A stretch of 64,000 bases of DNA, taken from contig JANFAH010000004.1 in assembly GCA_024663395.1 (NCBI GenBank), positions 434,001 to 498,000 of the forward strand. Direction: 5' to 3'. Source of the stretch: Pisolithus tinctorius. Lineage: Eukaryota; Basidiomycota; Agaricomycetes; Boletales; Pisolithaceae. Under the pieces are notes generated by a model. The model was not told the DNA's origin. It saw nothing but the letters and a program-made list of their open reading frames with translations, and did not search any database. The position numbers and the translations under genes were made by a program. Within the stretch, counting starts at the first letter, position 1. Every line of letters starts with the position of its first letter. Positions 1 to 64,000 of the stretch are shown here, piece after piece.

Positions 1-1444
1 GTAGATCCTTCCATCAAGCTGAAGGAAACCAGTGTCATCTACTGACCACTGGGGATCAGACATGTTGGACAAGTGGACCTGTGAGACTGGGTCATCTGGC
101 AGTGTGGTCAGGATATCATTATGAAGTTTTTCTATATCCATAGTGCGACTGCTCATAAGACTGGGTACTCAAGGTAGGTTGCACAAAGGGAGACTGCTAG
201 CTGCTCCTGAGTGAAGACTGGTCTCAGGTTTTGTGGGTTCACTCAGGCATAGCCACTATCCCCCTCTTTGGGGTAGACATCCCATCATCTAGTTAGGGCA
301 TCAGGCTTAGCCCCAAGCTTACTGGGCCTGAACCTGATGATCATATTGAACTGAGACAGGAATTCTGACCAGCGAGCTTGGTGGCAGGTGAGTACTTTAG
401 AGGTAGAGAAGTACTCAAGATTCTTGTAGTCAGTGACAACATCAACTGGTGAGGCTGAACCCTCAAGGTAATGGCACCAGGTCCAGAATGTTTTGAAAAT
501 AGCAAGCAATTCCTTATTGTGGGTATCATAATTCAACTCCAGGGCCATCAGAGTCCAGGAGTAGAGGGTGACCAGATGTATCTGGCTGTTGCTGCAGGTG
601 ATAGAGAGAATGCCAGTGATGGCATAGTCCAATGCATCAGTCTTGATGGTGATGGGGACTGTCAAGTCTGGGCCTACTCCGACCAACTCTGACACTATAT
701 AAGGTCTAGAGAGGGGTTCGGAAGCAAGTCTGACACAGAAGAACAGAACTCTGACTAGCGGAGTGTTGGCAGGAACGAAGACTGCCGAGACAAAGGTGGA
801 GCGGAGTGAGGGCGTCGGGTTTAGCTCGTGTGCTACCCCCTTGCACGATCTCAGCCCTCGTATTTCAGAGGGAGAGTACAGACAGAGAGTCAGAGACAAG
901 TCCAACAGACAGAAGACGGAGTCAGGAGGAGTAGGAACTAAGTTGATACTCGTACTGAAGAACAGTGGAGTACAGTACATGCTTTTATACTGTTATGGAG
1001 GTACAGTAATTGGAATCGGAACTGACATATGGAGACTCATAAATTTTCAAGTAAAATTTCCTGGACGATGAATGAAGGGTAGACGGAGGACATACGAATG
1101 GGTAACACAGAACATCCAGAAAAGGAAATAGTCCAGGTGCTGGACCATGTGGTGAGCGTGCTGTGGAGTACCTGACTGCGAAGGTAGTCACATGCCCCTG
1201 AGAGAACGGACCGCTCGGTCCGGTAGGAGAGTAACACAAGTCCGACAGCAGTCGGAGCGGAGATGGTTCGTAAACAGCAGACGTTGGGCAGAGTTGGTGT
1301 GGAGTGAGTGAACGACCGGCGGAGTAGGGTGCGGAGTGTATAGGGACTTATAATGAACGCACGGTCGTGACAGGGACCCTGGGGATGAAATGAGTTAAGA
1401 CTGGTGTGGTGGTGAAGGTGGCCTTGAGGTTATTGAATGACCAG
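1..1444 (-). pseudogene. M1 pol, RNase H to integrase N-terminal part (split by solo LTR)
   Basis: Positions 1-659 and 1373-1444 read on the minus strand match element A pol from the RNase H domain to the region before the integrase zinc finger. The RNase H motif DALDYAITGIL (A: DASDYAIAGIL) and the block ending [11 protein letters not shown] are visible. The frame stops at 285-287 with TGA where A has CGA (Arg), a C-to-T change at a CpG. The LTR at 660-1372 interrupts the frame. E is inserted at 1445, and the upstream RT half of the same gene resumes at 7933. Not functional. Confidence 0.85.
660..1372 (-). repeat. Solo LTR, family F (Ty3/gypsy), 5-bp TSD GGGAC
   Basis: A 713-bp unit starts TGTCAAGTCTGGG and ends GGTCGTGACA. 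It is flanked by GGGAC at 655-659 and 1373-1377, and the M1 pol sequence is continuous when unit and one duplicate are removed. By analogy with the A and B LTRs (TGTCAT...TTGACA) the sense direction is minus. It keeps many CpG sites while the flanking M1 sequence has almost none, so it arrived after M1 had decayed. A CpG-poor partial copy lies at 13094-13491. Confidence 0.9.
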
Positions 1445-3063
1445 TGTGAGTCAAAGTGTGGAAAGCTGGTGAAAACCAAACAAATCCAACACCAAAGACA
1501 AATAATGTGCAAGTGGTGGTTTGCCTCCATGGAACCTGGAGTGCAGAAAAACCTAAATGTGGGGGGGACTTCAAGTGGAGGTGCTCCTGGTGCAAGTCAA
1601 CAATGAGTTACACAGGAGTAGACAAGTGAGTGATGACTGGAAGGGGGATGCTGAACAGAGTGGAGGTGTTCAGCTGAAAGTACTTGGGAGTAATGGACTT
1701 TGATAGAATATGCTCCTGGCACAAGTCGATGATGAGTTATGCAGGAGTGGATGGATGACTAAGCAGACTTGCTGACTAAGTGTGGATGAAGCTTCAGATA
1801 ATGAATGAAGGTAGATAGACCCCTTCATAGAGCCTCAACTACCAATGATATGAATGAAGACAGATAGACTCTTCCGAATGAGCCTCAACTGTCAACAATG
1901 AGTTATGCTGAGCTGAGCTGAACTGACTGCTGAGTGACTTCTGATTCACTTTGGGGTGTAGCTAAGTACATGGGGGTTTATATACTGTGGGGAGAGCACA
2001 GCTTGTGACAAACAAGGCACAAATGCTTGGTAAGTAATGAGTAAGGACTGAGTAATCATGATGAGTAAGCAAGAAATAAAAAGTAAGCAAGCAAAGAAGA
2101 TTGGTAAGTATTGGCAATAAACAAGTCAAGGATAGTCAAAATATCACAGAATGAGTCAAATAGAATCAGAAACTGAGTAAGCACACTGATATCACATTAG
2201 GGGGTGGCGATGCAAGTCAGATCTTGGCAGAGACATCTCTAGATCCAAAGATGGCATGACAGATGGATGGTGTTTCCAGATAGGGAAGTATGAACTCCAG
2301 AATTGAAGGGCATGAGTCAGGCATCAAAGGGGCTAGGGCATTGGGGGTCTGTGGGGCAATGGGAGCATACGTGATCACATCTCCCACCCTTTCATCCTCT
2401 CAGTGAAGTTAACAAAAGCTTCATGAACAGGGCTCTGAAGGAGGAGGAGGAGAAGGGGGGATGTCTTCTGCTGGATCTTACAGTAAGAAGGCAAGATGCA
2501 TGTCATACTCATCATGGATGCAATCAGGGAGGCTGGAGAACAGTAGACTATGCTGCAGCTGTTGCAATGTGGGAAGAATGATGGACAAGATTGGAATAAA
2601 GATGGTGCAGGGAGCAGGGAGGAATGATCCATATGCTTCATCAACTGGGGAGACCAAAACAACCACATCAGACCTCTCTAACTGAGTGACAGACCTGAGA
2701 CGACCAAAGAATGTCCTTCTGGAAGTCATACTGACAAGGAGAACATGCTGACCAAGCTGCATGGGATGGGATGAACCAGGGGGCTTCAGGATGGAAGCTG
2801 GTGGGAATGCCTGGCAGATGTATGTAGCCACTGTCTCTGGCAAATGAGACAAGTGAGACAATCAATGAAGAGGTGGCCATGATTGATGGACTTAGCGAAA
2901 TGAGCATCTGATGGATGGAGTGCTGTAGAAATGCATAGGGTGTGGGAATCCTCTCCAAATTTGGAAGGCAGGATTGCATGGCTGAGCACTTGAAGTGAGT
3001 GTGAGAATGCAGTTGATATCTTTGGAAATGGTGGAGATACAACAAAAACCAGAATGCTGTACA

Positions 3064-3456
3064 TGTTACGATATGTACTCTTTTCCTTTTCTTTTCTTTT
3101 CCTTTCTATCTTATCTAGTCTTCTCGTCTTATCTTATCTCTTCTCGGTCCAGGCTCCAGTCTAGACCTTGCCTCGCCTTCACCACGCTTTCTCCTTCTGG
3201 AACGTTCCACTCCACTATGATATCATCATGACATCACTATGATGTCACGGACCTCATGTACGCCTCACCGTTACCTCATGTATAGTAGTATAAGTACCGT
3301 TCCTCAATCACCCAACTAGCTCTAAGCTAGTTCATTTGGGTCTTCGAGTCCTAAAGCCGCCTGCTTCTAAGCCGTTTCCTCCCCTTTCTCTCTTCTCTTT
3401 TCTGTTGGTTCTTGGTGCGAGCCTACAACAAACCCTGTTGTTTAGGTCTCGTCACA
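3064..3456 (+). repeat. Element C 5' LTR
   Basis: Starts TGTTACGATATG and ends GTCTCGTCACA, 393 bp, the same length as the 3' copy. A pyrimidine-rich stretch (about 3080-3140) and a TA-rich stretch near 3285-3295 may hold the promoter. No TGG-type primer site complementary to a tRNA 3' end is evident right after 3456, so the priming mode is unclear. Confidence 0.92.
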
Positions 3457-3762
3457 CTTGAACTAGCTTCTTATCATTGTACCCTCGCACCATCGTCACC
3501 ATTCCTCGTCTCCTTCGCGAAGGCTCATGGGTGTACTCGCCAAGTCCCCCAGCCTCTGAACCCAACCCAAACCTCTTCGTCCCGTACATCCCTGAGCGAC
3601 GTTCACTCACTCTGCTCTTCAACCACAACCTTTACCCCCTTCCACCTCCACCCTCTTACCCCTTCTCCATCGAGTCCATCTTCCCCTGCTCACTCCCTGC
3701 TGAACCACAGCAACCTCGTTATAACCTCCGCCCCCGACACACCCTAAAACATCCAGATCGCT

Positions 3763-4821
3763 ATGGAAGGCATCCAGGACCAGCTTACCGAGCTCCACAA
3801 CACCCTCGACGCTCTTTGAGACGAAAACTACAGACTAAGCAACGAGCTAAGGGACACTCAAGGAACCATCACGGCCATCAAGGGCCAGCGTAATCAGTGG
3901 AATGCCCTCCCTGCCGATGTCATTCAAAGGAGGATAGAAGTGATGGCCGACCCGGGTCAGTATGCTGGTGATCATGCCAAGTTCTCAGAATGGTGGGTGA
4001 AGATGAAGGTATGGGTCGCACAGAATAGGACCACCTTGCCTACCGCCCAAGATAAGTGTACTGTGGTATGGTCCCGCATGACAGGCCCTGTAGCAGGAAG
4101 GTTTGCTCAGGCCAAGTTCTCTCTTGCCATTGTCACTGGAGTGTGGCCTGATATGGCCGAGATGATCGAGGACATTGACAGGTTCTTCGCCCCTCAAACG
4201 GATGTAGAGTGGGCTAAAGCTCAAATGCGCACTATGCGCCAGGGAAACTCTCGGTATGAGGAGTTCTATGTGAAATTCGAGTCCTTGAAGGTCCAGGGAC
4301 GGGTCACTGACGAAACCGCCGGCTTCCTTCTGGAGAACACCGTTCATCCCGCCATCGTTAAGGAAGCCCTAAGGAGAGGATATACCCAGGGCAACTACCT
4401 TCAGATGACCGTTGCCTTCAGGGAGGCTGCCCTTGCTAGGGATCGTTTCAAACTCCTATATAATCACTACCCTGACGAACCCACTCCCTGCTCTTCTTAT
4501 AACCACCCTTCATACTCCCCTCGTTTTACTCCTACCGGAACTCAGCCCAGCCATGGCGCGCCTATGGAAATTGGCGCTGCTCGCTTCCCACCTCGCCCCG
4601 TCCCCTCCCACGTCAAGTGCTTCGACTGCCAGGGGAATCACTACAAACGCGATTGCCCCCGTGCCAAGGGGAAGGGACCCACTAGGCCCAACATACGGGA
4701 GGTGACACAAGAGGCACAAGAAACTGCCCTCCACCAAATGTCGTTCGAGGAGATGCAGGCCTTCTTTTACAATAAGCAGATCAATGAAATGAAAAGTCAG
4801 GGAAAAGAGTTCGGCCAGTAG
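3763..4821 (+). pseudogene. Element C gag (one in-frame TGA)
   Basis: The likely start is ATG 3763; the frame then runs in phase to TAG 4819-4821. The first 60 residues are helical and coiled-coil-like. They are broken by TGA at 3817-3819, where CGA (Arg) would fit (ALRDENYRL context). From ATG 3940 the frame is open for 293 residues: a retrotransposon Gag domain with conserved W and F blocks, then a zinc knuckle CFDCQGNHYKRDC (C-x2-C-x4-H-x4-C) near residue 230 of that part, then a Q/E/M-rich tail. Function: capsid and RNA packaging. Pol follows in the -1 frame. Confidence 0.82.
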
Positions 4822-4842
4822 AGGATCGGGTCTCCACTGGCT
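4800..4842 (+). promoter_or_regulatory. Predicted -1 ribosomal frameshift signal, element C gag/pol
   Basis: Heptamer G GGA AAA at 4800-4806 is in phase with gag codons CAG GGA AAA. After 6 nt, GGCCAGTAGAG (4813-4823) can pair with CTCCACTGGCT (4832-4842): 11 positions with one A-C mismatch and one G-T pair, around an 8-nt loop. A -1 slip reads straight past the gag stop (4819-4821) into the protease frame without any stop. The geometry matches known eukaryotic -1 sites; the efficiency is unknown. Confidence 0.65.
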
Positions 4843-6647
4843 ACGTTTACAATAAGTTTTCTATCCTAGGTGTTGACGACTTCTCTACCGAGCAGGATAT
4901 ATTTAACTCGGAGATTACTGTACCATCTGAAGAGGCGACCCCAGTGGGCGTGGCCGCGGATGTAAAACTACCGGTGCTTAATTCCTCTTGCGATAAAAAT
5001 AAAAACATGCCTATCCAGAAAACAAAAGAAACCCCGAAAATAAGAACAGCAGATCCAAAGGCCGAGTTGGAGTTGGAAGTAGTGTTGGAAGGACGAGAAA
5101 AGAGGTGGAGTGTAAAAGCGTTGGTGGATTCAGGAGCCAACGACACCTTCCTGGACAAGAAATGGGCCAATGAAAATGATGTCCCGCTAATCAAGCTTGG
5201 TCGACCCGTAGCTGTCCTCAACGTTGATGGAACCCCTAACATGGCAGGCAACATCATGCACGTCGCCTCCCTTGTTATGAACTATCAAGGACACCGAGAG
5301 TCTGTCTGGGCTCAGGTCACCACGCTCGGCACACACCCCCTTATACTCGGCTACACCTGGCTACGAAAACACAACCCAGAGGTGTGTTGGGAAACCAAGC
5401 AGGTGAAGCTGTCCCGTTGTCCTCACGAGTGTCATGATCTGGCTCCGAAGACGAGAGCAGAAAGAATAGCAGGGGAACAGGAATCACAGGACATGGAGTA
5501 TCTTTATCCGAAACTCCGCTCCACCAAGGTCTGCGCCAGGACTACAGAAGAACTTGTCCCGAAGGAATATCACCAATACCTAAAAGTCTTCTCGAAAGAA
5601 GAGTCGGAGAGGATGCCGCTTTGCAAACCCTGGGATCACGCCATTGACCTCAAGGAAACCTTCACCCCCAAATGCGGTCGCCTCATTCCACTCTCTGTAG
5701 AGGAACAAAAGGAGGTGTCGGACTTCCTTGAGGACCAACTACGTAAGGGTTACATCCACCCCTCGAAATCACCCCAGACCTCTCCCGTCTTCTTCGTTCC
5801 AAAGAAGGATGGAAAGAAACGAATGGTTCAAGACTATCGCTACCTCAATGAGCATACAGTCAAGAACACGTATCCTCTTCCCCTCATTTCTCAACTCGTC
5901 AATAAGCTCAAGGGCTGCAAGCTCTTCACCAAGATGGATCTCCGTTGGGGATACAACAACGTCCGTGTCAAGGAAGGAGATGAATGGAAGGCTGCCTTTG
6001 TTACTCATAAAGGCGCTTATGAACCGCTGGTCATGTACTTCGGCCTCTGCAACTCGCCATCTACCTTCCAAAACATGATGAACGACATCTTTGGTGATAT
6101 GGAGGACGTTCTCGTGGTCTATATCGACGATCTGATGATCTTCACAAAGACGGATGATGAAAAGGAGCATGATAGGATAGTCCTGGAGGTGTTAAGAAGG
6201 TTAGAAGAGAACGACCTCTTCATCAAACCAGAAAAGTGCTTCTTCAAGCAGAAGCAGGTGGAGTTCCTGGGCATGGTGGTTGGAACTGAAGGGGTCAGCA
6301 TGGACGAAAGTAAGGTCAAGGCCATAACCGAGTGGCCGGTTCCTACAAAGGTCCGCTCGGTACGAGCCTTCTTGGGTTTGGCAAACTTCTACCGCCACTT
6401 CATCAAAGACTTTGCACAAATCGCTCGTCCCCTCAATGACCTTACCAGAAAGGATCAGCTCTGGACTTGGGGTCCACGAGAACAGCAGGCCTTCGATGCT
6501 TTAAAGGTCGCCTTCACTACTGCTCCTGTCCTTGCCTTCCCAGATCAAGACAAAGAGTTCTGCCTAGAAACAGATGCCTCGGACTTTGCCACTGGAGCTG
6601 TACTCTCCGTAAAATGCGATGACGACCTCTGGCAACCCGTTGCCTAA
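4806..6647 (+). pseudogene. Element C pol: aspartic protease and reverse transcriptase, ends at a nonsense codon
   Basis: In the -1 frame relative to gag. An acidic linker is followed by the protease active site VDSGANDTF (about 5125), then RT with the LxKGYIHPS and FVPKKDG blocks, the DYRYLN motif and YIDD (about 6120), and the start of RNase H (ETDASDFATGAVL, about 6570). The frame ends at TAA 6645-6647 where Tyr (TAC) is expected (VA-Y-YSHSMSP). Downstream the same frame continues. Catalytic residues of protease and RT are intact. Expression would need the frameshift at 4800-4806. Confidence 0.85.
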
Positions 6648-7298
6648 TACTCCCATTCCATGTCCCCTCCCGAACGAAATTACCAGGTCTTTGACAAGGA
6701 GATGCTGGCCATAATCCGTGCCCTAGAAACATGGCGGCACTACCTCGAAGCCACCCCCTCCTACTCGGTTGGTGACATGGTTTGGCTGGAAACCTCCCGC
6801 ATCTCCCTCTCTGGTCGCCCTTCCAGAAAACTCACAGAACGATGGATCAGTCCCTATAAGGTTGTCTCACTCAAGCCCAATGCGGTAGAGTTGAAACTTC
6901 CTAAGACCCTCAAAATCCACCCGGTTGTTAACGTTTCTCGGGTCAAGCCGTATAAGGGCCCTTTGGAAGGACAGACTGTTACTCACCCAGGACCGGTGGT
7001 GGGACACGAAGGTGATGAAGAGTTTGAGGTGGACTACATCGCTGATTCTCGCCTGAAAAGAAACAGGCTTGAGTATCTTGTCCATTGGAAGGGGTATCAC
7101 GACGAAGATCGCACTTGGGAGCCCGAGTCCGCTTTGAGGTCTGCCCCTGGTGCCATCAGAGACTTCCATCGTCGCAATCCCTCTGCCCCTCGAAAACTCC
7201 ATGGCATGGACTCTTCTCTTTTCTCCTCCCTCTTTAAACCCCTGGAGAACTTCACTGACACTGTCCCGACCTTTAATCGCCTGGAAGTCGATTTCTAA
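6648..7298 (+). pseudogene. Element C pol remainder: RNase H stub fused to GPY/F-like and chromodomain
   Basis: The frame continues from the TAA at 6645. It keeps the RNase H block PPERNYQVFDKEMLAII and RALETWRHYLE, then switches at about 6750 to YSVGDMVWLETSRI, a segment normally found after integrase. A chromodomain follows (YLVHWKGYHDEDRTWEPE, about 7072-7125). Chromodomains in this group are thought to steer integration to methylated-histone chromatin. The missing segment, roughly 1.5-2 kb compared with a full chromovirus, includes the RNase H end, the HHCC zinc finger and the DDE core, so integration would need another element's enzyme. Confidence 0.85.
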
Positions 7299-7309
7299 GG
7301 AGGGGATAG

Positions 7310-7702
7310 TGTTACAATACGTACTCTTTTCCTTTTCTTTTCTTTTCCTTTCTATCTTATCTAGTCTTCTCGTCTTATCTTATCTCTTCTCGGTCCGGGC
7401 TCTGGTCTAGACCTCGCCTCGCCTTCACCATGCTTTCTCCTTCTGGAACGTTCCACTCCACTATGATATCATCATGACATCACTATGATGTCACGGACCT
7501 CATGTACGCCTCACCGTTACCTCATGTATGGTAGTATAAGTACCGTTCCTCAATCACCCAACTAGCTCTAAGCTAGTTCATTTGGGTCTTCGAGTCCTAA
7601 AGCTGCCTGCTTCTAAGCCGTTTCCTCCCCTTTCTCTCTTCTCTTTTCTGTTGGTTCTTGGTGCGAGCCTACAACAAACCCTGTTGTTTAGGTCTCGTCA
7701 CA
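7310..7702 (+). repeat. Element C 3' LTR
   Basis: Starts TGTTACAATACG, ends GTCTCGTCACA, 393 bp. The nine differences from the 5' LTR are all transitions; for example ACG/ACA, TCG/TTG and CCG/CTG pairs. No gaps. Confidence 0.93.
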
Positions 7703-7932
7703 GTACACAGGCACTAAAAACCTTTAATGTGTGCTTAACTTGCTTCCTCCTTTCTCTTTAGCACTGACAACTCATTCTTGTGCAAAGGATGACTGCTCAT
7801 GTCCAGCAGTCTTTCTATGCATGAGGCCTTTAGTCTTCATCTGCATGGCATGGGCACTGTGCACAACTCATCAATGAGTTAGGCAGAGTCAGCTGTAACC
7901 ATGTCCACAACACCTTTGGTGTGTGACACCAG

Positions 7933-9599
7933 CAGCACTCCTCAGAGAAATTCCAAGGAGCACCCTTGCAGGTAAGCTGTGTCAGTGGTATGATGATGTC
8001 TGAATAGTTAAAGATAAACTGGCAATAGAAGTTTGTGAAGCCAAGGAAAGATTGAATGTTGTTGACCTTGTGAGGCTCAGGCCAATCGCAGATGGTCTGG
8101 ACTTTTTCCTTTGACATCATGAAGCCAGCAGGGGAGAGATGGAAACCAAGGTACTCAACTGAGTCTGAGTGGAACTCACATTTCTCCAGCTTCATGTAAA
8201 GGCCATGAAGCCAAAGCTGGTGGAGGACCTCTTGGACATGCTGCTTATGGGACTCCTTATCTCTGGAGTAGATTAGAATATTGTCCAGGTAGACAACCAC
8301 ACAGACATCCAACATATCTGCAAAGATGGTGTTCACAAAGCATTGGAAGGCAGCTGGGGCATTGGTGAGGCTCAAGGGCATCACTAACCACTCATAGGAA
8401 CCATACTGAGTCTGAAATGCAGTCTTCCATTCATTGCCTGGGGCAATCTGGATGAGATGGTAGGCATGCCAAAGATCAATCTTTGTATAGATCTTGGCTT
8501 GGCTTGGTGAATCTAAGAGATCAGAGATGAGTGGGAGTGGGTAGCAGTCTTTCTTAGTGATTTTGTTGAGGCCATGGAAGTCTACACAGAGCTGGAGGGA
8601 GCTGTCCTTCTTTTTGACAAAGAGGACTGGTGCAGCATATGGGGAAGATGTCAGATGAATGAAACTGGTGGTGAGGTTCTTGTCAATGAAAGTCTGGAGA
8701 GCTTGGAGCTCAACTGGGGACAGTGAGTAGATGGTGCTGAGAGGCAGGGTCATTCCTTCTTCAAGCTCTATCTTCAGGTTGTACTCCTGGTGTGGCAGGA
8801 GTGCCAAGGCCTTGGCCTTGCTGAATACATCAGTGAAGTCATGGTACTCTTCCAGTACATTGGGTAAGGCTGGAGGAGGGGAAGCTGAGGTTGATCAGGC
8901 TTGAACTGAGTCTGAGGGGCAGAGCTGAAGTTGGAACTGGACAGACCCTTCTAGTTTTCAGGTGCACACAAAGGTGGCTGCATTGATTAGGGAGACAAGA
9001 GGGGCCTTCAGGGTGGTGCAAGCTGGGGAGTCAGAGACCAGTACAGATGGTGCAAGGCCAGGTTGGTCACTAGGACTGGGGTCAGGAAGACCAGCAGGAA
9101 CCAGGCTTACAGGGGGTGTTGATGGGGTTAGCATTCCTTGTGTATGAGTCTGGAAAGTAATACTGCTCAATACCCAGTCAATCAACAGATTGTATTGGGT
9201 GAGCCAGTTATGCCCAACTTTACACTCAGAATCTAATGGGGCAAGATACAGGGTTACTGGTGTGACATCTCCAGACATGAAGTGGATTGAGACATCTATT
9301 GCTTTGGTTATGGTGAATGTGGACATTCCATCAAAAAGCTGGAGTCAGATTGGGGAGACTGAGTAAGGGGTAAACAAATGTTGATTAGCAAATTGATTAT
9401 CTATGAAACAATGAGTGGAACCAGAGTCCACTAGAGTATGAAGCTGAGGTAATTCTGGGTTTTCTAATGTGACATAGGGGGTTAAATAATTTGGACTGGA
9501 AAGAGTGGACACATTGAGTCTAGCCTCCAAGTTTGCACAACCAGAGTCAATGCAGCTCCTGGATTGTGTGGAGTCCCAGGAGCTGCTACCTATTTTTTT
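7933..9599 (-). pseudogene. M1 pol: aspartic protease and reverse transcriptase
   Basis: Read on the minus strand from the frameshift site near 9599. Protease [15 protein letters not shown] is at about 9430; RT runs from [15 protein letters not shown] (about 8800) through FVKKKDSSLQLCVDFHG to the thumb region near 7940. The RT active site reads YLDN instead of YLDD (about 8300), which would remove a catalytic Asp. Stops interrupt the protease and linker. The gene continues after the E insertion at 1444. It aligns throughout with element A pol, with CpG replaced by TpG/CpA. Confidence 0.88.
9552..9599 (-). promoter_or_regulatory. M1 gag/pol frameshift signal (conserved slippery run and hairpin)
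   Basis: Minus strand: seven A (plus-strand T run 9593-9599), the gag stop TAG (9592-9590), then a perfect 11-bp stem whose arms are 9586-9576 and 9562-9552 with a 13-nt loop. The arm sequence GCAGCTCCTGG differs from element A (GCAGCTCCCAG) at two positions, and both are compensated in the opposite arm. Confidence 0.78.
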
Positions 9600-12555
9600 G
9601 TCTTGGGGATAGAACCCACACCCAAGGCCAGTGCAGCCTCAGTGGTGGCCATGGCATGAGCCTTGGCCTTTCTGGTCTTCTTGGGGCACTTCTCAGCAAA
9701 GTGGCCAGGGCCTCCACAGAACATGCAGAGGTTGCCCTCAATGTGATGCTTGTGTTCTTCTGGGGTGAGCTTTCCATCCTTCCCAAGTTTGCTAGGCTCA
9801 GGCTTAGATGAGTTGCTGTTATCATTGTTGCCTGGCTTCAATGAAGCCGGCTTGGGGAAGGATCCAGAGTTGTTATTGTTGCTGGTCTTGACCTTGTCTT
9901 GGCTGGTCTTGGACTGGCTATTACTACCAGGGCCACTAGACTTGTTGTTGTTGGAGGTGGACCAGCCCTGATGCCTACCTGCCCATTGGATTTCCTCCTT
10001 GTGCTCCCAATAGCATGCATCTACAGTGGCTCAAAAAACTGACTGCATGTTTGTATGTTTTACATTAGTTATGACTAAACACAATAACCCCTAACCATAG
10101 CCCTAAACCGTGAGTGTATGAAATAGGGTACTTACTCTTGGCTTTCTATTGGTCCATGAATCAAGTGTTTTGGATAGGAATTGATAGAATAGCAGCCATT
10201 TGAAAATGACATGTCATGTGGTCAGCTTTTTGACTTTAAGTTTTGATTACATAGTTTTGAGTTTAACAAAGTTGAAAATGCTGTGAGGTACTTACTAATG
10301 CTTATATGGTATATCACATGGTCTATTTGATGATTTGTCATCATACAAACAATGCCAAACAATGAATTGGGACCATCAAGGCTCCCTCTTCTACCCCAAC
10401 TCATGAAACCATCCTCCTGGTCCATCTGGGCCATTTTCTCAGAGTAATCCCCATAAATATTGGTGACCACTACAGTAATGTCATCAGGGTATATGTCCAA
10501 CACAATCAAACCCTTAAACAATCTGCTTTTGGTCATCCCTGTGCTGTTTCCCCCACTCATACCTGATATGTTCTGCACCTGATCAGTACTGAGACAGCTG
10601 GGAATGCCATGGAGGTCAATCTGGCACATCAGAAAATGATGAACAGACAAAACACCTGTTAACCAGTACATTTTCACCACAGTACAATTAGTTTCAATGC
10701 TGGGGTGAGACAAAACATTCCTGTGCACTTCAGGTGGCATGGGAAGCATAGCTAGACTGTGCTCTCAGCTGACTGTGAATGACTGGGAATGGGTGATTTG
10801 GTCATATAAGACCATAGGTAATACCCAGGCCTAGATGGATTGATGGAATCTCCTTCCTAGCAGTTCAGTGGACTATCCCCCCCAGGGCACCTGGAATGAA
10901 GGTTTTCAGCTCGCCCTAGCCCTCAACCCAGCACCGTTGAGGTGGAAACCCACCAGATAAGAGGTGATTGGATTGTTGGTCATGTTTTAGAGTGCCAGAT
11001 TAACCATCATGGCTTTTTCAGCATTCTCAGTACTGATTAGTTGCAGAACATATCAGGTATGAGTGGGGGAAACAGCACAGGGATGACCAAAAGCAGATTG
11101 TTTAAGGGTTTGATTGTGTTGGACATATACCCTGATGACATTACTGTAGTGGTCACCAATATTTATGGGGATTACTCTGAGAAAATGGCCCAGATGGACC
11201 AGGAGGATGGTTTCATGAGTTGGGGTAGAAGAGGGAGCCTTGATGGTCCCAATTCATTGTTTGGCATTGTTTGTATGATGACAAATCATCAAATAGACCA
11301 TGTGATATACCATATAAGCATTAGTAAGTACCTCATAGCATTTTCAACTTTGTTAAACTCAAAACTATGTAATCAAAACTTAAAGTCAAAAAGCTGACCA
11401 CATGACATGTCATTTTCAAATGGCTGCTATTCTATCAATTCCTATCCAAAACACTTGATTCATGGACCAATAGAAAGCCAAGAGTAAGTACCCTATTTCA
11501 TACACTCATGGTTTAGGGCTAGGGTTAGGGGTTATTGTGTTTAGTCATAACTAATGTAAAACATACAAACATGCAGTCAGTTTTTTGAGCCACTGTATTT
11601 CCTGGGCAGGGTGGCAAAGCTCATGAAGAGTCCAGGGTTTGCCAACTCGACAGACTTCATCCTTAATCCAGTCTGGGAGTCTGGAGTAGAAGTGGTGGCA
11701 CAGCACACCATCACCATAGCCTTGGACTTGCAAGGCAAGCTGATTGAAGTCCACTATATATTTGTTGATGTGCTGACTATCTTTCATATGTAAGTGGTCG
11801 AGCTGGCTCTTGGCATCAGCAACTGGGTTGTGAGGGCTGAAGGTAGTTTGTAACTCTAGGACAAACTCCCTCCAGGAGTCCATCCAGAGAGGCTGGTCAT
11901 CAGGCTCATCAAGTCTGAGCAAGTCTGGCTCAAACCACTCTAGGGCCATGCCCTTAAGGTAAGACTGGGCAAAGATGACCTTTGTATGGTCAGTCCTAAA
12001 AGCCTGGGGTCAGTCTTGAAAGTTAAGCTCACACTGGATGAAGAAGGCACAGAGCTTCTTGGGGTCGGTACCATCAAAGGTGTTGGGCTCATGCAGCTTG
12101 GTCCTGCTCAAGGACTCAGGACCAGTGCAAGTGTTGCAGGCCAGCAACTTGATGGCTTTTGTGAGACTGTCAAAAACTGTAACTGTGGGTTCAGTGTCTG
12201 GGTCTGGGAAGTCCAGTTTGTCCTCCAGGTCATTCTCATCCAGATTATCATTGCTGGGCCCATCATCACTGGGACCATTGCTGGGGTCATCATCATCAGG
12301 GTTATTATTGTCATCATTGTCTGGCCCTTCATCCCCAGGATCACCACTGGGGATGGGGGCAATGGGGTGACATGGAGTAGGAGTATTGGATGTCTGGGCT
12401 GAAAAGCCCCTAAAAGGACTGATGGGATCTGGGGAGTGCCTAGTGGTGCCCAAGGCAGCTAGTGCTGTCTCATGGCCAGTTCCACTGGCTGAAGCAGAGT
12501 TGGGGTTGGTGGCAGAGTGGCCATGGGGAGGTTGGAAACGAGTCTTGGTTGCCAT
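9590..12555 (-). pseudogene. M1 gag, split by a foldback element
   Basis: The start ATG at 12555-12553 (MATKTRFQPP) aligns with element A gag. The N-terminal half runs to 11598 with an acidic D/N-rich stretch and the block KLHEPNTFDGTDPKK. The C-terminal half resumes at 10021 with the zinc knuckle CMFCGGPGHFAEKC and ends at TAG 9592-9590. A stop interrupts the first half after the CELNFQD block near 12010. The foldback element (10024-11595) lies in a TA of the codons before AQEI. Function when intact: capsid protein. Confidence 0.87.
10024..11595. mobile_element. Palindromic (foldback) Tc1-like element 1, TSD TA
   Basis: Starts CAGTGGCTCAAAAAACTG and ends with its reverse complement. TA flanks (10022-10023, 11596-11597) and M1 gag is continuous without it. 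Length 1572 bp. The left arm 10024-about 10579 is an almost exact inverted copy of about 11040-11595: a 118-residue reading frame present in both arms differs at one residue. The centre (10580-11040) is also inverted-repeat but more diverged. No transposase motifs, so it is non-autonomous. The conserved frame resembles no protein I know and is present in diverged, broken form in the other foldback elements. Confidence 0.88.
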
Positions 12556-12593
12556 GATGTGCTAGACCCACACAAGTAGTGAGTCTGAAATAC

Positions 12594-13093
12594 TGTCAAG
12601 TTCATGGAGACCAGAGTGGGTGTGAGGCTGAGGAGAGTTGGGGTCAGAGGTATAGCAGAGATACAGAGGGGTGGACTGATTGGACTTAGCAACTGGTGAT
12701 GCAGCGCTATTCCCTTGCATGGGTTGCAGTCTAAGTCTGAGGCCAAGGCAGGATTATCAGAGTAACTTGGTTGATTTCAGACTGCAGAGTACAGGCCAAG
12801 TATCTATGAGTTTATATACCAGAGACAACTATAGTACAGAGACCAGTAATGCCAGTCTCACAAAGATTGCTAAGATGATGTAAGACAAGTATTAGTAATG
12901 TATGACAAAGGCAATGGAGACCAGGACAGGGCAGACCAGGGACAAGACCAGGCAGGGCTTAACCAAAGTGACACACACTGCAAAGCAGTGTTCACCATGC
13001 TAGGACATCTGGGGATAAGGGATTGACAAGGCTGAGGCTGGACTGAATGAATGCAAGGCCAAGTCTGGCCAGGGTTGAGATACAACTATGACA
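12594..13093 (-). repeat. M1 5' LTR (element A family)
   Basis: 500 bp, plus-strand ends TGTCAAGTTC and CAACTATGACA, matching the reverse complement of the element A LTRs (528 bp) with CpG lost. A TATA-like stretch on the minus strand (plus 12810-12825) corresponds to TATATAAA in A. The 38-bp leader to the gag ATG (12556-12593) matches the A leader. Confidence 0.85.
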
Positions 13094-13491
13094 TGGAGGT
13101 ACAGTAACTGGAATTGGAACTGACATATGGAGACTCATAAATTTCCAAGTAAAACTTCCTAGATGATGAATGAAGGGTAGATGGAGGACATACAAACAGG
13201 TAACATAGAACATCCCAAAAAGGAAACAGTCCAGGTGCTGAACCATGTGGTGCATGCACTGCAGAGTACCTGACTGCATGCTGTCAGGGAGAAGTCCAAA
13301 GGGTAGTCATGTGACTCCTCAGAGAATGGTCTGTGCAGTCCAGCAGGAGAGCAGTACAAGTCCAACAGTAGTCAGAGTGGAGATGACTCATAAATGTTAG
13401 GGGGTGGGCAGAGTTGGTGTGGAGTGAGTGAATGACCAGCAGAAAGGGGTGCAGAGTGAGTGAGGACTTAGGATGAATGACAGTCATGACA
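13094..13491 (-). repeat. Partial family F LTR, interrupted by M1
   Basis: Aligns with about 990-1372 of the F solo LTR (shared TGGAGGTACAGTAA and terminal GTCATGACA). The left part is missing because M1 inserted here; the rest should lie beyond the left window edge. It borders G pol at 13492. CpG-poor, so older than the copy at 660. Confidence 0.78.
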
Positions 13492-14389
13492 AAGGCCCAG
13501 AGAGCTTGCAGCTTGACTGGGGATAGCAAGTAGATAGTTCCAATGGGTGGTGTAGTACCCTCTTCCAGTTCAATCTTAAGGTCATACTCCCAGTGGGGTG
13601 GGAGAGTAGATGCCTTGGCTTTGCTAAAGACATCAGCAAAGTTGTGGTAGTCCTTTGGTACACTGGCCAGGTCTGGTGGAGGACTGGGTCCAGTGGGCAT
13701 AGATGAAGTTAGAATTAGGTAGATCCCTCTAGCTTGCAAGCATGTACATATGCAGCTGCATTGATCAGGGTGATAGGGGGAGCTTTCAGGGGGGTGCAAA
13801 CCAGTGAGTTGACAGATGGTACAGATGGCACAGGGCTGGGGTTGGGTTGGTCAGGTAGACCAGGATTGGGAAGACCAGTTGGGACTGGTGTTGCAGGGGG
13901 TGTTGACAGGGTTGGCATTCCTCCCGTAGATGTCCAGAAAGTTAGACTGCTCATTACCCAATCAATCAATGGATTGTAGCAGGTGAGCCAGTCATGTCCA
14001 AGGACCATCTTACATTCAGAATCCAACAGGGCTAAAAACAGGGTTACCAGGGTGACATTGCTGGTCACAAATTGAACTGAAAGATCTACTGCTTGAGTGA
14101 TAACAAAACTTGATGACCCCTCAAAGAGCCAGAGTTGGATAGGGGACATGGGGTGAGGGGCAAAAGAGTGTTGATTAACAAATTCTTTATCTATGAAGCT
14201 ATGTGTGGAACTGGAGTCCACTAGTGTATGAAGCTGGGGTAAATCATGACTGACAACAGAAACAAAGGGAGTTAATGAATTGGGGTTAGAAAGAGTGGAC
14301 ACATTGAGACGAGCCTCCATGAGTGCACAGCCAGAGTCAATGCAGCTCTCAGTCTGTGCAGAGTCCTGAGAGCTGCTACCTATTTTTTT
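13492..14389 (-). pseudogene. Chromovirus G pol fragment: protease and RT N-terminus
   Basis: Minus strand from the frameshift site at 14389. Protease [15 protein letters not shown] at about 14215 has Ser for the Gly of the D-S/T-G active triad, so it is inactive. Then comes the linker, and the RT start ([17 protein letters not shown], about 13590) ends at LQALWAF where the F LTR begins (13491). The remainder of RT is not in the window. Related to but distinct from M1 and A. Confidence 0.82.
14342..14389 (-). promoter_or_regulatory. G gag/pol frameshift signal
   Basis: Minus strand: seven A (plus 14383-14389), gag TAG (14382-14380), and a perfect 11-bp stem with arms 14376-14366 and 14352-14342 around a 13-nt loop. 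The arm GCAGCTCTCAG pairs with CTGAGAGCTGC, a third stem sequence that again keeps full pairing. Confidence 0.78.
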
Positions 14390-15450
14390 GCCTTGGGGGC
14401 AGAGCCCAAGGTTGAGGCTGGCATTGCCTCAGAGGTGGCTGCAGCATGAGCTTTGGCTTTCCTGGCATTCTCAGGACACTTATCTGCAAAATGTCCAGTG
14501 CCCCCACAGAACATGCAAAGGTTGTTATCTCTGCAATGCTTGTGCTCCTCCAGTGTCAGCTTGCCATCTTTGCCCAACTTGCTTGAGTCCAGCTTGGGTG
14601 TGTTAGAGCTAGTCTGACTGGTTGAGGCAGTCTTGGATGAGGCCTGGCTACTGGAGTTGCTATATCCAGAGTTATTGCTAGCCTTGGATTTCTCTTGACC
14701 AGGCTTAGACTGGTTGTTGTGACTGGGGTTGGGAGTTGACTTGTTACCAGAGGATGGCCCCTGGTGCTTACTGGACCACTGAACCTCCTCTTTGCATTCC
14801 CAGTAGTGCATGTCAATTTCCTGGGCTAAGTGGCAAAGCTCATGCAGGGTTCTTGGTTTGCCAACCCAGCAGACCTCATCTTTGATATGGTTGGGGTGAC
14901 CAGTGTAGAAGAAGTGGTGCAGAGCACCATCACCATATCCCCAGACTTGTGAGGCAAGCCAGTTGAACTTGACCACATACTTGTTGACCCAGTGATTGTC
15001 TTTCATCTGAAGGTGGTCTAGCTGGCTTTCAGCATCAGCCACTGGGTCATGAGGTCCAAAGGTGGTTTGAAGTTCTATGACAAACTCTTTCCAAGAGTCC
15101 ATCCAATAAGGCTGGTCCTCCAGGTCTTCAGTCCCAAGTAGGTCCAGTTCAAACCACTTGAGAGCCATCCCTTTCAGGAATGACTTCATGAAAGTGACCT
15201 TGGCTTGATCACTTTGAAAGGCCTGGGGCTGGTCCTGGAAGTTGAGTTCACATTGGATAAGAAAAGTGCACAGCTTCTTTGGGTCTGTCCCATCAAAGGT
15301 GTCTGGTTCATGCAACTTGGTTCTTGAAGAGGACTCAGAGCCAGTGTGGGCATTATGTGCAAGGAGTTCTATAGCTTTAGCAAGGTTGACAAGCACAGTT
15401 ACACCAGGCTTGACATCATCTTCAGGGAGGGGTTCTTCATTGTCATTGTC
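14380..15450 (-). pseudogene. Chromovirus G gag, N-terminus lost
   Basis: The frame is open on the minus strand from about 15450 to TAG 14382-14380. It has the Gag core (KLHEPDTFDGTDPKK, LKGMALKWFELDLL, YVVKFNWLASQVWGYG), a Q/S/N-rich linker, the zinc knuckle CMFCGGTGHFADKC at about 14500, and the lysine-rich end before the stop. About 100 N-terminal residues present in A are replaced by Tc1-derived sequence at 15451. No stop in about 355 codons, better kept than M1 gag. Confidence 0.82.
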
Positions 15451-16438
15451 CAGGCTACCCATATAATGTGTATGGCCCTTTCCTTTCCTGTCACTTCCCA
15501 AATTGTTTGCAGTGTGCTCAATTCTGCATTCCTGAAGGCTGCAGTCACACAGGAGAATTATCCTGCAAACACTTCCCTACCATTTTCCACACAAACTTCC
15601 TTCCATCTGGTCCAATACTATTGATCTTGGGCTCAACTGACCAGATGACCCCAGTGCAGTCATCCACAGTCCAGTTTTGGTGCTTAAGAGCAAAGGCAAG
15701 TCACTGTTGTGTATGCTTGCAAGACAAGAGTGGCATCTCCTGCTTGACAATCACCTTCAGGGATGCAGAATTGAGCACACTGCAAACAGTTTGGGAAGTG
15801 ACAGGAGAGGAAAGGGCCACACACATTATATGGGTAGCCTGGACAGCATTTTCAGCTCTTCCAGAGGTCATACTAGAGACTATTCTCCTCTCCCAGGAGA
15901 GCAAGGCTGGTAAGGATGTCCTAGTTTGAGGTTTTCCTTGATCTAGCTGGAACTCTTTGATGACCCTGGCCACAGTAGAGCTCCCCTGACCAGTTGTAGA
16001 GGAGATTTGATGAGCAGAAAGGCCAGATTCAGAAAGAAGATGGATATTTGCTCTAGCAGAGGCAAAAATGCATTTCATGGTGCAGTAGGGTTAGCTGAGT
16101 GGGACCCAAGCCACTTTTATGGCTCAGGATTATGTACATTACATAATCAGTTGGGGTTGAAGCACAAAATCCCTCAGAAGTTGTCAAATCTTTATGTTAT
16201 TTACTAAATAATGACTGACAACATCATGCTCAAAAAAGTGTCCCAATGACATGACATTTTAAAATGGCTATATCTTGGTGACATATCAACCAAATTACAT
16301 AAGCAAGCCTCTGTTGTCAAGGCGACCATTATTACTATTTTGGTTCTGCAGGAGTTTGAACTAATTCCTATTGGCTCCCTCATAAATCTCAACTCTTTCC
16401 AAAGTCACCCAACATTGGGACACTTTTTTGAGCCACTG
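15451..16438 (-). mobile_element. Truncated Tc1-like element with internal inverted duplication
   Basis: The right end is a Tc1-type terminus: CACTTTTTTGAGCCACTG ends at 16438, followed by TA. The left end is lost at the junction with G gag. Sequence 15460-15555 is an inverted copy of about 15755-15860 (shared ATTATATGGGTAGCCTGG). The transposase remnant is between. The terminus CAGTGGCTCAAAAAA is the same as in foldback element 1, suggesting that elements like this supplied the transposase. Confidence 0.72.
15560..16078 (-). pseudogene. Tc1/mariner-like transposase, N-terminal half, inactive
   Basis: Minus strand from ATG 16078. A helix-turn-helix region (LSAHQISSTTGQGSSTVARV) is typical of the DNA-binding domain of Tc1 transposases in basidiomycetes. 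A second helical block (GRAENAVQATHIM) follows. After a frame stop at about 15701, the start of the catalytic domain can be read to about 15610: LKHQNWTVDD, then WSVEPKINSIGPDGRK. The family has WSDE here, so the first catalytic Asp is Val. The second Asp and the final Asp/Glu are absent because the element is truncated. Confidence 0.75.
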
Positions 16439-16440
16439 TA

Positions 16441-16692
16441 GGTGCATGATTAGTGATTCTAGTATGTAGGAGGTACAATGAGTAATAGAATTTTGTCTTT
16501 GCATGAGTGGCTGTGCTGCAATGTGCTTTGTCTTTTCTTTCCTCCAGCACTTGGCCCACAGCATGGGCCCCATTTCATTCTTTCTTCACCCACCCACTGC
16601 ACCACTAGATTCTTCAGGCCCCAAGAACCACCAAATCTCCACCTCATTCAACTCACAAAGCTTCTGTGCTTAGACAGTGACCCCAAGGGATG
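16441..16692. other. Unassigned 252-bp spacer
   Basis: Between the Tc1 remnant and foldback element 2. No reading frame, repeat or motif that I recognise; CT-rich stretch near 16530-16600. Confidence 0.5.
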
Positions 16693-16694
16693 TA

Positions 16695-17847
16695 CAGTGG
16701 CTCACAAAATTGTCCCAATGTTTGCATGTTTTTCATTAATTATGGTGTAGTGAGTGAACTATCATTGGTCTCTTCAGAAGCCTGCTGGAAGTCATTTCCT
16801 GCACTGTTTCCCCACCAATGCCCCATGTGTCCTGGAACCAATCAGTACTGTGAGAGCTGAAAACAATGTGGAGGTCCAATCTAGCATTCATCCTATCATA
16901 AACAAACCAATCACCCACTAACTACTACATCACAGCTGAAGATAGGCCTGCCTGAAGGCTCAGGTGAAGCACAACCCTCCTGGGCACTCCCAGTATTGTG
17001 GGAGGGTTGGTCAGACTATACTGTGAGCTGAACTGGGGATCACTGGGAAGGAGTTATTTGATCATATAAGACTAAAGGAAATATCCAGTGCCAGATAGAA
17101 GGCCAGGAATGTGCAACCTGGTAGCTCAGTAGCATATCCCTCCCATGTTACCTGGAGTGAGAGAGGGTTTAGCTTCACCCTGACCTCCATACCAGTTTCC
17201 CCTTCACAGAAATGCACTAGTTAATGGGTGATTGGTTTGTTTATGATAGGATGAATGCTAGATTGGACCTCCACATTGTTTTCAGCTCTCACAGTACTGA
17301 TTGGTTCCAGGACACATGGGGCATTGGTGGGGAAACAGTGCAGGAAATGACTTCCAGCAGGCTTCTGAAGAGACCAATGGTGCAGATAGCATATACTATA
17401 GTGTACACCAGCATTTGCTGAGGTTGCCCTGACAGAATGTCCCTGATGAGCCAGAATGGTGATTTCTTGACTTGTGTTGCAGCAAGGAGGCTTAGGGGTG
17501 CAAAATCACTGTTTGGCATTGTTTGTTTGTTGACAAATCATTCAGTAGACCATGTAATACATTATGTAAGCATTGGTGAGCATCTCACCATGTTTTATAT
17601 GTGTTCCCAAGGACTACATCTCCAGTATATCGCAAAGTTACATAATTGTCCCAATGAGCTCTCATTTTCATTTGGGTATTCTGCCATCAGTTTCTATCCA
17701 AATATTATGTGATATGGCTCATCAGAGAGCCATGACCAGCTGCTTTAATCCATCCACCAACACCTTGGACTCAATAATGATAGTTCACTCACTACACCAT
17801 AATTAATGAAAAACATGCAAACATTGGGACAATTTTGTGAGCCACTG
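16695..17847. mobile_element. Palindromic (foldback) Tc1-like element 2, TSD TA
   Basis: Starts CAGTGGCTCACAAAATTG and ends with its reverse complement; TA at 16693-16694 and 17848-17849. The arms match almost exactly over 16695-16918 and the corresponding right side; a 60-codon stretch reads the same from both arms. The left arm lacks about 380 bp (right arm about 17385-17765), so the palindrome is asymmetric. 1153 bp, non-coding. Confidence 0.85.
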
Positions 17848-17910
17848 TACACCATCCATCACAAGTGTCCCACCCACCCCACAGCTAACACTTGTCTCAC
17901 AGGTCCTATC

Positions 17911-18197
17911 TGTTCATATGTGGTGCCTGTGCACCTCATTTCGCATGTTATACTTTATTATGTTCTTTTCTCACCCTACAGACTTCTAGAGGACACTTGT
18001 CTTTGCTCTAAGTGTCCCTGGATTGCTTGTGTTTATTATTTACATTTGTTTATCATTTTTGCGCACTTACTGCTCTGTGCCCAGTGAAGTTTTCTTCAGT
18101 CTCTTACACTGGGCACAAGGTATGTTGTCTGTAGTATTTCCCTCAATATTAGTCTCTTACACTGGGCACAAGGCCTACTGAGTGGGATATTTAAACA
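17911..18197 (+). repeat. P 5' LTR, copia subtype 1
   Basis: 287 bp, TGTTCATATGTGG to GATATTTAAACA. Contains GTGCCCAGTG (18077-18086) and its inverse CACTGGGCAC twice (18107-18116, 18160-18169), a hairpin-forming arrangement seen in most copia LTRs here. Confidence 0.9.
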
Positions 18198-18209
18198 GGT
18201 TATGAGCCC
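18198..18209 (+). promoter_or_regulatory. Copia primer-binding site matching the initiator-tRNA anticodon arm
   Basis: GGTTATGAGCCC directly follows the LTR. Its complement GGGCTCATAACC contains the CTCATAA anticodon loop of initiator methionine tRNA. Copia of Drosophila and yeast Ty5 prime from a cleaved half of this tRNA, so the same half-tRNA priming is inferred here. The site recurs at 26417-26428 and 30623-30634, and as GGTTATGGGCCC at 36165. Confidence 0.75.
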
Positions 18210-18379
18210 CATGCTCTAGGAATTCTCAGACACGTCATACAACACGTCATCCACCTCTGCGCAAATTTTCGACCCTCCACACCCACTCCCTCGCCCTCTG
18301 TTGCGATTTTCTCGCCTCCCAGCTTCAGGACTCACCCCATCCATTCCCTCCTCCTCTTCTACTCTCAAAAATTACCCCA

Positions 18380-21358
18380 ATGGCCGAGGACCAATCCCAC
18401 TCGTCACGCTCTGTGACAAAACTCACCTCCTCCAACTACAACACCTGGAAAGGCGAAATGAAGGCTTTCCTGCACACCAAAGGCCTCTGGACTATTGTCA
18501 GTGGCACTGAAAAGCGCCCTGATGAGTCCAAAACCGAAGCTAGAGCCAAATGGGACCTCAGAGCGGATAAAGCAGCAGGAGAACTCTACCTGGCACTCTC
18601 CAGCGAACAAAGGACTCATGTTGATGCTGTACAGGATGACCCTGTGCAGATCTGGTTGACTCTAGCCTCCATCCACCTCCAGCAGTGCCCTGGAGCTCGT
18701 TTTAATGCCTGGGACGATTTCTTCTCCATCAGAAAGCACCCAGATGAGTCCCTCAGCTCCCTAATCGCTAGAATCAAAGATTCTATGTCTAAAATTCAAG
18801 AATTGTGCCCAAAGGACTCTACTACTCCCTACTCCATCAAGGATATGGACAATGAGCTTGTCTGTATGGCTATGGTGCACTCTCTAGGCGAAGATTATTC
18901 CCACTTTGCCTCCTCCCTTCTCCTGTTCCAATCCCTGGACAAAGAGAAGCTTAAAGAAGCATTCCTGGCCGAAGAATCACAGCGAAAGCGCCGCCCTGAT
19001 GCAGGGACATCGGACACCGCATTATTCACCTCCTCCACGAATTGCAAGTGCCCATCTTCATCGCCTTGCGCGTTCTGCGATTATCCAGGGCACTGTGTCC
19101 ACAAGTGTGTAAATATGGAGAGATGAAAGGCTGTCTATCGCTCTAGGAAGAATAAGAAGGACAAGAAGAGTACTACCACCGCAAATCAAGCTGCTACCTC
19201 GTCTGCTTCCTCTCCAGCAACTGGGACAGCACCAACAACTCCCTCGTCGAACCAGAGCACTTCTCAAGCAGTAGAATTCCCTGGAAATGCAAGTCTTCGC
19301 TTCCCTGACCCCTCCTCCCTTCTCTGCCCTCTCCAACTCGATGCTGACATCCATTGGATCACAGACTCGGGCGCCACTGCTCATATGACCCCCCATCGCC
19401 ATTGGCTGTGAAATTACAGCCCAAAACGTGTTCCTATCAAGCTAGCAGACAACAAAATCGTCTATTCAGCTGGGATTGGGTCTGTGCTATTTGAGCCTAT
19501 GGTGGGAGGTCAAAAGCATTGTCCTGTCGAGTTTAGCAATGTTCTTCATGTCCCTGCTCTTCGCAATAATCTATTATCTGTGTTATTTCTCTGTCGCACC
19601 AAGGGCTTCACTGTAAGCATCAACTCTTCGCAGATGGCCTGTAGACTTCGCCTGCGACACCCCCTCTTCATTGTGCGAATTTCAGACAACAACTCAGCCG
19701 TGCTGGAGGGTGAGACTGTTCCCCTCACTGAGTATGCATCTGCAGCTGCGACCCTACCCTTGGATTTCGACCTATGGCACAGGAGACTTGCTCACCACCA
19801 TCTAGCCAGTGTAAAGCACCTTCTGGATCGAAACCTAGTGACAGGAATGACCCTAGACTCGAAAGCTATGCCTGATCCTATCTGTGAACCTTGCTTGGCT
19901 GGCAAGATGCATGCAAGTCCCTTCCCTACCTCGTCCTGGTGCGCTTCATGGCCTCTGGAACTCGTCCACAGTGATGTACACCATGTAGGCCACCCATCCT
20001 TCTCTGGCTACAAGTATTGGGTCACTTTCATCGATGATTTCTCTTGCTTTCGCTTTGTTTTGCCTCTCAAAGTGAAGTCTGATGTCTTTGAGGCCTTTAA
20101 GACCTTCAAAGCCTTTGCTGAGAACCAGACAGAGCGAAAAATCAAGATTTTGTGTGATGATAAAGGAGGGGAGTACATGAGCAAGGCATTCGATGATTTT
20201 ACCACCCAGTGCAGTATCCTGCGCCAGCATACAGTCAGAAATCGACCTCAGCAGAATGGAGTCGCAGAGTGAGCCAACAGGCTACTTTCTGAGCGAATTA
20301 CAGCGATGTTGGATGAGTCTGGCCTGCCTAAGGCCTTCTGGGGGGAGTGTCTCGCCTCCTTCGTCCATGTTTGGAACAGATGCCCCACTGAAGCGGTCCA
20401 GAATGCGACCCCTTATGAGCTCTGGCATGGGAGGAAGCCAGATGTGTCCCACCTTCGAGTTTGGGGCTGTACAGCCTATGTACACATCCAGAAGGACAAG
20501 AGGCGACCCCTAGACCCCCACATGGAGAAATGTGTCTTTATTGGCTACCCTGAAGGCTACAAAGGCTGGAAATTCTACAATCCCACTACAAAGCGCACAG
20601 TGATCTCAGAAAGGGCTGATTTCGATGAGAGGTACTTCCCCATGTCTCCTCGCCCTACTAGCCCCTCTCCAGACATTCCTGGACTTCCAAATTCACCCAT
20701 ACCTTCACCAACACCGTTTTGAACACCCTCATCGACTCCTAATCATCAGTACTACCACCCTAGTGCAGACCTGGACTCTGACAGCAAATCTGATGATGTA
20801 CTGGATCAAGGGGGAGATGTTGAACCAATAACTGCTGATCCAGACCTCATTCAGCCCCCTGTCGCTCTCCCAGAACCTCCTGCTCCTCCTCCTCGCACCC
20901 CATCGCCTGTGCCACCTCCAAGAGCTCCCAGTCCTATTGGAATCGGTGCTAGACTGCCTAGAAGGCGCAGACAGAAGCCTAGAGATTGGTGGAAGCTCTC
21001 TCCTGCACAATTGGATGATGTAGAGGACATGGTGTTCATATGTGGTGCCTGTGCACCTCATTCCGCAATTTGTGTTTTATTATGTGCTGTTCTCACTCTA
21101 CAGACTTGTAATGGACACTTAGCTGCGCTCTAAGTGTCCTTGCTTTGCTTTTGTTTACTATTTACATTTGTTTATCATTTTTGCGCACTTACTGCTCTGT
21201 GCCCAGTGATATTTTCTTCAGTCTCTTACACTGGGCACAAGGTATGTCTCCTGTAGTTATTTACTTCAATATTAGTCTCTTACACTGGGCACAAGGCCTA
21301 ACAGTTGGGTTGTTTGAACACATGGAGGAGAGTGATGATGAGCTGGCTATGTCTGCAT
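18380..21358 (+). pseudogene. P gag-pol, first part: Gag, protease, integrase (four stops)
   Basis: One reading frame from ATG 18380. Gag has the UBN2-like copia capsid fold (NYNTWKGEMKAFLHTKGLW) and the zinc knuckle CAFCDYPGHCVHKC at about 19070. TGA at 19124-19126 ends it. The same frame continues with the protease DSGATAHMT (19365), TGA 19409-19411, the GAG-pre-integrase HHCC block, the integrase core (HSDVHHVGHPSFSG; D, D, E visible) and TGA 20270-20272. Then comes the integrase tail with TGA 20720-20722 and a proline-rich linker. Stops 19409 and 20270 correspond to CGA in relatives. A solo LTR sits at 21033. Q is inserted at 21359 and the frame resumes at 26716. Confidence 0.87.
21033..21320 (+). 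repeat. Solo copia LTR, subtype 1, TSD CATGG
   Basis: 288 bp, TGTTCATATG to TTTGAACA, flanked by CATGG (21028-21032, 21321-21325). P coding sequence (EDMEESDDELAMS) is continuous without it. Confidence 0.92.
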
Positions 21359-21645
21359 TGTTAAAATATCCCACAAAGTAGGCCTTGTGCCCAGTGTAAG
21401 AGACTATTATTGAGGGAAATACTACAGACAACATACCTTGTGCCCAGTGTAAGAGACTGAAGAAAATTTCACTGGGCACAGAGCAGTAAGTGCACAAAAA
21501 TGATAAACAAATGTAAATAATAAACAAAAGCAAACCAGGGACACTTAGAGTGAAGTCTAGTGTCCACTACAAGTCTGTAGAGTTAGAAAAGAACATAATA
21601 AAAGATAAAATGCGAAATGAGGTGCACAGGCACCACATATGAACA
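21359..21645 (-). repeat. Q 3' LTR
   Basis: 287 bp, plus-strand ends TGTTAAAATATCCC and ACATATGAACA. Carries the GTGCCCAGTG/CACTGGGCAC hairpin set. Beside it (21646-21660) the plus strand reads CTCCCCCCTGAATG, the complement of the polypurine tract. Confidence 0.95.
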
Positions 21646-21672
21646 CTCCCCCCTGAATGTGCACCTCTGCAC

Positions 21673-24600
21673 TCAAGTGCTCCCCCCTGATGTCCCAATT
21701 CCAAGGGCCTTGCAGAACTCCATGACTTTGGGCTTAGGTAGCGCTTTTGTGAGTAGGTCAGCTGCCTGGGAGGCAGTAGGAACGAAAATGGGCGAAATAA
21801 GCTTGTCCTGGACCGCATCCCTGAGCCAGTAGAAACACAAGTCCAACTGCTTCATCCTCCCATGGTGTTCTGGATTTTTCGCCACAAAAATTGCGGATTG
21901 GTTGTCCATCAGCAGGGTGGATGGTCCAGGAAGTGAAAAACCGATTTCTTTGAGGAGATTTCGCATCCACTTGATTTCCTTGCCTGCTTGGACAGCTGCC
22001 ATGTACTCTGCCTCAGTGGTGGACAAAGCGACGACTCCCTGCAGCTTGGAACACCAAGATACTGCCCCAGTGCCCATCTTGACCACATATCCACCAGTAG
22101 ATCGCCCAGAGTCCTTGCAGCCACCATGATCTGCATCAGTGAAGGTGATAAATGGCTCAAAACTCGAGGGATCAGGGGAATAAGTGAGAGAATGGTCAAG
22201 GGTACCCTTGAGATAGCGCATAAGGTGTTTCACAGCTAGCCAATGAGCCCAACCTGGATTGGAGTTGAATCTGGCAAGGACTCCGACAGTATAGGCGATG
22301 TCTGGGCGAGTGGTAGTGGCTAGGTACATCAGAGCACCTACAGCAGAGAGATAAGGGACTGTGCGCATAGTTTCGACTTCCTGAGGAGTCTGGGGAGATT
22401 GCTGACGAGATAGTCGAAGATTGGGCTCCATTGGAGTCGAAATAGGCTTGCAATCAGCCATTCCAAATCGCTCCAAGATATCTAGGCAGTACTGGCGCTG
22501 GGAGAGCGAAATCGAGCGATTGGGGCGGTCCCTGTCTATTTTAATGCCTAGCAGCTGAGTGGTAGGGCCCAGATCGCGAATTTTGAAGTGTTGGCTGAGT
22601 TGGGAGACAAAGGAGTCAATGGCAGCTGCAGATTTCGATGCAAGAGTCATATCATCGACAAAGACTGGGAGGATAATGGTGACACCATTTTTGGAGTAGA
22701 TGTAGATGCTGGCATCAGAATAAGTTTGTCGGAAGTCGAGGGACTCGAGTACAGCGCGCATCTTCTTGTTCCAGCAGTTTCCACCCTGTTTACTGCCATA
22801 AATCGCTTTTTGGAGCAGGCACACCTGAGATCTGGGGTTTCCCTCCACAAATCCTTCTGGTTGTGCCATATACACTTCGCAATCCATCTCTCCATTCAGA
22901 TAGGCATGGGAGACATCAACAGATCGCAGGTGGAGGTCCTGTAGCGCAGCAACAGCCAGGATGACTCTGATGGATGATAGACGAGCTGTAGGAGCGAAAA
23001 CCTCGAGATAATCGAAGCCAGGGCGCTGGTTATACCCCTTGGCGACCAATCTAGCCTTGTAGCGATCGATGGAGCCATCAGCATTGCGCTTGACTTTGAA
23101 AACCCACTTTGAGCCAATAACCTTGCTCCCAGGAGGCCTAGGGACGAGTTTCCAAGTCCCATTACTCTGGTGAGCAGCTAACTCCTCCAGGGCAGCTTCT
23201 CGCCATTTTTCCGCATCAGGGCGCTTCATGGCCTCAGCATAAGTCAGTGGTTCATCAGGGAGAGCTGCAGACATGGCCAGCTCATCATCACTGTCATCCT
23301 CATCAACTACATCATCCAACTGCGCAGGGGAGAGCTTCCACCACTCCCTAGGTTTCTGTCTTCGCCTTGGAGGCAATCTAGCACCAATTCCGATGGGACT
23401 TGGAGGTCTAGGGGGTGGTGAAGGTGATGGAGTGTGAGGAGGCGCTGGGACGAGCTCTGGAGCAGCAATTGGAGGTGGAATGGGATCTGGATCACCTGCT
23501 GCAAGGTCTTCATCTCCCCCCTGATCCAGATCATCATCAGACTCGCTTTCAGAGTCCAAATTTCGTTGTGGATGATAGATATCAGTGGCAGGAGGTTTTT
23601 GGTTGTCAGGTAGAGGGGTGAATGATGTTGATGGAGGTTTAGGAGGGATAGGCGCAGCTAGCGAAGGTGTAGAAGGGCGAGCAGCTAGAGGGAAATACCT
23701 CTCATCGAAATCAGCCCTTTCTGAGATTACTGTGCGCTTTGTGGTGGGAGTGTAGAATTTCCAGCCTTTGTAGCCCTCAGGGTAGCCAATAAATACACAT
23801 TTCTCCATGTGTGGATCTAGAGGTCGCCTCTTGTCTCTCTGGATGTGTACATAGGCTGTACAGCCCCAGACTCGAAGGTGGGAGAGGTCTGGCTTCTGTC
23901 CATGCCATAGTTCATATGGGGTCGCATTTGGGACAGCTTCAGTGGGGCACCTGTTCCATACATGGACCAGGGAAGCGAGGCATTCACCCCAGAAGGCTTT
24001 GGGGAGTCCAGATTCATCCAGCATCGCAGTAATTCGCTCTGAAAGCACCCTATTAGCTCGTTCTGCCACTCCATTCTGCTGTGGGCGATTCCTGACAGTG
24101 TGCTGGCGCAGGATGCCGCACTGGGTGGTGAAATCGATGAAGGAGTTGCTCATATACTCCCCTCCTTTATCATCGCGCAAAATCTTGATTTTTCGTTCGC
24201 TCTGGTTCTCTGCAAAGGCCTTAAAGGTCTTAAAGGCTTCGAAAACTTCTGATTTAGCTTTGATGGGCAAAACGAAGCGATAGCGCGAATAATCATCGAT
24301 AAAAGTCACCCAGTATTTGTATCCAGAGAAGGAGGGGTGGCCCACAGAGTGCACATCGCTGTGGACGAGTTCTAGGGGCCTGGAGGCACGAGTGGACGAG
24401 CTGGGGAAGGGGTTTGCATGCATTTTACCAGCCAGACAGGGTTCACAGACTGGGTCAGGTGTAGCCTGGCTATCCAAGGACATACCAGTGACTAGCTGGC
24501 GCTCCAGGAGGGTTTTAACACCTGTGAGATTGTGGTGGGCAAGTCTCCTGTGCCACAAGTCCAAATCCAGGGGCAAAGTCGTCGCAGCAGAGGCATATTC

Positions 24601-25251
24601 ACTGAGGGGAACAGTGTCACCCTCCAGGAAAGCGGAGTTATTGTCCAATATTCTTGCAACGAAGAGGGTAGGGCCAGGGCGCTTCCTGAAGCACATTTGC
24701 GAAGAATCAATGCTTACAGTGAAGCCCTTGTTGCGACAGAGATATATCACAGATAGTAGATTATTCCTCAGGTCAGGGACATGTAGGACATTGCTAAATT
24801 CGACAGGACGACGTTTCTTACCCCCCACCACAGGCTCAAACACTACTGACCCCACCCCAGCTGAGTAGACAATTTTGTTGTCTGCTAGACGCACTGGAAC
24901 GCGTTTTTGGCTGTAATTTCGCAGCCAGTGTCGATGAGGCGTCATATGAGAAGTGGCGCCTGTATCTGCATTCCAATGGACGTCAGCATCAAGCTGGAGG
25001 GGGCAGAGAGGAGAGGAGGGGTCAAGGGAACGAAAACTTGCATTTCCTGCGAATTCTACCGCTTGGGATGCGCTCTGGTTTGGTGAGGAGGTTGATGGCA
25101 CAGTCCCATTTGATGGGGAGGAAGTAGACGAAGTAGAGGCTTGATTTGCGGTGTTAGCACTCTTCTTGATCTTCTTATTCTTCCTAGAGCGATAGAAAGC
25201 CTTTGATCTCTCCAGGTTTTGACATTTGTGGATACAGTGGTCTGGATAATC
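21673..25251 (-). CDS. Q Pol: protease, integrase, reverse transcriptase, RNase H (open frame)
   Basis: Open on the minus strand from just after the TGA at 25252-25254 to the stop at 21673; the first ATG (25101) gives 1142 residues. From that ATG: protease DTGATSHMT (about residue 48); GAG-pre-integrase with LWHRRLAHHN and CEPCLAGKM; integrase core with HSDVHSVG, FIDDYSRYRF and the DDE Glu in NGVAERAN; a proline-rich linker; RT with RLVAKGYNQ, VDVSHAYLNG and the catalytic FVDDMTLAS; RNase H with TDADHGGC, STTEAEYMA and the C-terminal DLLTKALPKPKV. All catalytic residues I can recognise are present. Gag and Pol share one frame, as in copia, so no frameshift is needed; the TGA now separates them. 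Confidence 0.9.
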   Translation of the reverse strand, partial: DYPDHCIHKCQNLERSKAFYRSRKNKKIKKSANTANQASTSSTSSPSNGTVPSTSSPNQSASQAVEFAGNASFRSLDPSSPLCPLQLDADVHWNADTGATSHMTPHRHWLRNYSQKRVPVRLADNKIVYSAGVGSVVFEPVVGGKKRRPVEFSNVLHVPDLRNNLLSVIYLCRNKGFTVSIDSSQMCFRKRPGPTLFVARILDNNSAFLEGDTVPLSEYASAATTLPLDLDLWHRRLAHHNLTGVKTLLERQLVTGMSLDSQATPDPVCEPCLAGKMHANPFPSSSTRASRPLELVHSDVHSVGHPSFSGYKYWVTFIDDYSRYRFVLPIKAKSEVFEAFKTFKAFAENQSERKIKILRDDKGGEYMSNSFIDFTTQCGILRQHTVRNRPQQNGVAERANRVLSERITAMLDESGLPKAFWGECLASLVHVWNRCPTEAVPNATPYELWHGQKPDLSHLRVWGCTAYVHIQRDKRRPLDPHMEKCVFIGYPEGYKGWKFYTPTTKRTVISERADFDERYFPLAARPSTPSLAAPIPPKPPSTSFTPLPDNQKPPATDIYHPQRNLDSESESDDDLDQGGDEDLAAGDPDPIPPPIAAPELVPAPPHTPSPSPPPRPPSPIGIGARLPPRRRQKPREWWKLSPAQLDDVVDEDDSDDELAMSAALPDEPLTYAEAMKRPDAEKWREAALEELAAHQSNGTWKLVPRPPGSKVIGSKWVFKVKRNADGSIDRYKARLVAKGYNQRPGFDYLEVFAPTARLSSIRVILAVAALQDLHLRSVDVSHAYLNGEMDCEVYMAQPEGFVEGNPRSQVCLLQKAIYGSKQGGNCWNKKMRAVLESLDFRQTYSDASIYIYSKNGVTIILPVFVDDMTLASKSAAAIDSFVSQLSQHFKIRDLGPTTQLLGIKIDRDRPNRSISLSQRQYCLDILERFGMADCKPISTPMEPNLRLSRQQSPQTPQEVETMRTVPYLSAVGALMYLATTTRPDIAYTVGVLARFNSNPGWAHWLAVKHLMRYLKGTLDHSLTYSPDPSSFEPFITFTDADHGGCKDSGRSTGGYVVKMGTGAVSWCSKLQGVVALSTTEAEYMAAVQAGKEIKWMRNLLKEIGFSLPGPSTLLMDNQSAIFVAKNPEHHGRMKQLDLCFYWLRDAVQDKLISPIFVPTASQAADLLTKALPKPKVMEFCKALGIGTSGGST

Positions 25252-26246
25252 TCAGAACGAGCAAGGCGACGAAGCTGGGCACTTGCAATTGGTGGAGGAG
25301 GTAAATAGCGCGGTGTCGGATGGCCCTGCATCAGGACGACGCTTGCGCTGCGATTCTTCAGCCAGGAAAGCTTCTTTGAGTTTGTCCTTGTCCAGAGATT
25401 GGAACAGGAGGAGAGAGGAGGCAAAATGGGAGTAATCTTCGCCTAGAGAGCGCACCATAGCCATACAGACAAGCTCATTGTCCATATCCTTGATGGAGTA
25501 TGGAGTAGTAGAGTCCTTGGGGCGCAATTCTTGAATTCTAGACATAGAATCTTCGATTCTAGCGATTAGGGAGCTGATGTTCAGATAACCACAACTTCAG
25601 GCCACTGGTGCCCAGTGTAAGAGACTATAATTGAGCAAAATACTACAGATAACATACCTGGTGCCCAGTGTAAGAGACTGAAGGAAAACTTCACTGGGCA
25701 CACAGTAGTAAGGGCGCAAAAATGATAAACAATGATAAACAATAAACAGAAACAAACCAAGGACACTTAGAGCGAAGCTAAGTGTCCAATGCTAATCTGC
25801 ATGGTCAATAGGACATATAACAAAGTAATAAATGCGAAAATGAGGTGCACAGGCACCTAATATCAACAGCTGAGGGACTCATCTGGCTGCTTTCTGATCG
25901 AAAAGAAATCGTCCCAGGCATTAAAACGAGCTCCAGGACGCTGCTGGAGGTGAATAGAGGCCAGAGTCGACCAGATTTGCACTGGGTCATCCTGTACAGC
26001 ATCCACATGTGTCCTCTGCTCGCTAGAGAGGGCCAGGTAGAGTTCTCCTGCCGCTTTGTCCGCTCTGAGGTCCCATTTGGCTCTAGCTTCGGTTTTGGAC
26101 TCATCAGGGCGCTTTTCAGTGCCACTGACAATAGTCCAGAGGCCTTTGGTGCGCAGGAAAGCCTTCATTTCGCCTTTCCAGGTGTTGTAGTTGGAGGAGG
26201 TGAGTTTTGTCACAGAGAGCGACGAGTGGGAGTGGTCCTCGGCCAT
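25252..26246 (-). pseudogene. Q gag, split by a solo LTR and ended by TGA in the zinc knuckle
   Basis: ATG 26246 starts a copia-type Gag (SSNYNTWKGEMKAFLRTKGL). It is interrupted at 25863 by the solo LTR 25578-25868 and resumes before 25573 (LIARIEDSMSRIQELRPKDS). The frame ends at TGA 25252-25254, exactly at the second Cys of the zinc knuckle (CSF-stop-DYPDHCIHKC), where P has TGC. This is a C-to-A transversion, unlike the CpG-type stops elsewhere. The stop is in phase with pol. Confidence 0.88.
25578..25868 (-). repeat. Solo copia LTR, subtype 3, TSD GCTGA
   Basis: 291 bp, plus-strand ends TGTTCAGATAACC and AATATCAACA, flanked by GCTGA (25573-25577, 25869-25873). It must be younger than Q, which is itself young. 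Confidence 0.92.
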
Positions 26247-26416
26247 TGGGGCGATTTTTGCGAGTAGAAGAGGAGCAGGGAATGGATGGGGTGAGTCTTG
26301 AAGCTGGGAGGCGAGAAAGTCGCAATAGAGGGCAAGGGAGTGGGTTTGGCAGGTCGAAAATTTGCGCAGAGGTGGATGACGTGTCGTATGACGTGTCTGG
26401 GAATTCCTAGAGCGCG

Positions 26417-26428
26417 GGGCTCATAACC
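26417..26428 (-). promoter_or_regulatory. Q primer-binding site (half initiator tRNA)
   Basis: Plus-strand GGGCTCATAACC beside the 5' LTR; on the minus strand GGTTATGAGCCC, identical to the P site at 18198. Confidence 0.78.
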
Positions 26429-26715
26429 TGTTAAAATATCCCACAAAGTAGGCCTTGTGCCCAGTGTAAGAGACTATTATTGAGGGAAATACTACAGACA
26501 ACATACCTTGTGCCCAGTGTAAGAGACTGAAGAAAATTTCACTGGGCACAGAGCAGTAAGTGCGCAAAAATGATAAACAAATGTAAATAATAAACAAAAG
26601 CAATCCAGGGACACTTAGAGTGAAGTCTAGTGTCCACTACAAGTCTGTAGAGTTAGAAAAGAACATAATAAAAGATAAAATGCGAAATGAGGTGCACAGG
26701 CACCACATATGAACA
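26429..26715 (-). repeat. Q 5' LTR
   Basis: 287 bp, the same ends as the 3' copy. The two differences from 21359-21645 are A/G within GTGCRCAAAA and A/T within GCAAWCCAGG. Confidence 0.95.
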
Positions 26716-27544
26716 TGCATCGCTTCCTGATGAGCCACTCACATTTGCAGAGGCTATGCGACGCCCTGATGCTGAGAAGTGGCGAGAAGCTGCCCTGCAG
26801 GAGTTGGGAGCGCACCACAGCAATGGGACCTGGAAACTCGTCCCTAGGCCTCCTGGGAGCAAAGTTATTGGCTCCAAGTGGGTATTCAAGGTGAAGCGAA
26901 ATGCTGATGGATCCATAGAGCGCTACAAGGCTTGATTGGTCGCAAAGGGCTATAATCAGCGCCCTGGCTTTGACTATCTCGAAGTATTCGCTCCTACAGC
27001 TCGCCTTGCGTCCATTAGAGTTATTCTGGCTATTGCAGCCCTCCAGGACCTTCATCTTCGCTCTGTTGATGTCTCCCATGCATATCTGAATGTGGAGATG
27101 GACTGTGAAGTGTATATGGCACAACCAGAGGGATTTGTGGAGGGAGACTCCAGATCTCAGGTGTGTCTTCTGCAAAAAGCGATTTATGGCAGCAAACAGG
27201 GTGGAAACCGGTGGAATAAGAAGATGCGCTCTGTACTGGAGTCCCTTGGCTTCAGACAGACCTACTCTGATGCCAGCATCTACATCTACTCCCAGAATGA
27301 TGTCACCATCATCCTACCTGTGTTTGTTGATGATATGACCCTCGCCTCGCGCTCTGCAGAAGCCATCGACTCCTTCGTCACACAACTGAGCCAGCACTTC
27401 ACAATCCGCGACCTGGGCCCTACCACTCAGCTGTTAGGCATTAAAATTGACAGAGACCGCCCCAATCGCTCGATTTCGCTCTCCCAGCGCCAGTACTGCC
27501 TTGATGTCTTGGAGCGATTTGGAATGGCTGATTGTAAGCCAATC
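26716..27544 (+). pseudogene. P pol, reverse transcriptase part
   Basis: Resumes the P frame after Q (LPDEPLTFAEAMRRPDAEKW). TGA 26933-26935 replaces the CGA Arg of RLVAKGYNQ. RT continues with VDVSHAYLN, AIYGSKQGGN and the active site FVDDMTLAS (about 27327), then RYCLD-like blocks to MADCKPI at 27543. The next expected residues, STPMEP, appear only at 28597, after the chimeric insert. Confidence 0.87.
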
Positions 27545-27631
27545 GACCAAATAGCTCAGTGGTTAGAGCACCTGTTCGAAACCTGGGAGGTCCAGGGTTC
27601 AATCCCCTGTCTGGTCGCATTTATTGCAACA
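27545..27631 (+). repeat. Partial T unit (tRNA-like half)
   Basis: A 72-nt tRNA-like sequence (27545-27616) with box A TAGCTCAGTGG and box B GGTTCAATCCC, followed by the T tail CATTTATTGCAACA. The left half found in complete T copies (32241-32416) is absent, so this is a truncated copy at the left edge of the chimeric insert. Confidence 0.75.
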
Positions 27632-28318
27632 TGGTGCACTGCTAACTCCTCCAGGGCTGCTTCTCGCCATTTCTCAGCATCAGGGCGTCGCATAGCCTCT
27701 GCAAATGTGAGTGGCTCTTCAGGTAGTGTGATGCAGACAAAGCTAGCTCATCATCACTCTCCTCCATATCCTCCACATCATCCAATTGTGCAGGAGAGAG
27801 CTTCCACCAGTCTCTAGGCTTCTGTCTGCGCCTTCTAGGCAATCTAGCGCCAATTCCAATAGGACTGGGAGCTCTTGGAGATGGAACAGGTGATGGGGTG
27901 CGAGGAGGAGGTAAAGGAGGATCTGGGAGAGCAACGGGAGGCTGAATGAGGTCTGGATCAGCAGCTATTTGTTGAACATCTCCCCCTTGATCCAGTACCC
28001 CATCAGATTCGCTGTCAGAGTCCAGGTCTGCTCTAGGGTGGTAGTACTCATTATTAGGAGTTGATGAGGGTGTTAAAAGCGGGGTTGGCGAAGGTTTGGG
28101 TGAGTTTGGAAGTCCAGGAATGTCTGGAGGGGGGCTGGTAGGGTGAGGGGACCTGGGGAAGTACCTCTCATCGAAATCAGCCCTTTCTGAGATTACTGTT
28201 CGCTTGGTGGTGGGATTGTAGAATTTCCAGCCATTGTAGCCTTCAGGGTAGCCAATAGAGACACATTTCTCCAGGTGGGGGTCTAGAGGTCGCCTCTTGT
28301 CCTTTTGGATGTGTACAC
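27632..28318 (-). pseudogene. Inverted copia fragment: integrase tail to start of RT
   Basis: Minus strand reads VHIQKDKRRPLDPHLEKC, then FYNPTTKRTVISERADFDE, the proline-rich linker and LSPAQLDDVEDMEESDDE. It ends with a short RT start (CDALMLRNGEKQPW) at about 27640. It is close to P but in opposite orientation. It lies between the partial T unit and a plus-strand gag fragment, so it arose by rearrangement, not simple insertion. Confidence 0.8.
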
Positions 28319-29364
28319 AGCCAGATGAGTCCCTGAGCTCCCTCATTGCCAGAATCGAAGATTCTATGTCCAGGATCCAAGAACTTCGCCCTGGGGATGC
28401 TTCTAAACCCTACTGCATCAAGGATCTGGATAATGAGCTTGTCTGTATGGCTATGGTGCGCTCCCTGGGTGAGGAATATGCCCATTTTGCGTCATCACTC
28501 CTGCTCTTCCACTCCCTGGACAAGGATAAGCTAAAGGAAGCTTTCCTGGCCGAAGAATCGCAGAGGAAGCGGCGCCTTGATGCAGGTGGATCGGATTCCA
28601 CTCCTATGGAGCCCAATCTGCGCCTATCTCGCCAGCAATCCCCAAAATCACCTGAGGAAATTGAAACTATGCGCACAATTTCCTATCTCTCTGCTGTGGG
28701 TGCTCTAATGTACCTAGCCACCACCACTCGCCCAGATATTGCTTATACTGTTGGAGTCCTGGCCAGATTTAATTCCAATCCTGGTTGGGCTCACTGGCTT
28801 GCTGTGAAGCACCTCATGCGCTATCTCAAGGGCACCCTGGACTATTCTATCACCTATGCACCTGATCCCTCGACTTCTGAGCCTTTCACCACCTTTTCTG
28901 ATGCAGATCATGGTGGATGTAAGGACACTAGTCGCTCTACAGGTGGTTATGTGGTGAAAATGGGCACTGGTGCAGTTTCATGGTCGTCTAAGCTGCAGGG
29001 AGTCGTTGCTCTGTCCAATACTGAGGCAGAATACATGGCTGCAGTCCAGGCTGGCAAGGAAATCAAGTGGATGCGAAATCTCCGGCAAGAAATTGGCCTT
29101 TCTCTCCCTAACCCTTCTTCCTTGCACATGGACAACCAATCTGCGATTTCTGTGGCGAAAAACCCAGAGCATCATGGGAGGATGAAGCAACTTGACTTAT
29201 GCTACTTCTGGCTGAGAGATGCAGTCCAGGCACAACTGATTTCGCCTGTTTTTGTCTCTACAAGCGACCAGGTGGCTGATCTCCTCACCAAACCGCTACA
29301 CCGCGCCAAGGTCATGGAATTCTGCAAGATGCTGGGACTTGGCGCAACAGGGGGGAGTATTTGA
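28319..29364 (+). pseudogene. Chimeric copia frame: Gag fragment fused to RNase H
   Basis: One open frame of about 350 codons. Its first 92 codons are mid-Gag (QPDESLSSLIARIEDSMSRI to ESQRKRRLDAGGSD). At 28597 it switches directly to the end of RT and RNase H (STPMEPNLRLSRQQSP, TRPDIAYTVGVLARF, DADHGGCKDTSRSTGGY, AEYMAAVQAGKEIKWM, DQVADLLTKPLHRAKV) and stops near 29364. The fusion has lost everything from zinc knuckle to RT. The RNase H half probably continues P. The frame is intact, but no function is implied. Confidence 0.83.
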
Positions 29365-29393
29365 CTCTCCAGAGGTGCACATTCAGGGGGGAG

Positions 29394-29680
29394 TGTTACA
29401 GTGGTGCCTCTGCACCTCTGTTCGCATTTTCATTTATCCTACTGTTATATGCTAAACTGATATGGTCTAACTTCGCATTCCTACACTATACAGTGTGATG
29501 GAATGTTGTGACTGTTTGTTATCCTTTGTTTACCATTTTTGTGCACTTAGCATTTCTGTGTGCCCAGTGTATTTTCTCTTCAGTCTCTGACACTGGGCAC
29601 AAGGTAATTGTCACTACTTAGCTGTTGAATACCAGTCTCTGACACTGGGCACAAGGCCTTCAGGTTGGGTTGTTTAAACA
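29394..29680 (+). repeat. Copia LTR, subtype 2 (3' end of composite P)
   Basis: 287 bp, TGTTACAGTGGTGCC to GTTGTTTAAACA. A purine tract CAGGGGGGAG (29384-29393) precedes it, so it is a true 3' LTR of the RNase H-bearing element. Right flank GCTCA is minus-strand gag of another copy. Confidence 0.87.
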
Positions 29681-30634
29681 GCTCATTGTCCATATCCTGG
29701 ATGGAGTAAGGTGTAGATGAATTCTGAGGGCACAATTCTTGAATCTTAGACATGGAGTCTTCAATTCTAGCGATTAGGGAGCTTCAGGACTCATATGGCT
29801 GCTTTCTGATTGAAAAGAAATCATCCCAAGCATTAAAACGAGCTCCAGGGCGTTGCTGGAGATGGATGGAGGCTAGAGTGGACCATATCTTCACAGGATC
29901 ATCCTGTACAGCGTCCACATGCGTCCTCTGCTCGCTAGAGAGGGCCAGGTAGAGTTCTCCTGCCGCTTTGTCCGCTCTGAGGTCCCATTTGGCTCTAGCT
30001 TCGGATTTGGACTCATCAGGGCGCTTTTTAGTGCCACTGACAATAGTCCAGAGGCCTTTGGTGCGCAGGAAAGCCTTCATTTCGCCTTTCCAGGTGTTGT
30101 AGTTGGAGGAGGTGAGTTTGGTCACAGAGAGCGAAGAGTGGGAGTGGTCCTTGGCCATTGGAGCGATTTTTGAGGGTAGAAGAGGAGCAGGGAATGGATG
30201 GGGTGAGTCTCGAAGCTGGTGTTCATATGTGGTGCCTGTGCACCTCATTTCGCAATTTGTCTTTTATTATGTGCTTTTCTCACTCTACAGACTTGTAGTG
30301 GACACTTAGCTGCGCTCTAAGTGTCCTTGCTTTGCTTTTGTTTACTATTTACATTTGTTCATCATTTTTGCGCACTTACTGCTCTGTGCCCAGTGATATT
30401 TTCTTCAGTCTCTTACACTGGGCACAAGGTATGTTTCTTGTAGTATTTACTTCAATATAAGTCTCTTACACTGGGCACAAGGGCCTCAGTAAAGTGGATA
30501 TTTGAACAGCTGGGAGGCAGGAAAGTCGCAATAGAGGACAAGGAAGTGGGTTTGGCAGGTCGAAGATTTGCGCAGAGGTGGATGACGTGTCGTATGACGT
30601 GTCTGGGAATTCCTAGAGCACGGGGCTCATAACC
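29681..30634 (-). pseudogene. Copia copy R: gag N-terminal half and leader
   Basis: Minus strand: gag with SSNYNTWKGEMKAFLRTKGL (about 30095) to the FNAWDDFFSIRKQPYES block (about 29790) and a further short piece to 29681, where the LTR of P begins. Its leader (30509-30622) and the half-tRNA site (30623-30634) lie beside its 5' LTR at 30635. The solo LTR 30220-30508 splits leader from gag. The rest of R, including pol, is missing. Confidence 0.83.
30220..30508 (+). repeat. Solo copia LTR, subtype 1, TSD GCTGG
   Basis: 289 bp, TGTTCATATG to ATTTGAACA, flanked by GCTGG (30215-30219, 30509-30513). Confidence 0.92.
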
Positions 30635-30919
30635 TGTTAAAATATCCCACAAAGTAGTCCTTGTGCCCAGTGTCAGAGACTATATTCAAGAGCTAAGTAT
30701 TGACATTACCTTGTGCCCAGTGTCAGAGACTGAAGAGAAAATACACTGGGCACACAGAACTGCTAAGTGCGCAAAAATGGTAAACAAAGGAAAACAAACA
30801 GTCACAACATACCATAACACTGTATAGTGTAGGAATGCAAAGTTAGACATCATTAGTATAGCACATAACAGTAGAATGAATGAAAATGCGAACAGAGGTG
30901 CAGAGGCACCACTGTAACA
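30635..30919 (-). repeat. R 5' LTR (subtype 1/2 hybrid ends)
   Basis: 285 bp. The left end TGTTAAAATATCCC is like subtype 1 (Q), the right end CCACTGTAACA like subtype 2. It is followed directly (30920) by integrase sequence of copy S, into which R inserted. Confidence 0.87.
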
Positions 30920-30922
30920 TGC

Positions 30923-31211
30923 TGTTCACTTTAGGTGCCTGTGCACCTCCATTCCATTTCCTTTCTTTGTTACATTACTATCTAACCCTACAGACTTCTA
31001 TTGGACGCTATACTTCGCTCTAAGTGTCCTTGCTTTGTGATTGTTTATTGTTTTCCTTTGTTTATCATTTTTGCGCACTTACAGTTGTGTGCCCAGTGAA
31101 ATTGTCTTCAGTCTCTTACACTGGGCACCAGGTATGTCTTATGTACAATTTCCACCAATATTAGTCTCTTACACTGGGCACCAGAGGTTTCCAGGTGTGA
31201 TTATTTGAACA
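30923..31211 (+). repeat. Solo copia LTR, subtype 3, TSD CATGC spanning the end of the R LTR
   Basis: 289 bp, TGTTCACTTTAGG to ATTTGAACA, flanked by CATGC (30918-30922, 31212-31216). The first two bases of the left duplicate are the terminal CA of the R LTR. Confidence 0.9.
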
Positions 31212-31219
31212 CATGCACA

Positions 31220-31504
31220 TGTTACAGTGGTGCCTCTGCACCTCTGTTCGCATTTTCACTTGTTCTATTGTTATTAGCTACACTAATATGGTCTAAGTTC
31301 GCATTCCTACACTATACAGTGTTGTGGTGTGTTGTGACTGTTTGTTTTCCCTTGTTTATCATTTTTGCGCACTTAGCAGTTCTGTGTGCCCAGTGTATTT
31401 TCTCTTCAGTCTCTTACACTGGGCACAAGGTAATGTCAATACTTAGCTGTTGAATATAGTCTCTTACACTGGGCACAAGGCCTTAAACTTGGGTTGTTTG
31501 AACA
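31220..31504 (+). repeat. Solo copia LTR, subtype 2, TSD GCACA
   Basis: 285 bp, TGTTACAGTGG to TTTGAACA, flanked by GCACA (31215-31219, 31505-31509). Inserted a few bases from the R LTR boundary. Confidence 0.92.
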
Positions 31505-32240
31505 GCACATAGGCAATACAGCCCCAGACTCAAAGGTGAGAGAGGTCTGGCTTGTGTCCATGCCATAGTTCATATGGGGTCGCATTTGGGACAGCTTCAG
31601 TGGGGCACCTGTTCCATACATGGACCAGGGAAGCGAGGCATTCACCAAAGAAGGCTTTGGGGAGTCCAGACCTGTCCAGCATGGCAGTAATTCGCTCTGA
31701 AAGCACCCGATTAGTTTGTTCAGCCACTCCATTCAGCTGAGGGCGATTCCTGACAGTGTGCTGGCACAGGATACCGCACTGGGTGGTGAAATTGATGAAG
31801 GAATTACTCATATACTCTCCTCCTTTATCATCGCGCAAAATCTTGATTTTTCGTTCGCTCTGGTTCTCTGCAAAGGCCTTAAAGGTCTTAAAGGCTTCAA
31901 AGACCTCTGATTTAGCTTTGATAGGCAAAACAAAGTGATAGCGTGAATAATCATCAATAAAAGTGACCCAGTATTTGTATCCAGAGAAGGAGGCATGCCC
32001 TACAGAGTGTCCATTGCTGTGGACAAGTTCTAGGGGCCTGGAGGCACGACTGGACGAGCTGGGGAAGGGATTGGCATGCATTTGTCCAGCCAAGCAGGGT
32101 TCACAGATGGGGTCAGGAGAGGTTGTTGAGTTTATGGCCATCCCAGTCGCCAGATTTCGATCTAGTAGCAACTTGACACCTGCGAGATGGTGGTGAGCAA
32201 GTCTCCTGTGCCAGAGGTCAAGATCCAGTGGCAGAGTGTG

Positions 32241-32416
32241 TGTTGCAAGTGTAGTACTCCAGCACTCAGCAACGCTAGTCCCTACTAGCACTTGGTGGTT
32301 AAACCACACCAAGTAAGCCTAGATACCTTGACCAAATAGCTCAGTGGTTAGAGCACCCGGTCGAAACCTGGGAGGTCCAGGGTTCAATCCCCTGTCTGGT
32401 CACATTTATTGCAACA
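32241..32416 (+). mobile_element. T unit, complete: 176-bp LTR-like element carrying a tRNA-like sequence, TSD GTGTG
   Basis: Starts TGTTGCAAGTGTAG and ends ATTTATTGCAACA, with an 8-bp inverted terminal match TGTTGCAA/TTGCAACA. It is flanked by GTGTG (32236-32240, 32417-32421). The right 72 nt plus tail is tRNA-like (32330-32401); the left 89 bp is unrelated to it. A second complete copy with its own 5-bp duplication is at 36359-36774, and a partial copy at 27545. TG/CA ends and 5-bp duplications resemble a tiny LTR mobilised by an integrase; internal RNA polymerase III boxes resemble a SINE. Confidence 0.8.
32330..32401 (+). tRNA. tRNA-like sequence in T unit (would read GAA, Phe-like), probably not a host tRNA gene
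   Basis: 72 nt folds as a cloverleaf: acceptor GACCAAA/TCTGGTC (one mismatch), D stem GCTC/GAGC, anticodon stem CCCGG/CTGGG with loop TCGAAAC, and T arm CAGGG-TTCAATC-CCCTG. Box A and box B match the RNA polymerase III consensus. The loop would place GAA as anticodon, but position 33 is C here (T in the copy at 36374-36445). It recurs only inside T units, so I treat it as tRNA-derived repeat sequence. Confidence 0.5.
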
Positions 32417-32419
32417 GTG

Positions 32420-32704
32420 TGTTCAAATAACCCAACCTGAAGGCCTTGTGCCCAGTGTCAGAGACTGTATTCAACAGCTAAGTATTGACATTACCTTGTG
32501 CCCAGTGTCAGAGACTGAAGAGAAAATACACTGGGCACACACAACTGCTAAGTGTGCAAAAATGGTAAACAAAGGAAAACAAACAGTCACAACATACCAT
32601 AACACTGTATAGTGTAGGAATGCAAAGTTAGACATCATTAGTATAGCACATAACAGTAGAATAGATGAAAATGCGAACAGAGGTGCAGAGGCACCACTGT
32701 AACA
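32420..32704 (-). repeat. Solo copia LTR, subtype 2, TSD GAGTG (left duplicate displaced by T)
   Basis: 285 bp, plus-strand ends TGTTCAAATAACCC and CACTGTAACA. GAGTG is at 32705-32709 and at 32234-32238; the T unit inserted exactly at this LTR boundary, duplicating GTGTG across it. Confidence 0.88.
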
Positions 32705-33580
32705 GAGTGGTTGCTGCAGAGGCATATTCAGTTATGGGGATAGTCTCCCCCTCCAGGAGGGCTGAGTTTTGCTCCGAAATTCGCGCAACGAAGAGGGTAT
32801 GGCGAGGGCGCTGCCTGAATGCGATCTGCGAAGAATTGATGCTCACAGTGAAGCCCTTATTGCGACAGAGATATAACACAGATAATAGATTATTGCGCAG
32901 GTCAGGGACATGCAGGACATTTGTAAACTTGACAGGACGACGCCTCTGACCCCCCACTACAGGATGGAAGACTACTGACCCAACTCCAGCTGAATAGACA
33001 ATTTTATTGTCTGCTAACTTCACAGGAATGCATTTTTGGCTGTAATTTTGCAGCCAATGGTGATGAGATGAGGTGTCATATGAGCAGTGGCACCTGTGTC
33101 TGTGATCCAAGAAGTGTCAGCATTGAGCTGGAGAGGGCAGAGGAGTGAGGAGGGGTCAGAGGAACGAAGACTTGCATTTCCTGCGAATTCCACTGCTTGT
33201 GCGGCATTCTCCTTCTGCGGGGGGGTAGAGGGCACGGTGCTTGTAGCTTGGGTCGACTGGGACGAGCTGGAGGCTTGATTTGCGGTGTTGGCAGGCTTTT
33301 TATGTCGCTGGCGCTTCTGGGAGAGATAGACAGACTTTGCTTTTGCCAGGTTTTGGCATTTATGGACACAGTGTCCTAGAAAATTGCAAAACGAGCAAGG
33401 GGTGGAGGTAGGGCACCTGCAATTGCTGGAGGCGCTGAATAGCGCTGTCTTGGATGTAGGGGCTTCAGGGCGTTGTTTTCGCTGCAATTCCTCAGCCAGG
33501 AACACTTCTTTGAGTTTTTCCTTGTCCAGGGATTGGAAAAGGAATAAAGAGGACGCAAAATGCGAGTATTCTTCGCCCAA

Positions 33581-33698
33581 AACAAACAAGGGACACTTAG
33601 AGCGAAGCTAAGTGTCAAATGCTAGTTGTAGGGTCAATAGGAAATATAATAAAGTAAGAAATGCGAACTCTGTGGTGCACAGGCACCTAATGTGAACA
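33581..33698 (-). repeat. Truncated copia LTR, subtype 3
   Basis: 118 bp matching the right part of the 25578-25868 LTR (GGACACTTAGAGCGAAGC to ATGTGAACA). The outer half is missing; it joins two unrelated copia fragments (S and U). Confidence 0.78.
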
Positions 33699-34092
33699 TA
33701 TGAGCAGTGGCCCCTGAGTCTGCAATTCAATGGATGTCAGCATTGAGTTGCAGAGGGCAGAGAAGGGAGGAGGGGTCAGGGAAGCGAAGACTTGCATTTC
33801 CAGTGAATTCTACTGCTTGGGACATGCTCTGGCTTGATGAGGGGGTTGTTGGCGCTGTCCCAGTTTCCTGGGAGGAAGCAGAAGGTGAGGATACTTGATT
33901 TGCAGTGTTGGCAGGTTTCTTGTCCTTCTTATTCTTCCTAGAGCAGTAGAAAGCTTTAGATCTTTCCATCCTTTCACATTTATGGATATAGTGCCCTTGA
34001 TAATTGCAGAACAAGCAAGGGGATGAAGTTGGGCACTTGCAATTTGCAGAGGAGGTGAATAATGCATTCTCCAATCTGCCTGCATCAGGTCC
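33699..34092 (-). pseudogene. Copia copy U: Gag zinc knuckle to protease fragment
   Basis: Minus strand: NCKCPTSSPCLFCNYQGHYI zinc knuckle region (about 34040), lysine-rich linker, and FTGNASLRFPDPSSLLCPLQ leading to the protease start at about 33700. Ends are ragged: the truncated LTR on the left, and non-copia sequence from about 34093 on the right. Confidence 0.78.
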
Positions 34093-34113
34093 TGAGGTAT
34101 CCCCCCCACCATT

Positions 34114-34398
34114 TGTTACAGTGGTGCCTCTGCACCTCTGTTCGCATTTTCACTTATTCTATTGTTATTAGCTACACTAATATGGTCTAAGTTCGCATGC
34201 CTACACTATACAGTGTTGTGGTGTGTTGTGACTGTTTGTTTTCCCTTGTTTATCATTTTTGCGCACTTAGCAGTTCTGTGTGCCCAGTGTATTTTCTCTT
34301 CAGTCTCTGACACTGGGCACAAGGTAATGTCAATACTTAGCTGTTGAATATAGTCTCTGACACTGGGCACAAGGCCTTAAGGTTGGGTTAAGTCAACA
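34114..34398 (+). repeat. Solo copia LTR, subtype 2, TSD CCATT
   Basis: 285 bp, TGTTACAGTGG to TTAAGTCAACA, flanked by CCATT (34109-34113, 34399-34403). Confidence 0.92.
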
Positions 34399-34403
34399 CC
34401 ATT

Positions 34404-35150
34404 GGCATTTGGCATTTGGGATCACACATGCTGAACAGTTGGTTAAACAATGTGATCATCAATTTTGGACTGAGGCATGCAGCTTCCACACCTGGTGCTG
34501 TATCAGAGTGAACAAGGCTCTGGGTTGACAAACTTCAGCAATGGGATGCCAATTTGGCAGACAAGATATACATGTTCAGTTCCTGGTTTTACACCATGAT
34601 CAGGGATGGAGAGCAAGTCAATTTACCCCATTCAATGTCACACCTCACTCATTCATGCAGATTTGAAGAAAGTTACAACAAGGTGATGAAGTGGAAATCA
34701 CTGATTTACCCATTCTCAAAGAGATACGTGGTCATGCCCATCCATGAGAGGTATGTTGTTCTTGTTGATTGGTCAGGCCACTAACTGTACAGCTACATTG
34801 TACTTCTAGGGATCATTGGTATCTTGCCATCATCTATGAGCCAGGTAGCATGCTGCAACAGCACCTGGGAGAGGTGTCATCTCATGACAATTGCACATTT
34901 GAGTAAGTCATACTTTGGCAATCAATCCTCTCAAGTTCTGCTGCTGCATGGTGTCTAGAGTACACACCTTCATGCTGGATTCACTCAGATCCAGCCATGA
35001 TGATGTGGTTGATAAGTTGAAGAACTTCCTTGGCAGAGAGGGCAAAGCTAGGAAGAATTGTAATGAGGTGTGCAATGAAATCAGCAAAGTTGTATTCTCG
35101 TGGTTATCTGAACACTTGATGGGTGTCATCAAAGGTCCAATCTGAGTTGT
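34404..35150 (+). pseudogene. Ulp1/SENP-type (C48) cysteine protease fragment with two introns
   Basis: Plus strand. Exon 1 has IYMFSSWFYTMIRDG and ends VVMPIHER. Intron 34751-34809 (GTATGT...CTAAC...TAG) joins it in frame to DHWYLAIIYEPG, the catalytic His block of Ulp1 proteases. A second intron (34903-34958, GTAAGT...TAG) restores the frame to VHTFMLDSLRSSHDDVVDKL, with the catalytic Asp block. The downstream Cys/Gln part (usually D-C-G) is not recognisable after about 35150, and the N-terminus is missing. The family cleaves SUMO from proteins; such proteases also ride on fungal DNA transposons. Whether this is a host gene relic or transposon cargo is open. Confidence 0.72.
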
Positions 35151-35376
35151 AATGCATCTAGAGACCTTTTACAGTGCTCTGAAGTTTACCAGGAGGTTGG
35201 ATCCTCAATAGGGATAACATGGCCCAGTATGCATTCAATGGCATCAGTGTGAATGCAAACCCAATCAAAGTATTGGGATCAGTGAAAGCCACTCTGCTGC
35301 AATACATTTGCTATTTCATTATATGTTGCTCCTGTAATTGTTGAAATAGTAGCAGCATGGTCTGACAGTTTCAGAA

Positions 35377-35612
35377 TGTTCATTTGTGGTGCCTGTGCAC
35401 CTCATTTCGCTTTTCTTTCATTGTTATATTCCTATCTAACCCTACAGACTCACACTGGATACTTTACTTTGCTCCAAGTGTCCTTGGTTCATAGCTGTTT
35501 GTTATTTTCCTTTGTTTATCATTTTTGCGCACTTACAGCTGTGTGCCCAGTGAAATTTTCTTCAGTCTCTTACACTGGGCACCAGTGGCCTGAACTTGTG
35601 GTTATCTGAACA
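35377..35612 (+). repeat. Copia LTR with internal deletion, no clear TSD
   Basis: 236 bp, TGTTCATTTGTGG to TTATCTGAACA. Only one CACTGGGCAC follows the GTGCCCAGTG arm, so about 50 bp of the 3' part is missing. Flanks CAGAA and CATAT do not match. Confidence 0.8.
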
Positions 35613-35953
35613 CATATGCAGGCAAACTGCCACTCATACAACTCATATCTAGATGCAGGAAAGTGTCATCTCATTGATGGTCATGTCATGTTACCTACTG
35701 GATTGGAATTACCTTGTGAAATTGCTGGATGCACCCTCCAAGACTGTCTGGACAACTGGGCATTGCTTGTGAACTGACTCAATCCCATATTTTGAACAGG
35801 GAGTCCTCCATCTGATTGTATACAGAGCCCAGCAGACAAGCAATCTTGTAGTCACAAATGCTTTCCCTCTCACACTTAAGTGAGATCTCAGTAGTACAGT
35901 CATTTTTGTGACATTTGAAGTAGTGGTTGCATGTTTGAGTCTGTACTCCCTTG
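35613..35953. other. Unassigned 341-bp segment between two LTRs
   Basis: Both strands have moderately long frames, for example a Cys-rich minus-strand stretch CNHYFKCHKNDCTTEISLKC and a plus-strand stretch with AGCTLQDCLDNWALL. Neither matches a family I recognise. It may be a continuation of the region to the left (35151-35376), with which it shares base composition. Confidence 0.35.
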
Positions 35954-36164
35954 TGTTGCAGTGGTGCCTCTGCACCTCTGTTCACATTTTCATTTGTTCT
36001 ATTGTTATTTGCTACACTAATATGTGCTAAGTTTGCATTCATACACTATACAGTGTTATGGTATGTTGTGACTGACACTGAGCACAAGGTATTGTCAATA
36101 TTTAGCTATTGAATATTAGTCTCTGACACTGGGCACAAGGCCTAAAAGTTGGGTTGTTTAAACA
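35954..36164 (+). repeat. Copia copy V 5' LTR, subtype 2, shortened
   Basis: 211 bp, TGTTGCAGTGG to GTTGTTTAAACA, with a deletion removing the first hairpin arm. Followed by GGTTATGGGCCC, a decayed half-tRNA primer site. Confidence 0.82.
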
Positions 36165-36358
36165 GGTTATGGGCCCTATGCTCTAGAACCTTCTGGACAT
36201 GCCATACAACATGTCATCGGTCTCTGCACGAATTTTCGACCCACTACACCCACTTCCTTGCCTCTAGCTAGCACTTTCTAGCAAGCAAAGGACCCATGTA
36301 GATGCTGTATGGGATGATCCTGTACAAATCTGGTCTACTCTGGCTTCCATCCACCTCC

Positions 36359-36774
36359 TGTTGCAATAAATGTGACTGGACAGGGGATTGAACCCTGGAC
36401 CTCCCAGGTTTCAACCAGGTGCTCTAACCACTGAGCTATTTGGTCAAGGTATCTTGGCTTACTTGGTGTGGTTTAACCACCAAGTGCTAGTAGGGACTAG
36501 CATTGCTGAGTGCTGGAGTATTTGTTCAAATAACCCAACCTGAAGGCCTTGTACCCAGTGTAAGAGACTGAAGAGAAAACACACTGGGCACACAGAACTG
36601 CTAAGTGCACAAAAATGATAAACAAGGGAAAACAAACAGTCACAACACACCACAACACTGTATAGTGTAGGAATGCGAACTTAGACCATATTAGTGTAGC
36701 TAATAATAATAGAATGAGTGAACAAGCGAACAGAGGTGCAGAGGCACCACTGTAACAGTATTACACTTGCAACA
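36359..36774 (-). mobile_element. T unit copy 2, split by a copia LTR, TSD CCTCC
   Basis: Plus-strand start TGTTGCAATAAATG, end TTACACTTGCAACA; CCTCC at 36354-36358 and 36775-36779. Without the LTR 36523-36757 and one GTATT the unit is about 176 bp, like the copy at 32241, in inverse orientation. The tRNA-like part is 36374-36445 on the minus strand with loop TTGAAAC (U33 present, GAA triplet). Confidence 0.82.
36523..36757 (-). repeat. Solo copia LTR inside T unit, TSD GTATT
   Basis: 235 bp, TGTTCAAATAACCC to CACTGTAACA on the plus strand, flanked by GTATT (36518-36522, 36758-36762). Shortened version of subtype 2. Confidence 0.9.
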
Positions 36775-37504
36775 CCTCCAACAATGCCCTGGAGCTCATT
36801 TTAATGCCTGGGATGACTTCCTTTTGATCAGGAAGCAGCCAGATGAGTCCTTGAGCTCTCTCATCGCCAGAATTGAAGATTATATGTCCAGGATCCAAGA
36901 ACTTTGCCCTAGGGACACTTCTAAACCCTATTCCATTAAGGACCTGGATAATGAGCTTGTGTGTATGGCTATGGTGCACTCTGTGGGTGAGGAATATTTG
37001 CCCATTTTGCATCATCACTACCCCTGTTCCACTCCCTGGACAAGGACCCAGCTTCCTCAGTTTGCTCATTTTGTGAGTACCCAGGCCACTGCATCCACAA
37101 CTGCCAAAACCTGGAGAGATCCAAGGCATTCTACTGCTCTAGGAAGACTAAGAAGGACAAGAAGGCTGCCAACACTGCAAATCAAGCATCTACCTCATCT
37201 GCTTCCTCCCCAACAATGGGACAGTGCCAACTACTCCATCATCAAGCCAGAGGCACAACCCAAGTGGTAGAATTCACTGGAAATGCAAGTCTTCGCTTCC
37301 CTGACCCCTCCACCCTTTCCTGCCCTCTACAACTCAATGCTGATGTCCATTAGATCACAAACTGGGTGCCACTGCTCATATGATGCCCCATTGCCATTGG
37401 CTGCAAAATTACAGCCCAAGATGTGTGGTGGGAGGTCAAAAGCATTATCCAGTGGAGTTTAGCAATGTCTTACATGTCCCTGATCTTCACAATAATCTAT
37501 TACA

Positions 37505-38636
37505 TTGTTGGTCACACTCTTCTTCTCAATGTCCTCAAATGTTAATGGTTCCTTCACTTCACTACCAAACTTGACATGGAAAAACTCCTCCTCAGGTTTG
37601 TCCATAATGGCTTTGAGGTTATCCAGATTTGTCAGTTTTCCAGTCAACCTGTAAGCATCATATTCTGTAATCCTGCAATGAATATGTTCAAGAACCAGTC
37701 TGAGATGATCAATGTTGAGAATCTACAGAAGCTTAAGCATGCAGAATACTAGCAAACAATTTAGGACTTACTTGCTGAGCAATGTCCTTGAAGTTTGTTT
37801 GTTTTTGATAAGCTTCCTTCAAGGGGCCATGCATGTTCTCATTTGGCTTTGTGTTGAAATTGTGGGTGACACCCTTGGCTTTGATGTTGTTGAACACATG
37901 CATATGGATATGGTTCTTTGGAAAGTTCCAGTTTTTCCCTGTATGTTGCATCTTCTCTGCATATTTCTGGTCCAGAAACAGTGAGGGAGAGCTACAACAT
38001 CAAAAGCAGAGCTGACCTGAATCAATGAATTGAAAGTAGCAAGCACCTCCTGCCCAGCAGCAAGTGTGTGTGTTGTATGTAATCTGAGCATGGTATACAT
38101 ATCAAACTCAATGTAAGTGCACAGACAGTGTAACAGGAGGTAACCATCTTTTTCCATCTCATGGGGGAAGATGTCATGACAGATGAATATGATTATCTGT
38201 TCAGGAAATGTCAGCAAAATTGGAGCTTGGCAAGACACTTGCAATGCCTTGGATAGGTCCTCAAACTTTTGACCATCTGTGTATGAAACTGAAAGCACTT
38301 CCTTGAAATGATTGAGACCATGCCAACAAGGTATTGCATTGAGACTAGTAAATTATCAGCATGACTGCTTCATGCAACAAGATAGACACACTTCTGTTCC
38401 ACTTTTCCCATTTTCTTGAGAATCCTCAAAAGTTCTCCCCACAAATGATTGCCAAAATTTCCCACACAGTTGGCATGGAGTCTATCCCAACACAGCACTC
38501 AATAAATGCCCATGTTCCTGACCTCCCAGAAGGCACTCTAGAGGCAATTAGAGCTAGAGGGAAGGTAACAGCATGAGCCACTTACATCTACATCATGTAG
38601 TCCCTGTTTCACCAGAATTTGTTCCTTGCCATCTGC
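37505..38636 (-). pseudogene. Plavaka-like (CACTA group) transposase, C-terminal part
   Basis: Minus strand. WHGLNHFKEVLSVSYTDGQK (about 38300) is followed by FEDLSKALQ, DGYLLLHCLCTYIEFDMYTM, HTLAAGQEVLATF, NWNFPKNHIHMHVFNNIKAK and FNTKPNENMHGPLKEAYQKQ (to about 37800). TNFKDIAQQVS and an acidic end to about 37510 complete it. These blocks in this order are the C-terminal half of Plavaka transposases of basidiomycetes. Several stops and frame changes are present. The part upstream of 38637 is separated by the E insertion and resumes at 43774. Confidence 0.82.
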
Positions 38637-38947
38637 TCAGTGTGAGTCAAAGTGTGGTTCAGTGGTGAAAACCAACCAAAACCAACACAAAAGACAATGA
38701 AAGCAAGTGGTGGTGTGCATATGTGGTACCTAGATGGTAGAACCTTTTCTTTGGGAGGGTTTTTGTGAACTACAGCACTCAAAGACAAGTGCTGAGGGTT
38801 GGGGGTGCTCCTGACAAAGAGGGAGCAAGAATGTGAGAGATTGCAATGGGGTAGACTGCTGTCAGCCTACAGAAGGATGGATGATGACTTAATTCAATGT
38901 CCTAAGCTGCACTGAGCTCAGGGAGGACTTGGAGCAAAGTATATTGA

Positions 38948-39846
38948 TGTTAAGTATGGGTTTACCCTTGGGTGACCAGGCTTCAAGACCAGGTGACAGG
39001 GGCTAAGTCTGGGTGGACTGGAGTTAAGACCAGGAGACAGGGGCCAAGTCCAGTTGGACTGGAGTTGAGGCCAGAGGTCAGGGGTAAAGTCTGGAGGACT
39101 GGACTTAAGGCCAGGAGCATGGGAACAAGACTGGGACCATGGGAAACTGGACAGTCTTGGAGTGTGCACAGGGGGAAGCCAGTCCAGGGTTGGATCTACC
39201 TCCCTTGGTCTCAGCTTATGTGCTGTACCCTTATGCAAGCCAGGGAGAGGTCTGGGACAGGGGCCAGGGACAGCTTAAGGCTTGGCCTTAGCTATAGAGT
39301 AGACTTGAGGGGTAATATGGAGTTGAGGGTAATACTAAATTGATATTCTGACTGGAGTACTATGAAGTCTGTACAGGGGTTAAATACATGAGGCTGGTCC
39401 AGGGTAGCAAACATAGAGCTGGACTTGTTGATAAGCTATTAGAAAGATGATTAGCAAGAGGACAGCCACAGAGGCTGTGCCAAGACTAATAGTCAAAGTC
39501 TGGGTGACTGGCATAACCAGAGTCAGACACAGGTTTGTATAGTAAGCAAGATCAGGAAAGGGGACTAGACTAAATATAGTACAAACAAAGGAAAGCAGAC
39601 CAGAGTTATGTCTGGGTGACCTGGACATGGACCTGGGAGGACTGGGGTGGAGCAGCACAAGGCCAGGAGGCCAGAGTGGACCAGAGATAGGGGTAAAACA
39701 CCAGACTTGAGTTATTCAGGCTGGAGTTGGGTTATCTAGGGCCAGAGTTGGGTTTTCTAGGTCAGACTAGGACTGGGCCTGACCAGAGATAGGGGCTAGG
39801 GGTCCAGACTGGACTGGAATTGAGTCCAAGAGTCATGGATATGACA
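38948..39846 (-). repeat. Solo LTR, family I (Ty3/gypsy), TSD ATTGA
   Basis: 899 bp, TGTTAAGTATGGG to TGGATATGACA; ATTGA at 38943-38947 and 39847-39851. CpG-poor relative of 46767-47671. Sense is minus by analogy with the A LTRs. Confidence 0.88.
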
Positions 39847-39992
39847 ATTGATGATAGACAATGATAAGCAAAGTAGACAATAGTTAGACCCTTAATTAAG
39901 TCTCAACTATCAAAGCTGATGAATGAACTACTGAGTGATGATGAAATGTGAGCAAGAGGGGCTCTCTGATGCCTTCTTTCTTTAGCTATCTA

Positions 39993-42398
39993 CAGTGAGG
40001 GACAAAAGTGTTGCAATGTTTGTGAGGTGTGACTTGCTGCCAATGTAGCTTGGGCTATTCTGCACAGATGATCATGATACCTATACCATTGGAAAGGGGT
40101 GACTCTAAGCTTTCCAGAGCTCTAAGGCTCAGTCCAAACAAAGCAATACATGCCAAGATACACCCTATTCTTTCCAAAAAGTGCATTGCAACACTTTTGT
40201 CCCTGACTGGTGAAATAGTGAAAAGTAGCCTTTTGATGGGATTGAGGGCATGAAGGATGGGAAAATATGATTACATAATAAACCACATTGTCTTCCAGAT
40301 GATTTGTCAGCAAGCAAACAATGACAAACATTGGACTTGTACCATTAACCCTCCCTCTTTTACCACAACTCATGAAATCATCTCTCTAGCTCACATGGTC
40401 ATTTTCTCAAGGAATTCTTATCAAATACTGGTGGCCACCAGTGTCATCAGTATAACATGCTCTCAGAACCATCAGTCCCTTAAAAAACCTGCTGTCAGTC
40501 ATTCCCTGGACTGTTTTCCCCCCCCATGCCTGATGTGTTCTGGGACTAATCAGTACTTGGAGGGCTGAAAATGTTATGGAGGTCAATCAGGCACTTCAGA
40601 ACATGATGTACAAACCAGTCCCCTCTCAACCAATGCATTTCTGGCACAGGGACACTGGTATGGAGGTTGGGGGGGGAGACAAAACCTCCTTGTGCTCCAA
40701 ACACCCTAAGAGGGTTCACTAGATCTTGCTCTGATCTGAACTTTGGATGACTGGGGAAGGGATATTCAGTCACATGTGACCAAAGGCAATATTCAGGGCC
40801 AGATGGAAGCACAGGATTCTGCTCCATGGCAGTGAAGTAGCATATCCTCCTGATGACACCCAGGGATAAAGAGGATTTTGTCTTGCCCTAACTTCCATAC
40901 CACTGTCCCTGTGCCAGAAATGCATTGGTTGAAAGGGAGCTAGTTTGTCCACCATGTGCTGAAGTGCCAGATTGACCTCCATAACATTTTCAGCCCTCCA
41001 AGTACTGATTAGTCCCAGAACACATCAGGCATGGGGGGGAAAACAGTCCAGGGAATGACTGACAGCAGGTTTTTTAAGGGACTGATGGTCCTGAGACCAT
41101 GTTATACTGATGGTACTGTGGTGGCCACCAGTATTTGATAAGAATTCCTTGAGAAAATAACCATGTGAGCTAGAGAGATGATTTCATGAGTTGTGGTAAA
41201 AGAGGGAGGGTTAATGGTACAAACTCAATGTTTGTCATTGATTACATGCTGACAAATCATCTGGAAGATCATGTGGTTTATTATGTAATCATATTTTCCC
41301 ATCCTTCATGCCCTCAATCCCATCAAAAGGCTACTTTTCACTATTTCACCAGTCAGGGACAAAAGTGTTGCAATGCACTTTTTGGAAAGAATAGGGTGTA
41401 TCTTGGCATGTATTGCTTTGTTTGGACTGAGCCTTAGAGCTCTGGAAAGCTTAGAGTCACCCATTTCCAATGGTATAGGTATCATGATCATCTGTGCAGA
41501 ATAGCCCAAGCTACATTGGCAGCAATTCACACCTCACAAACATTGTGTGTCATGACCATGACACCAGCGTAAGCCCCTAACACCTACTCCACCCTCCTCC
41601 GACATGTTCCCACGCTTCTCCACCCTCTTCCGACATGTTCCCACGCTTCTCCGCCCTCCTCCGACGTGTTCCCACACTCCTCCCACCCTCCCAACACATC
41701 TCCACACCTCTCCGAGGTCCCCTGTCCATGTTCTGACCAACTCTGCTCAACTCTGCCCTAAGGTTGGTCATGTGGGCTGTTGGACTTGCAGCCCTGCATT
41801 CTAGATAGGGTTCTGCCCTTGTGTCGGTTTTCTCCATTCTTCTGCTCCTTTGGTATTTACCCTCTCTTCCTTGTTGTAGTAGTTTCCTTGTCTCAGTTAA
41901 GGTGCCCATCGTCCCTACCCTCTATCCCTTGTGTCAGAAGGACTCTAACCCACTATACACTTATTGGTTTACATTCCATACTGCACTGCCCTTGACCTAC
42001 ATTGTATATAAGGCCACATAGTACTCTGATGTAATCAGTATGAATATCAAATAAAGTCCCCACCTTCAACTCCCTCTCAGTCCCCTCCAGAGTTTCATCT
42101 CCACTTCCTCTGAGTCTGCTCCACCTCTGAAATACGAGGGCTGAGCTTGCACAAGGGGGCAGCGCACTAGCTGAACCCAACACCCTCTCATCCAACCTCC
42201 GACCTCTGATCTCCAGCTCTGAGACTTTCCTTCATACCCCTCTGCTCACTGTTCATCGAATATCTCATCACCCAGTGGTCGGATTCGCTTTGGACTTTGA
42301 CTGCTGTACTCTGCAGCCCAACCCGCTCCAACTCCGCCCTAAGAAGGAGCCAGGGGTGTTGTCCGACTTTGACATTGTGACACTTTTGTCCCTCACTG
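39993..42398. mobile_element. Palindromic (foldback) Tc1-like element 3, TSD TA, with nested solo LTR
   Basis: Starts CAGTGAGGGACAAAAGTG and ends with its reverse complement; TA at 39991-39992 and 42399-42400. Without the LTR (41548-42374 plus one TTGTG) it is 1574 bp, nearly the same as foldback element 1. The arms are inverted copies of each other (75-codon stretches at 40029 and 41306 differ at two residues), meeting near 40775. Internal sequence is homologous to elements 1 and 2, although the termini differ. Confidence 0.88.
41548..42374 (+). repeat. Solo LTR of element B family, TSD TTGTG
   Basis: 827 bp, TGTCATGACCATGACACC to CCGACTTTGACA, flanked by TTGTG (41543-41547, 42375-42379). 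Contains the ~31-bp tandem repeat (about 41580-41690), a TATATAA box near 42005 and AATAAA near 42050. It retains CpG, unlike the foldback element around it. Confidence 0.93.
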
Positions 42399-43773
42399 TA
42401 AGTACAGTGATTTATATACAGTACAAGGGCATTGCCTATGGAAAACAAGGTACAAACACTTGGTAAGTGATTGGTAACTGATAAGTAAGGAATGTAAGTG
42501 GTGGGTAATCATCTTAGAAAGCATTGGTGAGCATTGGTAAGGATAAGTAAGCCAAAAAGTGAAGAATCAGTAAGCAAAGTTGAAAGATTGGTAAGTATTG
42601 GTAATAGGTGAGTCAAGGACAGTCAGAATGTCAAAGTATGAGTCAAGTAATGTCAGGAACTGGGAAAGTGCACTGGAATTGCATTAGGGGGAGGCTGTGC
42701 ATGTCACGTCTCAAAGAGATTGCTTCTAGGCCAAAGTGGGACAACAGAGACACAGCACCAATCTGATGCCAATATAGTACATCCAAAAGCAGACAGGGTG
42801 AGTCAGATGTCAACAGGGGTCAAGCTTTGGGGGTCTGTGGGGTGACAGGAACATAGGGGATTGCAACTTTCCCCCCCAACTGTCCTCTCAGTGAAGCAAA
42901 CAAAAACTTCATGAATGAGGCTCTGTTGGAAGCTAGGATGAAAGGGGAGTGTCTTCTGCTGTATCTTGCAACAAGGAGGCAAGATGTGCATCATTCTCAT
43001 CATGGATGTGATCAGGGAGAGTGGAGAACAGTAGATTACACTGTAGCTGTTGCAATTTTGGAAGAATGATGGATGAGATTGGTGTGAAGATGTTGCAGGG
43101 AGCAGGGAGGAAGGAGGAAGGATCCATATGCTTCTTGGATGGGAGAGACTGAAATGACCACATAAGATCTTTCTAACCAAATGACAAACCTGAGGTGACC
43201 AAAGAATGTCCTCCTAGAGGTCATACTGACAAAAAGAACATGCTGTCCAAGCTGGATGGGCTGAGAGGGGGCAGATGAACATGGGATGTACCAGGACACT
43301 TCAGGATGGAAGCTGGTAGGAATTCCTGGTAGATATATGTAGCCATGGTCCCTAGCAAAGGGGGAAAGTGAAATGATTGATGTGGAGGCAGCCATATCAG
43401 AAGAATTAGTGAAATGAGCATCTTTTGGAGGGAGTGCTGTAGAAACATGTGGAGTGTGCAGATCCTTTCCAATTTTGGAAGGTAGGATTGCATGGCTGAG
43501 CACTACACATGAGTGTGGGGTTGGTGTCAGTCTCTGCAGAAGTGGTGGAGATATGTCAAAAACCAGAATGCCATACATGGGTGCTTAAGAATTTTTACTT
43601 GCACTAAACTTGCTTCCTTCTTTTTTCTTTGGCATTGATGACCCATTCTTGTGCAAAGGATGACTGCCAATGTTTCTGGGAGTCATTTTACACATGAGGG
43701 CTATAGTCTTCATCTCAATTCATCAGCAGTATCCATATCCACCTCACCAAACACCTTTGGTGTGTGACATTGG

Positions 43774-44460
43774 GTCTGTGAGCATGCTTCCTGTGACATT
43801 TTGAAAACATTCTCACTGGTATGACATTCACAGTCCTCAGGCAATTTTGATATCTCATCACAATGGATAAGGCAAATGGGGCAAGGGTGATTTGACATCA
43901 CACCACATATGAGTGCCATGACTGCTCTGAGTGACAAAGATTGTGAGCCTGCATTCATGATATTTTGGGCAGCATATCCACTTACTGCTCTTCATAATCA
44001 GCTGAAAGAATTAGTATGGTAGGAAAAAGTCAGTGTGCAATGCCATCCCAACACATTACCCAATAGCCAGTTTTTGAGTACTCTGATATTGTATCAAGTA
44101 TCTTCTTGAATGATTCATGCCAAACATGATCCTTGGCAAATGATTTCTTTCCAGAGTACTTGTCTTCCTTCACCTATTAGAAGTGCAATACAGAAAGTCA
44201 GCCAGTGTACTCAACACTGTCAATGAAGGAACTTATGATTGGTAACCACTGGACTACATGGCCACCACCTAAACCTTCACCATTACAGATCCAAGTAGGT
44301 GGATTTGCAATCTGCACAACAACTGGATACCCTTTTTGTCAACCAAATGACAACAACTTCGCTTTATCAGCATATAAAACAAATGCTAGAACTTTGCCAT
44401 ATGAAGGTAGATTATGTCAGCAACAGGAAAGCTTAAGGGTGTCCAAAGGACCCTAAATCA
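43774..44460 (-). pseudogene. Plavaka-like transposase, central part, with an intron
   Basis: Minus strand: YGKVLAFVLYADKAKLLSFG, KGYPVVVQIANPPTWICNGE, GLGGGHVVQWLP, VWHESFKKILDTISEYSKTG and LFPTILILSADYEE. An intron (43985-43927, GTAAGT to CAG, 59 nt) then joins in frame to AVMALICGVMSNHPCPICLI, the Cys-x2-Cys block typical of Plavaka. It ends at the E insertion (43773). The transposase cuts and pastes elements of the CACTA group. Stops in several places; dead. Confidence 0.82.
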
Positions 44461-44538
44461 ACTCCTATAGCTCTAGGGAGCTTGGGATTATACCAGACTA
44501 GAGCCCAGTGTGAGTAACCAATGGATTGTGATGAGGTA

Positions 44539-44591
44539 CAGCAGCTCAAAAAACTGTCTGCATGTTTGTATGTTTTACATTAGTTATGATC
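44539..44591 (+). repeat. Remnant of a foldback-element terminus
   Basis: CAGCAGCTCAAAAAACTG and the following CATGTTTGTATGTTTTACA match the first ~55 bp of foldback element 1 after a TA. No second terminus is visible, and the surrounding 44461-44820 has no gene. Confidence 0.6.
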
Positions 44592-44820
44592 TATGCATTA
44601 CTGCTTGATGGTTAAATGTGTAGTGTATGTTTTGTACTAGCTGTGTCTTTGTGAATGAGAAAACTAAGGAAAGGGACTGGGCGAAAAACCAGAGGTTTTT
44701 CTGGCCCTAAGCAATGGCCCAAAGATGTCCTTGAGCTGAGCTGTGGTTCCTAAAGGGTAGGAGTTAGTGATGCATCCAGCAAAGCTTGAGGGCCAAGGAG
44801 GAAGGAGCTAAGTTACTTAC

Positions 44821-45391
44821 TGTTAAGTCTGGGTCTTCACCAGTCCAAGGCCAGTCCAGAGTCTGGTTGGGGGTCAGAGGGTAATATGAGGTACTAAGGG
44901 ATTTGGACTGTTGGACTTAGTGACTGATGGCACAGTGCTATTCCCTTGCATGGGCTGTAGTCTGGTTGAGAGGCAGAGGGGACCAGGTTATGACAAGACT
45001 AAGTTGATTTCAGACTGAGGCTAAACAGATTATCCTATGGCTTAAATACTAGAAGTAACCTAAGTGTAATGTAGCACCAGAGATCAGTCTGCACTGGTAC
45101 AGCAATGATTGGTAAACATATTGGTAAGTAGTGTTACAAAGAATATTATCAAGCAAGAGTATGAACAAAGGGATTACTGGGAACTGGGGCAGGACTAGTG
45201 GCTGGGCCAGGTATTACACCAGCCTGGTACCAACTGAGCAAAGAACTCAATTGGGCACTGCCTTGCAGTGCCTCATGAGCTAACACATTTCTGGGTCAAA
45301 GGGTTAAGGCCAGGACCAGGGCAAGGGTTGGATGAGACTGGTTGAGACCAGCATAGAGCCAGTCTAGGGTGGTCTGGACACAGTTGTGACA
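44821..45391 (-). repeat. Solo LTR, element A-like, TSD CTTAC
   Basis: 571 bp, TGTTAAGTCTGGG to CAGTTGTGACA, flanked by CTTAC (44816-44820, 45392-45396). Internal sequence (CATGGGCTGTAGTCTGG, TTGATTTCAGACTG) matches the M1 LTR. CpG-poor. Confidence 0.88.
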
Positions 45392-45399
45392 CTTACAGC

Positions 45400-46766
45400 T
45401 CAATGTACTAGGGGGAGCATGTAGTGCTTGAATTTTTCCAGTATTGTTGGTTCTGTTTGGAGGAATGGGGCTAATATCAGGGCATGGTGGCAGAGGTAGA
45501 GTGTGAAAGAATCTCCAGTCCACCTTCCCATGGTTTTGACTATGTCAAAGGGGACTCCTTTGAGTAGGTAAAACAAGGTTCCTCCAATCCATAGGCTGTG
45601 TCCTTTCAGAGATGGAATCTCTTTGTGAGTCTTGGTGATCATTGTGAGCTTTTTGGATACCTCAGCTTTGGAGAGGGGACATATGCCTGTTGCTGGGAGG
45701 TACCAGGTGAACAGGTGGCCTGCTCATTGGCTGGGTTCAGATGGATGTGGTTCTCTAGAGCACATAAGGGATCTGTCACTGATGAAACTTGGTGTGGCAT
45801 GCATTGGACTGTTTCTCCTTTCTGATCACATTTTGTAGTGGGGAGGTGGAATACTAGCACAGGTAGGCCATTGTGGTCATGTGTGAGTTTGAATCCTGCT
45901 CAGGTGATGTGTTTGGCAGGTTTGAAACTCTGTATGGTGGGCACTGTGAACTCTCCCAGCCTGGCTATGCAGTAGAAGGACATGACTAAGCAGGTGAAAA
46001 TGGCTGCATTGCATGGGTCATTGTGGTCAAACAGACTGTGGAATACCACTAAGATGTTGACTGTGAACAGGGCTCTCCAAGGGTGCTTGGATGTGTTTGG
46101 AGCAAGTCTTGTAGTGCCCTCAAGTATCACTTTGTATTCAGCCTCATTTATGTCCCAGCTGCAGCCATGGACAATATGCCAGGCTCTGATTCTGGCTGCA
46201 TAGTTGGCTAGGGTGGAACTAGAGTGAGTACCAGCAGAACTCACTAGGAAAGTGGTGAGTGTGTTGGAGGATATTGGACATCTGCTCTCATCAGGGATGT
46301 TGTTCAGATCGTGGAAGACATGGAATACTAAGAGGCTGGTTCCATATAGCTCTTTAGTGGAGTCTGTCCATGAGGCTCCAATTATGCTGGTTATCCTGTC
46401 CACTGTGGATTGTGGGAGGGGAGAGAGCACTGTCAGGTGTAGTGGGAGGTGGGCAGGATGCCATAGGATTAATCTTTCTTTGGCTAGACAGTGGGGCTGG
46501 AGGTGTGAAATGGTGGGGGTGAGGTGGGGATGGTAGGGTTTTGGTTTCTGGGTCATATTTGGGTCTGTAGTGCTGATGGGTGTGTTGTCTTTGGTTATGC
46601 TGTTTTCAGTACTTGGGGTTGATGACTTGTTGAATGAGTTGATCAGAAGCCTGTTTGTCTGTGACCAGTCTAGCCTTGGCTTCTTTTTGGCATGCAACAT
46701 TGTTAATTGCCTGGGCTGGTTGGGTAGTGTAGTAGCCATCTCTCTGCACCCTGTGTTCTGCAGGGG
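45400..46766 (-). pseudogene. Tyrosine recombinase of a DIRS/Ngaro-like retroelement
   Basis: Minus strand. A Pro/Thr/Ser-rich N-terminus is followed by WTDSTKELYGTSLLVFHVF (SAM-like core-binding domain) and the first catalytic Arg in CIARLGEFTV (about 45955). A frame-shifted middle follows. The C-terminal box is KGHSLWIGGTLFYLLKGVPF, then MGRWTGDSFTLYL with the nucleophile Tyr and HHALILAPFLQ (about 45590-45480). HxxR has become HxxW (CGG to TGG), so it is inactive. The frame stops at TGA after MLPLVH. Such enzymes integrate circular DNA without target duplications. The RT of the same element is at 47677-48613. Confidence 0.8.
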
Positions 46767-47671
46767 TGTCAAGTACGGGTTTACCCTCAGAGGGACCAGG
46801 CTTCAAGACCGGGTGACAGGGGTTAAGTCCGAGTGGCCAAAGTCAAGGCCGAGAGACAGGGGCCAAGTCCAGTTGGACCGGAGTTGAGCCTGGAGGTTAG
46901 GGGCTAAGTCTGGAGGACCAGACTTAAGACCGGGAGTGCAGGAATAAGGCCAGTAGCATGGGAAACCGACTGGTCTTGGAGTGCGCACAAGGGGAAGCTG
47001 GTCCAGGGTTGGATCTACCTCCCTTGGTCTCAGCTTATGTGCTGTACCCTTATGCAAGCCGGGGAGAGGTCTGGGACAGGGGCCAGGGATAGCCTAAGGC
47101 TCGGCCTTAGCTATAGAGTAGACTCGGGGTGTAGTACAGGAGTTGAGGGTAATACTTAATTGATATTCTGACTGGGGTGCTACAAAGTATGTACAGGGGT
47201 TAAATACATGAGGCTGGTCTGGGATAACAAACATAGAGCTGGACTTGTTAATAAGCTATTAGCAAGAAGATTAGCAAGAGTGTGGATAGCCACAGTGGCT
47301 ATGCAGAGGCTAATAGCCAAAGTCTGGGTGACTGGCATAAGTGGGGTCAGACACAGGATATGTACAGTAAGCAGGGTTAGACAAAAGGACGAGACTAAAT
47401 ATAGCACAAACAAAGGAAAACAGACCGGAGTTATGTCCGGGTGACCTGGACATAGACCTGGGAGGACCGGGGTGGAGCAGTGCAAGGCCGGAAGGCCAGA
47501 ATGGACCAGAGATAGGGGTAAAAGACCGGACTTGAGTTATTTAGGCCAGAGTTGGGTTATCTAGGGCTGGGACTGGGTTTTCTAGGCCAGACTAGGACCA
47601 GACTTGACCGGAGATAGGGGCTAGGGGTCTGGACTGGACTGAGTCCAAGTCTGAGAGTCATGGATATGACA
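46767..47671 (-). repeat. Solo LTR, family I, TSD AGGGG, CpG-retaining copy
   Basis: 905 bp, TGTCAAGTACGGG to TGGATATGACA, flanked by AGGGG (46762-46766, 47672-47676). It separates RT/RNase H from recombinase in the retroelement. More CpG survives than in the copy at 38948. Confidence 0.92.
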
Positions 47672-47676
47672 AGGGG

Positions 47677-48613
47677 ATAAAGGGGTGTTGAAGTTGAAAA
47701 TGACATGCTTAAGTTTGAGAGGGAGGGGGATTGGAGGTAGGAGGAGAGCATAGGAGTTGTATTCACCCATTGAAGGGCAGTCTGCTGGGTTCTCTCCACT
47801 TGGTATGTATCTTGTGTGGACACCAAGGATGCTAGAGCAGTTATCAGAAGTGAAGTTGTGGATGTGTTTAAAGACCTCATTTGTCTCTCTGTTCTGATGC
47901 CTGCTGACCCACCAGCCTTCAACAACTCCTGAGTTGTCCCCATGGGCAAGGACATGGGATGGAGCATGGAGTATAGAGCTGATTGTGTGAATGAGCAGCT
48001 CAAAGCTGATGGCTTCTGCCCATCCAATGTCCTGGTGCTTCCCTCCTTCTGACTGCCAACCTGGGTTGAGCCTCCAGGCTCTCCATCATGTGTCAATAAT
48101 GATTGGTGATGCCAAAACCAGAGCTAGCATCAGAGAACACTCTGAGGTCTGTGAGTGTGTGGGGGGGTGTGATGGGTCAGATGACTCTGCCTGTTTGAAG
48201 AACATTCATCCACCATTCTAGGTCCATTTGTATTTGTTTGTCTGGTTGGTGGGGCATGAAAGGTTTTGGCATGCATATGGCTGCCATGCACTCGGGGCTG
48301 GTGAGGTACACATGACCTTTGGGGATGACAGCAGATGCATGCAACAGTTTGCCATATAGCTCTTGTATGTCTTGTAGCATGTGAGTTAGTCTCTTTCACC
48401 ATGAGTGGATGGTGTGCAGGTACTTTTCTACTTTTCCCTTGCTTAGAGATACAGTCATATCTTTGAGATTCCAGAGGAAACCTATGTAGATTGTTGAGTG
48501 TGTGAATGGTTGATCCTTCTCTGCCTCCCATGGGATTCCTAGCTCATGGGAGAGGTGGTTGATGTCTGTGAAGCTGTATGTGAACTCAGCATTGTGGTCT
48601 GATCTGGGTGAGG
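47677..48613 (-). pseudogene. DIRS/Ngaro-like reverse transcriptase C-terminus and RNase H
   Basis: Minus strand: LSHELGIPWEAEKDQPF, IYIGFLWNLKDMTVSL and YLHTIHSW, then TGA (48396-48398, Trp expected). ELYGKLLHASAVIPKGHVYL and LEWWMNVLQTGRV follow, then in another frame RNase H with GDNSGVVEGWW, HTRYIPSGENPADCPS (about 47800). Block order is that of the RT-RNase H of tyrosine-recombinase retroelements of agaricomycetes. The palm and fingers, including the YxDD motif, are absent: sequence stops at the B LTR (48614) and does not resume on the far side of B. Confidence 0.8.
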
Positions 48614-49459
48614 TGTCAAAGTCAGACAACACCCCTGGCTCCTTCTTAGGGCGGAGTTGGAGCGGGTTGGGCTGCGGAGTACAGCGGTCAAAGTCTGAAG
48701 CGAATCTGACCACTGGGTGGTGAGATATTTGTCAAACAGTGAGCAGAGGGGTATGAAGGAAAGTTTTGGAGGCTGAGGTTGGAGTCAGAGCTGGAGGTCA
48801 GAGGTCAGAGGTCAGATGAGATGGTGTTGGGTTCAGCTAGTGCGCTGCCCCCTTGCGTGAGCTCAGCCCTCATATTTCAGAGGTGGAGTGGACTCAGAGG
48901 AAGTGGAGACAAAACTCTGGAGGGGACTGAGAGGGAGTTGAAGGTGGGGACTTTATTCGATATTCGTACTGATTACATCGGAGTACTACATGGCCTTATA
49001 TATGATGTAGGTCAAGGGTGGTGCAGTATGGAATGTAAACCAATAAGTGTATAGTGGGTTAGAGTCCTTCTGACACAAGGGATAGAGGGTAGGGACGACG
49101 GGGACCTTAACTGAGACAAGGAAACTACTACAACAAGGAAGAGAGGGTAAATACCAAAGGAGCAGAAGAATGGAGAAAACCGACATGAGGGTGGAACCCT
49201 ATCTAGAATGCAGGGCTGCAAGTCCAACAGCCCATGTGACCAACCTTAGGGCAGAGTTGAGTGGAGTTGGTCAGAACATGGACAGGGGACCTCGGAGAGG
49301 TGTGGAGATGTGTCAGGAGGGTAGGAGGAGCATGGGAACACGTCAGAGGAGGGTGGAGAAGCGCGGGAACATGTCGGAAGAGGGTGGAGAAGCGTGGGAA
49401 CATGTCAGAGGAGGGCAGAGTAGGTGTTAGGGGCTTACACTGGTGTCATGGCCATGACA
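48614..49459 (-). repeat. B 3' LTR
   Basis: 846 bp, plus-strand ends TGTCAAAGTCAGAC and GGCCATGACA. On the minus strand it holds a TATATAA box (plus about 48996-49002) and AATAAA (about 48950). It includes a ~31-bp tandem repeat with three imperfect units (about 49330-49425) and an extra AGGTCAG repeat that makes it 20 bp longer than the 5' LTR. The polypurine tract complement GTATCCCCCCC is at 49460-49470. Confidence 0.92.
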
Positions 49460-49487
49460 GTATCCCCCCCTGAAGGCCATAGCAAAG

Positions 49488-50343
49488 CTACAATGGAGGT
49501 GAGTGAGGTCCAGGTTTATGAGGATAGCGAGCATGGTAAGCAGCCAACAACTCAGAGGCACATTCTAACTCCGTTGCCAACACCCAAGAGGTCTTGTCTT
49601 CAGTATTCTCATAGCCTGCCCAGCGGACTAGATACAACAACTGACAATGATGGTGGCAGTGATCCACCTTTGAGTCGAGGATCTCCGAAATCTCGTACTC
49701 AAGGTCACCATCCACCTCAACAGGCAGAGGCAGAGGTTGGTGTTGATCAGGGAAGGGGTTTGGAGTAGCAGGCTCTAACTGCGACATGTGAAAGACAGGG
49801 TGGATGGCCCACATTGCATCAGGTAAGCGGAGGGTGATGGAGTGCGTACCAGGCCTAGCTATGATAGCATAGGGGCCCAAGTTCTTCTCCGCAAGTTTAG
49901 CTGAAGGGCGGGTGGAGCAGAAGTACTTGGCCTTGACATAAGCCTGGTCACTGACTTTGAACTCTGGTGGCAGAATGCATCTAGCATCAGCTGGACCTTG
50001 ATAGCAGAGTTGAGTGGCAGCCATCTCAGTGTGGAGGAAGTCATGCAGGGCGGAAAGCTCCACAACATAGTTATGGGCCTTCGGAGAGGTGAGATCGTGG
50101 TCAGAGTAAACTGACAAGTTTGGGTGGTACCCCTTATTAGCGAAAAAGGGAGAGACTCCAGTAGTAGCACTTGGCACATTATTACAAGCAAACTCCACTA
50201 GTGGGAGTAACTCCGACCAATCATCTTGCTGATAGTTACAGTAGGTGCGGAGATACTGCTCAAGGGTCTGATTCATGCACTCTGTCTGGCCATCGCCTTC
50301 TGGGTGGTAGCCCGATGTAAAATGAAGGCACATATCTAAGGCC
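49488..50343 (-). pseudogene. B pol, integrase C-terminus and chromodomain
   Basis: Minus strand, open for 281 codons: HFTSGYHPEGDGQTECMNQ (end of the integrase core with the catalytic Glu lost in the motif shown as TECMNQ; A has TERTNQ), then WSELLPLVEFACNN, AKLAEKNLGPYAII (GPY/F) and a chromodomain starting SEILDSKVDH with YLVRWAGYEN and SWVLATELE. It ends in PHKPGPHSPPL and a stop at 49488. The N-terminal part continues at 58360, across element A. The reading frame itself is undamaged here. Confidence 0.87.
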
Positions 50344-50871
50344 TGTCATAGCCATGTCTCGACCCCAGCCGGACTCAGCCTCGCACTCACTTAGTCCGGC
50401 ATCGGCCTCGCCTGTTTGCTATCCCCAGATGTCCTAGCGCGGTGAACACTGCTTTGCAGTGTCTGTCATTTCGGTTAAGTCCTGTCCCCGGTCCTGTCCC
50501 CGGTCTGCCTGTCCCGGTCTCCGTTACCTTAGTCATACGTTAGTAATCCTTGTCTTACCAATCCTCTTAGCAATCCTTGCGAGACCGGCATTACTGGTCT
50601 CCGTACTATAGTTACTTCTAGTATATAAACTCGTAGATACTCGGCCTGTAGACCTCAGTCTGAAATCAACTAAGTTACCCGTGATAACCCTGTCTCGGCC
50701 TTGGACTCGGACTGGGACCCACGCAAGGGAATAGCGCTGTACCTTCAGTTGCTAAGTCCAAGCAGTCCACTCATCTGTACCTTCGTCTTTGCCCCTGACT
50801 CCGATCCCTCGGCCTCGTGCCCGCTTCGGTCTCCGGTCCGGTCTCAACCCGGACAATCCTCGTACTTGACA
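50344..50871 (+). repeat. A 5' LTR
   Basis: 528 bp, TGTCATAGCCATG to CGTACTTGACA. TATATAAA at 50622-50629 is the likely core promoter. The sequence after it, GTATTTCAGACTC, lacks the TGG expected of a tRNA primer site. Confidence 0.94.
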
Positions 50872-50909
50872 GTATTTCAGACTCGCCACTTGTGTGGGTC
50901 TAAACCATC

Positions 50910-52729
50910 ATGGCAACCAAGACTCGTTTTCAACCTCCCCGTGGCTGCTCTGCCACCAATCCTGACTCCGCTTCAGCCAGTGGGGCTCGCCGCGAGACAG
51001 CACTAGCTGCCTTGGGCACCACTAGGCGCTCCCCAGGTACCGTCAGCCCTTTCAGGGGCTTCTCAGCCCGCACATCCAACACCCCCACCCCACGTCGTCC
51101 CACTGCTCCCATCCCTGAGGGTGACCCTGGCGATGATGGGCCGGGCGACGATGATGACAACAACCCAGACGATGATGACCCCGATGATAATGGTCCCGGT
51201 GATGATAATCCGGATGAGGATGATCCAGAGGACGAACCGGACTTCCCAGACCTGGACACCGAACCCGCGGTCGCGGTCTTCGACAGTCTCGCGAAGGCCA
51301 TCAAGCTATTGGCTCGCAACTCCCGTACTAGTCCTGAGTCCTCAAGCAGGACCAAGCTACGCGAGCCCGATACCTTTGATGGCACCGACCCTAAGAAGCT
51401 CCGCGCATTCTTCATCCAGTGCGAACTTAACTTCCAAGACCGACCCCGGGCTTTTAGGACCGACCGCGCCAAGGTCATCTTCGCCCAATCATACCTCAAG
51501 GGCATGGCTCTTGAGTGGTTCGAGCCGGACTTGCTCGGGCTCGACGACCCCGATGATCGGCCTCTCTGGATGGACTCCTGGAGGGAGTTCGTCCTGGAGC
51601 TACAAACCACCTTCGGACCCCATGACCCGGTTGCTGACGCCGAAAGTCAACTCGACCACTTGCACATGAAAGATAGCCAGCACATCAATAAATACGTAGT
51701 CGACTTCAATCGGCTTGCCTCGCAAGTCCGAGGCTACGGCAATGGTGCGCTGCGCCACCACTTCTACTCCGGACTCCCAGACCGGATTAAGGACGAAGTT
51801 TGTCGAGTTGGCAAACCCCGGACACTTCACGAGCTCCGCCACCTCGCCCAGGAGATAGATGCGCGCTATTGGGAGCGCAAGGAAGAAGTCCAGCGGGCGA
51901 ATAAGCACCAGGGCTCGTCCAACTCTGGTAACAACAAGTCCGGTGGCTCCAGCAACAATAGTCAGCCCAAGACCGGCCAAGACAAATCCAAGGCCGGCAA
52001 CAACAACAACTCCGGATCTTCTCCCAAGCCGGCTTCATCGAAGCCGGTGTAAGTTATGTATTTAGCGATCCTAGGGACTGCAGGGGACTCCTAGGGCTTG
52101 ATAGGAATGGGTCTAGTTCGACCCAAAGGGACTCTGAGCTTGGATTGGTGAAAAAGAGACAAATGAGTGACTAGAGTTGGTCAAAACGAATGGAGTGGGG
52201 AAATGAGCGAATAACAGCGTCTGGAGGTCGTCTGGGAGTGCCTCAGCAAGGGCTTGTCGCAGTCTCTCTTTCGCAGTCTTCGATTTCGCAGTCTTTGCAG
52301 TCTGGTTCCCCTTTTTTTTGTTGTGTACTGTAGACCTACACTAGTGCGCAAAAAATGCTGACTAAGCTACCAAAAATGCGCCACCAAGGTAGGCTAAGTA
52401 TCACTAATGTAAATCAATGCAAAAACACAATAGAAAGGATAAAATAATTAAATCACCTCAGTAGGGAGTACTTATTCCCTACACCGGGCAATAGTAATAA
52501 CAGCAATTCGTCCAAGCCCGAGCCTAGCAAACTCGGCAAAGATGGAAAGCTTACCCCCAAGGAACGCAAGCATCGCATAGACGGAAACCTCTGCATGTTC
52601 TGCGGAGGGTCCGGTCACTTCGCTGACAAATGCCCCAAGAAGACCGGAAAGGCCAAAGCTCGCGCTGCGGCTACCACTGAGGCCGCACCGGCCTCGGGCT
52701 CGGGTACTACCCCCGAGACAAAAAAATAG
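50910..52729 (+). pseudogene. A gag, split by a 436-bp insertion
   Basis: ATG 50910 (MATKTRFQPPRGC) follows a 38-nt leader. Codons 1-379 contain a low-complexity N-terminus, a D/N/P acidic stretch (residues about 70-125), and the Gag core (KLREPDTFDGTDPKKLRAF, YLKGMALEWFEPDLLGLD, HINKYVVDFNRLASQVRGYG). The insertion 52048-52483 follows. Without it and one CCGG the frame continues exactly: S/K-rich linker, zinc knuckle CMFCGGSGHFADKC (about 52596), and lysine-rich end TKK before TAG 52727-52729. As it stands the protein would end shortly after residue 379. Confidence 0.88.
52048..52483. mobile_element. 436-bp insertion in A gag, CCGG duplication
   Basis: Starts TGTAAGTTATG, ends TTATTCCCTACA. 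CCGG at 52044-52047 and 52484-52487, where M1 and G have uninterrupted gag. TGTA/TACA ends form a 4-bp inverted match with weak further similarity. T/A-rich in the right half. Could be a solo LTR or a MITE; no relative elsewhere in the window. Confidence 0.8.
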
Positions 52730-52767
52730 GTAGCAGCTCCCAGGACTCCGCACAATCTGGGAGCTGC
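52720..52767 (+). promoter_or_regulatory. A gag/pol -1 frameshift signal
   Basis: Slippery A AAA AAA (52720-52726) in phase with gag codons ACA AAA AAA, stop TAG 52727-52729, 6-nt spacer in total, then an 11-bp perfect stem: GCAGCTCCCAG (52733-52743) with CTGGGAGCTGC (52757-52767), loop 13 nt. The -1 frame from here is open into protease. Homologous signals in M1 (9552-9599) and G (14342-14389) have different but fully compensated stems. Confidence 0.82.
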
Positions 52768-55700
52768 GTTGACTCCGGTTGTGCAAACTTGGAGGCTCGT
52801 CTCAACGCGTCCGCTCTTTCCAGTCCGAACTCTTTAACCCTGTATGTCACCATAGAAAACCCAGAAATACCTCGGCTTCGTACTTTAGTGGACTCCGGTT
52901 CCACCCATTGTTTTATAGATAATCAGTTTGTTAATCAACACTCGTTTACCCCTTACTCGGTCTCACCAATCCGACTCCGGCTCTTCGATGGAACGTCCAC
53001 CTTCACCATAACCCAAGCAGTAGATGTCAATATCCGCTTCACATCCGGCGATGTCACCCCGGTAACCCTGTATTTAGCCCCATTGGATTCTGAGTGTAGA
53101 ATAGTTCTCGGACATGACTGGCTCACCCGCTACAATCCGTTGATTGATTGGGTACTGAGTAGTCTAACATTCCGGACTCCTGCACAAGGAATGCCAACCC
53201 CGTCAACACCCCCTGTAAGCCCGGTTCCCACCGGCCTTCCTGACTCCGGTCCTAGTGACCAACCCGGCCTCGTGCCATCTGTACCGGTCTCCGACTCTCC
53301 GACTCGCACCCCTCTGAAGGCCCCTCTCGTTTCCCTAATCAATGCAGCCGCTTTTGTGCGCGCCTGCAAACTAGAAGGGTCCGTCCAGTTCCAACTTCAG
53401 CTCCGTCCCTCGGACTCAGCTCAAGCCCGATCGGCCTCGGCTTCCCCTCCTCCGGCCTTACCCAATGTACCGGAAGAGTACCATGACTTTGCTGATGTAT
53501 TCAGCAAGGCCAAGGCCTCGGCACTCCCGCCTCACTGGGAGTACGACCTGAAAATAGAGCTTGAAGAAGGAACTACCCCACCTCTCGGCACCATCTACTC
53601 CCTGTCCCCGGTTGAGCTCCAAGCTCTCCGGACTTTCATCGATGAAAACCTTACTACCGGATTCATTCAGCCAACCTCTTCCCCTTATGCTGCACCGGTC
53701 CTCTTTGTCAAGAAGAAGGACGGCTCCCTCCGGCTTTGTGTAGACTTCCACGGCCTCAACAAAATCACTAAGAAGGACCGATACCCGCTACCGCTCATCT
53801 CCGACCTCTTGGATTCACCAAGCTGAGCCAAGATCTATACTAAAATTGATCTTCGGCATGCCTACCATCTCGTCCGGATTGCCCCGGGCGATGAATGGAA
53901 GACCGCCTTCCGGACTCGGTATGGATCCTACGAGTGGTTAGTGATGCCTTTCGGCCTCACCAATGCCCTGGCCGCCTTCCAGCGCTTCGTCAACACTATC
54001 TTCGCAGATATGTTAGATGTCTGTGTGGTCATCTACCTAGATGACATCTTGATCTATTCCGGAGATAGGGAGTCTCATAAGCAGCATGTCCGAGAAGTCC
54101 TCCGCCGGCTTCGGCTTCACGGCCTTTATGCGAAGCCGGAGAAATGTGAGTTCCACTCGGACTCGGTCGAATATCTCGGATTCCACCTCTCCCCTGCTGG
54201 CCTCACGATGTCGAAGGAAAAAGTCCAGACCATCTGCGACTGGCCTGAGCCTCGCAAGGTCAAAGACATACAGTCCTTCCTCGGCTTCGCCAACTTCTAC
54301 CGCCGGTTTATCTTTAATTACTCGGACATCGTCGTACCGCTGACTCGGCTTACCCGCAAGGGGGCTCCTTGGAACTTCTCCGAGGAGTGCCGCCGGTCAT
54401 TTAATAACCTCAAGGCCGCCTTCACTACCGCACCGGTCTTAACTCATTTCATCCCCGGGGTCCCCATCACCGTCGAGACCGATGCCTCAGACTATGCCAT
54501 CGCTGGCATCCTTTCTATCACCTGCGGCAATGGCCAGATACATCCGGTCGCATTCTACTCCCGGACTCTGACGGCCCCGGAATTGAATTATGACACCCAC
54601 GACAAAGAATTGCTTGCTATATTCGAAGCATTCCGGACCTGGCGCCACTACCTTGAGGGCTCGGCCTCGCCGGTCGACGTTGTTACCGACCACAAGAACC
54701 TCGAGTACTTCTCCACCTCTAAAGTACTCACCCGCCGCCAAGCTCGCTGGTCAGAATTCCTGTCTCAGTTCAATATGATCATCAGATTCAGACCCGGTAA
54801 GCTTGGGGCTAAGCCCGACACCCTAACTAGACGATGGGACGTCTACCCCAAAGAGGGGGATAGCGGCTATGCCCGAGTGAACCCGCAAAACCTGAGACCG
54901 GTCTTCACCCAAGAGCAACTAGCGGTCTCCCTTCATGCAACTTACCTAGAGTACCCGGTCTTACGAGCAGTTGCCTTAATGGATGTCAAGAAACTTCATA
55001 ATGATATCCTGACCGCACTGCCGAACGACCTGGTCTCACAAATCCGTCTCTCCGACATGTCTGATCCCCGGTGGTCAGTAGATGACACTGGCTTCCTTCG
55101 TCTTGATGGAAGGATCTACGTGCCGGACTCAAATGATCTCCGTCTTAGGGTCTTGCGCCTCAAGCATGACCACCCTCTGTCCGGCCACTTCGGCCAAAAC
55201 CGCACTTTAGAACTCATACGGCATGAGTATACCTGGCCCGGCCTCAGGACCTTCGTCAAGGACTATGTCCGCTCTTGCACGGCCTGTGCTCGGGCTAAGG
55301 TTCCCTGCCATCGGCCTTACAGCCTTCTCAAGCAACTCCCGGTGCTGGAGAAGCCATGGAATTCCATCTCTATGGATTTCATCGAGCAGCTCCCGGCCTC
55401 AACCGGCTTCACGGCCATCCTCGTAGTAGTTGACCGGCTCTCCAAGCAGGCCATATTCATCCCCACTCATGATACCATAACAGCCCCAGAACTCGCCAAA
55501 TTGTTCCTACTCCATGTCTTTTCGAAGCACGGAGTGCCGGCCCATGTAACCTCAGACCGAGGCTCGGAGTTCGTCTCTCATTTCTTCCGGTCGCTCGGCA
55601 AGGCTTTAGACATGCGCTTACACTTCACCTCGGGCTACCACCCCGAAGGTGATGGCCAGACCGAAAGGACCAACCAAACCCTAGAACAGTACCTCCGAGT

Positions 55701-56445
55701 ATACTGCAACTACCAGCAGGATAACTGGGCCGACCTACTACCTTTGGCCGAGTTCGCCTACAACAATGCCCCTAGCGCTACTACCAGTGTTTCACCCTTT
55801 TTTGCTAATAAGGGCTACCATCCCAACATCTCAGTATACCCTGAGCGTGATCTTACCTCCGCTCGGGCTCGCGATTATGCAGTCGATCTAGATGCATTGC
55901 ACCAGTACCTATGTGAGGAGATGACCCTCGCACAACAACGCTACCAAGGACCGGCCGATGCTAAACGCATGCCGGCCCCGGACTTCAAGGTCGGTGACCA
56001 GGTGTATGTCAAAGCTAAATATTTCCGGTCAACCCGGCCTTCCAAGAAACTCTCAGAGAAGAACCTTGGGCCGTACCCGGTCATAGCTCAGGCCGGTACC
56101 CACTCTTTCACACTGCGCCTGCCGGACTCAATGTGCGCGGTGCACCCGGTCTTCCATGTTTCCCAACTCGAGCTGGCCGTCCCTAACACCATCCCGAACC
56201 AGACTCAACCACCACCCCCACCAGTCGAAGTCGACGGCGAACTAGAGTTCGAGGTAGCAGAAATCCTCGACTCCAAGGTCAACCAATGACGCCAGTGTTG
56301 GTTACAGTACTTAGTCCGGTGGTCCGGCTATGAAGGGACCGATGAAGAGACCACTTGGGTACTAGCTACAGAGCTAGACAATGCCTCTGAACTTGTGCAA
56401 GAGTTTCATTCTCGCTATCCTAATAAACCTGGCCCCTTCCAATGA
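52726..56445 (+). pseudogene. A pol: protease, RT, RNase H, integrase, chromodomain (two TGA stops)
   Basis: -1 frame after gag. Protease [15 protein letters not shown] (52893). RT from [11 protein letters not shown] through [20 protein letters not shown] 53824-53826 (Arg/His/Gln position in DSPS-x-AKIY), and the active site YLDDILIY (about 54037). RNase H ETDASDYAIAGIL. Integrase zinc finger (HDHPLSGHFGQNRT, CTACARAK), core DFIEQLPAS, TSDRGSEF and ERTNQ giving D, D, E, then KNLGPYPVIA (GPY/F). The chromodomain starts AEILDSKVNQ, then TGA 56287-56289 (CGA expected), then WLQYLVRWSGYEGTDEETTW and the end at TGA 56443-56445. Both internal stops fit CpG decay; all catalytic residues remain. Confidence 0.92.
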
Positions 56446-56623
56446 GCACTGGTCTCAACCGGCCTCAGTTTTCTGTTCTGTTTTCTACCGGTAGCTAGTT
56501 TTCTTGATCTCTTACTTACTTTGTTTTCTCTTTCTTGTCTTCTCTTACTGTACTATAGAGGACCGGACACCGGACACCGGACACGTGACATTGGCAAAAG
56601 AAGAAACTACAAGACTGCTAAGA

Positions 56624-57689
56624 CTACTCGGCTTCGGCCATGGAATCGTCCTCCCCCTCGGCTTCCTCGTCCCCTTCACCCTCGGCCTCAGCCTGCAGCC
56701 AGGCAGCCTCCTCACGCAACTCATCCGAGTCGAGCTCGGATGACCCGGTATCTGAAGGGGTGACCGCCACCCCGAAGCCAAAGGACTCGTCGATTATGGA
56801 CTCGAGCGCGTCGGCTATGCGGCCCGAGTTCTCAGCCACGGTCTCATGAAGCTCGAAGAGCCCCGCCAGGTTGTTGGCAATGAGCCCCGCAACATCAATA
56901 AGCCGCTCGAGCTTTTCTTCTAAGCCCGAGGGTCCCCCTGCGCTGGCCTTCCTCACCCCACTCCCACCGGCCTCGGGCTCGTCGATCTCCAGCACCTCGG
57001 TCGGCCTGGACTTCGCCCGCTTCTTCTGGCTTGGCCCAGGCTCTGGCGTCTCTTCGTCGGCCTTCCGCTTCTTCCCTTTGTCGGCCTTGACCTTGGGCCC
57101 GGCCTCGGCGTCCTTCCCATCTCCCGGCCACCGGCACTTGCCCTTCGATAGGTTGCACCGAACGCAGGCTACCTGCTTCTTATTGCCGTCTACGAGGAAC
57201 TTGCAGGCGACCTTGGCTCGGGAGCAGTGAGTACATCTAACAGAGGAGGTTAAATTAATAAATAAATAAAAAAAACGCACAAGGTTGAAAGAGTACTCAC
57301 CCGGGGTCCATAACCACCTTCCTCACCTCTCCCCCGGCCTCATCTCCCTTGTCGGCCTCGGCCTTACGTTTCCGCTTGGCCTCATTTTCCTTCTTGGCTC
57401 TGCACTTCTCCTCCTCCTCGCGTATCCTTTGCTCCTCAGCCTCCCGCGCTATTCTCTCGGCCTCGGCCTTCTCCCTCGCTGCCCTCTCGGCCTCAAGCCG
57501 AGCCTGCTCCTCCTGCCGGGCTTGTTCAGCCGCCTTTCGTCGCTTCCTCTCCTTCGCCTTGGCCCTCATCGTCTCTTCCTCGTTGTCGGTGTCGTACTTG
57601 ATGGCGTCTTCCGACACCTGGGACCAGTCGATCACGACTCGGCCTTCGAGGTTGTTATCGGCAGAAATGATCGGTCAAGGGTCGGACAT
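56624..57689 (-). pseudogene. Antisense gene of chromovirus A: two-exon Zn2Cys6-like nuclear protein (one TGA)
   Basis: Opposite to gag-pol, between pol and the 3' LTR. ATG 57689-57687 follows a CT-rich tract. Exon 1 runs to 57301; intron 57300-57237 (GTGAGT...TTAG, 64 nt) joins in frame to exon 2, which stops at 56626-56624. Total 333 codons. Codon 5 is TGA (57677-57675), where CGA fits. Features: WSQVSEDAIKYD near residue 21; an A/E/R/K-rich coiled coil (about 40-105); a cysteine cluster C-x2-C-x6-C-x12-C-x2-C-x6-C (residues 131-164), the spacing of fungal Zn2Cys6 DNA-binding domains; basic nuclear-signal-like KGKKRKAD and QKKRAKSR; a helical segment (GLEEKLERLIDVAGLIANNL); a very acidic C-terminus. 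I infer a regulator; no enzyme motif is seen. The same gene is partly present at 63771-64000. Confidence 0.75.
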
Positions 57690-57826
57690 GATGGTTAGGA
57701 TGAGAAAGAAAGACGCAAAGGGCTTAGCGAGCCACAAGTATCATTTTTTCGAACTCAGCCAACTTTCGGACTCAGCCCACCACTTTCGCAGGGGTCTCAT
57801 GGGTTCGACCCCTAAGAGGGGGATAC

Positions 57827-58354
57827 TGTCATAGCCATGTCTCGACCCCGGCCGGACTCGGCCTCGCACTCACTTAGTCCGGCATCGGCCTCGCCTGTTT
57901 GCTATCCCCAGATGTCCTAGCACGGTGAACACTGCTTTGCAGTGTCTGTCATTTCGGTTAAGTCCTGTCCCCGGTCCTGTCCCCGGTCTGCCTGTCCCGG
58001 TCTCCGTTACCTTAGTCATACATTAGTAATCCTTGTCTTACCAATCCTCTTAGCAATCCTTGCGAGACCGGCATTACCGGTCTCCGTACTATAGTTACTT
58101 CTAGTATATAAACTCGTAGATACTCGGCCTGTAGACCTCAGTCTGAAATCAACTAAGTTACCCGTGATAACCCCGTCTCGGCCTCGGACTCGGACTGGGA
58201 CCCACACAAGGGAATAGCGCTGTACCTTCAGTCGCTAAGTCCAAGCAGTCCACTCATCTGTACCTTCGTCTTTGCCCCTGACTCCGATCCCTCGGCCTCG
58301 CGCCCGCTTCGGTCTCCGGTCCGGTCTCAACCCGGACAATCCTCGTACTTGACA
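57827..58354 (+). repeat. A 3' LTR
   Basis: 528 bp, identical ends to 50344-50871, with about ten substitutions (for example TAGCRCGG, CATACRTTAG, CCTCGYGCCC), all of the CpG transition type. Only 137 bp separate it from the antisense ATG. Confidence 0.94.
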
Positions 58355-58359
58355 AGGCC

Positions 58360-61229
58360 TTTCCAGGGGAGTGGAAGAAGTGCAACACAAACTCTGGACC
58401 CCTGTTGGAGGTGACATGAGCGGGTACTCCATGCTTGGAAAAGACATGGGTAAGGAAGAGTTTTGCTAGGTCAGCGGAGGTGATGGAGTCATGGGTCGGA
58501 ATGAACATGGTTTGTTTAGAAAGGCAGTCTACAACAACCAAGATGGCAGAGTAGCCTGCGGAGTTGGGGAGATGCTCGATGAAATCCATTGAGATGGAGT
58601 TCCATGGCTTCTCAGGGACAGGAAGCTGCTTCAGTAGGCTGAAGGGGCGGTGACAAGGGACCTTGCTGCGACCACAAGTGGTGCAGGACCTGACATAGTT
58701 CTTTACATCAGTGCAGAGGTTAGGCCATATGTACTCGCAGTGAACAAGCTCTACAGTGCAACTCTGCCCAAAGTGACCTGCAAGTGGATGGTCATGTTTA
58801 AACCGAAGCACTTGGAGGTGGAGACCATCAATGTTGGGGACAAAGATGTGGCTATCGAGGTGGAGGAGACCCCCATGGTCCAACAACCAGCAGAGGTCTG
58901 TCAGAGTTGGGAGATGGGAAGCAGAGATGGGGTCAGAGGGTAGTGCGGAGATGATGTCAGCATGGAGCTGCTCAACATCAAAGATCATGGTGGCTCGGAG
59001 CACAGGGGCCAAGAGGTGGGTAGTACAGAGGGATGAAGTGAACTGTTCCTGGGTAAACACAGGGTGGAGGTTATGAGGGTTTACCTGTGCATAGTCCTTA
59101 TCCCCCTCTTTTGGGTAAACATCCCAGCAGTGGGTAAGTGCGTCGGGCTTGGCTCCAAGGCGGCCAGGGCAGAAACAGATGGCTAGGTTGAACTGGGAGA
59201 GGTACTCTGACCAACGAGCCTGATGGCAGGTTAGGACCTTAGAGGTGGAGAAATACTCCAAGTTTTTATGGTCAGTCACCACGTCAGCAGGAGTGGCAGA
59301 GCCTTCCAAGTAATGTCACCAGTGGCGGAAGGCCTCAAAAATCGCCAACAGCTCCTTATCATGAGTGTCATAGTTGAGCTCCAGAGCAGTGAGTGTGCAG
59401 GAGTAAAAGGCAACTGGGCAGAGTTCACCATCGGAGCAGGTAATCGAGAGGATACCCACAATGGCATAGTCCGATGCATCGGTCTCAACTGTGACAGGGG
59501 CATCAGGCACCCAATGAGTAAGGATTGGAGCAGAGGTGAAGGTGGTCTTAAGGCGGAGGAAAGTGGAGTGGCACTCTTTGGAGAAGCTCCAAGGAGTGCC
59601 CTTCCAAGTGAGGCGGGTGAGTGGAACAATGATGTCAGAGTAGTTACTGATGAACTGACGATAGAAGTTTGCGAACCCAAGAAAGGATTGGATGTCTTTA
59701 ACCTTGCGTGGTTCAGGCCAATCACAAATGGACTGGACCTTATCAGCAGACATGGTCAGACCAGATGGGGAGAGGACATAGCCGAGGTACTTGACAGAGT
59801 CTTTGTGGAACTCGCACTTTTCCAGCTTAGCAAAGAGGCTATGCTGGCAGAGGACCTCTTTTACATGTTGGTGGTGCAACTCCTCATTGTGGGAGTAGAT
59901 GAGGATGTCATCAAGGTAAACAACAACACAGACATCGAGCATGTCAGCGAAGATGCTATTAACAAACCGCTGGAAAGCCACTGGCGCATTAGTAAGACCG
60001 AAGGGCATAACCAACCATTCATAGGAACCATAGCGAGTGCGAAAGGCAGTTTTCCATTCATCACCAGCACCAATTCGGACTAAGTGGTAGGCATGGCGGA
60101 GGTCGATTTTACTATAGATTTTAGCATGGCTTGGAGAATCGAGCAAGTCGGAGATGAGAGGGAGTGGGTAGCAGTCTTTCTTGGTGATTTTATTGAGTCC
60201 TCAGTAATCCACACAGAGGCGGAGTGAGCTGTCCTTCTTCTTAATGAAGAGGACAGGAGCACCATGGGTGGAGGTTGACTGTTTAATGAAACTGTAGCTG
60301 AGGTGCTCATCTATGAAGGTGCAGAGTGCCTCAAGCTCGGGTGGAGAGAGGGAGTAGACAGTGCCTAGAGGTGGAGAAGCCCCTTCTTCGAGATCTATAT
60401 TTAAATCGAAGCTGCAGTGTGGAGGGAGTTCAGTAGCCTTTGCTTTACTAAAGACATCAGTGAACTCATGGTAGTCGGAGGGCACTGCAGAGAGATCAGG
60501 AGGTGCAGAGGGCATCGAAGAGGCTCTGAGTTTCATATCTTCAGGGCAGAGGTGCAAGTGGAACTGTGCAGAGCCAGGAAGGGCACATGCATGGACAAAG
60601 GCTGCAGCTCCAATGAGAGAGATATGCAGAGCAGTGCGTGGCAAGCCAGCCATCGGAGTAGGCAGCGGAGCTGATGTCGGAGGAGCAGATGGAGCGGAGG
60701 GTGTCAGTACTGGAGTGGAAGTTGCAACAGAAGGTGACAGAGGTGCCAAGGGCATCAGCATTCTTTGTATTGATGGTCAGAACAAGATACTGCTCAATAC
60801 CCAGTCAATCAATGGATTGTAGTGGGTGAGCCAGTTGTGTCCCAAGACCAATGAACAGGCAGAATCCAACAGAGTTACATAACAGGAAACAGATGTGACA
60901 TCGCCAGAGGCAAAGTGGACAGAGAAATCTACTACTTGGGAAATGGCGGTATTACTAGTACCATCAAACAGTCAGAGAGGAATAGGCAGAGAGACATTTT
61001 TTGTTGGGATTTTATATTTTTTAACTAAAGAGGGGTCAACGAAACAGTGCAAAGAGCCTGAGTCGACCAGAGCAGGGAAAGTATCTATGGAGAAATCAGG
61101 AAGAGAAATAATTGGGAGAAGAGAATTAGGGTCAGAAAGAGCGGATGCATTGAGGTGGACTTCTGCACGGATGGGATCAATGCTTCCTCCAGGACGTACA
61201 GGCTCCCTGGAGGAGTGGGTTAATTTTTT
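58360..61229 (-). pseudogene. B pol: protease, RT, RNase H, integrase N-terminal part
   Basis: Minus strand from the frameshift at 61229. Protease ALVDSGSLHCFVDPSLV (about 61060). RT from HCSFDLNIDLEEGASPP with TGA 60201-60203 in [11 protein letters not shown] (Arg expected), YLDDILIY intact (about 59910). RNase H ETDASDYAIVGIL, then TGA 59316-59318 in W-x-HYLEG (Arg expected). Integrase zinc finger and core ([21 protein letters not shown] where Asp of the usual SDRG is Asn) run to FHSPGKAL at 58360, where A interrupts. Another stop lies in the protease-RT linker (about 60780). The same frame continues at 50343. Confidence 0.88.
61185..61229 (-). promoter_or_regulatory. B gag/pol frameshift signal
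   Basis: Minus strand: A AAA AAT (plus 61229-61223) in gag phase CCA AAA AAT, stop TAA, 8-nt spacer, 9-bp perfect stem (arms plus 61214-61206 and 61193-61185), loop 12 nt. The -1 frame leads without stop to the protease. Stem sequence is unrelated to that of A, M1 and G. Confidence 0.68.
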
Positions 61230-62509
61230 GGCTCTGACCTCTCTGCAGGTGGAGCGGTCAGAGTGGCAGCCTTAGTGGCATGGGCCTTGGCAGTGCAGGA
61301 AGTCGACTTTGGGCAGTCCTTGGTGGAGTGACCAGGTTCACCACAGAAGAGGCACAGCCCACCAGTAAGGCAGCAGAGCTGCTCAGCTGCTGTGAGCTTG
61401 CCATCTTTTCCGAGGAGATGGTTGATGTCGGACTTTGGCGCTTCGGCCTTTTTAGAGTCGGACTTAGGGGCAGAGGATGATGCAGAGGGTTTCGGCTTTG
61501 AGTTGGAGGTGCGGAGCAGAGTTCTTTCGGCAGGAGGAGGCTTGGCAGAGTAGGAGACTTCTGACTTGTGCTCCCAGTAGCATGCATCTACTGTCTGGGC
61601 CAACTCGTGGAGTGCATGAAGAGTGGCGGGCTTGCCGACATGGGACACTTCATCCTTGATGCAGTCAGGGAGACCTGAGTAGAAGTGGTGGCGGAGTGCG
61701 CCTTCGCCATAGTCTTTTACCTGAGAAGCCCAGTGGTTGAACTCCACTAAGTACTTCGCAATATGCAAAGAGTCCTTCATGGTAAGATTTTCCAGATGCT
61801 GGATGGCATCGGCAGCAGCATCATGAGGGCCGAAGTTGGTAGTGAGCTCATGGAGGAACTCGTGGTGGTCATCCATCCACAGTGGACGATTAAGGTAATC
61901 ATCTGGATTGAGAAGATCTGGTTTGAACCAGGCCAATGCCATGCCCTTAAGGTAGGACTGTGCATATGTGACCTTGGCTCGGTCAGAGCGGAATGCCCAA
62001 GGGCGGTCCTGGAAATTGAGCTCGCACTGGACCAGGAACTCATGGAGTTTTTTAGGGTCGGACCCATCAAAGGTGTCTGGCTTGTGGACCTTGGTTCATG
62101 GAGCAGAGTCTCTGGAGTGCTGGTTGGAGCAGGCTAGGGCATGGATGGCCCAGGTCAGAGCAAGGACCAGGTCATCAAGGGGATCCCTGAGGTTGTCAGG
62201 CTCATCCTCATTATCAGGCCCATCACCAGGATGGTAGTCAGGATCGTCAGGGTCATCGTCAGGGTCGCCTGGTCCATCTCTGCCAGGGTGAATGATGATA
62301 GGAGGTGGCAGAGAGTGGAGGGCAGACTGCTGGCGGATGGAGGGTGCAGTGCGTGAGGCACTGTCTGGAGCAGGGTTGGAGTTGGAGCACCCCCTGGAGG
62401 AGAAGCTCCAGAAGGGCTCAACAACCAAAGGGAGATGTCAGGGGTCTGCCAAGGCTGTAGCAAGGGCCTCGGTAGCATCCCATTGTCAGAGACATGTCAT
62501 GGGAGGCAT
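61220..62509 (-). pseudogene. B gag
   Basis: Probable ATG 62509-62507 (MPPMTCL), with early stops. The frame from about 62428 has a P/D-rich acidic stretch (about 62290-62170) and TGA 62098-62096 just before TKVHKPDTFDGSDPKKLHEF, where A has Arg. The Gag core YLKGMALAWFKPDLLNPDDY and HIAKYLVEFNHWASQVKDYG follow, then a K/P/S linker, the zinc knuckle CLFCGEPGHSTKDC (about 61345), and KN before TAA 61222-61220. Same organisation as A gag but clearly diverged. Confidence 0.85.
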
Positions 62510-62564
62510 AGTGGATGTGGTAGGGGAAGTGAGAGAGCTTGTACAAGTGAGAGTACGAATATAC

Positions 62565-63390
62565 TGTCAAAGTCAGACAACACCCCTGGCTCCTTCTTAG
62601 GGCGGAGTTGGAGCGGGTTGGGCTGCGGAGTACAGCAGTCAAAGTCCGAAGTGAATCCGACCACTGGGTGGTGAGATATTTGTCAAACAGTGAGTGGAGG
62701 GGTATGAAGGAAAGTTTCGGAGGCTGAGGCCAGAGTTGGAGGTCAGATGAGAGGGCATTGGGTTCAGCTAGTGCACTGCCCCCTTGTGCGAGCTCAGCCC
62801 TCATATTTCAGAGGTGGAGCAGACTCAGAGGGAGTGGAGACGAAACTCTGGAGGGGACTGAGAGGGAGTCGAAGGTGGGGACTTTATTCGATATTCGTAC
62901 TGATTACATCAGAGTACTATGTGGCCTTATATACAATGTAGGTCAAGGGCAGTGCAGTATGGAATGTAAACCAATAAGTGTATAGTGGGTTAGAGTCCTT
63001 CTGACACAAGGGATAGAGGGTAGGGACGACAGGGACCTTAACTGAGACAAGGAAACTACTACAACGAGGAAGAGAGGGTAAATACCAAAGGAGTGGAAGA
63101 ATGGAGAAAACTGACACAAGGGTGGAACCCTATCTAGAACGCAGGGCTGCAAGTCCAACAGCCCATGTGACCAACCTTAGGGCGGAGTTGAGCAGAGTTG
63201 GTCAGAACATGGACAGGGGACCTCAGAGAGGTGTGGAGATGTGTCGGGAGGGTAGGAGGAGTGTGGGAACATGTCAGAGGAGGGCAGAGAAGCGCAGGAA
63301 CATGTCGGCAGAGGGTGGAGAAGCATGGGAACATGTTGGAGGAGGGCGGAGTAGGTGTTAGGGGCTTACACTGGTGTCATGGCCATGACA
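62565..63390 (-). repeat. B 5' LTR
   Basis: 826 bp, plus-strand ends TGTCAAAGTCAGAC and GGCCATGACA. The leader next to it (62510-62564) begins, on the minus strand, GTATATTCGTAC, resembling GTATTTCAGAC after the A LTR, so the two families probably share their priming mode. Confidence 0.92.
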
Positions 63391-63585
63391 GAGGTGGCCA
63401 AAATCTTTGACTGCAAGGTTGACCAGCATTGCTGGTGTTGGCTTCAATACTTAGTCCATTGGACTGGCTATGAGGGGACTGGCAAAGAAACTACTTGGGT
63501 ACTTGCCACTGAGCTAGACAATGCTTCTGAACTCATACAGGAGTTCCATTCCCACTACCCCAATAAACCCAGCCCTTTCCAATGA
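63391..63585 (+). pseudogene. A-like chromovirus copy A2: chromodomain end of pol
   Basis: Plus strand, opens directly at the B LTR: EVAKIFDCKVDQHCWCWLQY, then LVHWTGYEGTGKETTWVLAT, and ends NKPSPFQ before TGA 63583-63585. It aligns with A 56250-56445 but lacks the TGA at the QRQ position and has lost CpG. The upstream part of this copy is not found left of B. Confidence 0.85.
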
Positions 63586-63770
63586 GGACCAGCTTCAACC
63601 AGCCTCAGTTTCTGTTTCTGTTTCCTATTGGTATCTAGTTTCCCTTTGATCTCTTACTTACCTTGTTTTCCCCTTCTTGTTTCTTTTACTTTACTGTAGA
63701 ACACTGGACACCAGACACCAGACATATGACATTTGCAGGAGGAAGTAGCAAGGGCACTACACTACAAACA

Positions 63771-64000
63771 CTACTTGGCCATACCCTCATCTTCCCCTTC
63801 AGCCTCCTCCTCCTCATCTTCACCATGGTTCTTCAACCAGTTGGCTTCCTCACACAACTCATCAGAGTCGAGTTCAGATGAGCCTGAGTCTGAGGGGGAT
63901 ACCATCATCCTGAAGCCATACAATTTGTCAAGCAGGGACTCAAGTGCATTGGCAATCTGGCCTGAATTCTTGACTGCGGTTTCATGAAGCTCAAAGAGGC
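63771..64000 (-). CDS. Antisense gene of copy A2, C-terminal part (runs off window)
   Basis: Minus strand, open from the window edge to TAG 63773-63771 (76 codons). It aligns with the end of the antisense protein of A: LFELHETAVKNSGQIANALE, SPSDSGSSELDSDELCEEAN and an acidic end EDEEEEAEGEDEGMAK. The frame is uninterrupted although this copy has lost most CpG. It sits at the same distance and orientation relative to pol as in A, so the gene belongs to the element family and is not a chance insertion. The cysteine cluster would lie beyond position 64000. Confidence 0.7.
   Translation of the reverse strand, partial: LFELHETAVKNSGQIANALESLLDKLYGFRMMVSPSDSGSSELDSDELCEEANWLKNHGEDEEEEAEGEDEGMAK

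Follow-up and report, generated by a model that had tools for sequence, protein, structure and literature searches.

Our analysis demonstrates that a chromovirus of the fungus Pisolithus tinctorius contains, antisense to gag-pol and between pol and its 3' LTR, a gene of two exons (Table 1). Judged from the sequences compared, this is almost certainly a protein-coding gene of the element, which is under purifying selection across element lineages and is broken in part of its copies. The window, by which we mean the whole stretch of 64,000 nucleotides that was analysed (contig JANFAH010000004.1, positions 434,001 to 498,000), was set against the complete assembly of 92.5 Mb in 221 contigs. A preliminary description of this DNA had proposed the gene, and both its coordinates and its splice sites stand: splicing at 57300-57237 joins the two frames and creates a six-cysteine cluster with exactly the spacing C-x2-C-x6-C-x12-C-x2-C-x6-C that had been read from it. 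The same description missed that the fifth codon of the frame from 57689 is a TGA, because of which the window copy cannot make the protein from this ATG.

Table 1. Features of element A, its antisense gene and a second gene copy, in positions of the window
Feature	Position	Strand	Remarks
Element A	50343-58354	+	chromovirus with Ty3-type gag-pol; LTRs of 529 bp
5' LTR of element A	50343-50871	+	529 bp; 98.1% identity to 57826-58354
gag frame, Ty3-type capsid	50910-52052	+	Retrotrans_gag 1.1e-10, Ty3_capsid 7.4e-10
First open piece of pol: protease, beginning of reverse transcriptase	52789-53826	+	RVP_2 2.3e-07
pol: RT, RNase H, integrase, SH3_Tf2-1	53941-56289	+	RVT_1, RT_RNaseH, rve, SH3_Tf2-1
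Antisense gene, exon 2	56624-57236	-	has the six-cysteine cluster, the basic stretches, a predicted helix, the acidic tail and the stop
Antisense gene, intron	57237-57300	-	GTGAGT...TTAG, 64 nt
Antisense gene, exon 1	57301-57689	-	has the ATG, the acidic N-terminus and a long charged helix, as predicted for a homologue
Leader, antisense ATG to 3' LTR	57690-57825	-	holds the sense-strand polypurine tract; low diversity
3' LTR of element A	57826-58354	+	98.1% identity to 5' LTR
Second, diverged antisense-gene copy, part in window	63595-64000	-	72.7% identity to 56446-57826

The element that holds the gene, element A, is a chromovirus, as had been stated before: it possesses LTRs, gag, the order PR-RT-RH-INT and a chromodomain at the end of pol. 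The target site duplication AGGCC, read by eye, stands directly before the 5' LTR and after the 3' LTR. One stop lies inside the pol chromodomain of the window copy, and a related copy of the element matches Chromo (PF00385) at E=1.1e-11. A CCHC knuckle is present at about 52592, in a frame other than that of gag in the window copy; a missing gag zinc knuckle was therefore discarded as a reason for the existence of the antisense gene. Element A sits inside element B: the pol frames of B lie on the minus strand on either side of A. The earlier claim that element B lacks the gene holds, because its pol frame runs to 49488 and the repeat arm by which its LTR is recognised stops at 49459, which leaves no room for it.

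A second copy of the gene, which runs past the window (contig positions 497595-498963), had been described as keeping the same frame. It does keep the ATG, the splice sites and the six cysteines, but the frame is interrupted by at least two in-frame stops (read by eye). Element B adjoins this second A-like copy right after the end of B's pol (63395-64000; L041). The 5' part of the copy was not found left of B, where 30000-48700 holds two short LTR-like matches only, so the junction of the two is rearranged or 5'-truncated.

Two sets of gene copies were compared. The first comprises 40 copies chosen by similarity to the window gene (the best 40 of 355 first-look candidates scored); because of this choice a second set was checked, 20 copies chosen by pol alone from the best 40 of 967 pol candidates. 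All 60 aligned copies, 40 similarity-selected and 20 pol-selected, possess the antisense ATG as well as GT-AG at the matching place (donor GTGAGT in 57, GTAAGT in 3), and 59 of them have a branch-like YTRAY motif inside the intron. The length of the intron varies from 46 to 64 nt, leaving a remainder of 1, 2 or 0 after division by three in 28, 18 and 14 copies, and the phase of exon 1 is constant in 59 of 60; the frame is consequently maintained only if the intron is spliced out.

The frame is open in 42 of the 60 copies (324-348 aa). The preliminary description had counted a frame broken in most young copies as a sign against the gene; taken together irrespective of age, the copies have mostly open frames. 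In the similarity-selected set 26 of 40 frames (324-348 aa) run open to one shared stop column, 13 are broken and one further copy (L028) is open as far as its match end, whereas the 16 of 20 open pol-selected copies were called by length (332-346 aa). One spliced copy is identical over 332 aa to an independent public gene model, M404DRAFT_32831 of P. tinctorius Marx 270. Two pairs of gene copies on different contigs, L019/L021 and L016/L018, show 1 and 0 substitutions in the compared codons; L018 differs from L016 by small indels, which were masked. The pair L019/L021, in both of which pol is about 4 kb away, may represent either a segmental duplication or unmerged haplotypes.

The spliced frame is the one that selection has kept. 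Pairwise estimates of the Nei-Gojobori type for 26 intact copies (27 long frames less L028, which is cut by its match end; one of the 26, L018, has a short out-of-register stretch in exon 2) gave a median dS of 0.74, a dN of 0.12 and a dN/dS of 0.16, and the 16 intact pol-selected copies gave 0.146. The pairs are non-independent owing to recombination and shared ancestry, and at a dS of 0.74 saturation is near. Across copies dN/dS is thus 0.15-0.16, and not near 1, the value named beforehand as speaking against the gene. The other five frames of the same gap-free DNA yielded 1.43, 1.61, 1.32, 0.29 and 2.15, of which we take 0.29 to belong to the opposite-strand frame that shares its wobble positions with the antisense gene. 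Diversity at codon positions 1, 2 and 3 of the 26 intact copies is 0.136, 0.106 and 0.327. The 3' part of pol, assessed by a simpler counting of codon changes in 27 of 30 loci (L003 is mostly gaps), has a dS of 0.34 and a dN/dS of 0.078: the antisense gene is constrained, less so than pol. Uncorrected pN/pS is 0.39 in the closest pairs (9 pairs) and 0.22-0.29 in five wider bins, L002 with its exon-1 deletion being left out, which is the expectation if single copies decay freely. A chance reading frame with chance splice sites is ruled out by the dN/dS together with the conserved ATG, GT-AG and exon-1 phase. It has also to be considered that antisense transcription might count as RNA, through dsRNA and silencing, with the reading frame as a by-product. 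Antisense transcripts are indeed discussed as regulators for LTR elements in PMC7264820, but the low dN/dS, the frame-specific constraint and the conserved splice sites point to a protein, and we regard an RNA-only role as very improbable.

The gene belongs to the element. Among the best 40 of the 967 pol candidates, every copy that could be judged (38 of 38) carries it; the two left out are one pol match at a contig end and one more. Eighteen of these best 40 matches are gene copies of the similarity set, the window copy among them, and in two of the 18 about 4 kb of other sequence separates pol from the antisense gene; of the other pol matches, 20 of 20 examined carry it. Four loci were checked for their remaining frames, and in two of these gag (461 codons) and pol (1254 codons) are open. 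The antisense gene is open in both loci, and in one of them merely 51 nt of the 5' LTR are matched.

Outside these copies, three protein searches, with candidates restricted by length and shared words, returned 184 matches (the best 120 of them all from P. tinctorius), 41 matches (39 from P. tinctorius and 2 from P. orientalis) and 129 matches (the best 120 from P. tinctorius and P. orientalis alone). Homologues among the matches listed thus come from two Pisolithus species, and other species may have them too. The P. orientalis protein P0158 retains both the start MSKSRPI...DWTQ and the cluster, and P0152 retains the cluster with a different N-terminus. A tblastn search of IMG/VR viral contigs found no relative of the gene. 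A eukaryotic intron and a fungal-type motif are what one would expect of a host gene, domesticated or captured, that merely sits in elements. This origin is nevertheless hardly credible to us, given that the gene occupies the place between pol and the 3' LTR side in every testable copy and that the protein matches listed form one family in two Pisolithus species, with the genomic context taken from P. tinctorius.

The intact product of 332 aa (M404DRAFT_32831) has an acidic start, a helix at 37-117 (for the greater part a high-confidence prediction), the cluster at 131-166 with a net charge of +7, the basic stretches KGKKRK and KKRAK, which look like nuclear signals, a helix at 231-282 and a tail with a net charge of -18. 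With its six cysteines, the charges of cluster and tail and its long helices, the protein has the look of a nuclear, DNA-binding one. The six cysteine codons are preserved in 40 of 40 similarity-selected copies, broken ones included, with synonymous TGC/TGT changes; the pattern recurs in 18 of 20 pol-selected copies (one loss is accompanied by a stop, one occurs in an open frame) and in 108 of 120 annotated proteins, 12 being without the full pattern.

Zn2Cys6 domains follow the spacing C-x2-C-x6-C-x(5-12)-C-x2-C-x(6-8)-C, a range that the cluster meets. In small Gal4-type factors the cluster is followed by a basic linker, a helix and an acidic tail, and the Pisolithus protein resembles them in its cysteine spacing, basic flank, predicted helix after the cluster and acidic tail. 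It differs from Zn2Cys6 factors in a middle loop of 12 residues, in being borne by a retrotransposon and in having few basic residues between C2 and C3, where canonical Gal4-type clusters have more. The Zn2Cys6 likeness given in the preliminary description stands for the spacing and is suggestive beyond it. The Pfam profile Zn_clus (PF00172) stayed under its gathering cut-off, with a best E of 0.026 and E<=1 in 16 of 59 members; in a smaller test of six members it matched three, again missing the cut-off (best 0.067), and no Pfam family reached E<=1 for P0120 or for P0152 of P. orientalis. AlphaFold block means of pLDDT over the cluster are 34-54 in one model and 52-63 in a model of exon 2, and in the latter a helix follows each CxxC at this low confidence. 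Foldseek, run on this weak model, gave no match that reached E<=0.001 (a RING domain at E=7 came closest), and the PDB sequence search gave nothing below E=1.6; a fold assignment for the cluster was consequently dropped. Membership in Zn2Cys6 is, from its sequence, plausible and not proven. In public annotation the name 'Zn(2)-C6 fungal-type' is attached to 31 of 120 proteins listed.

Could the same accessory protein be something other than a transcription factor, with its six cysteines in another zinc fold? It might then have a structural or cofactor role, as a nucleic-acid chaperone, in nuclear import of the pre-integration complex, in integration targeting or as an anti-silencing chromatin factor. 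The missed Zn_clus cut-off and the Foldseek search without a fold match agree with such a role, as does the charged helix of some 80 residues, which is the longest confidently predicted part of the protein. On the other hand, gag already has a CCHC knuckle and pol a chromodomain, and a fuller PROSITE-type Zn2Cys6 pattern fits 110 of 172 homologues. We advance the structural or cofactor role tentatively, as a possible reading; for plant antisense ORFs, roles like those of retroviral accessory proteins have been proposed (PMC7264820).

The preliminary description also overlooked how diverse the antisense gene is. Between 56446 and 57690 it is about twice as diverged as pol or LTR, with the leader-side edge of this island near the ATG. 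In 25 of 30 loci (L003, L016, L019, L021 and L028 were left out of the diversity and distance analyses) distances average 0.089 for pol, 0.081 for the leader and 0.112 for the LTR; the exons reach 0.183-0.188, the noncoding gap past the stop 0.169 and the intron 0.294. The island persists when transversions are counted by themselves (pol 0.014, leader 0.016 and LTR 0.026 versus 0.048-0.062 in the exons), so that CpG decay was rejected as its sole cause, and dS is 0.74 in the gene versus 0.34 in pol under slightly different counting schemes.

The distances of pol and LTR agree with each other (Mantel r=0.63), those of the C-terminal part of exon 2 and the LTR do not (r=0.12, p=0.147), the zinc cluster is weakly correlated with the LTR (r=0.31, p=0.007), and the other pairs tested are weakly to moderately so (r 0.24-0.46). 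Among 15 of the 25 copies, those with intact frames, two C-terminal protein classes could be compared: their exon 2 distance is 0.168 within and 0.216 between classes, that of pol 0.082 and 0.083, and that of the LTR 0.101 and 0.104. As the classes differ in exon 2 and not in pol or LTR, gene versions have been shuffled among elements, and by these distances the versions seem to predate the pol and LTR lineages of today.

Such an island, with its excess of transversions and dS and with C-terminal classes spread over pol and LTR backgrounds, would also suit a protein that acts in trans on other copies, in copy-number or superinfection control, with the diversity reflecting selected distinct specificities. 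Yet at the protein level the zinc cluster has diverged least of all segments, and its pooled dN/dS is the lowest among three gene segments (0.130 vs 0.165 and 0.158), which speaks against diversified DNA specificity; its correlation with the LTR is weak. Moreover, selection is not needed for the diversity, because the noncoding gap and the intron share it and old recombining lineages suffice. We consider superinfection control unlikely.

The account that we favour, and about whose correctness as a whole we are evenly divided, is that this accessory gene of a Pisolithus chromovirus encodes a nuclear, DNA-binding feedback regulator, which works in the manner of HBZ and is built on a fungal-type zinc cluster. 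An antisense transcript would start in the conserved leader or in the 3' LTR and then be spliced; the leader is a candidate for the antisense 5' UTR and promoter, the promoter role being our inference. The intron would persist in the genomic sense RNA, as it reads as an intron on the opposite strand alone. The protein would enter the nucleus, dimerise, bind DNA and tune the transcription of the element's own copies, by activation or by repression. The roles put forward in the preliminary description, in which the protein governs its own LTR, silences rivals or counters host silencing, are speculative.

As to its target, the LTRs hold an excess of CGG/CCG triplets (z 4.1, 4.9); because the excess in pol (z 4.8) matches this, no target site is indicated, and the CGG-rich LTR was dropped as target evidence. 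The same triplets are far above shuffles in the gap 56446-56623 (z 6.4). The segment 57800-57829 before the 3' LTR, with the polypurine tract, is nearly invariant (diversity 0.005) and contains GGTTCGACCCC, which we take to be a B-box-like string; a tRNA-like B box in the leader was rejected, as ARAGORN calls no tRNA within 57500-58000.

The precedent for self-regulation by the antisense protein is drawn from retroviruses, in which HBZ, APH-3 and APH-4 are antisense proteins made from spliced transcripts that lower transcription from the 5' LTR (PMC10186651). HBZ and APH-2, -3 and -4 (HTLV-1 to -4) share with the Pisolithus gene the antisense orientation, the splicing, here predicted, and the position on the 3' LTR side. 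HBZ is a nuclear regulator that resembles a DNA-binding factor (PMC10186651), whereas for the Pisolithus protein nuclear location is inferred; likewise, an antisense promoter and an effect on the LTR have been demonstrated for HBZ/APH, while the Pisolithus gene is known from its sequence. The proteins themselves, bZIP or without such a domain on the retroviral side, are unrelated to that of Pisolithus, whose gene has long coding parts in both exons. Pfam listed 18 families for 59 proteins, none of them bZIP, and the likeness to HBZ is a claim about how the protein works only. That a spliced, LTR-linked zinc-cluster feedback regulator evolved in fungi independently of HBZ, that its alleles form an old recombining pool and that element lineages may thereby recognise or restrain one another is a more speculative extension, which we think possible and, taken together, rather doubtful.

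The position of the gene is familiar from plants. Ty3 elements of plants can carry an additional antisense ORF that lies between pol and the 3' LTR (aORF-3R: gene23 of Grande, RIRE2, TRP28 of Retand); such ORFs occur in most copies and are suspected to encode nuclear or DNA-binding proteins (PMC7264820, PMC11963269). According to PMC7264820 no clear resemblance to other proteins had been reported for them, with nuclear location and an SMC domain as hints; the TRP28 domain of Retand is predicted to bind DNA (PMC11963269). The Pisolithus gene shares with these its orientation opposite to gag-pol, its place between pol and the 3' LTR and its conservation in most copies; it is unlike them, as far as they are described there, in its fungal host, its other domain, an intron inside the coding frame and a measured dN/dS; furthermore, its element is a chromovirus, which Retand is not. 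The word 'intron' is absent from the main texts of PMC7264820 and PMC11963269, and the former calls for a look at antisense and spliced transcripts.

The gene brtn of Boty-like elements in Botrytis cinerea is reportedly the subject of Zhao et al. 2011 (Virology 417:248). Boty is a fungal LTR element with brtn as an antisense extra gene and a CHROMO domain in gag-pol (PMC4227169, PMC7264820, PMC8365987), so that from its description it resembles the Pisolithus case in being a chromodomain element of fungi with an antisense extra gene. In animals an antisense mRNA has been reported for a mussel Steamer-like element (PMC10974842). Among the literature matches listed, all open-licence papers, we saw Boty brtn and plant, retroviral and animal cases, and none of a fungal zinc-cluster antisense gene; the word 'antisense' is absent from the main texts of PMC3248453, PMC5689174, PMC10066745 and PMC10799480. 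Antisense extra genes as such are known, therefore, from plant elements and Boty, and a spliced, intron-split, zinc-cluster-like version in a fungal chromovirus appears, from the open-licence papers listed, to be new.

The function of antisense extra genes in LTR retrotransposons is treated as an open question in reviews (PMC7264820, PMC11963269). To this question the Pisolithus case brings a candidate DNA-binding domain, frame-specific selection and an intron that provides a strand-specific RNA signature, and the idea of HBZ-like self-regulation becomes directly testable outside animals, in an ectomycorrhizal fungus. The names 'Zn(2)-C6 fungal-type' borne by element proteins could moreover inflate counts of host transcription factors. 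In a paper on the genus, zinc-finger-domain genes and heterokaryon-incompatibility genes are the most frequent ones close to repeats (PMC10066745), and part of these zinc-finger genes may be the antisense gene described here.

Two repeat structures were observed in the window besides. Just past the antisense stop, at 56540-56600, lie CCGGACA-like tandem repeats, which are partly kept in two other copies compared. At 40014-41545 large nested inverted repeats, with arms of 427, 158 and 86 nt that are 92-97% complementary and a centre of 213 bases, form a long hairpin-like structure that adjoins an inverted B-type LTR copy.
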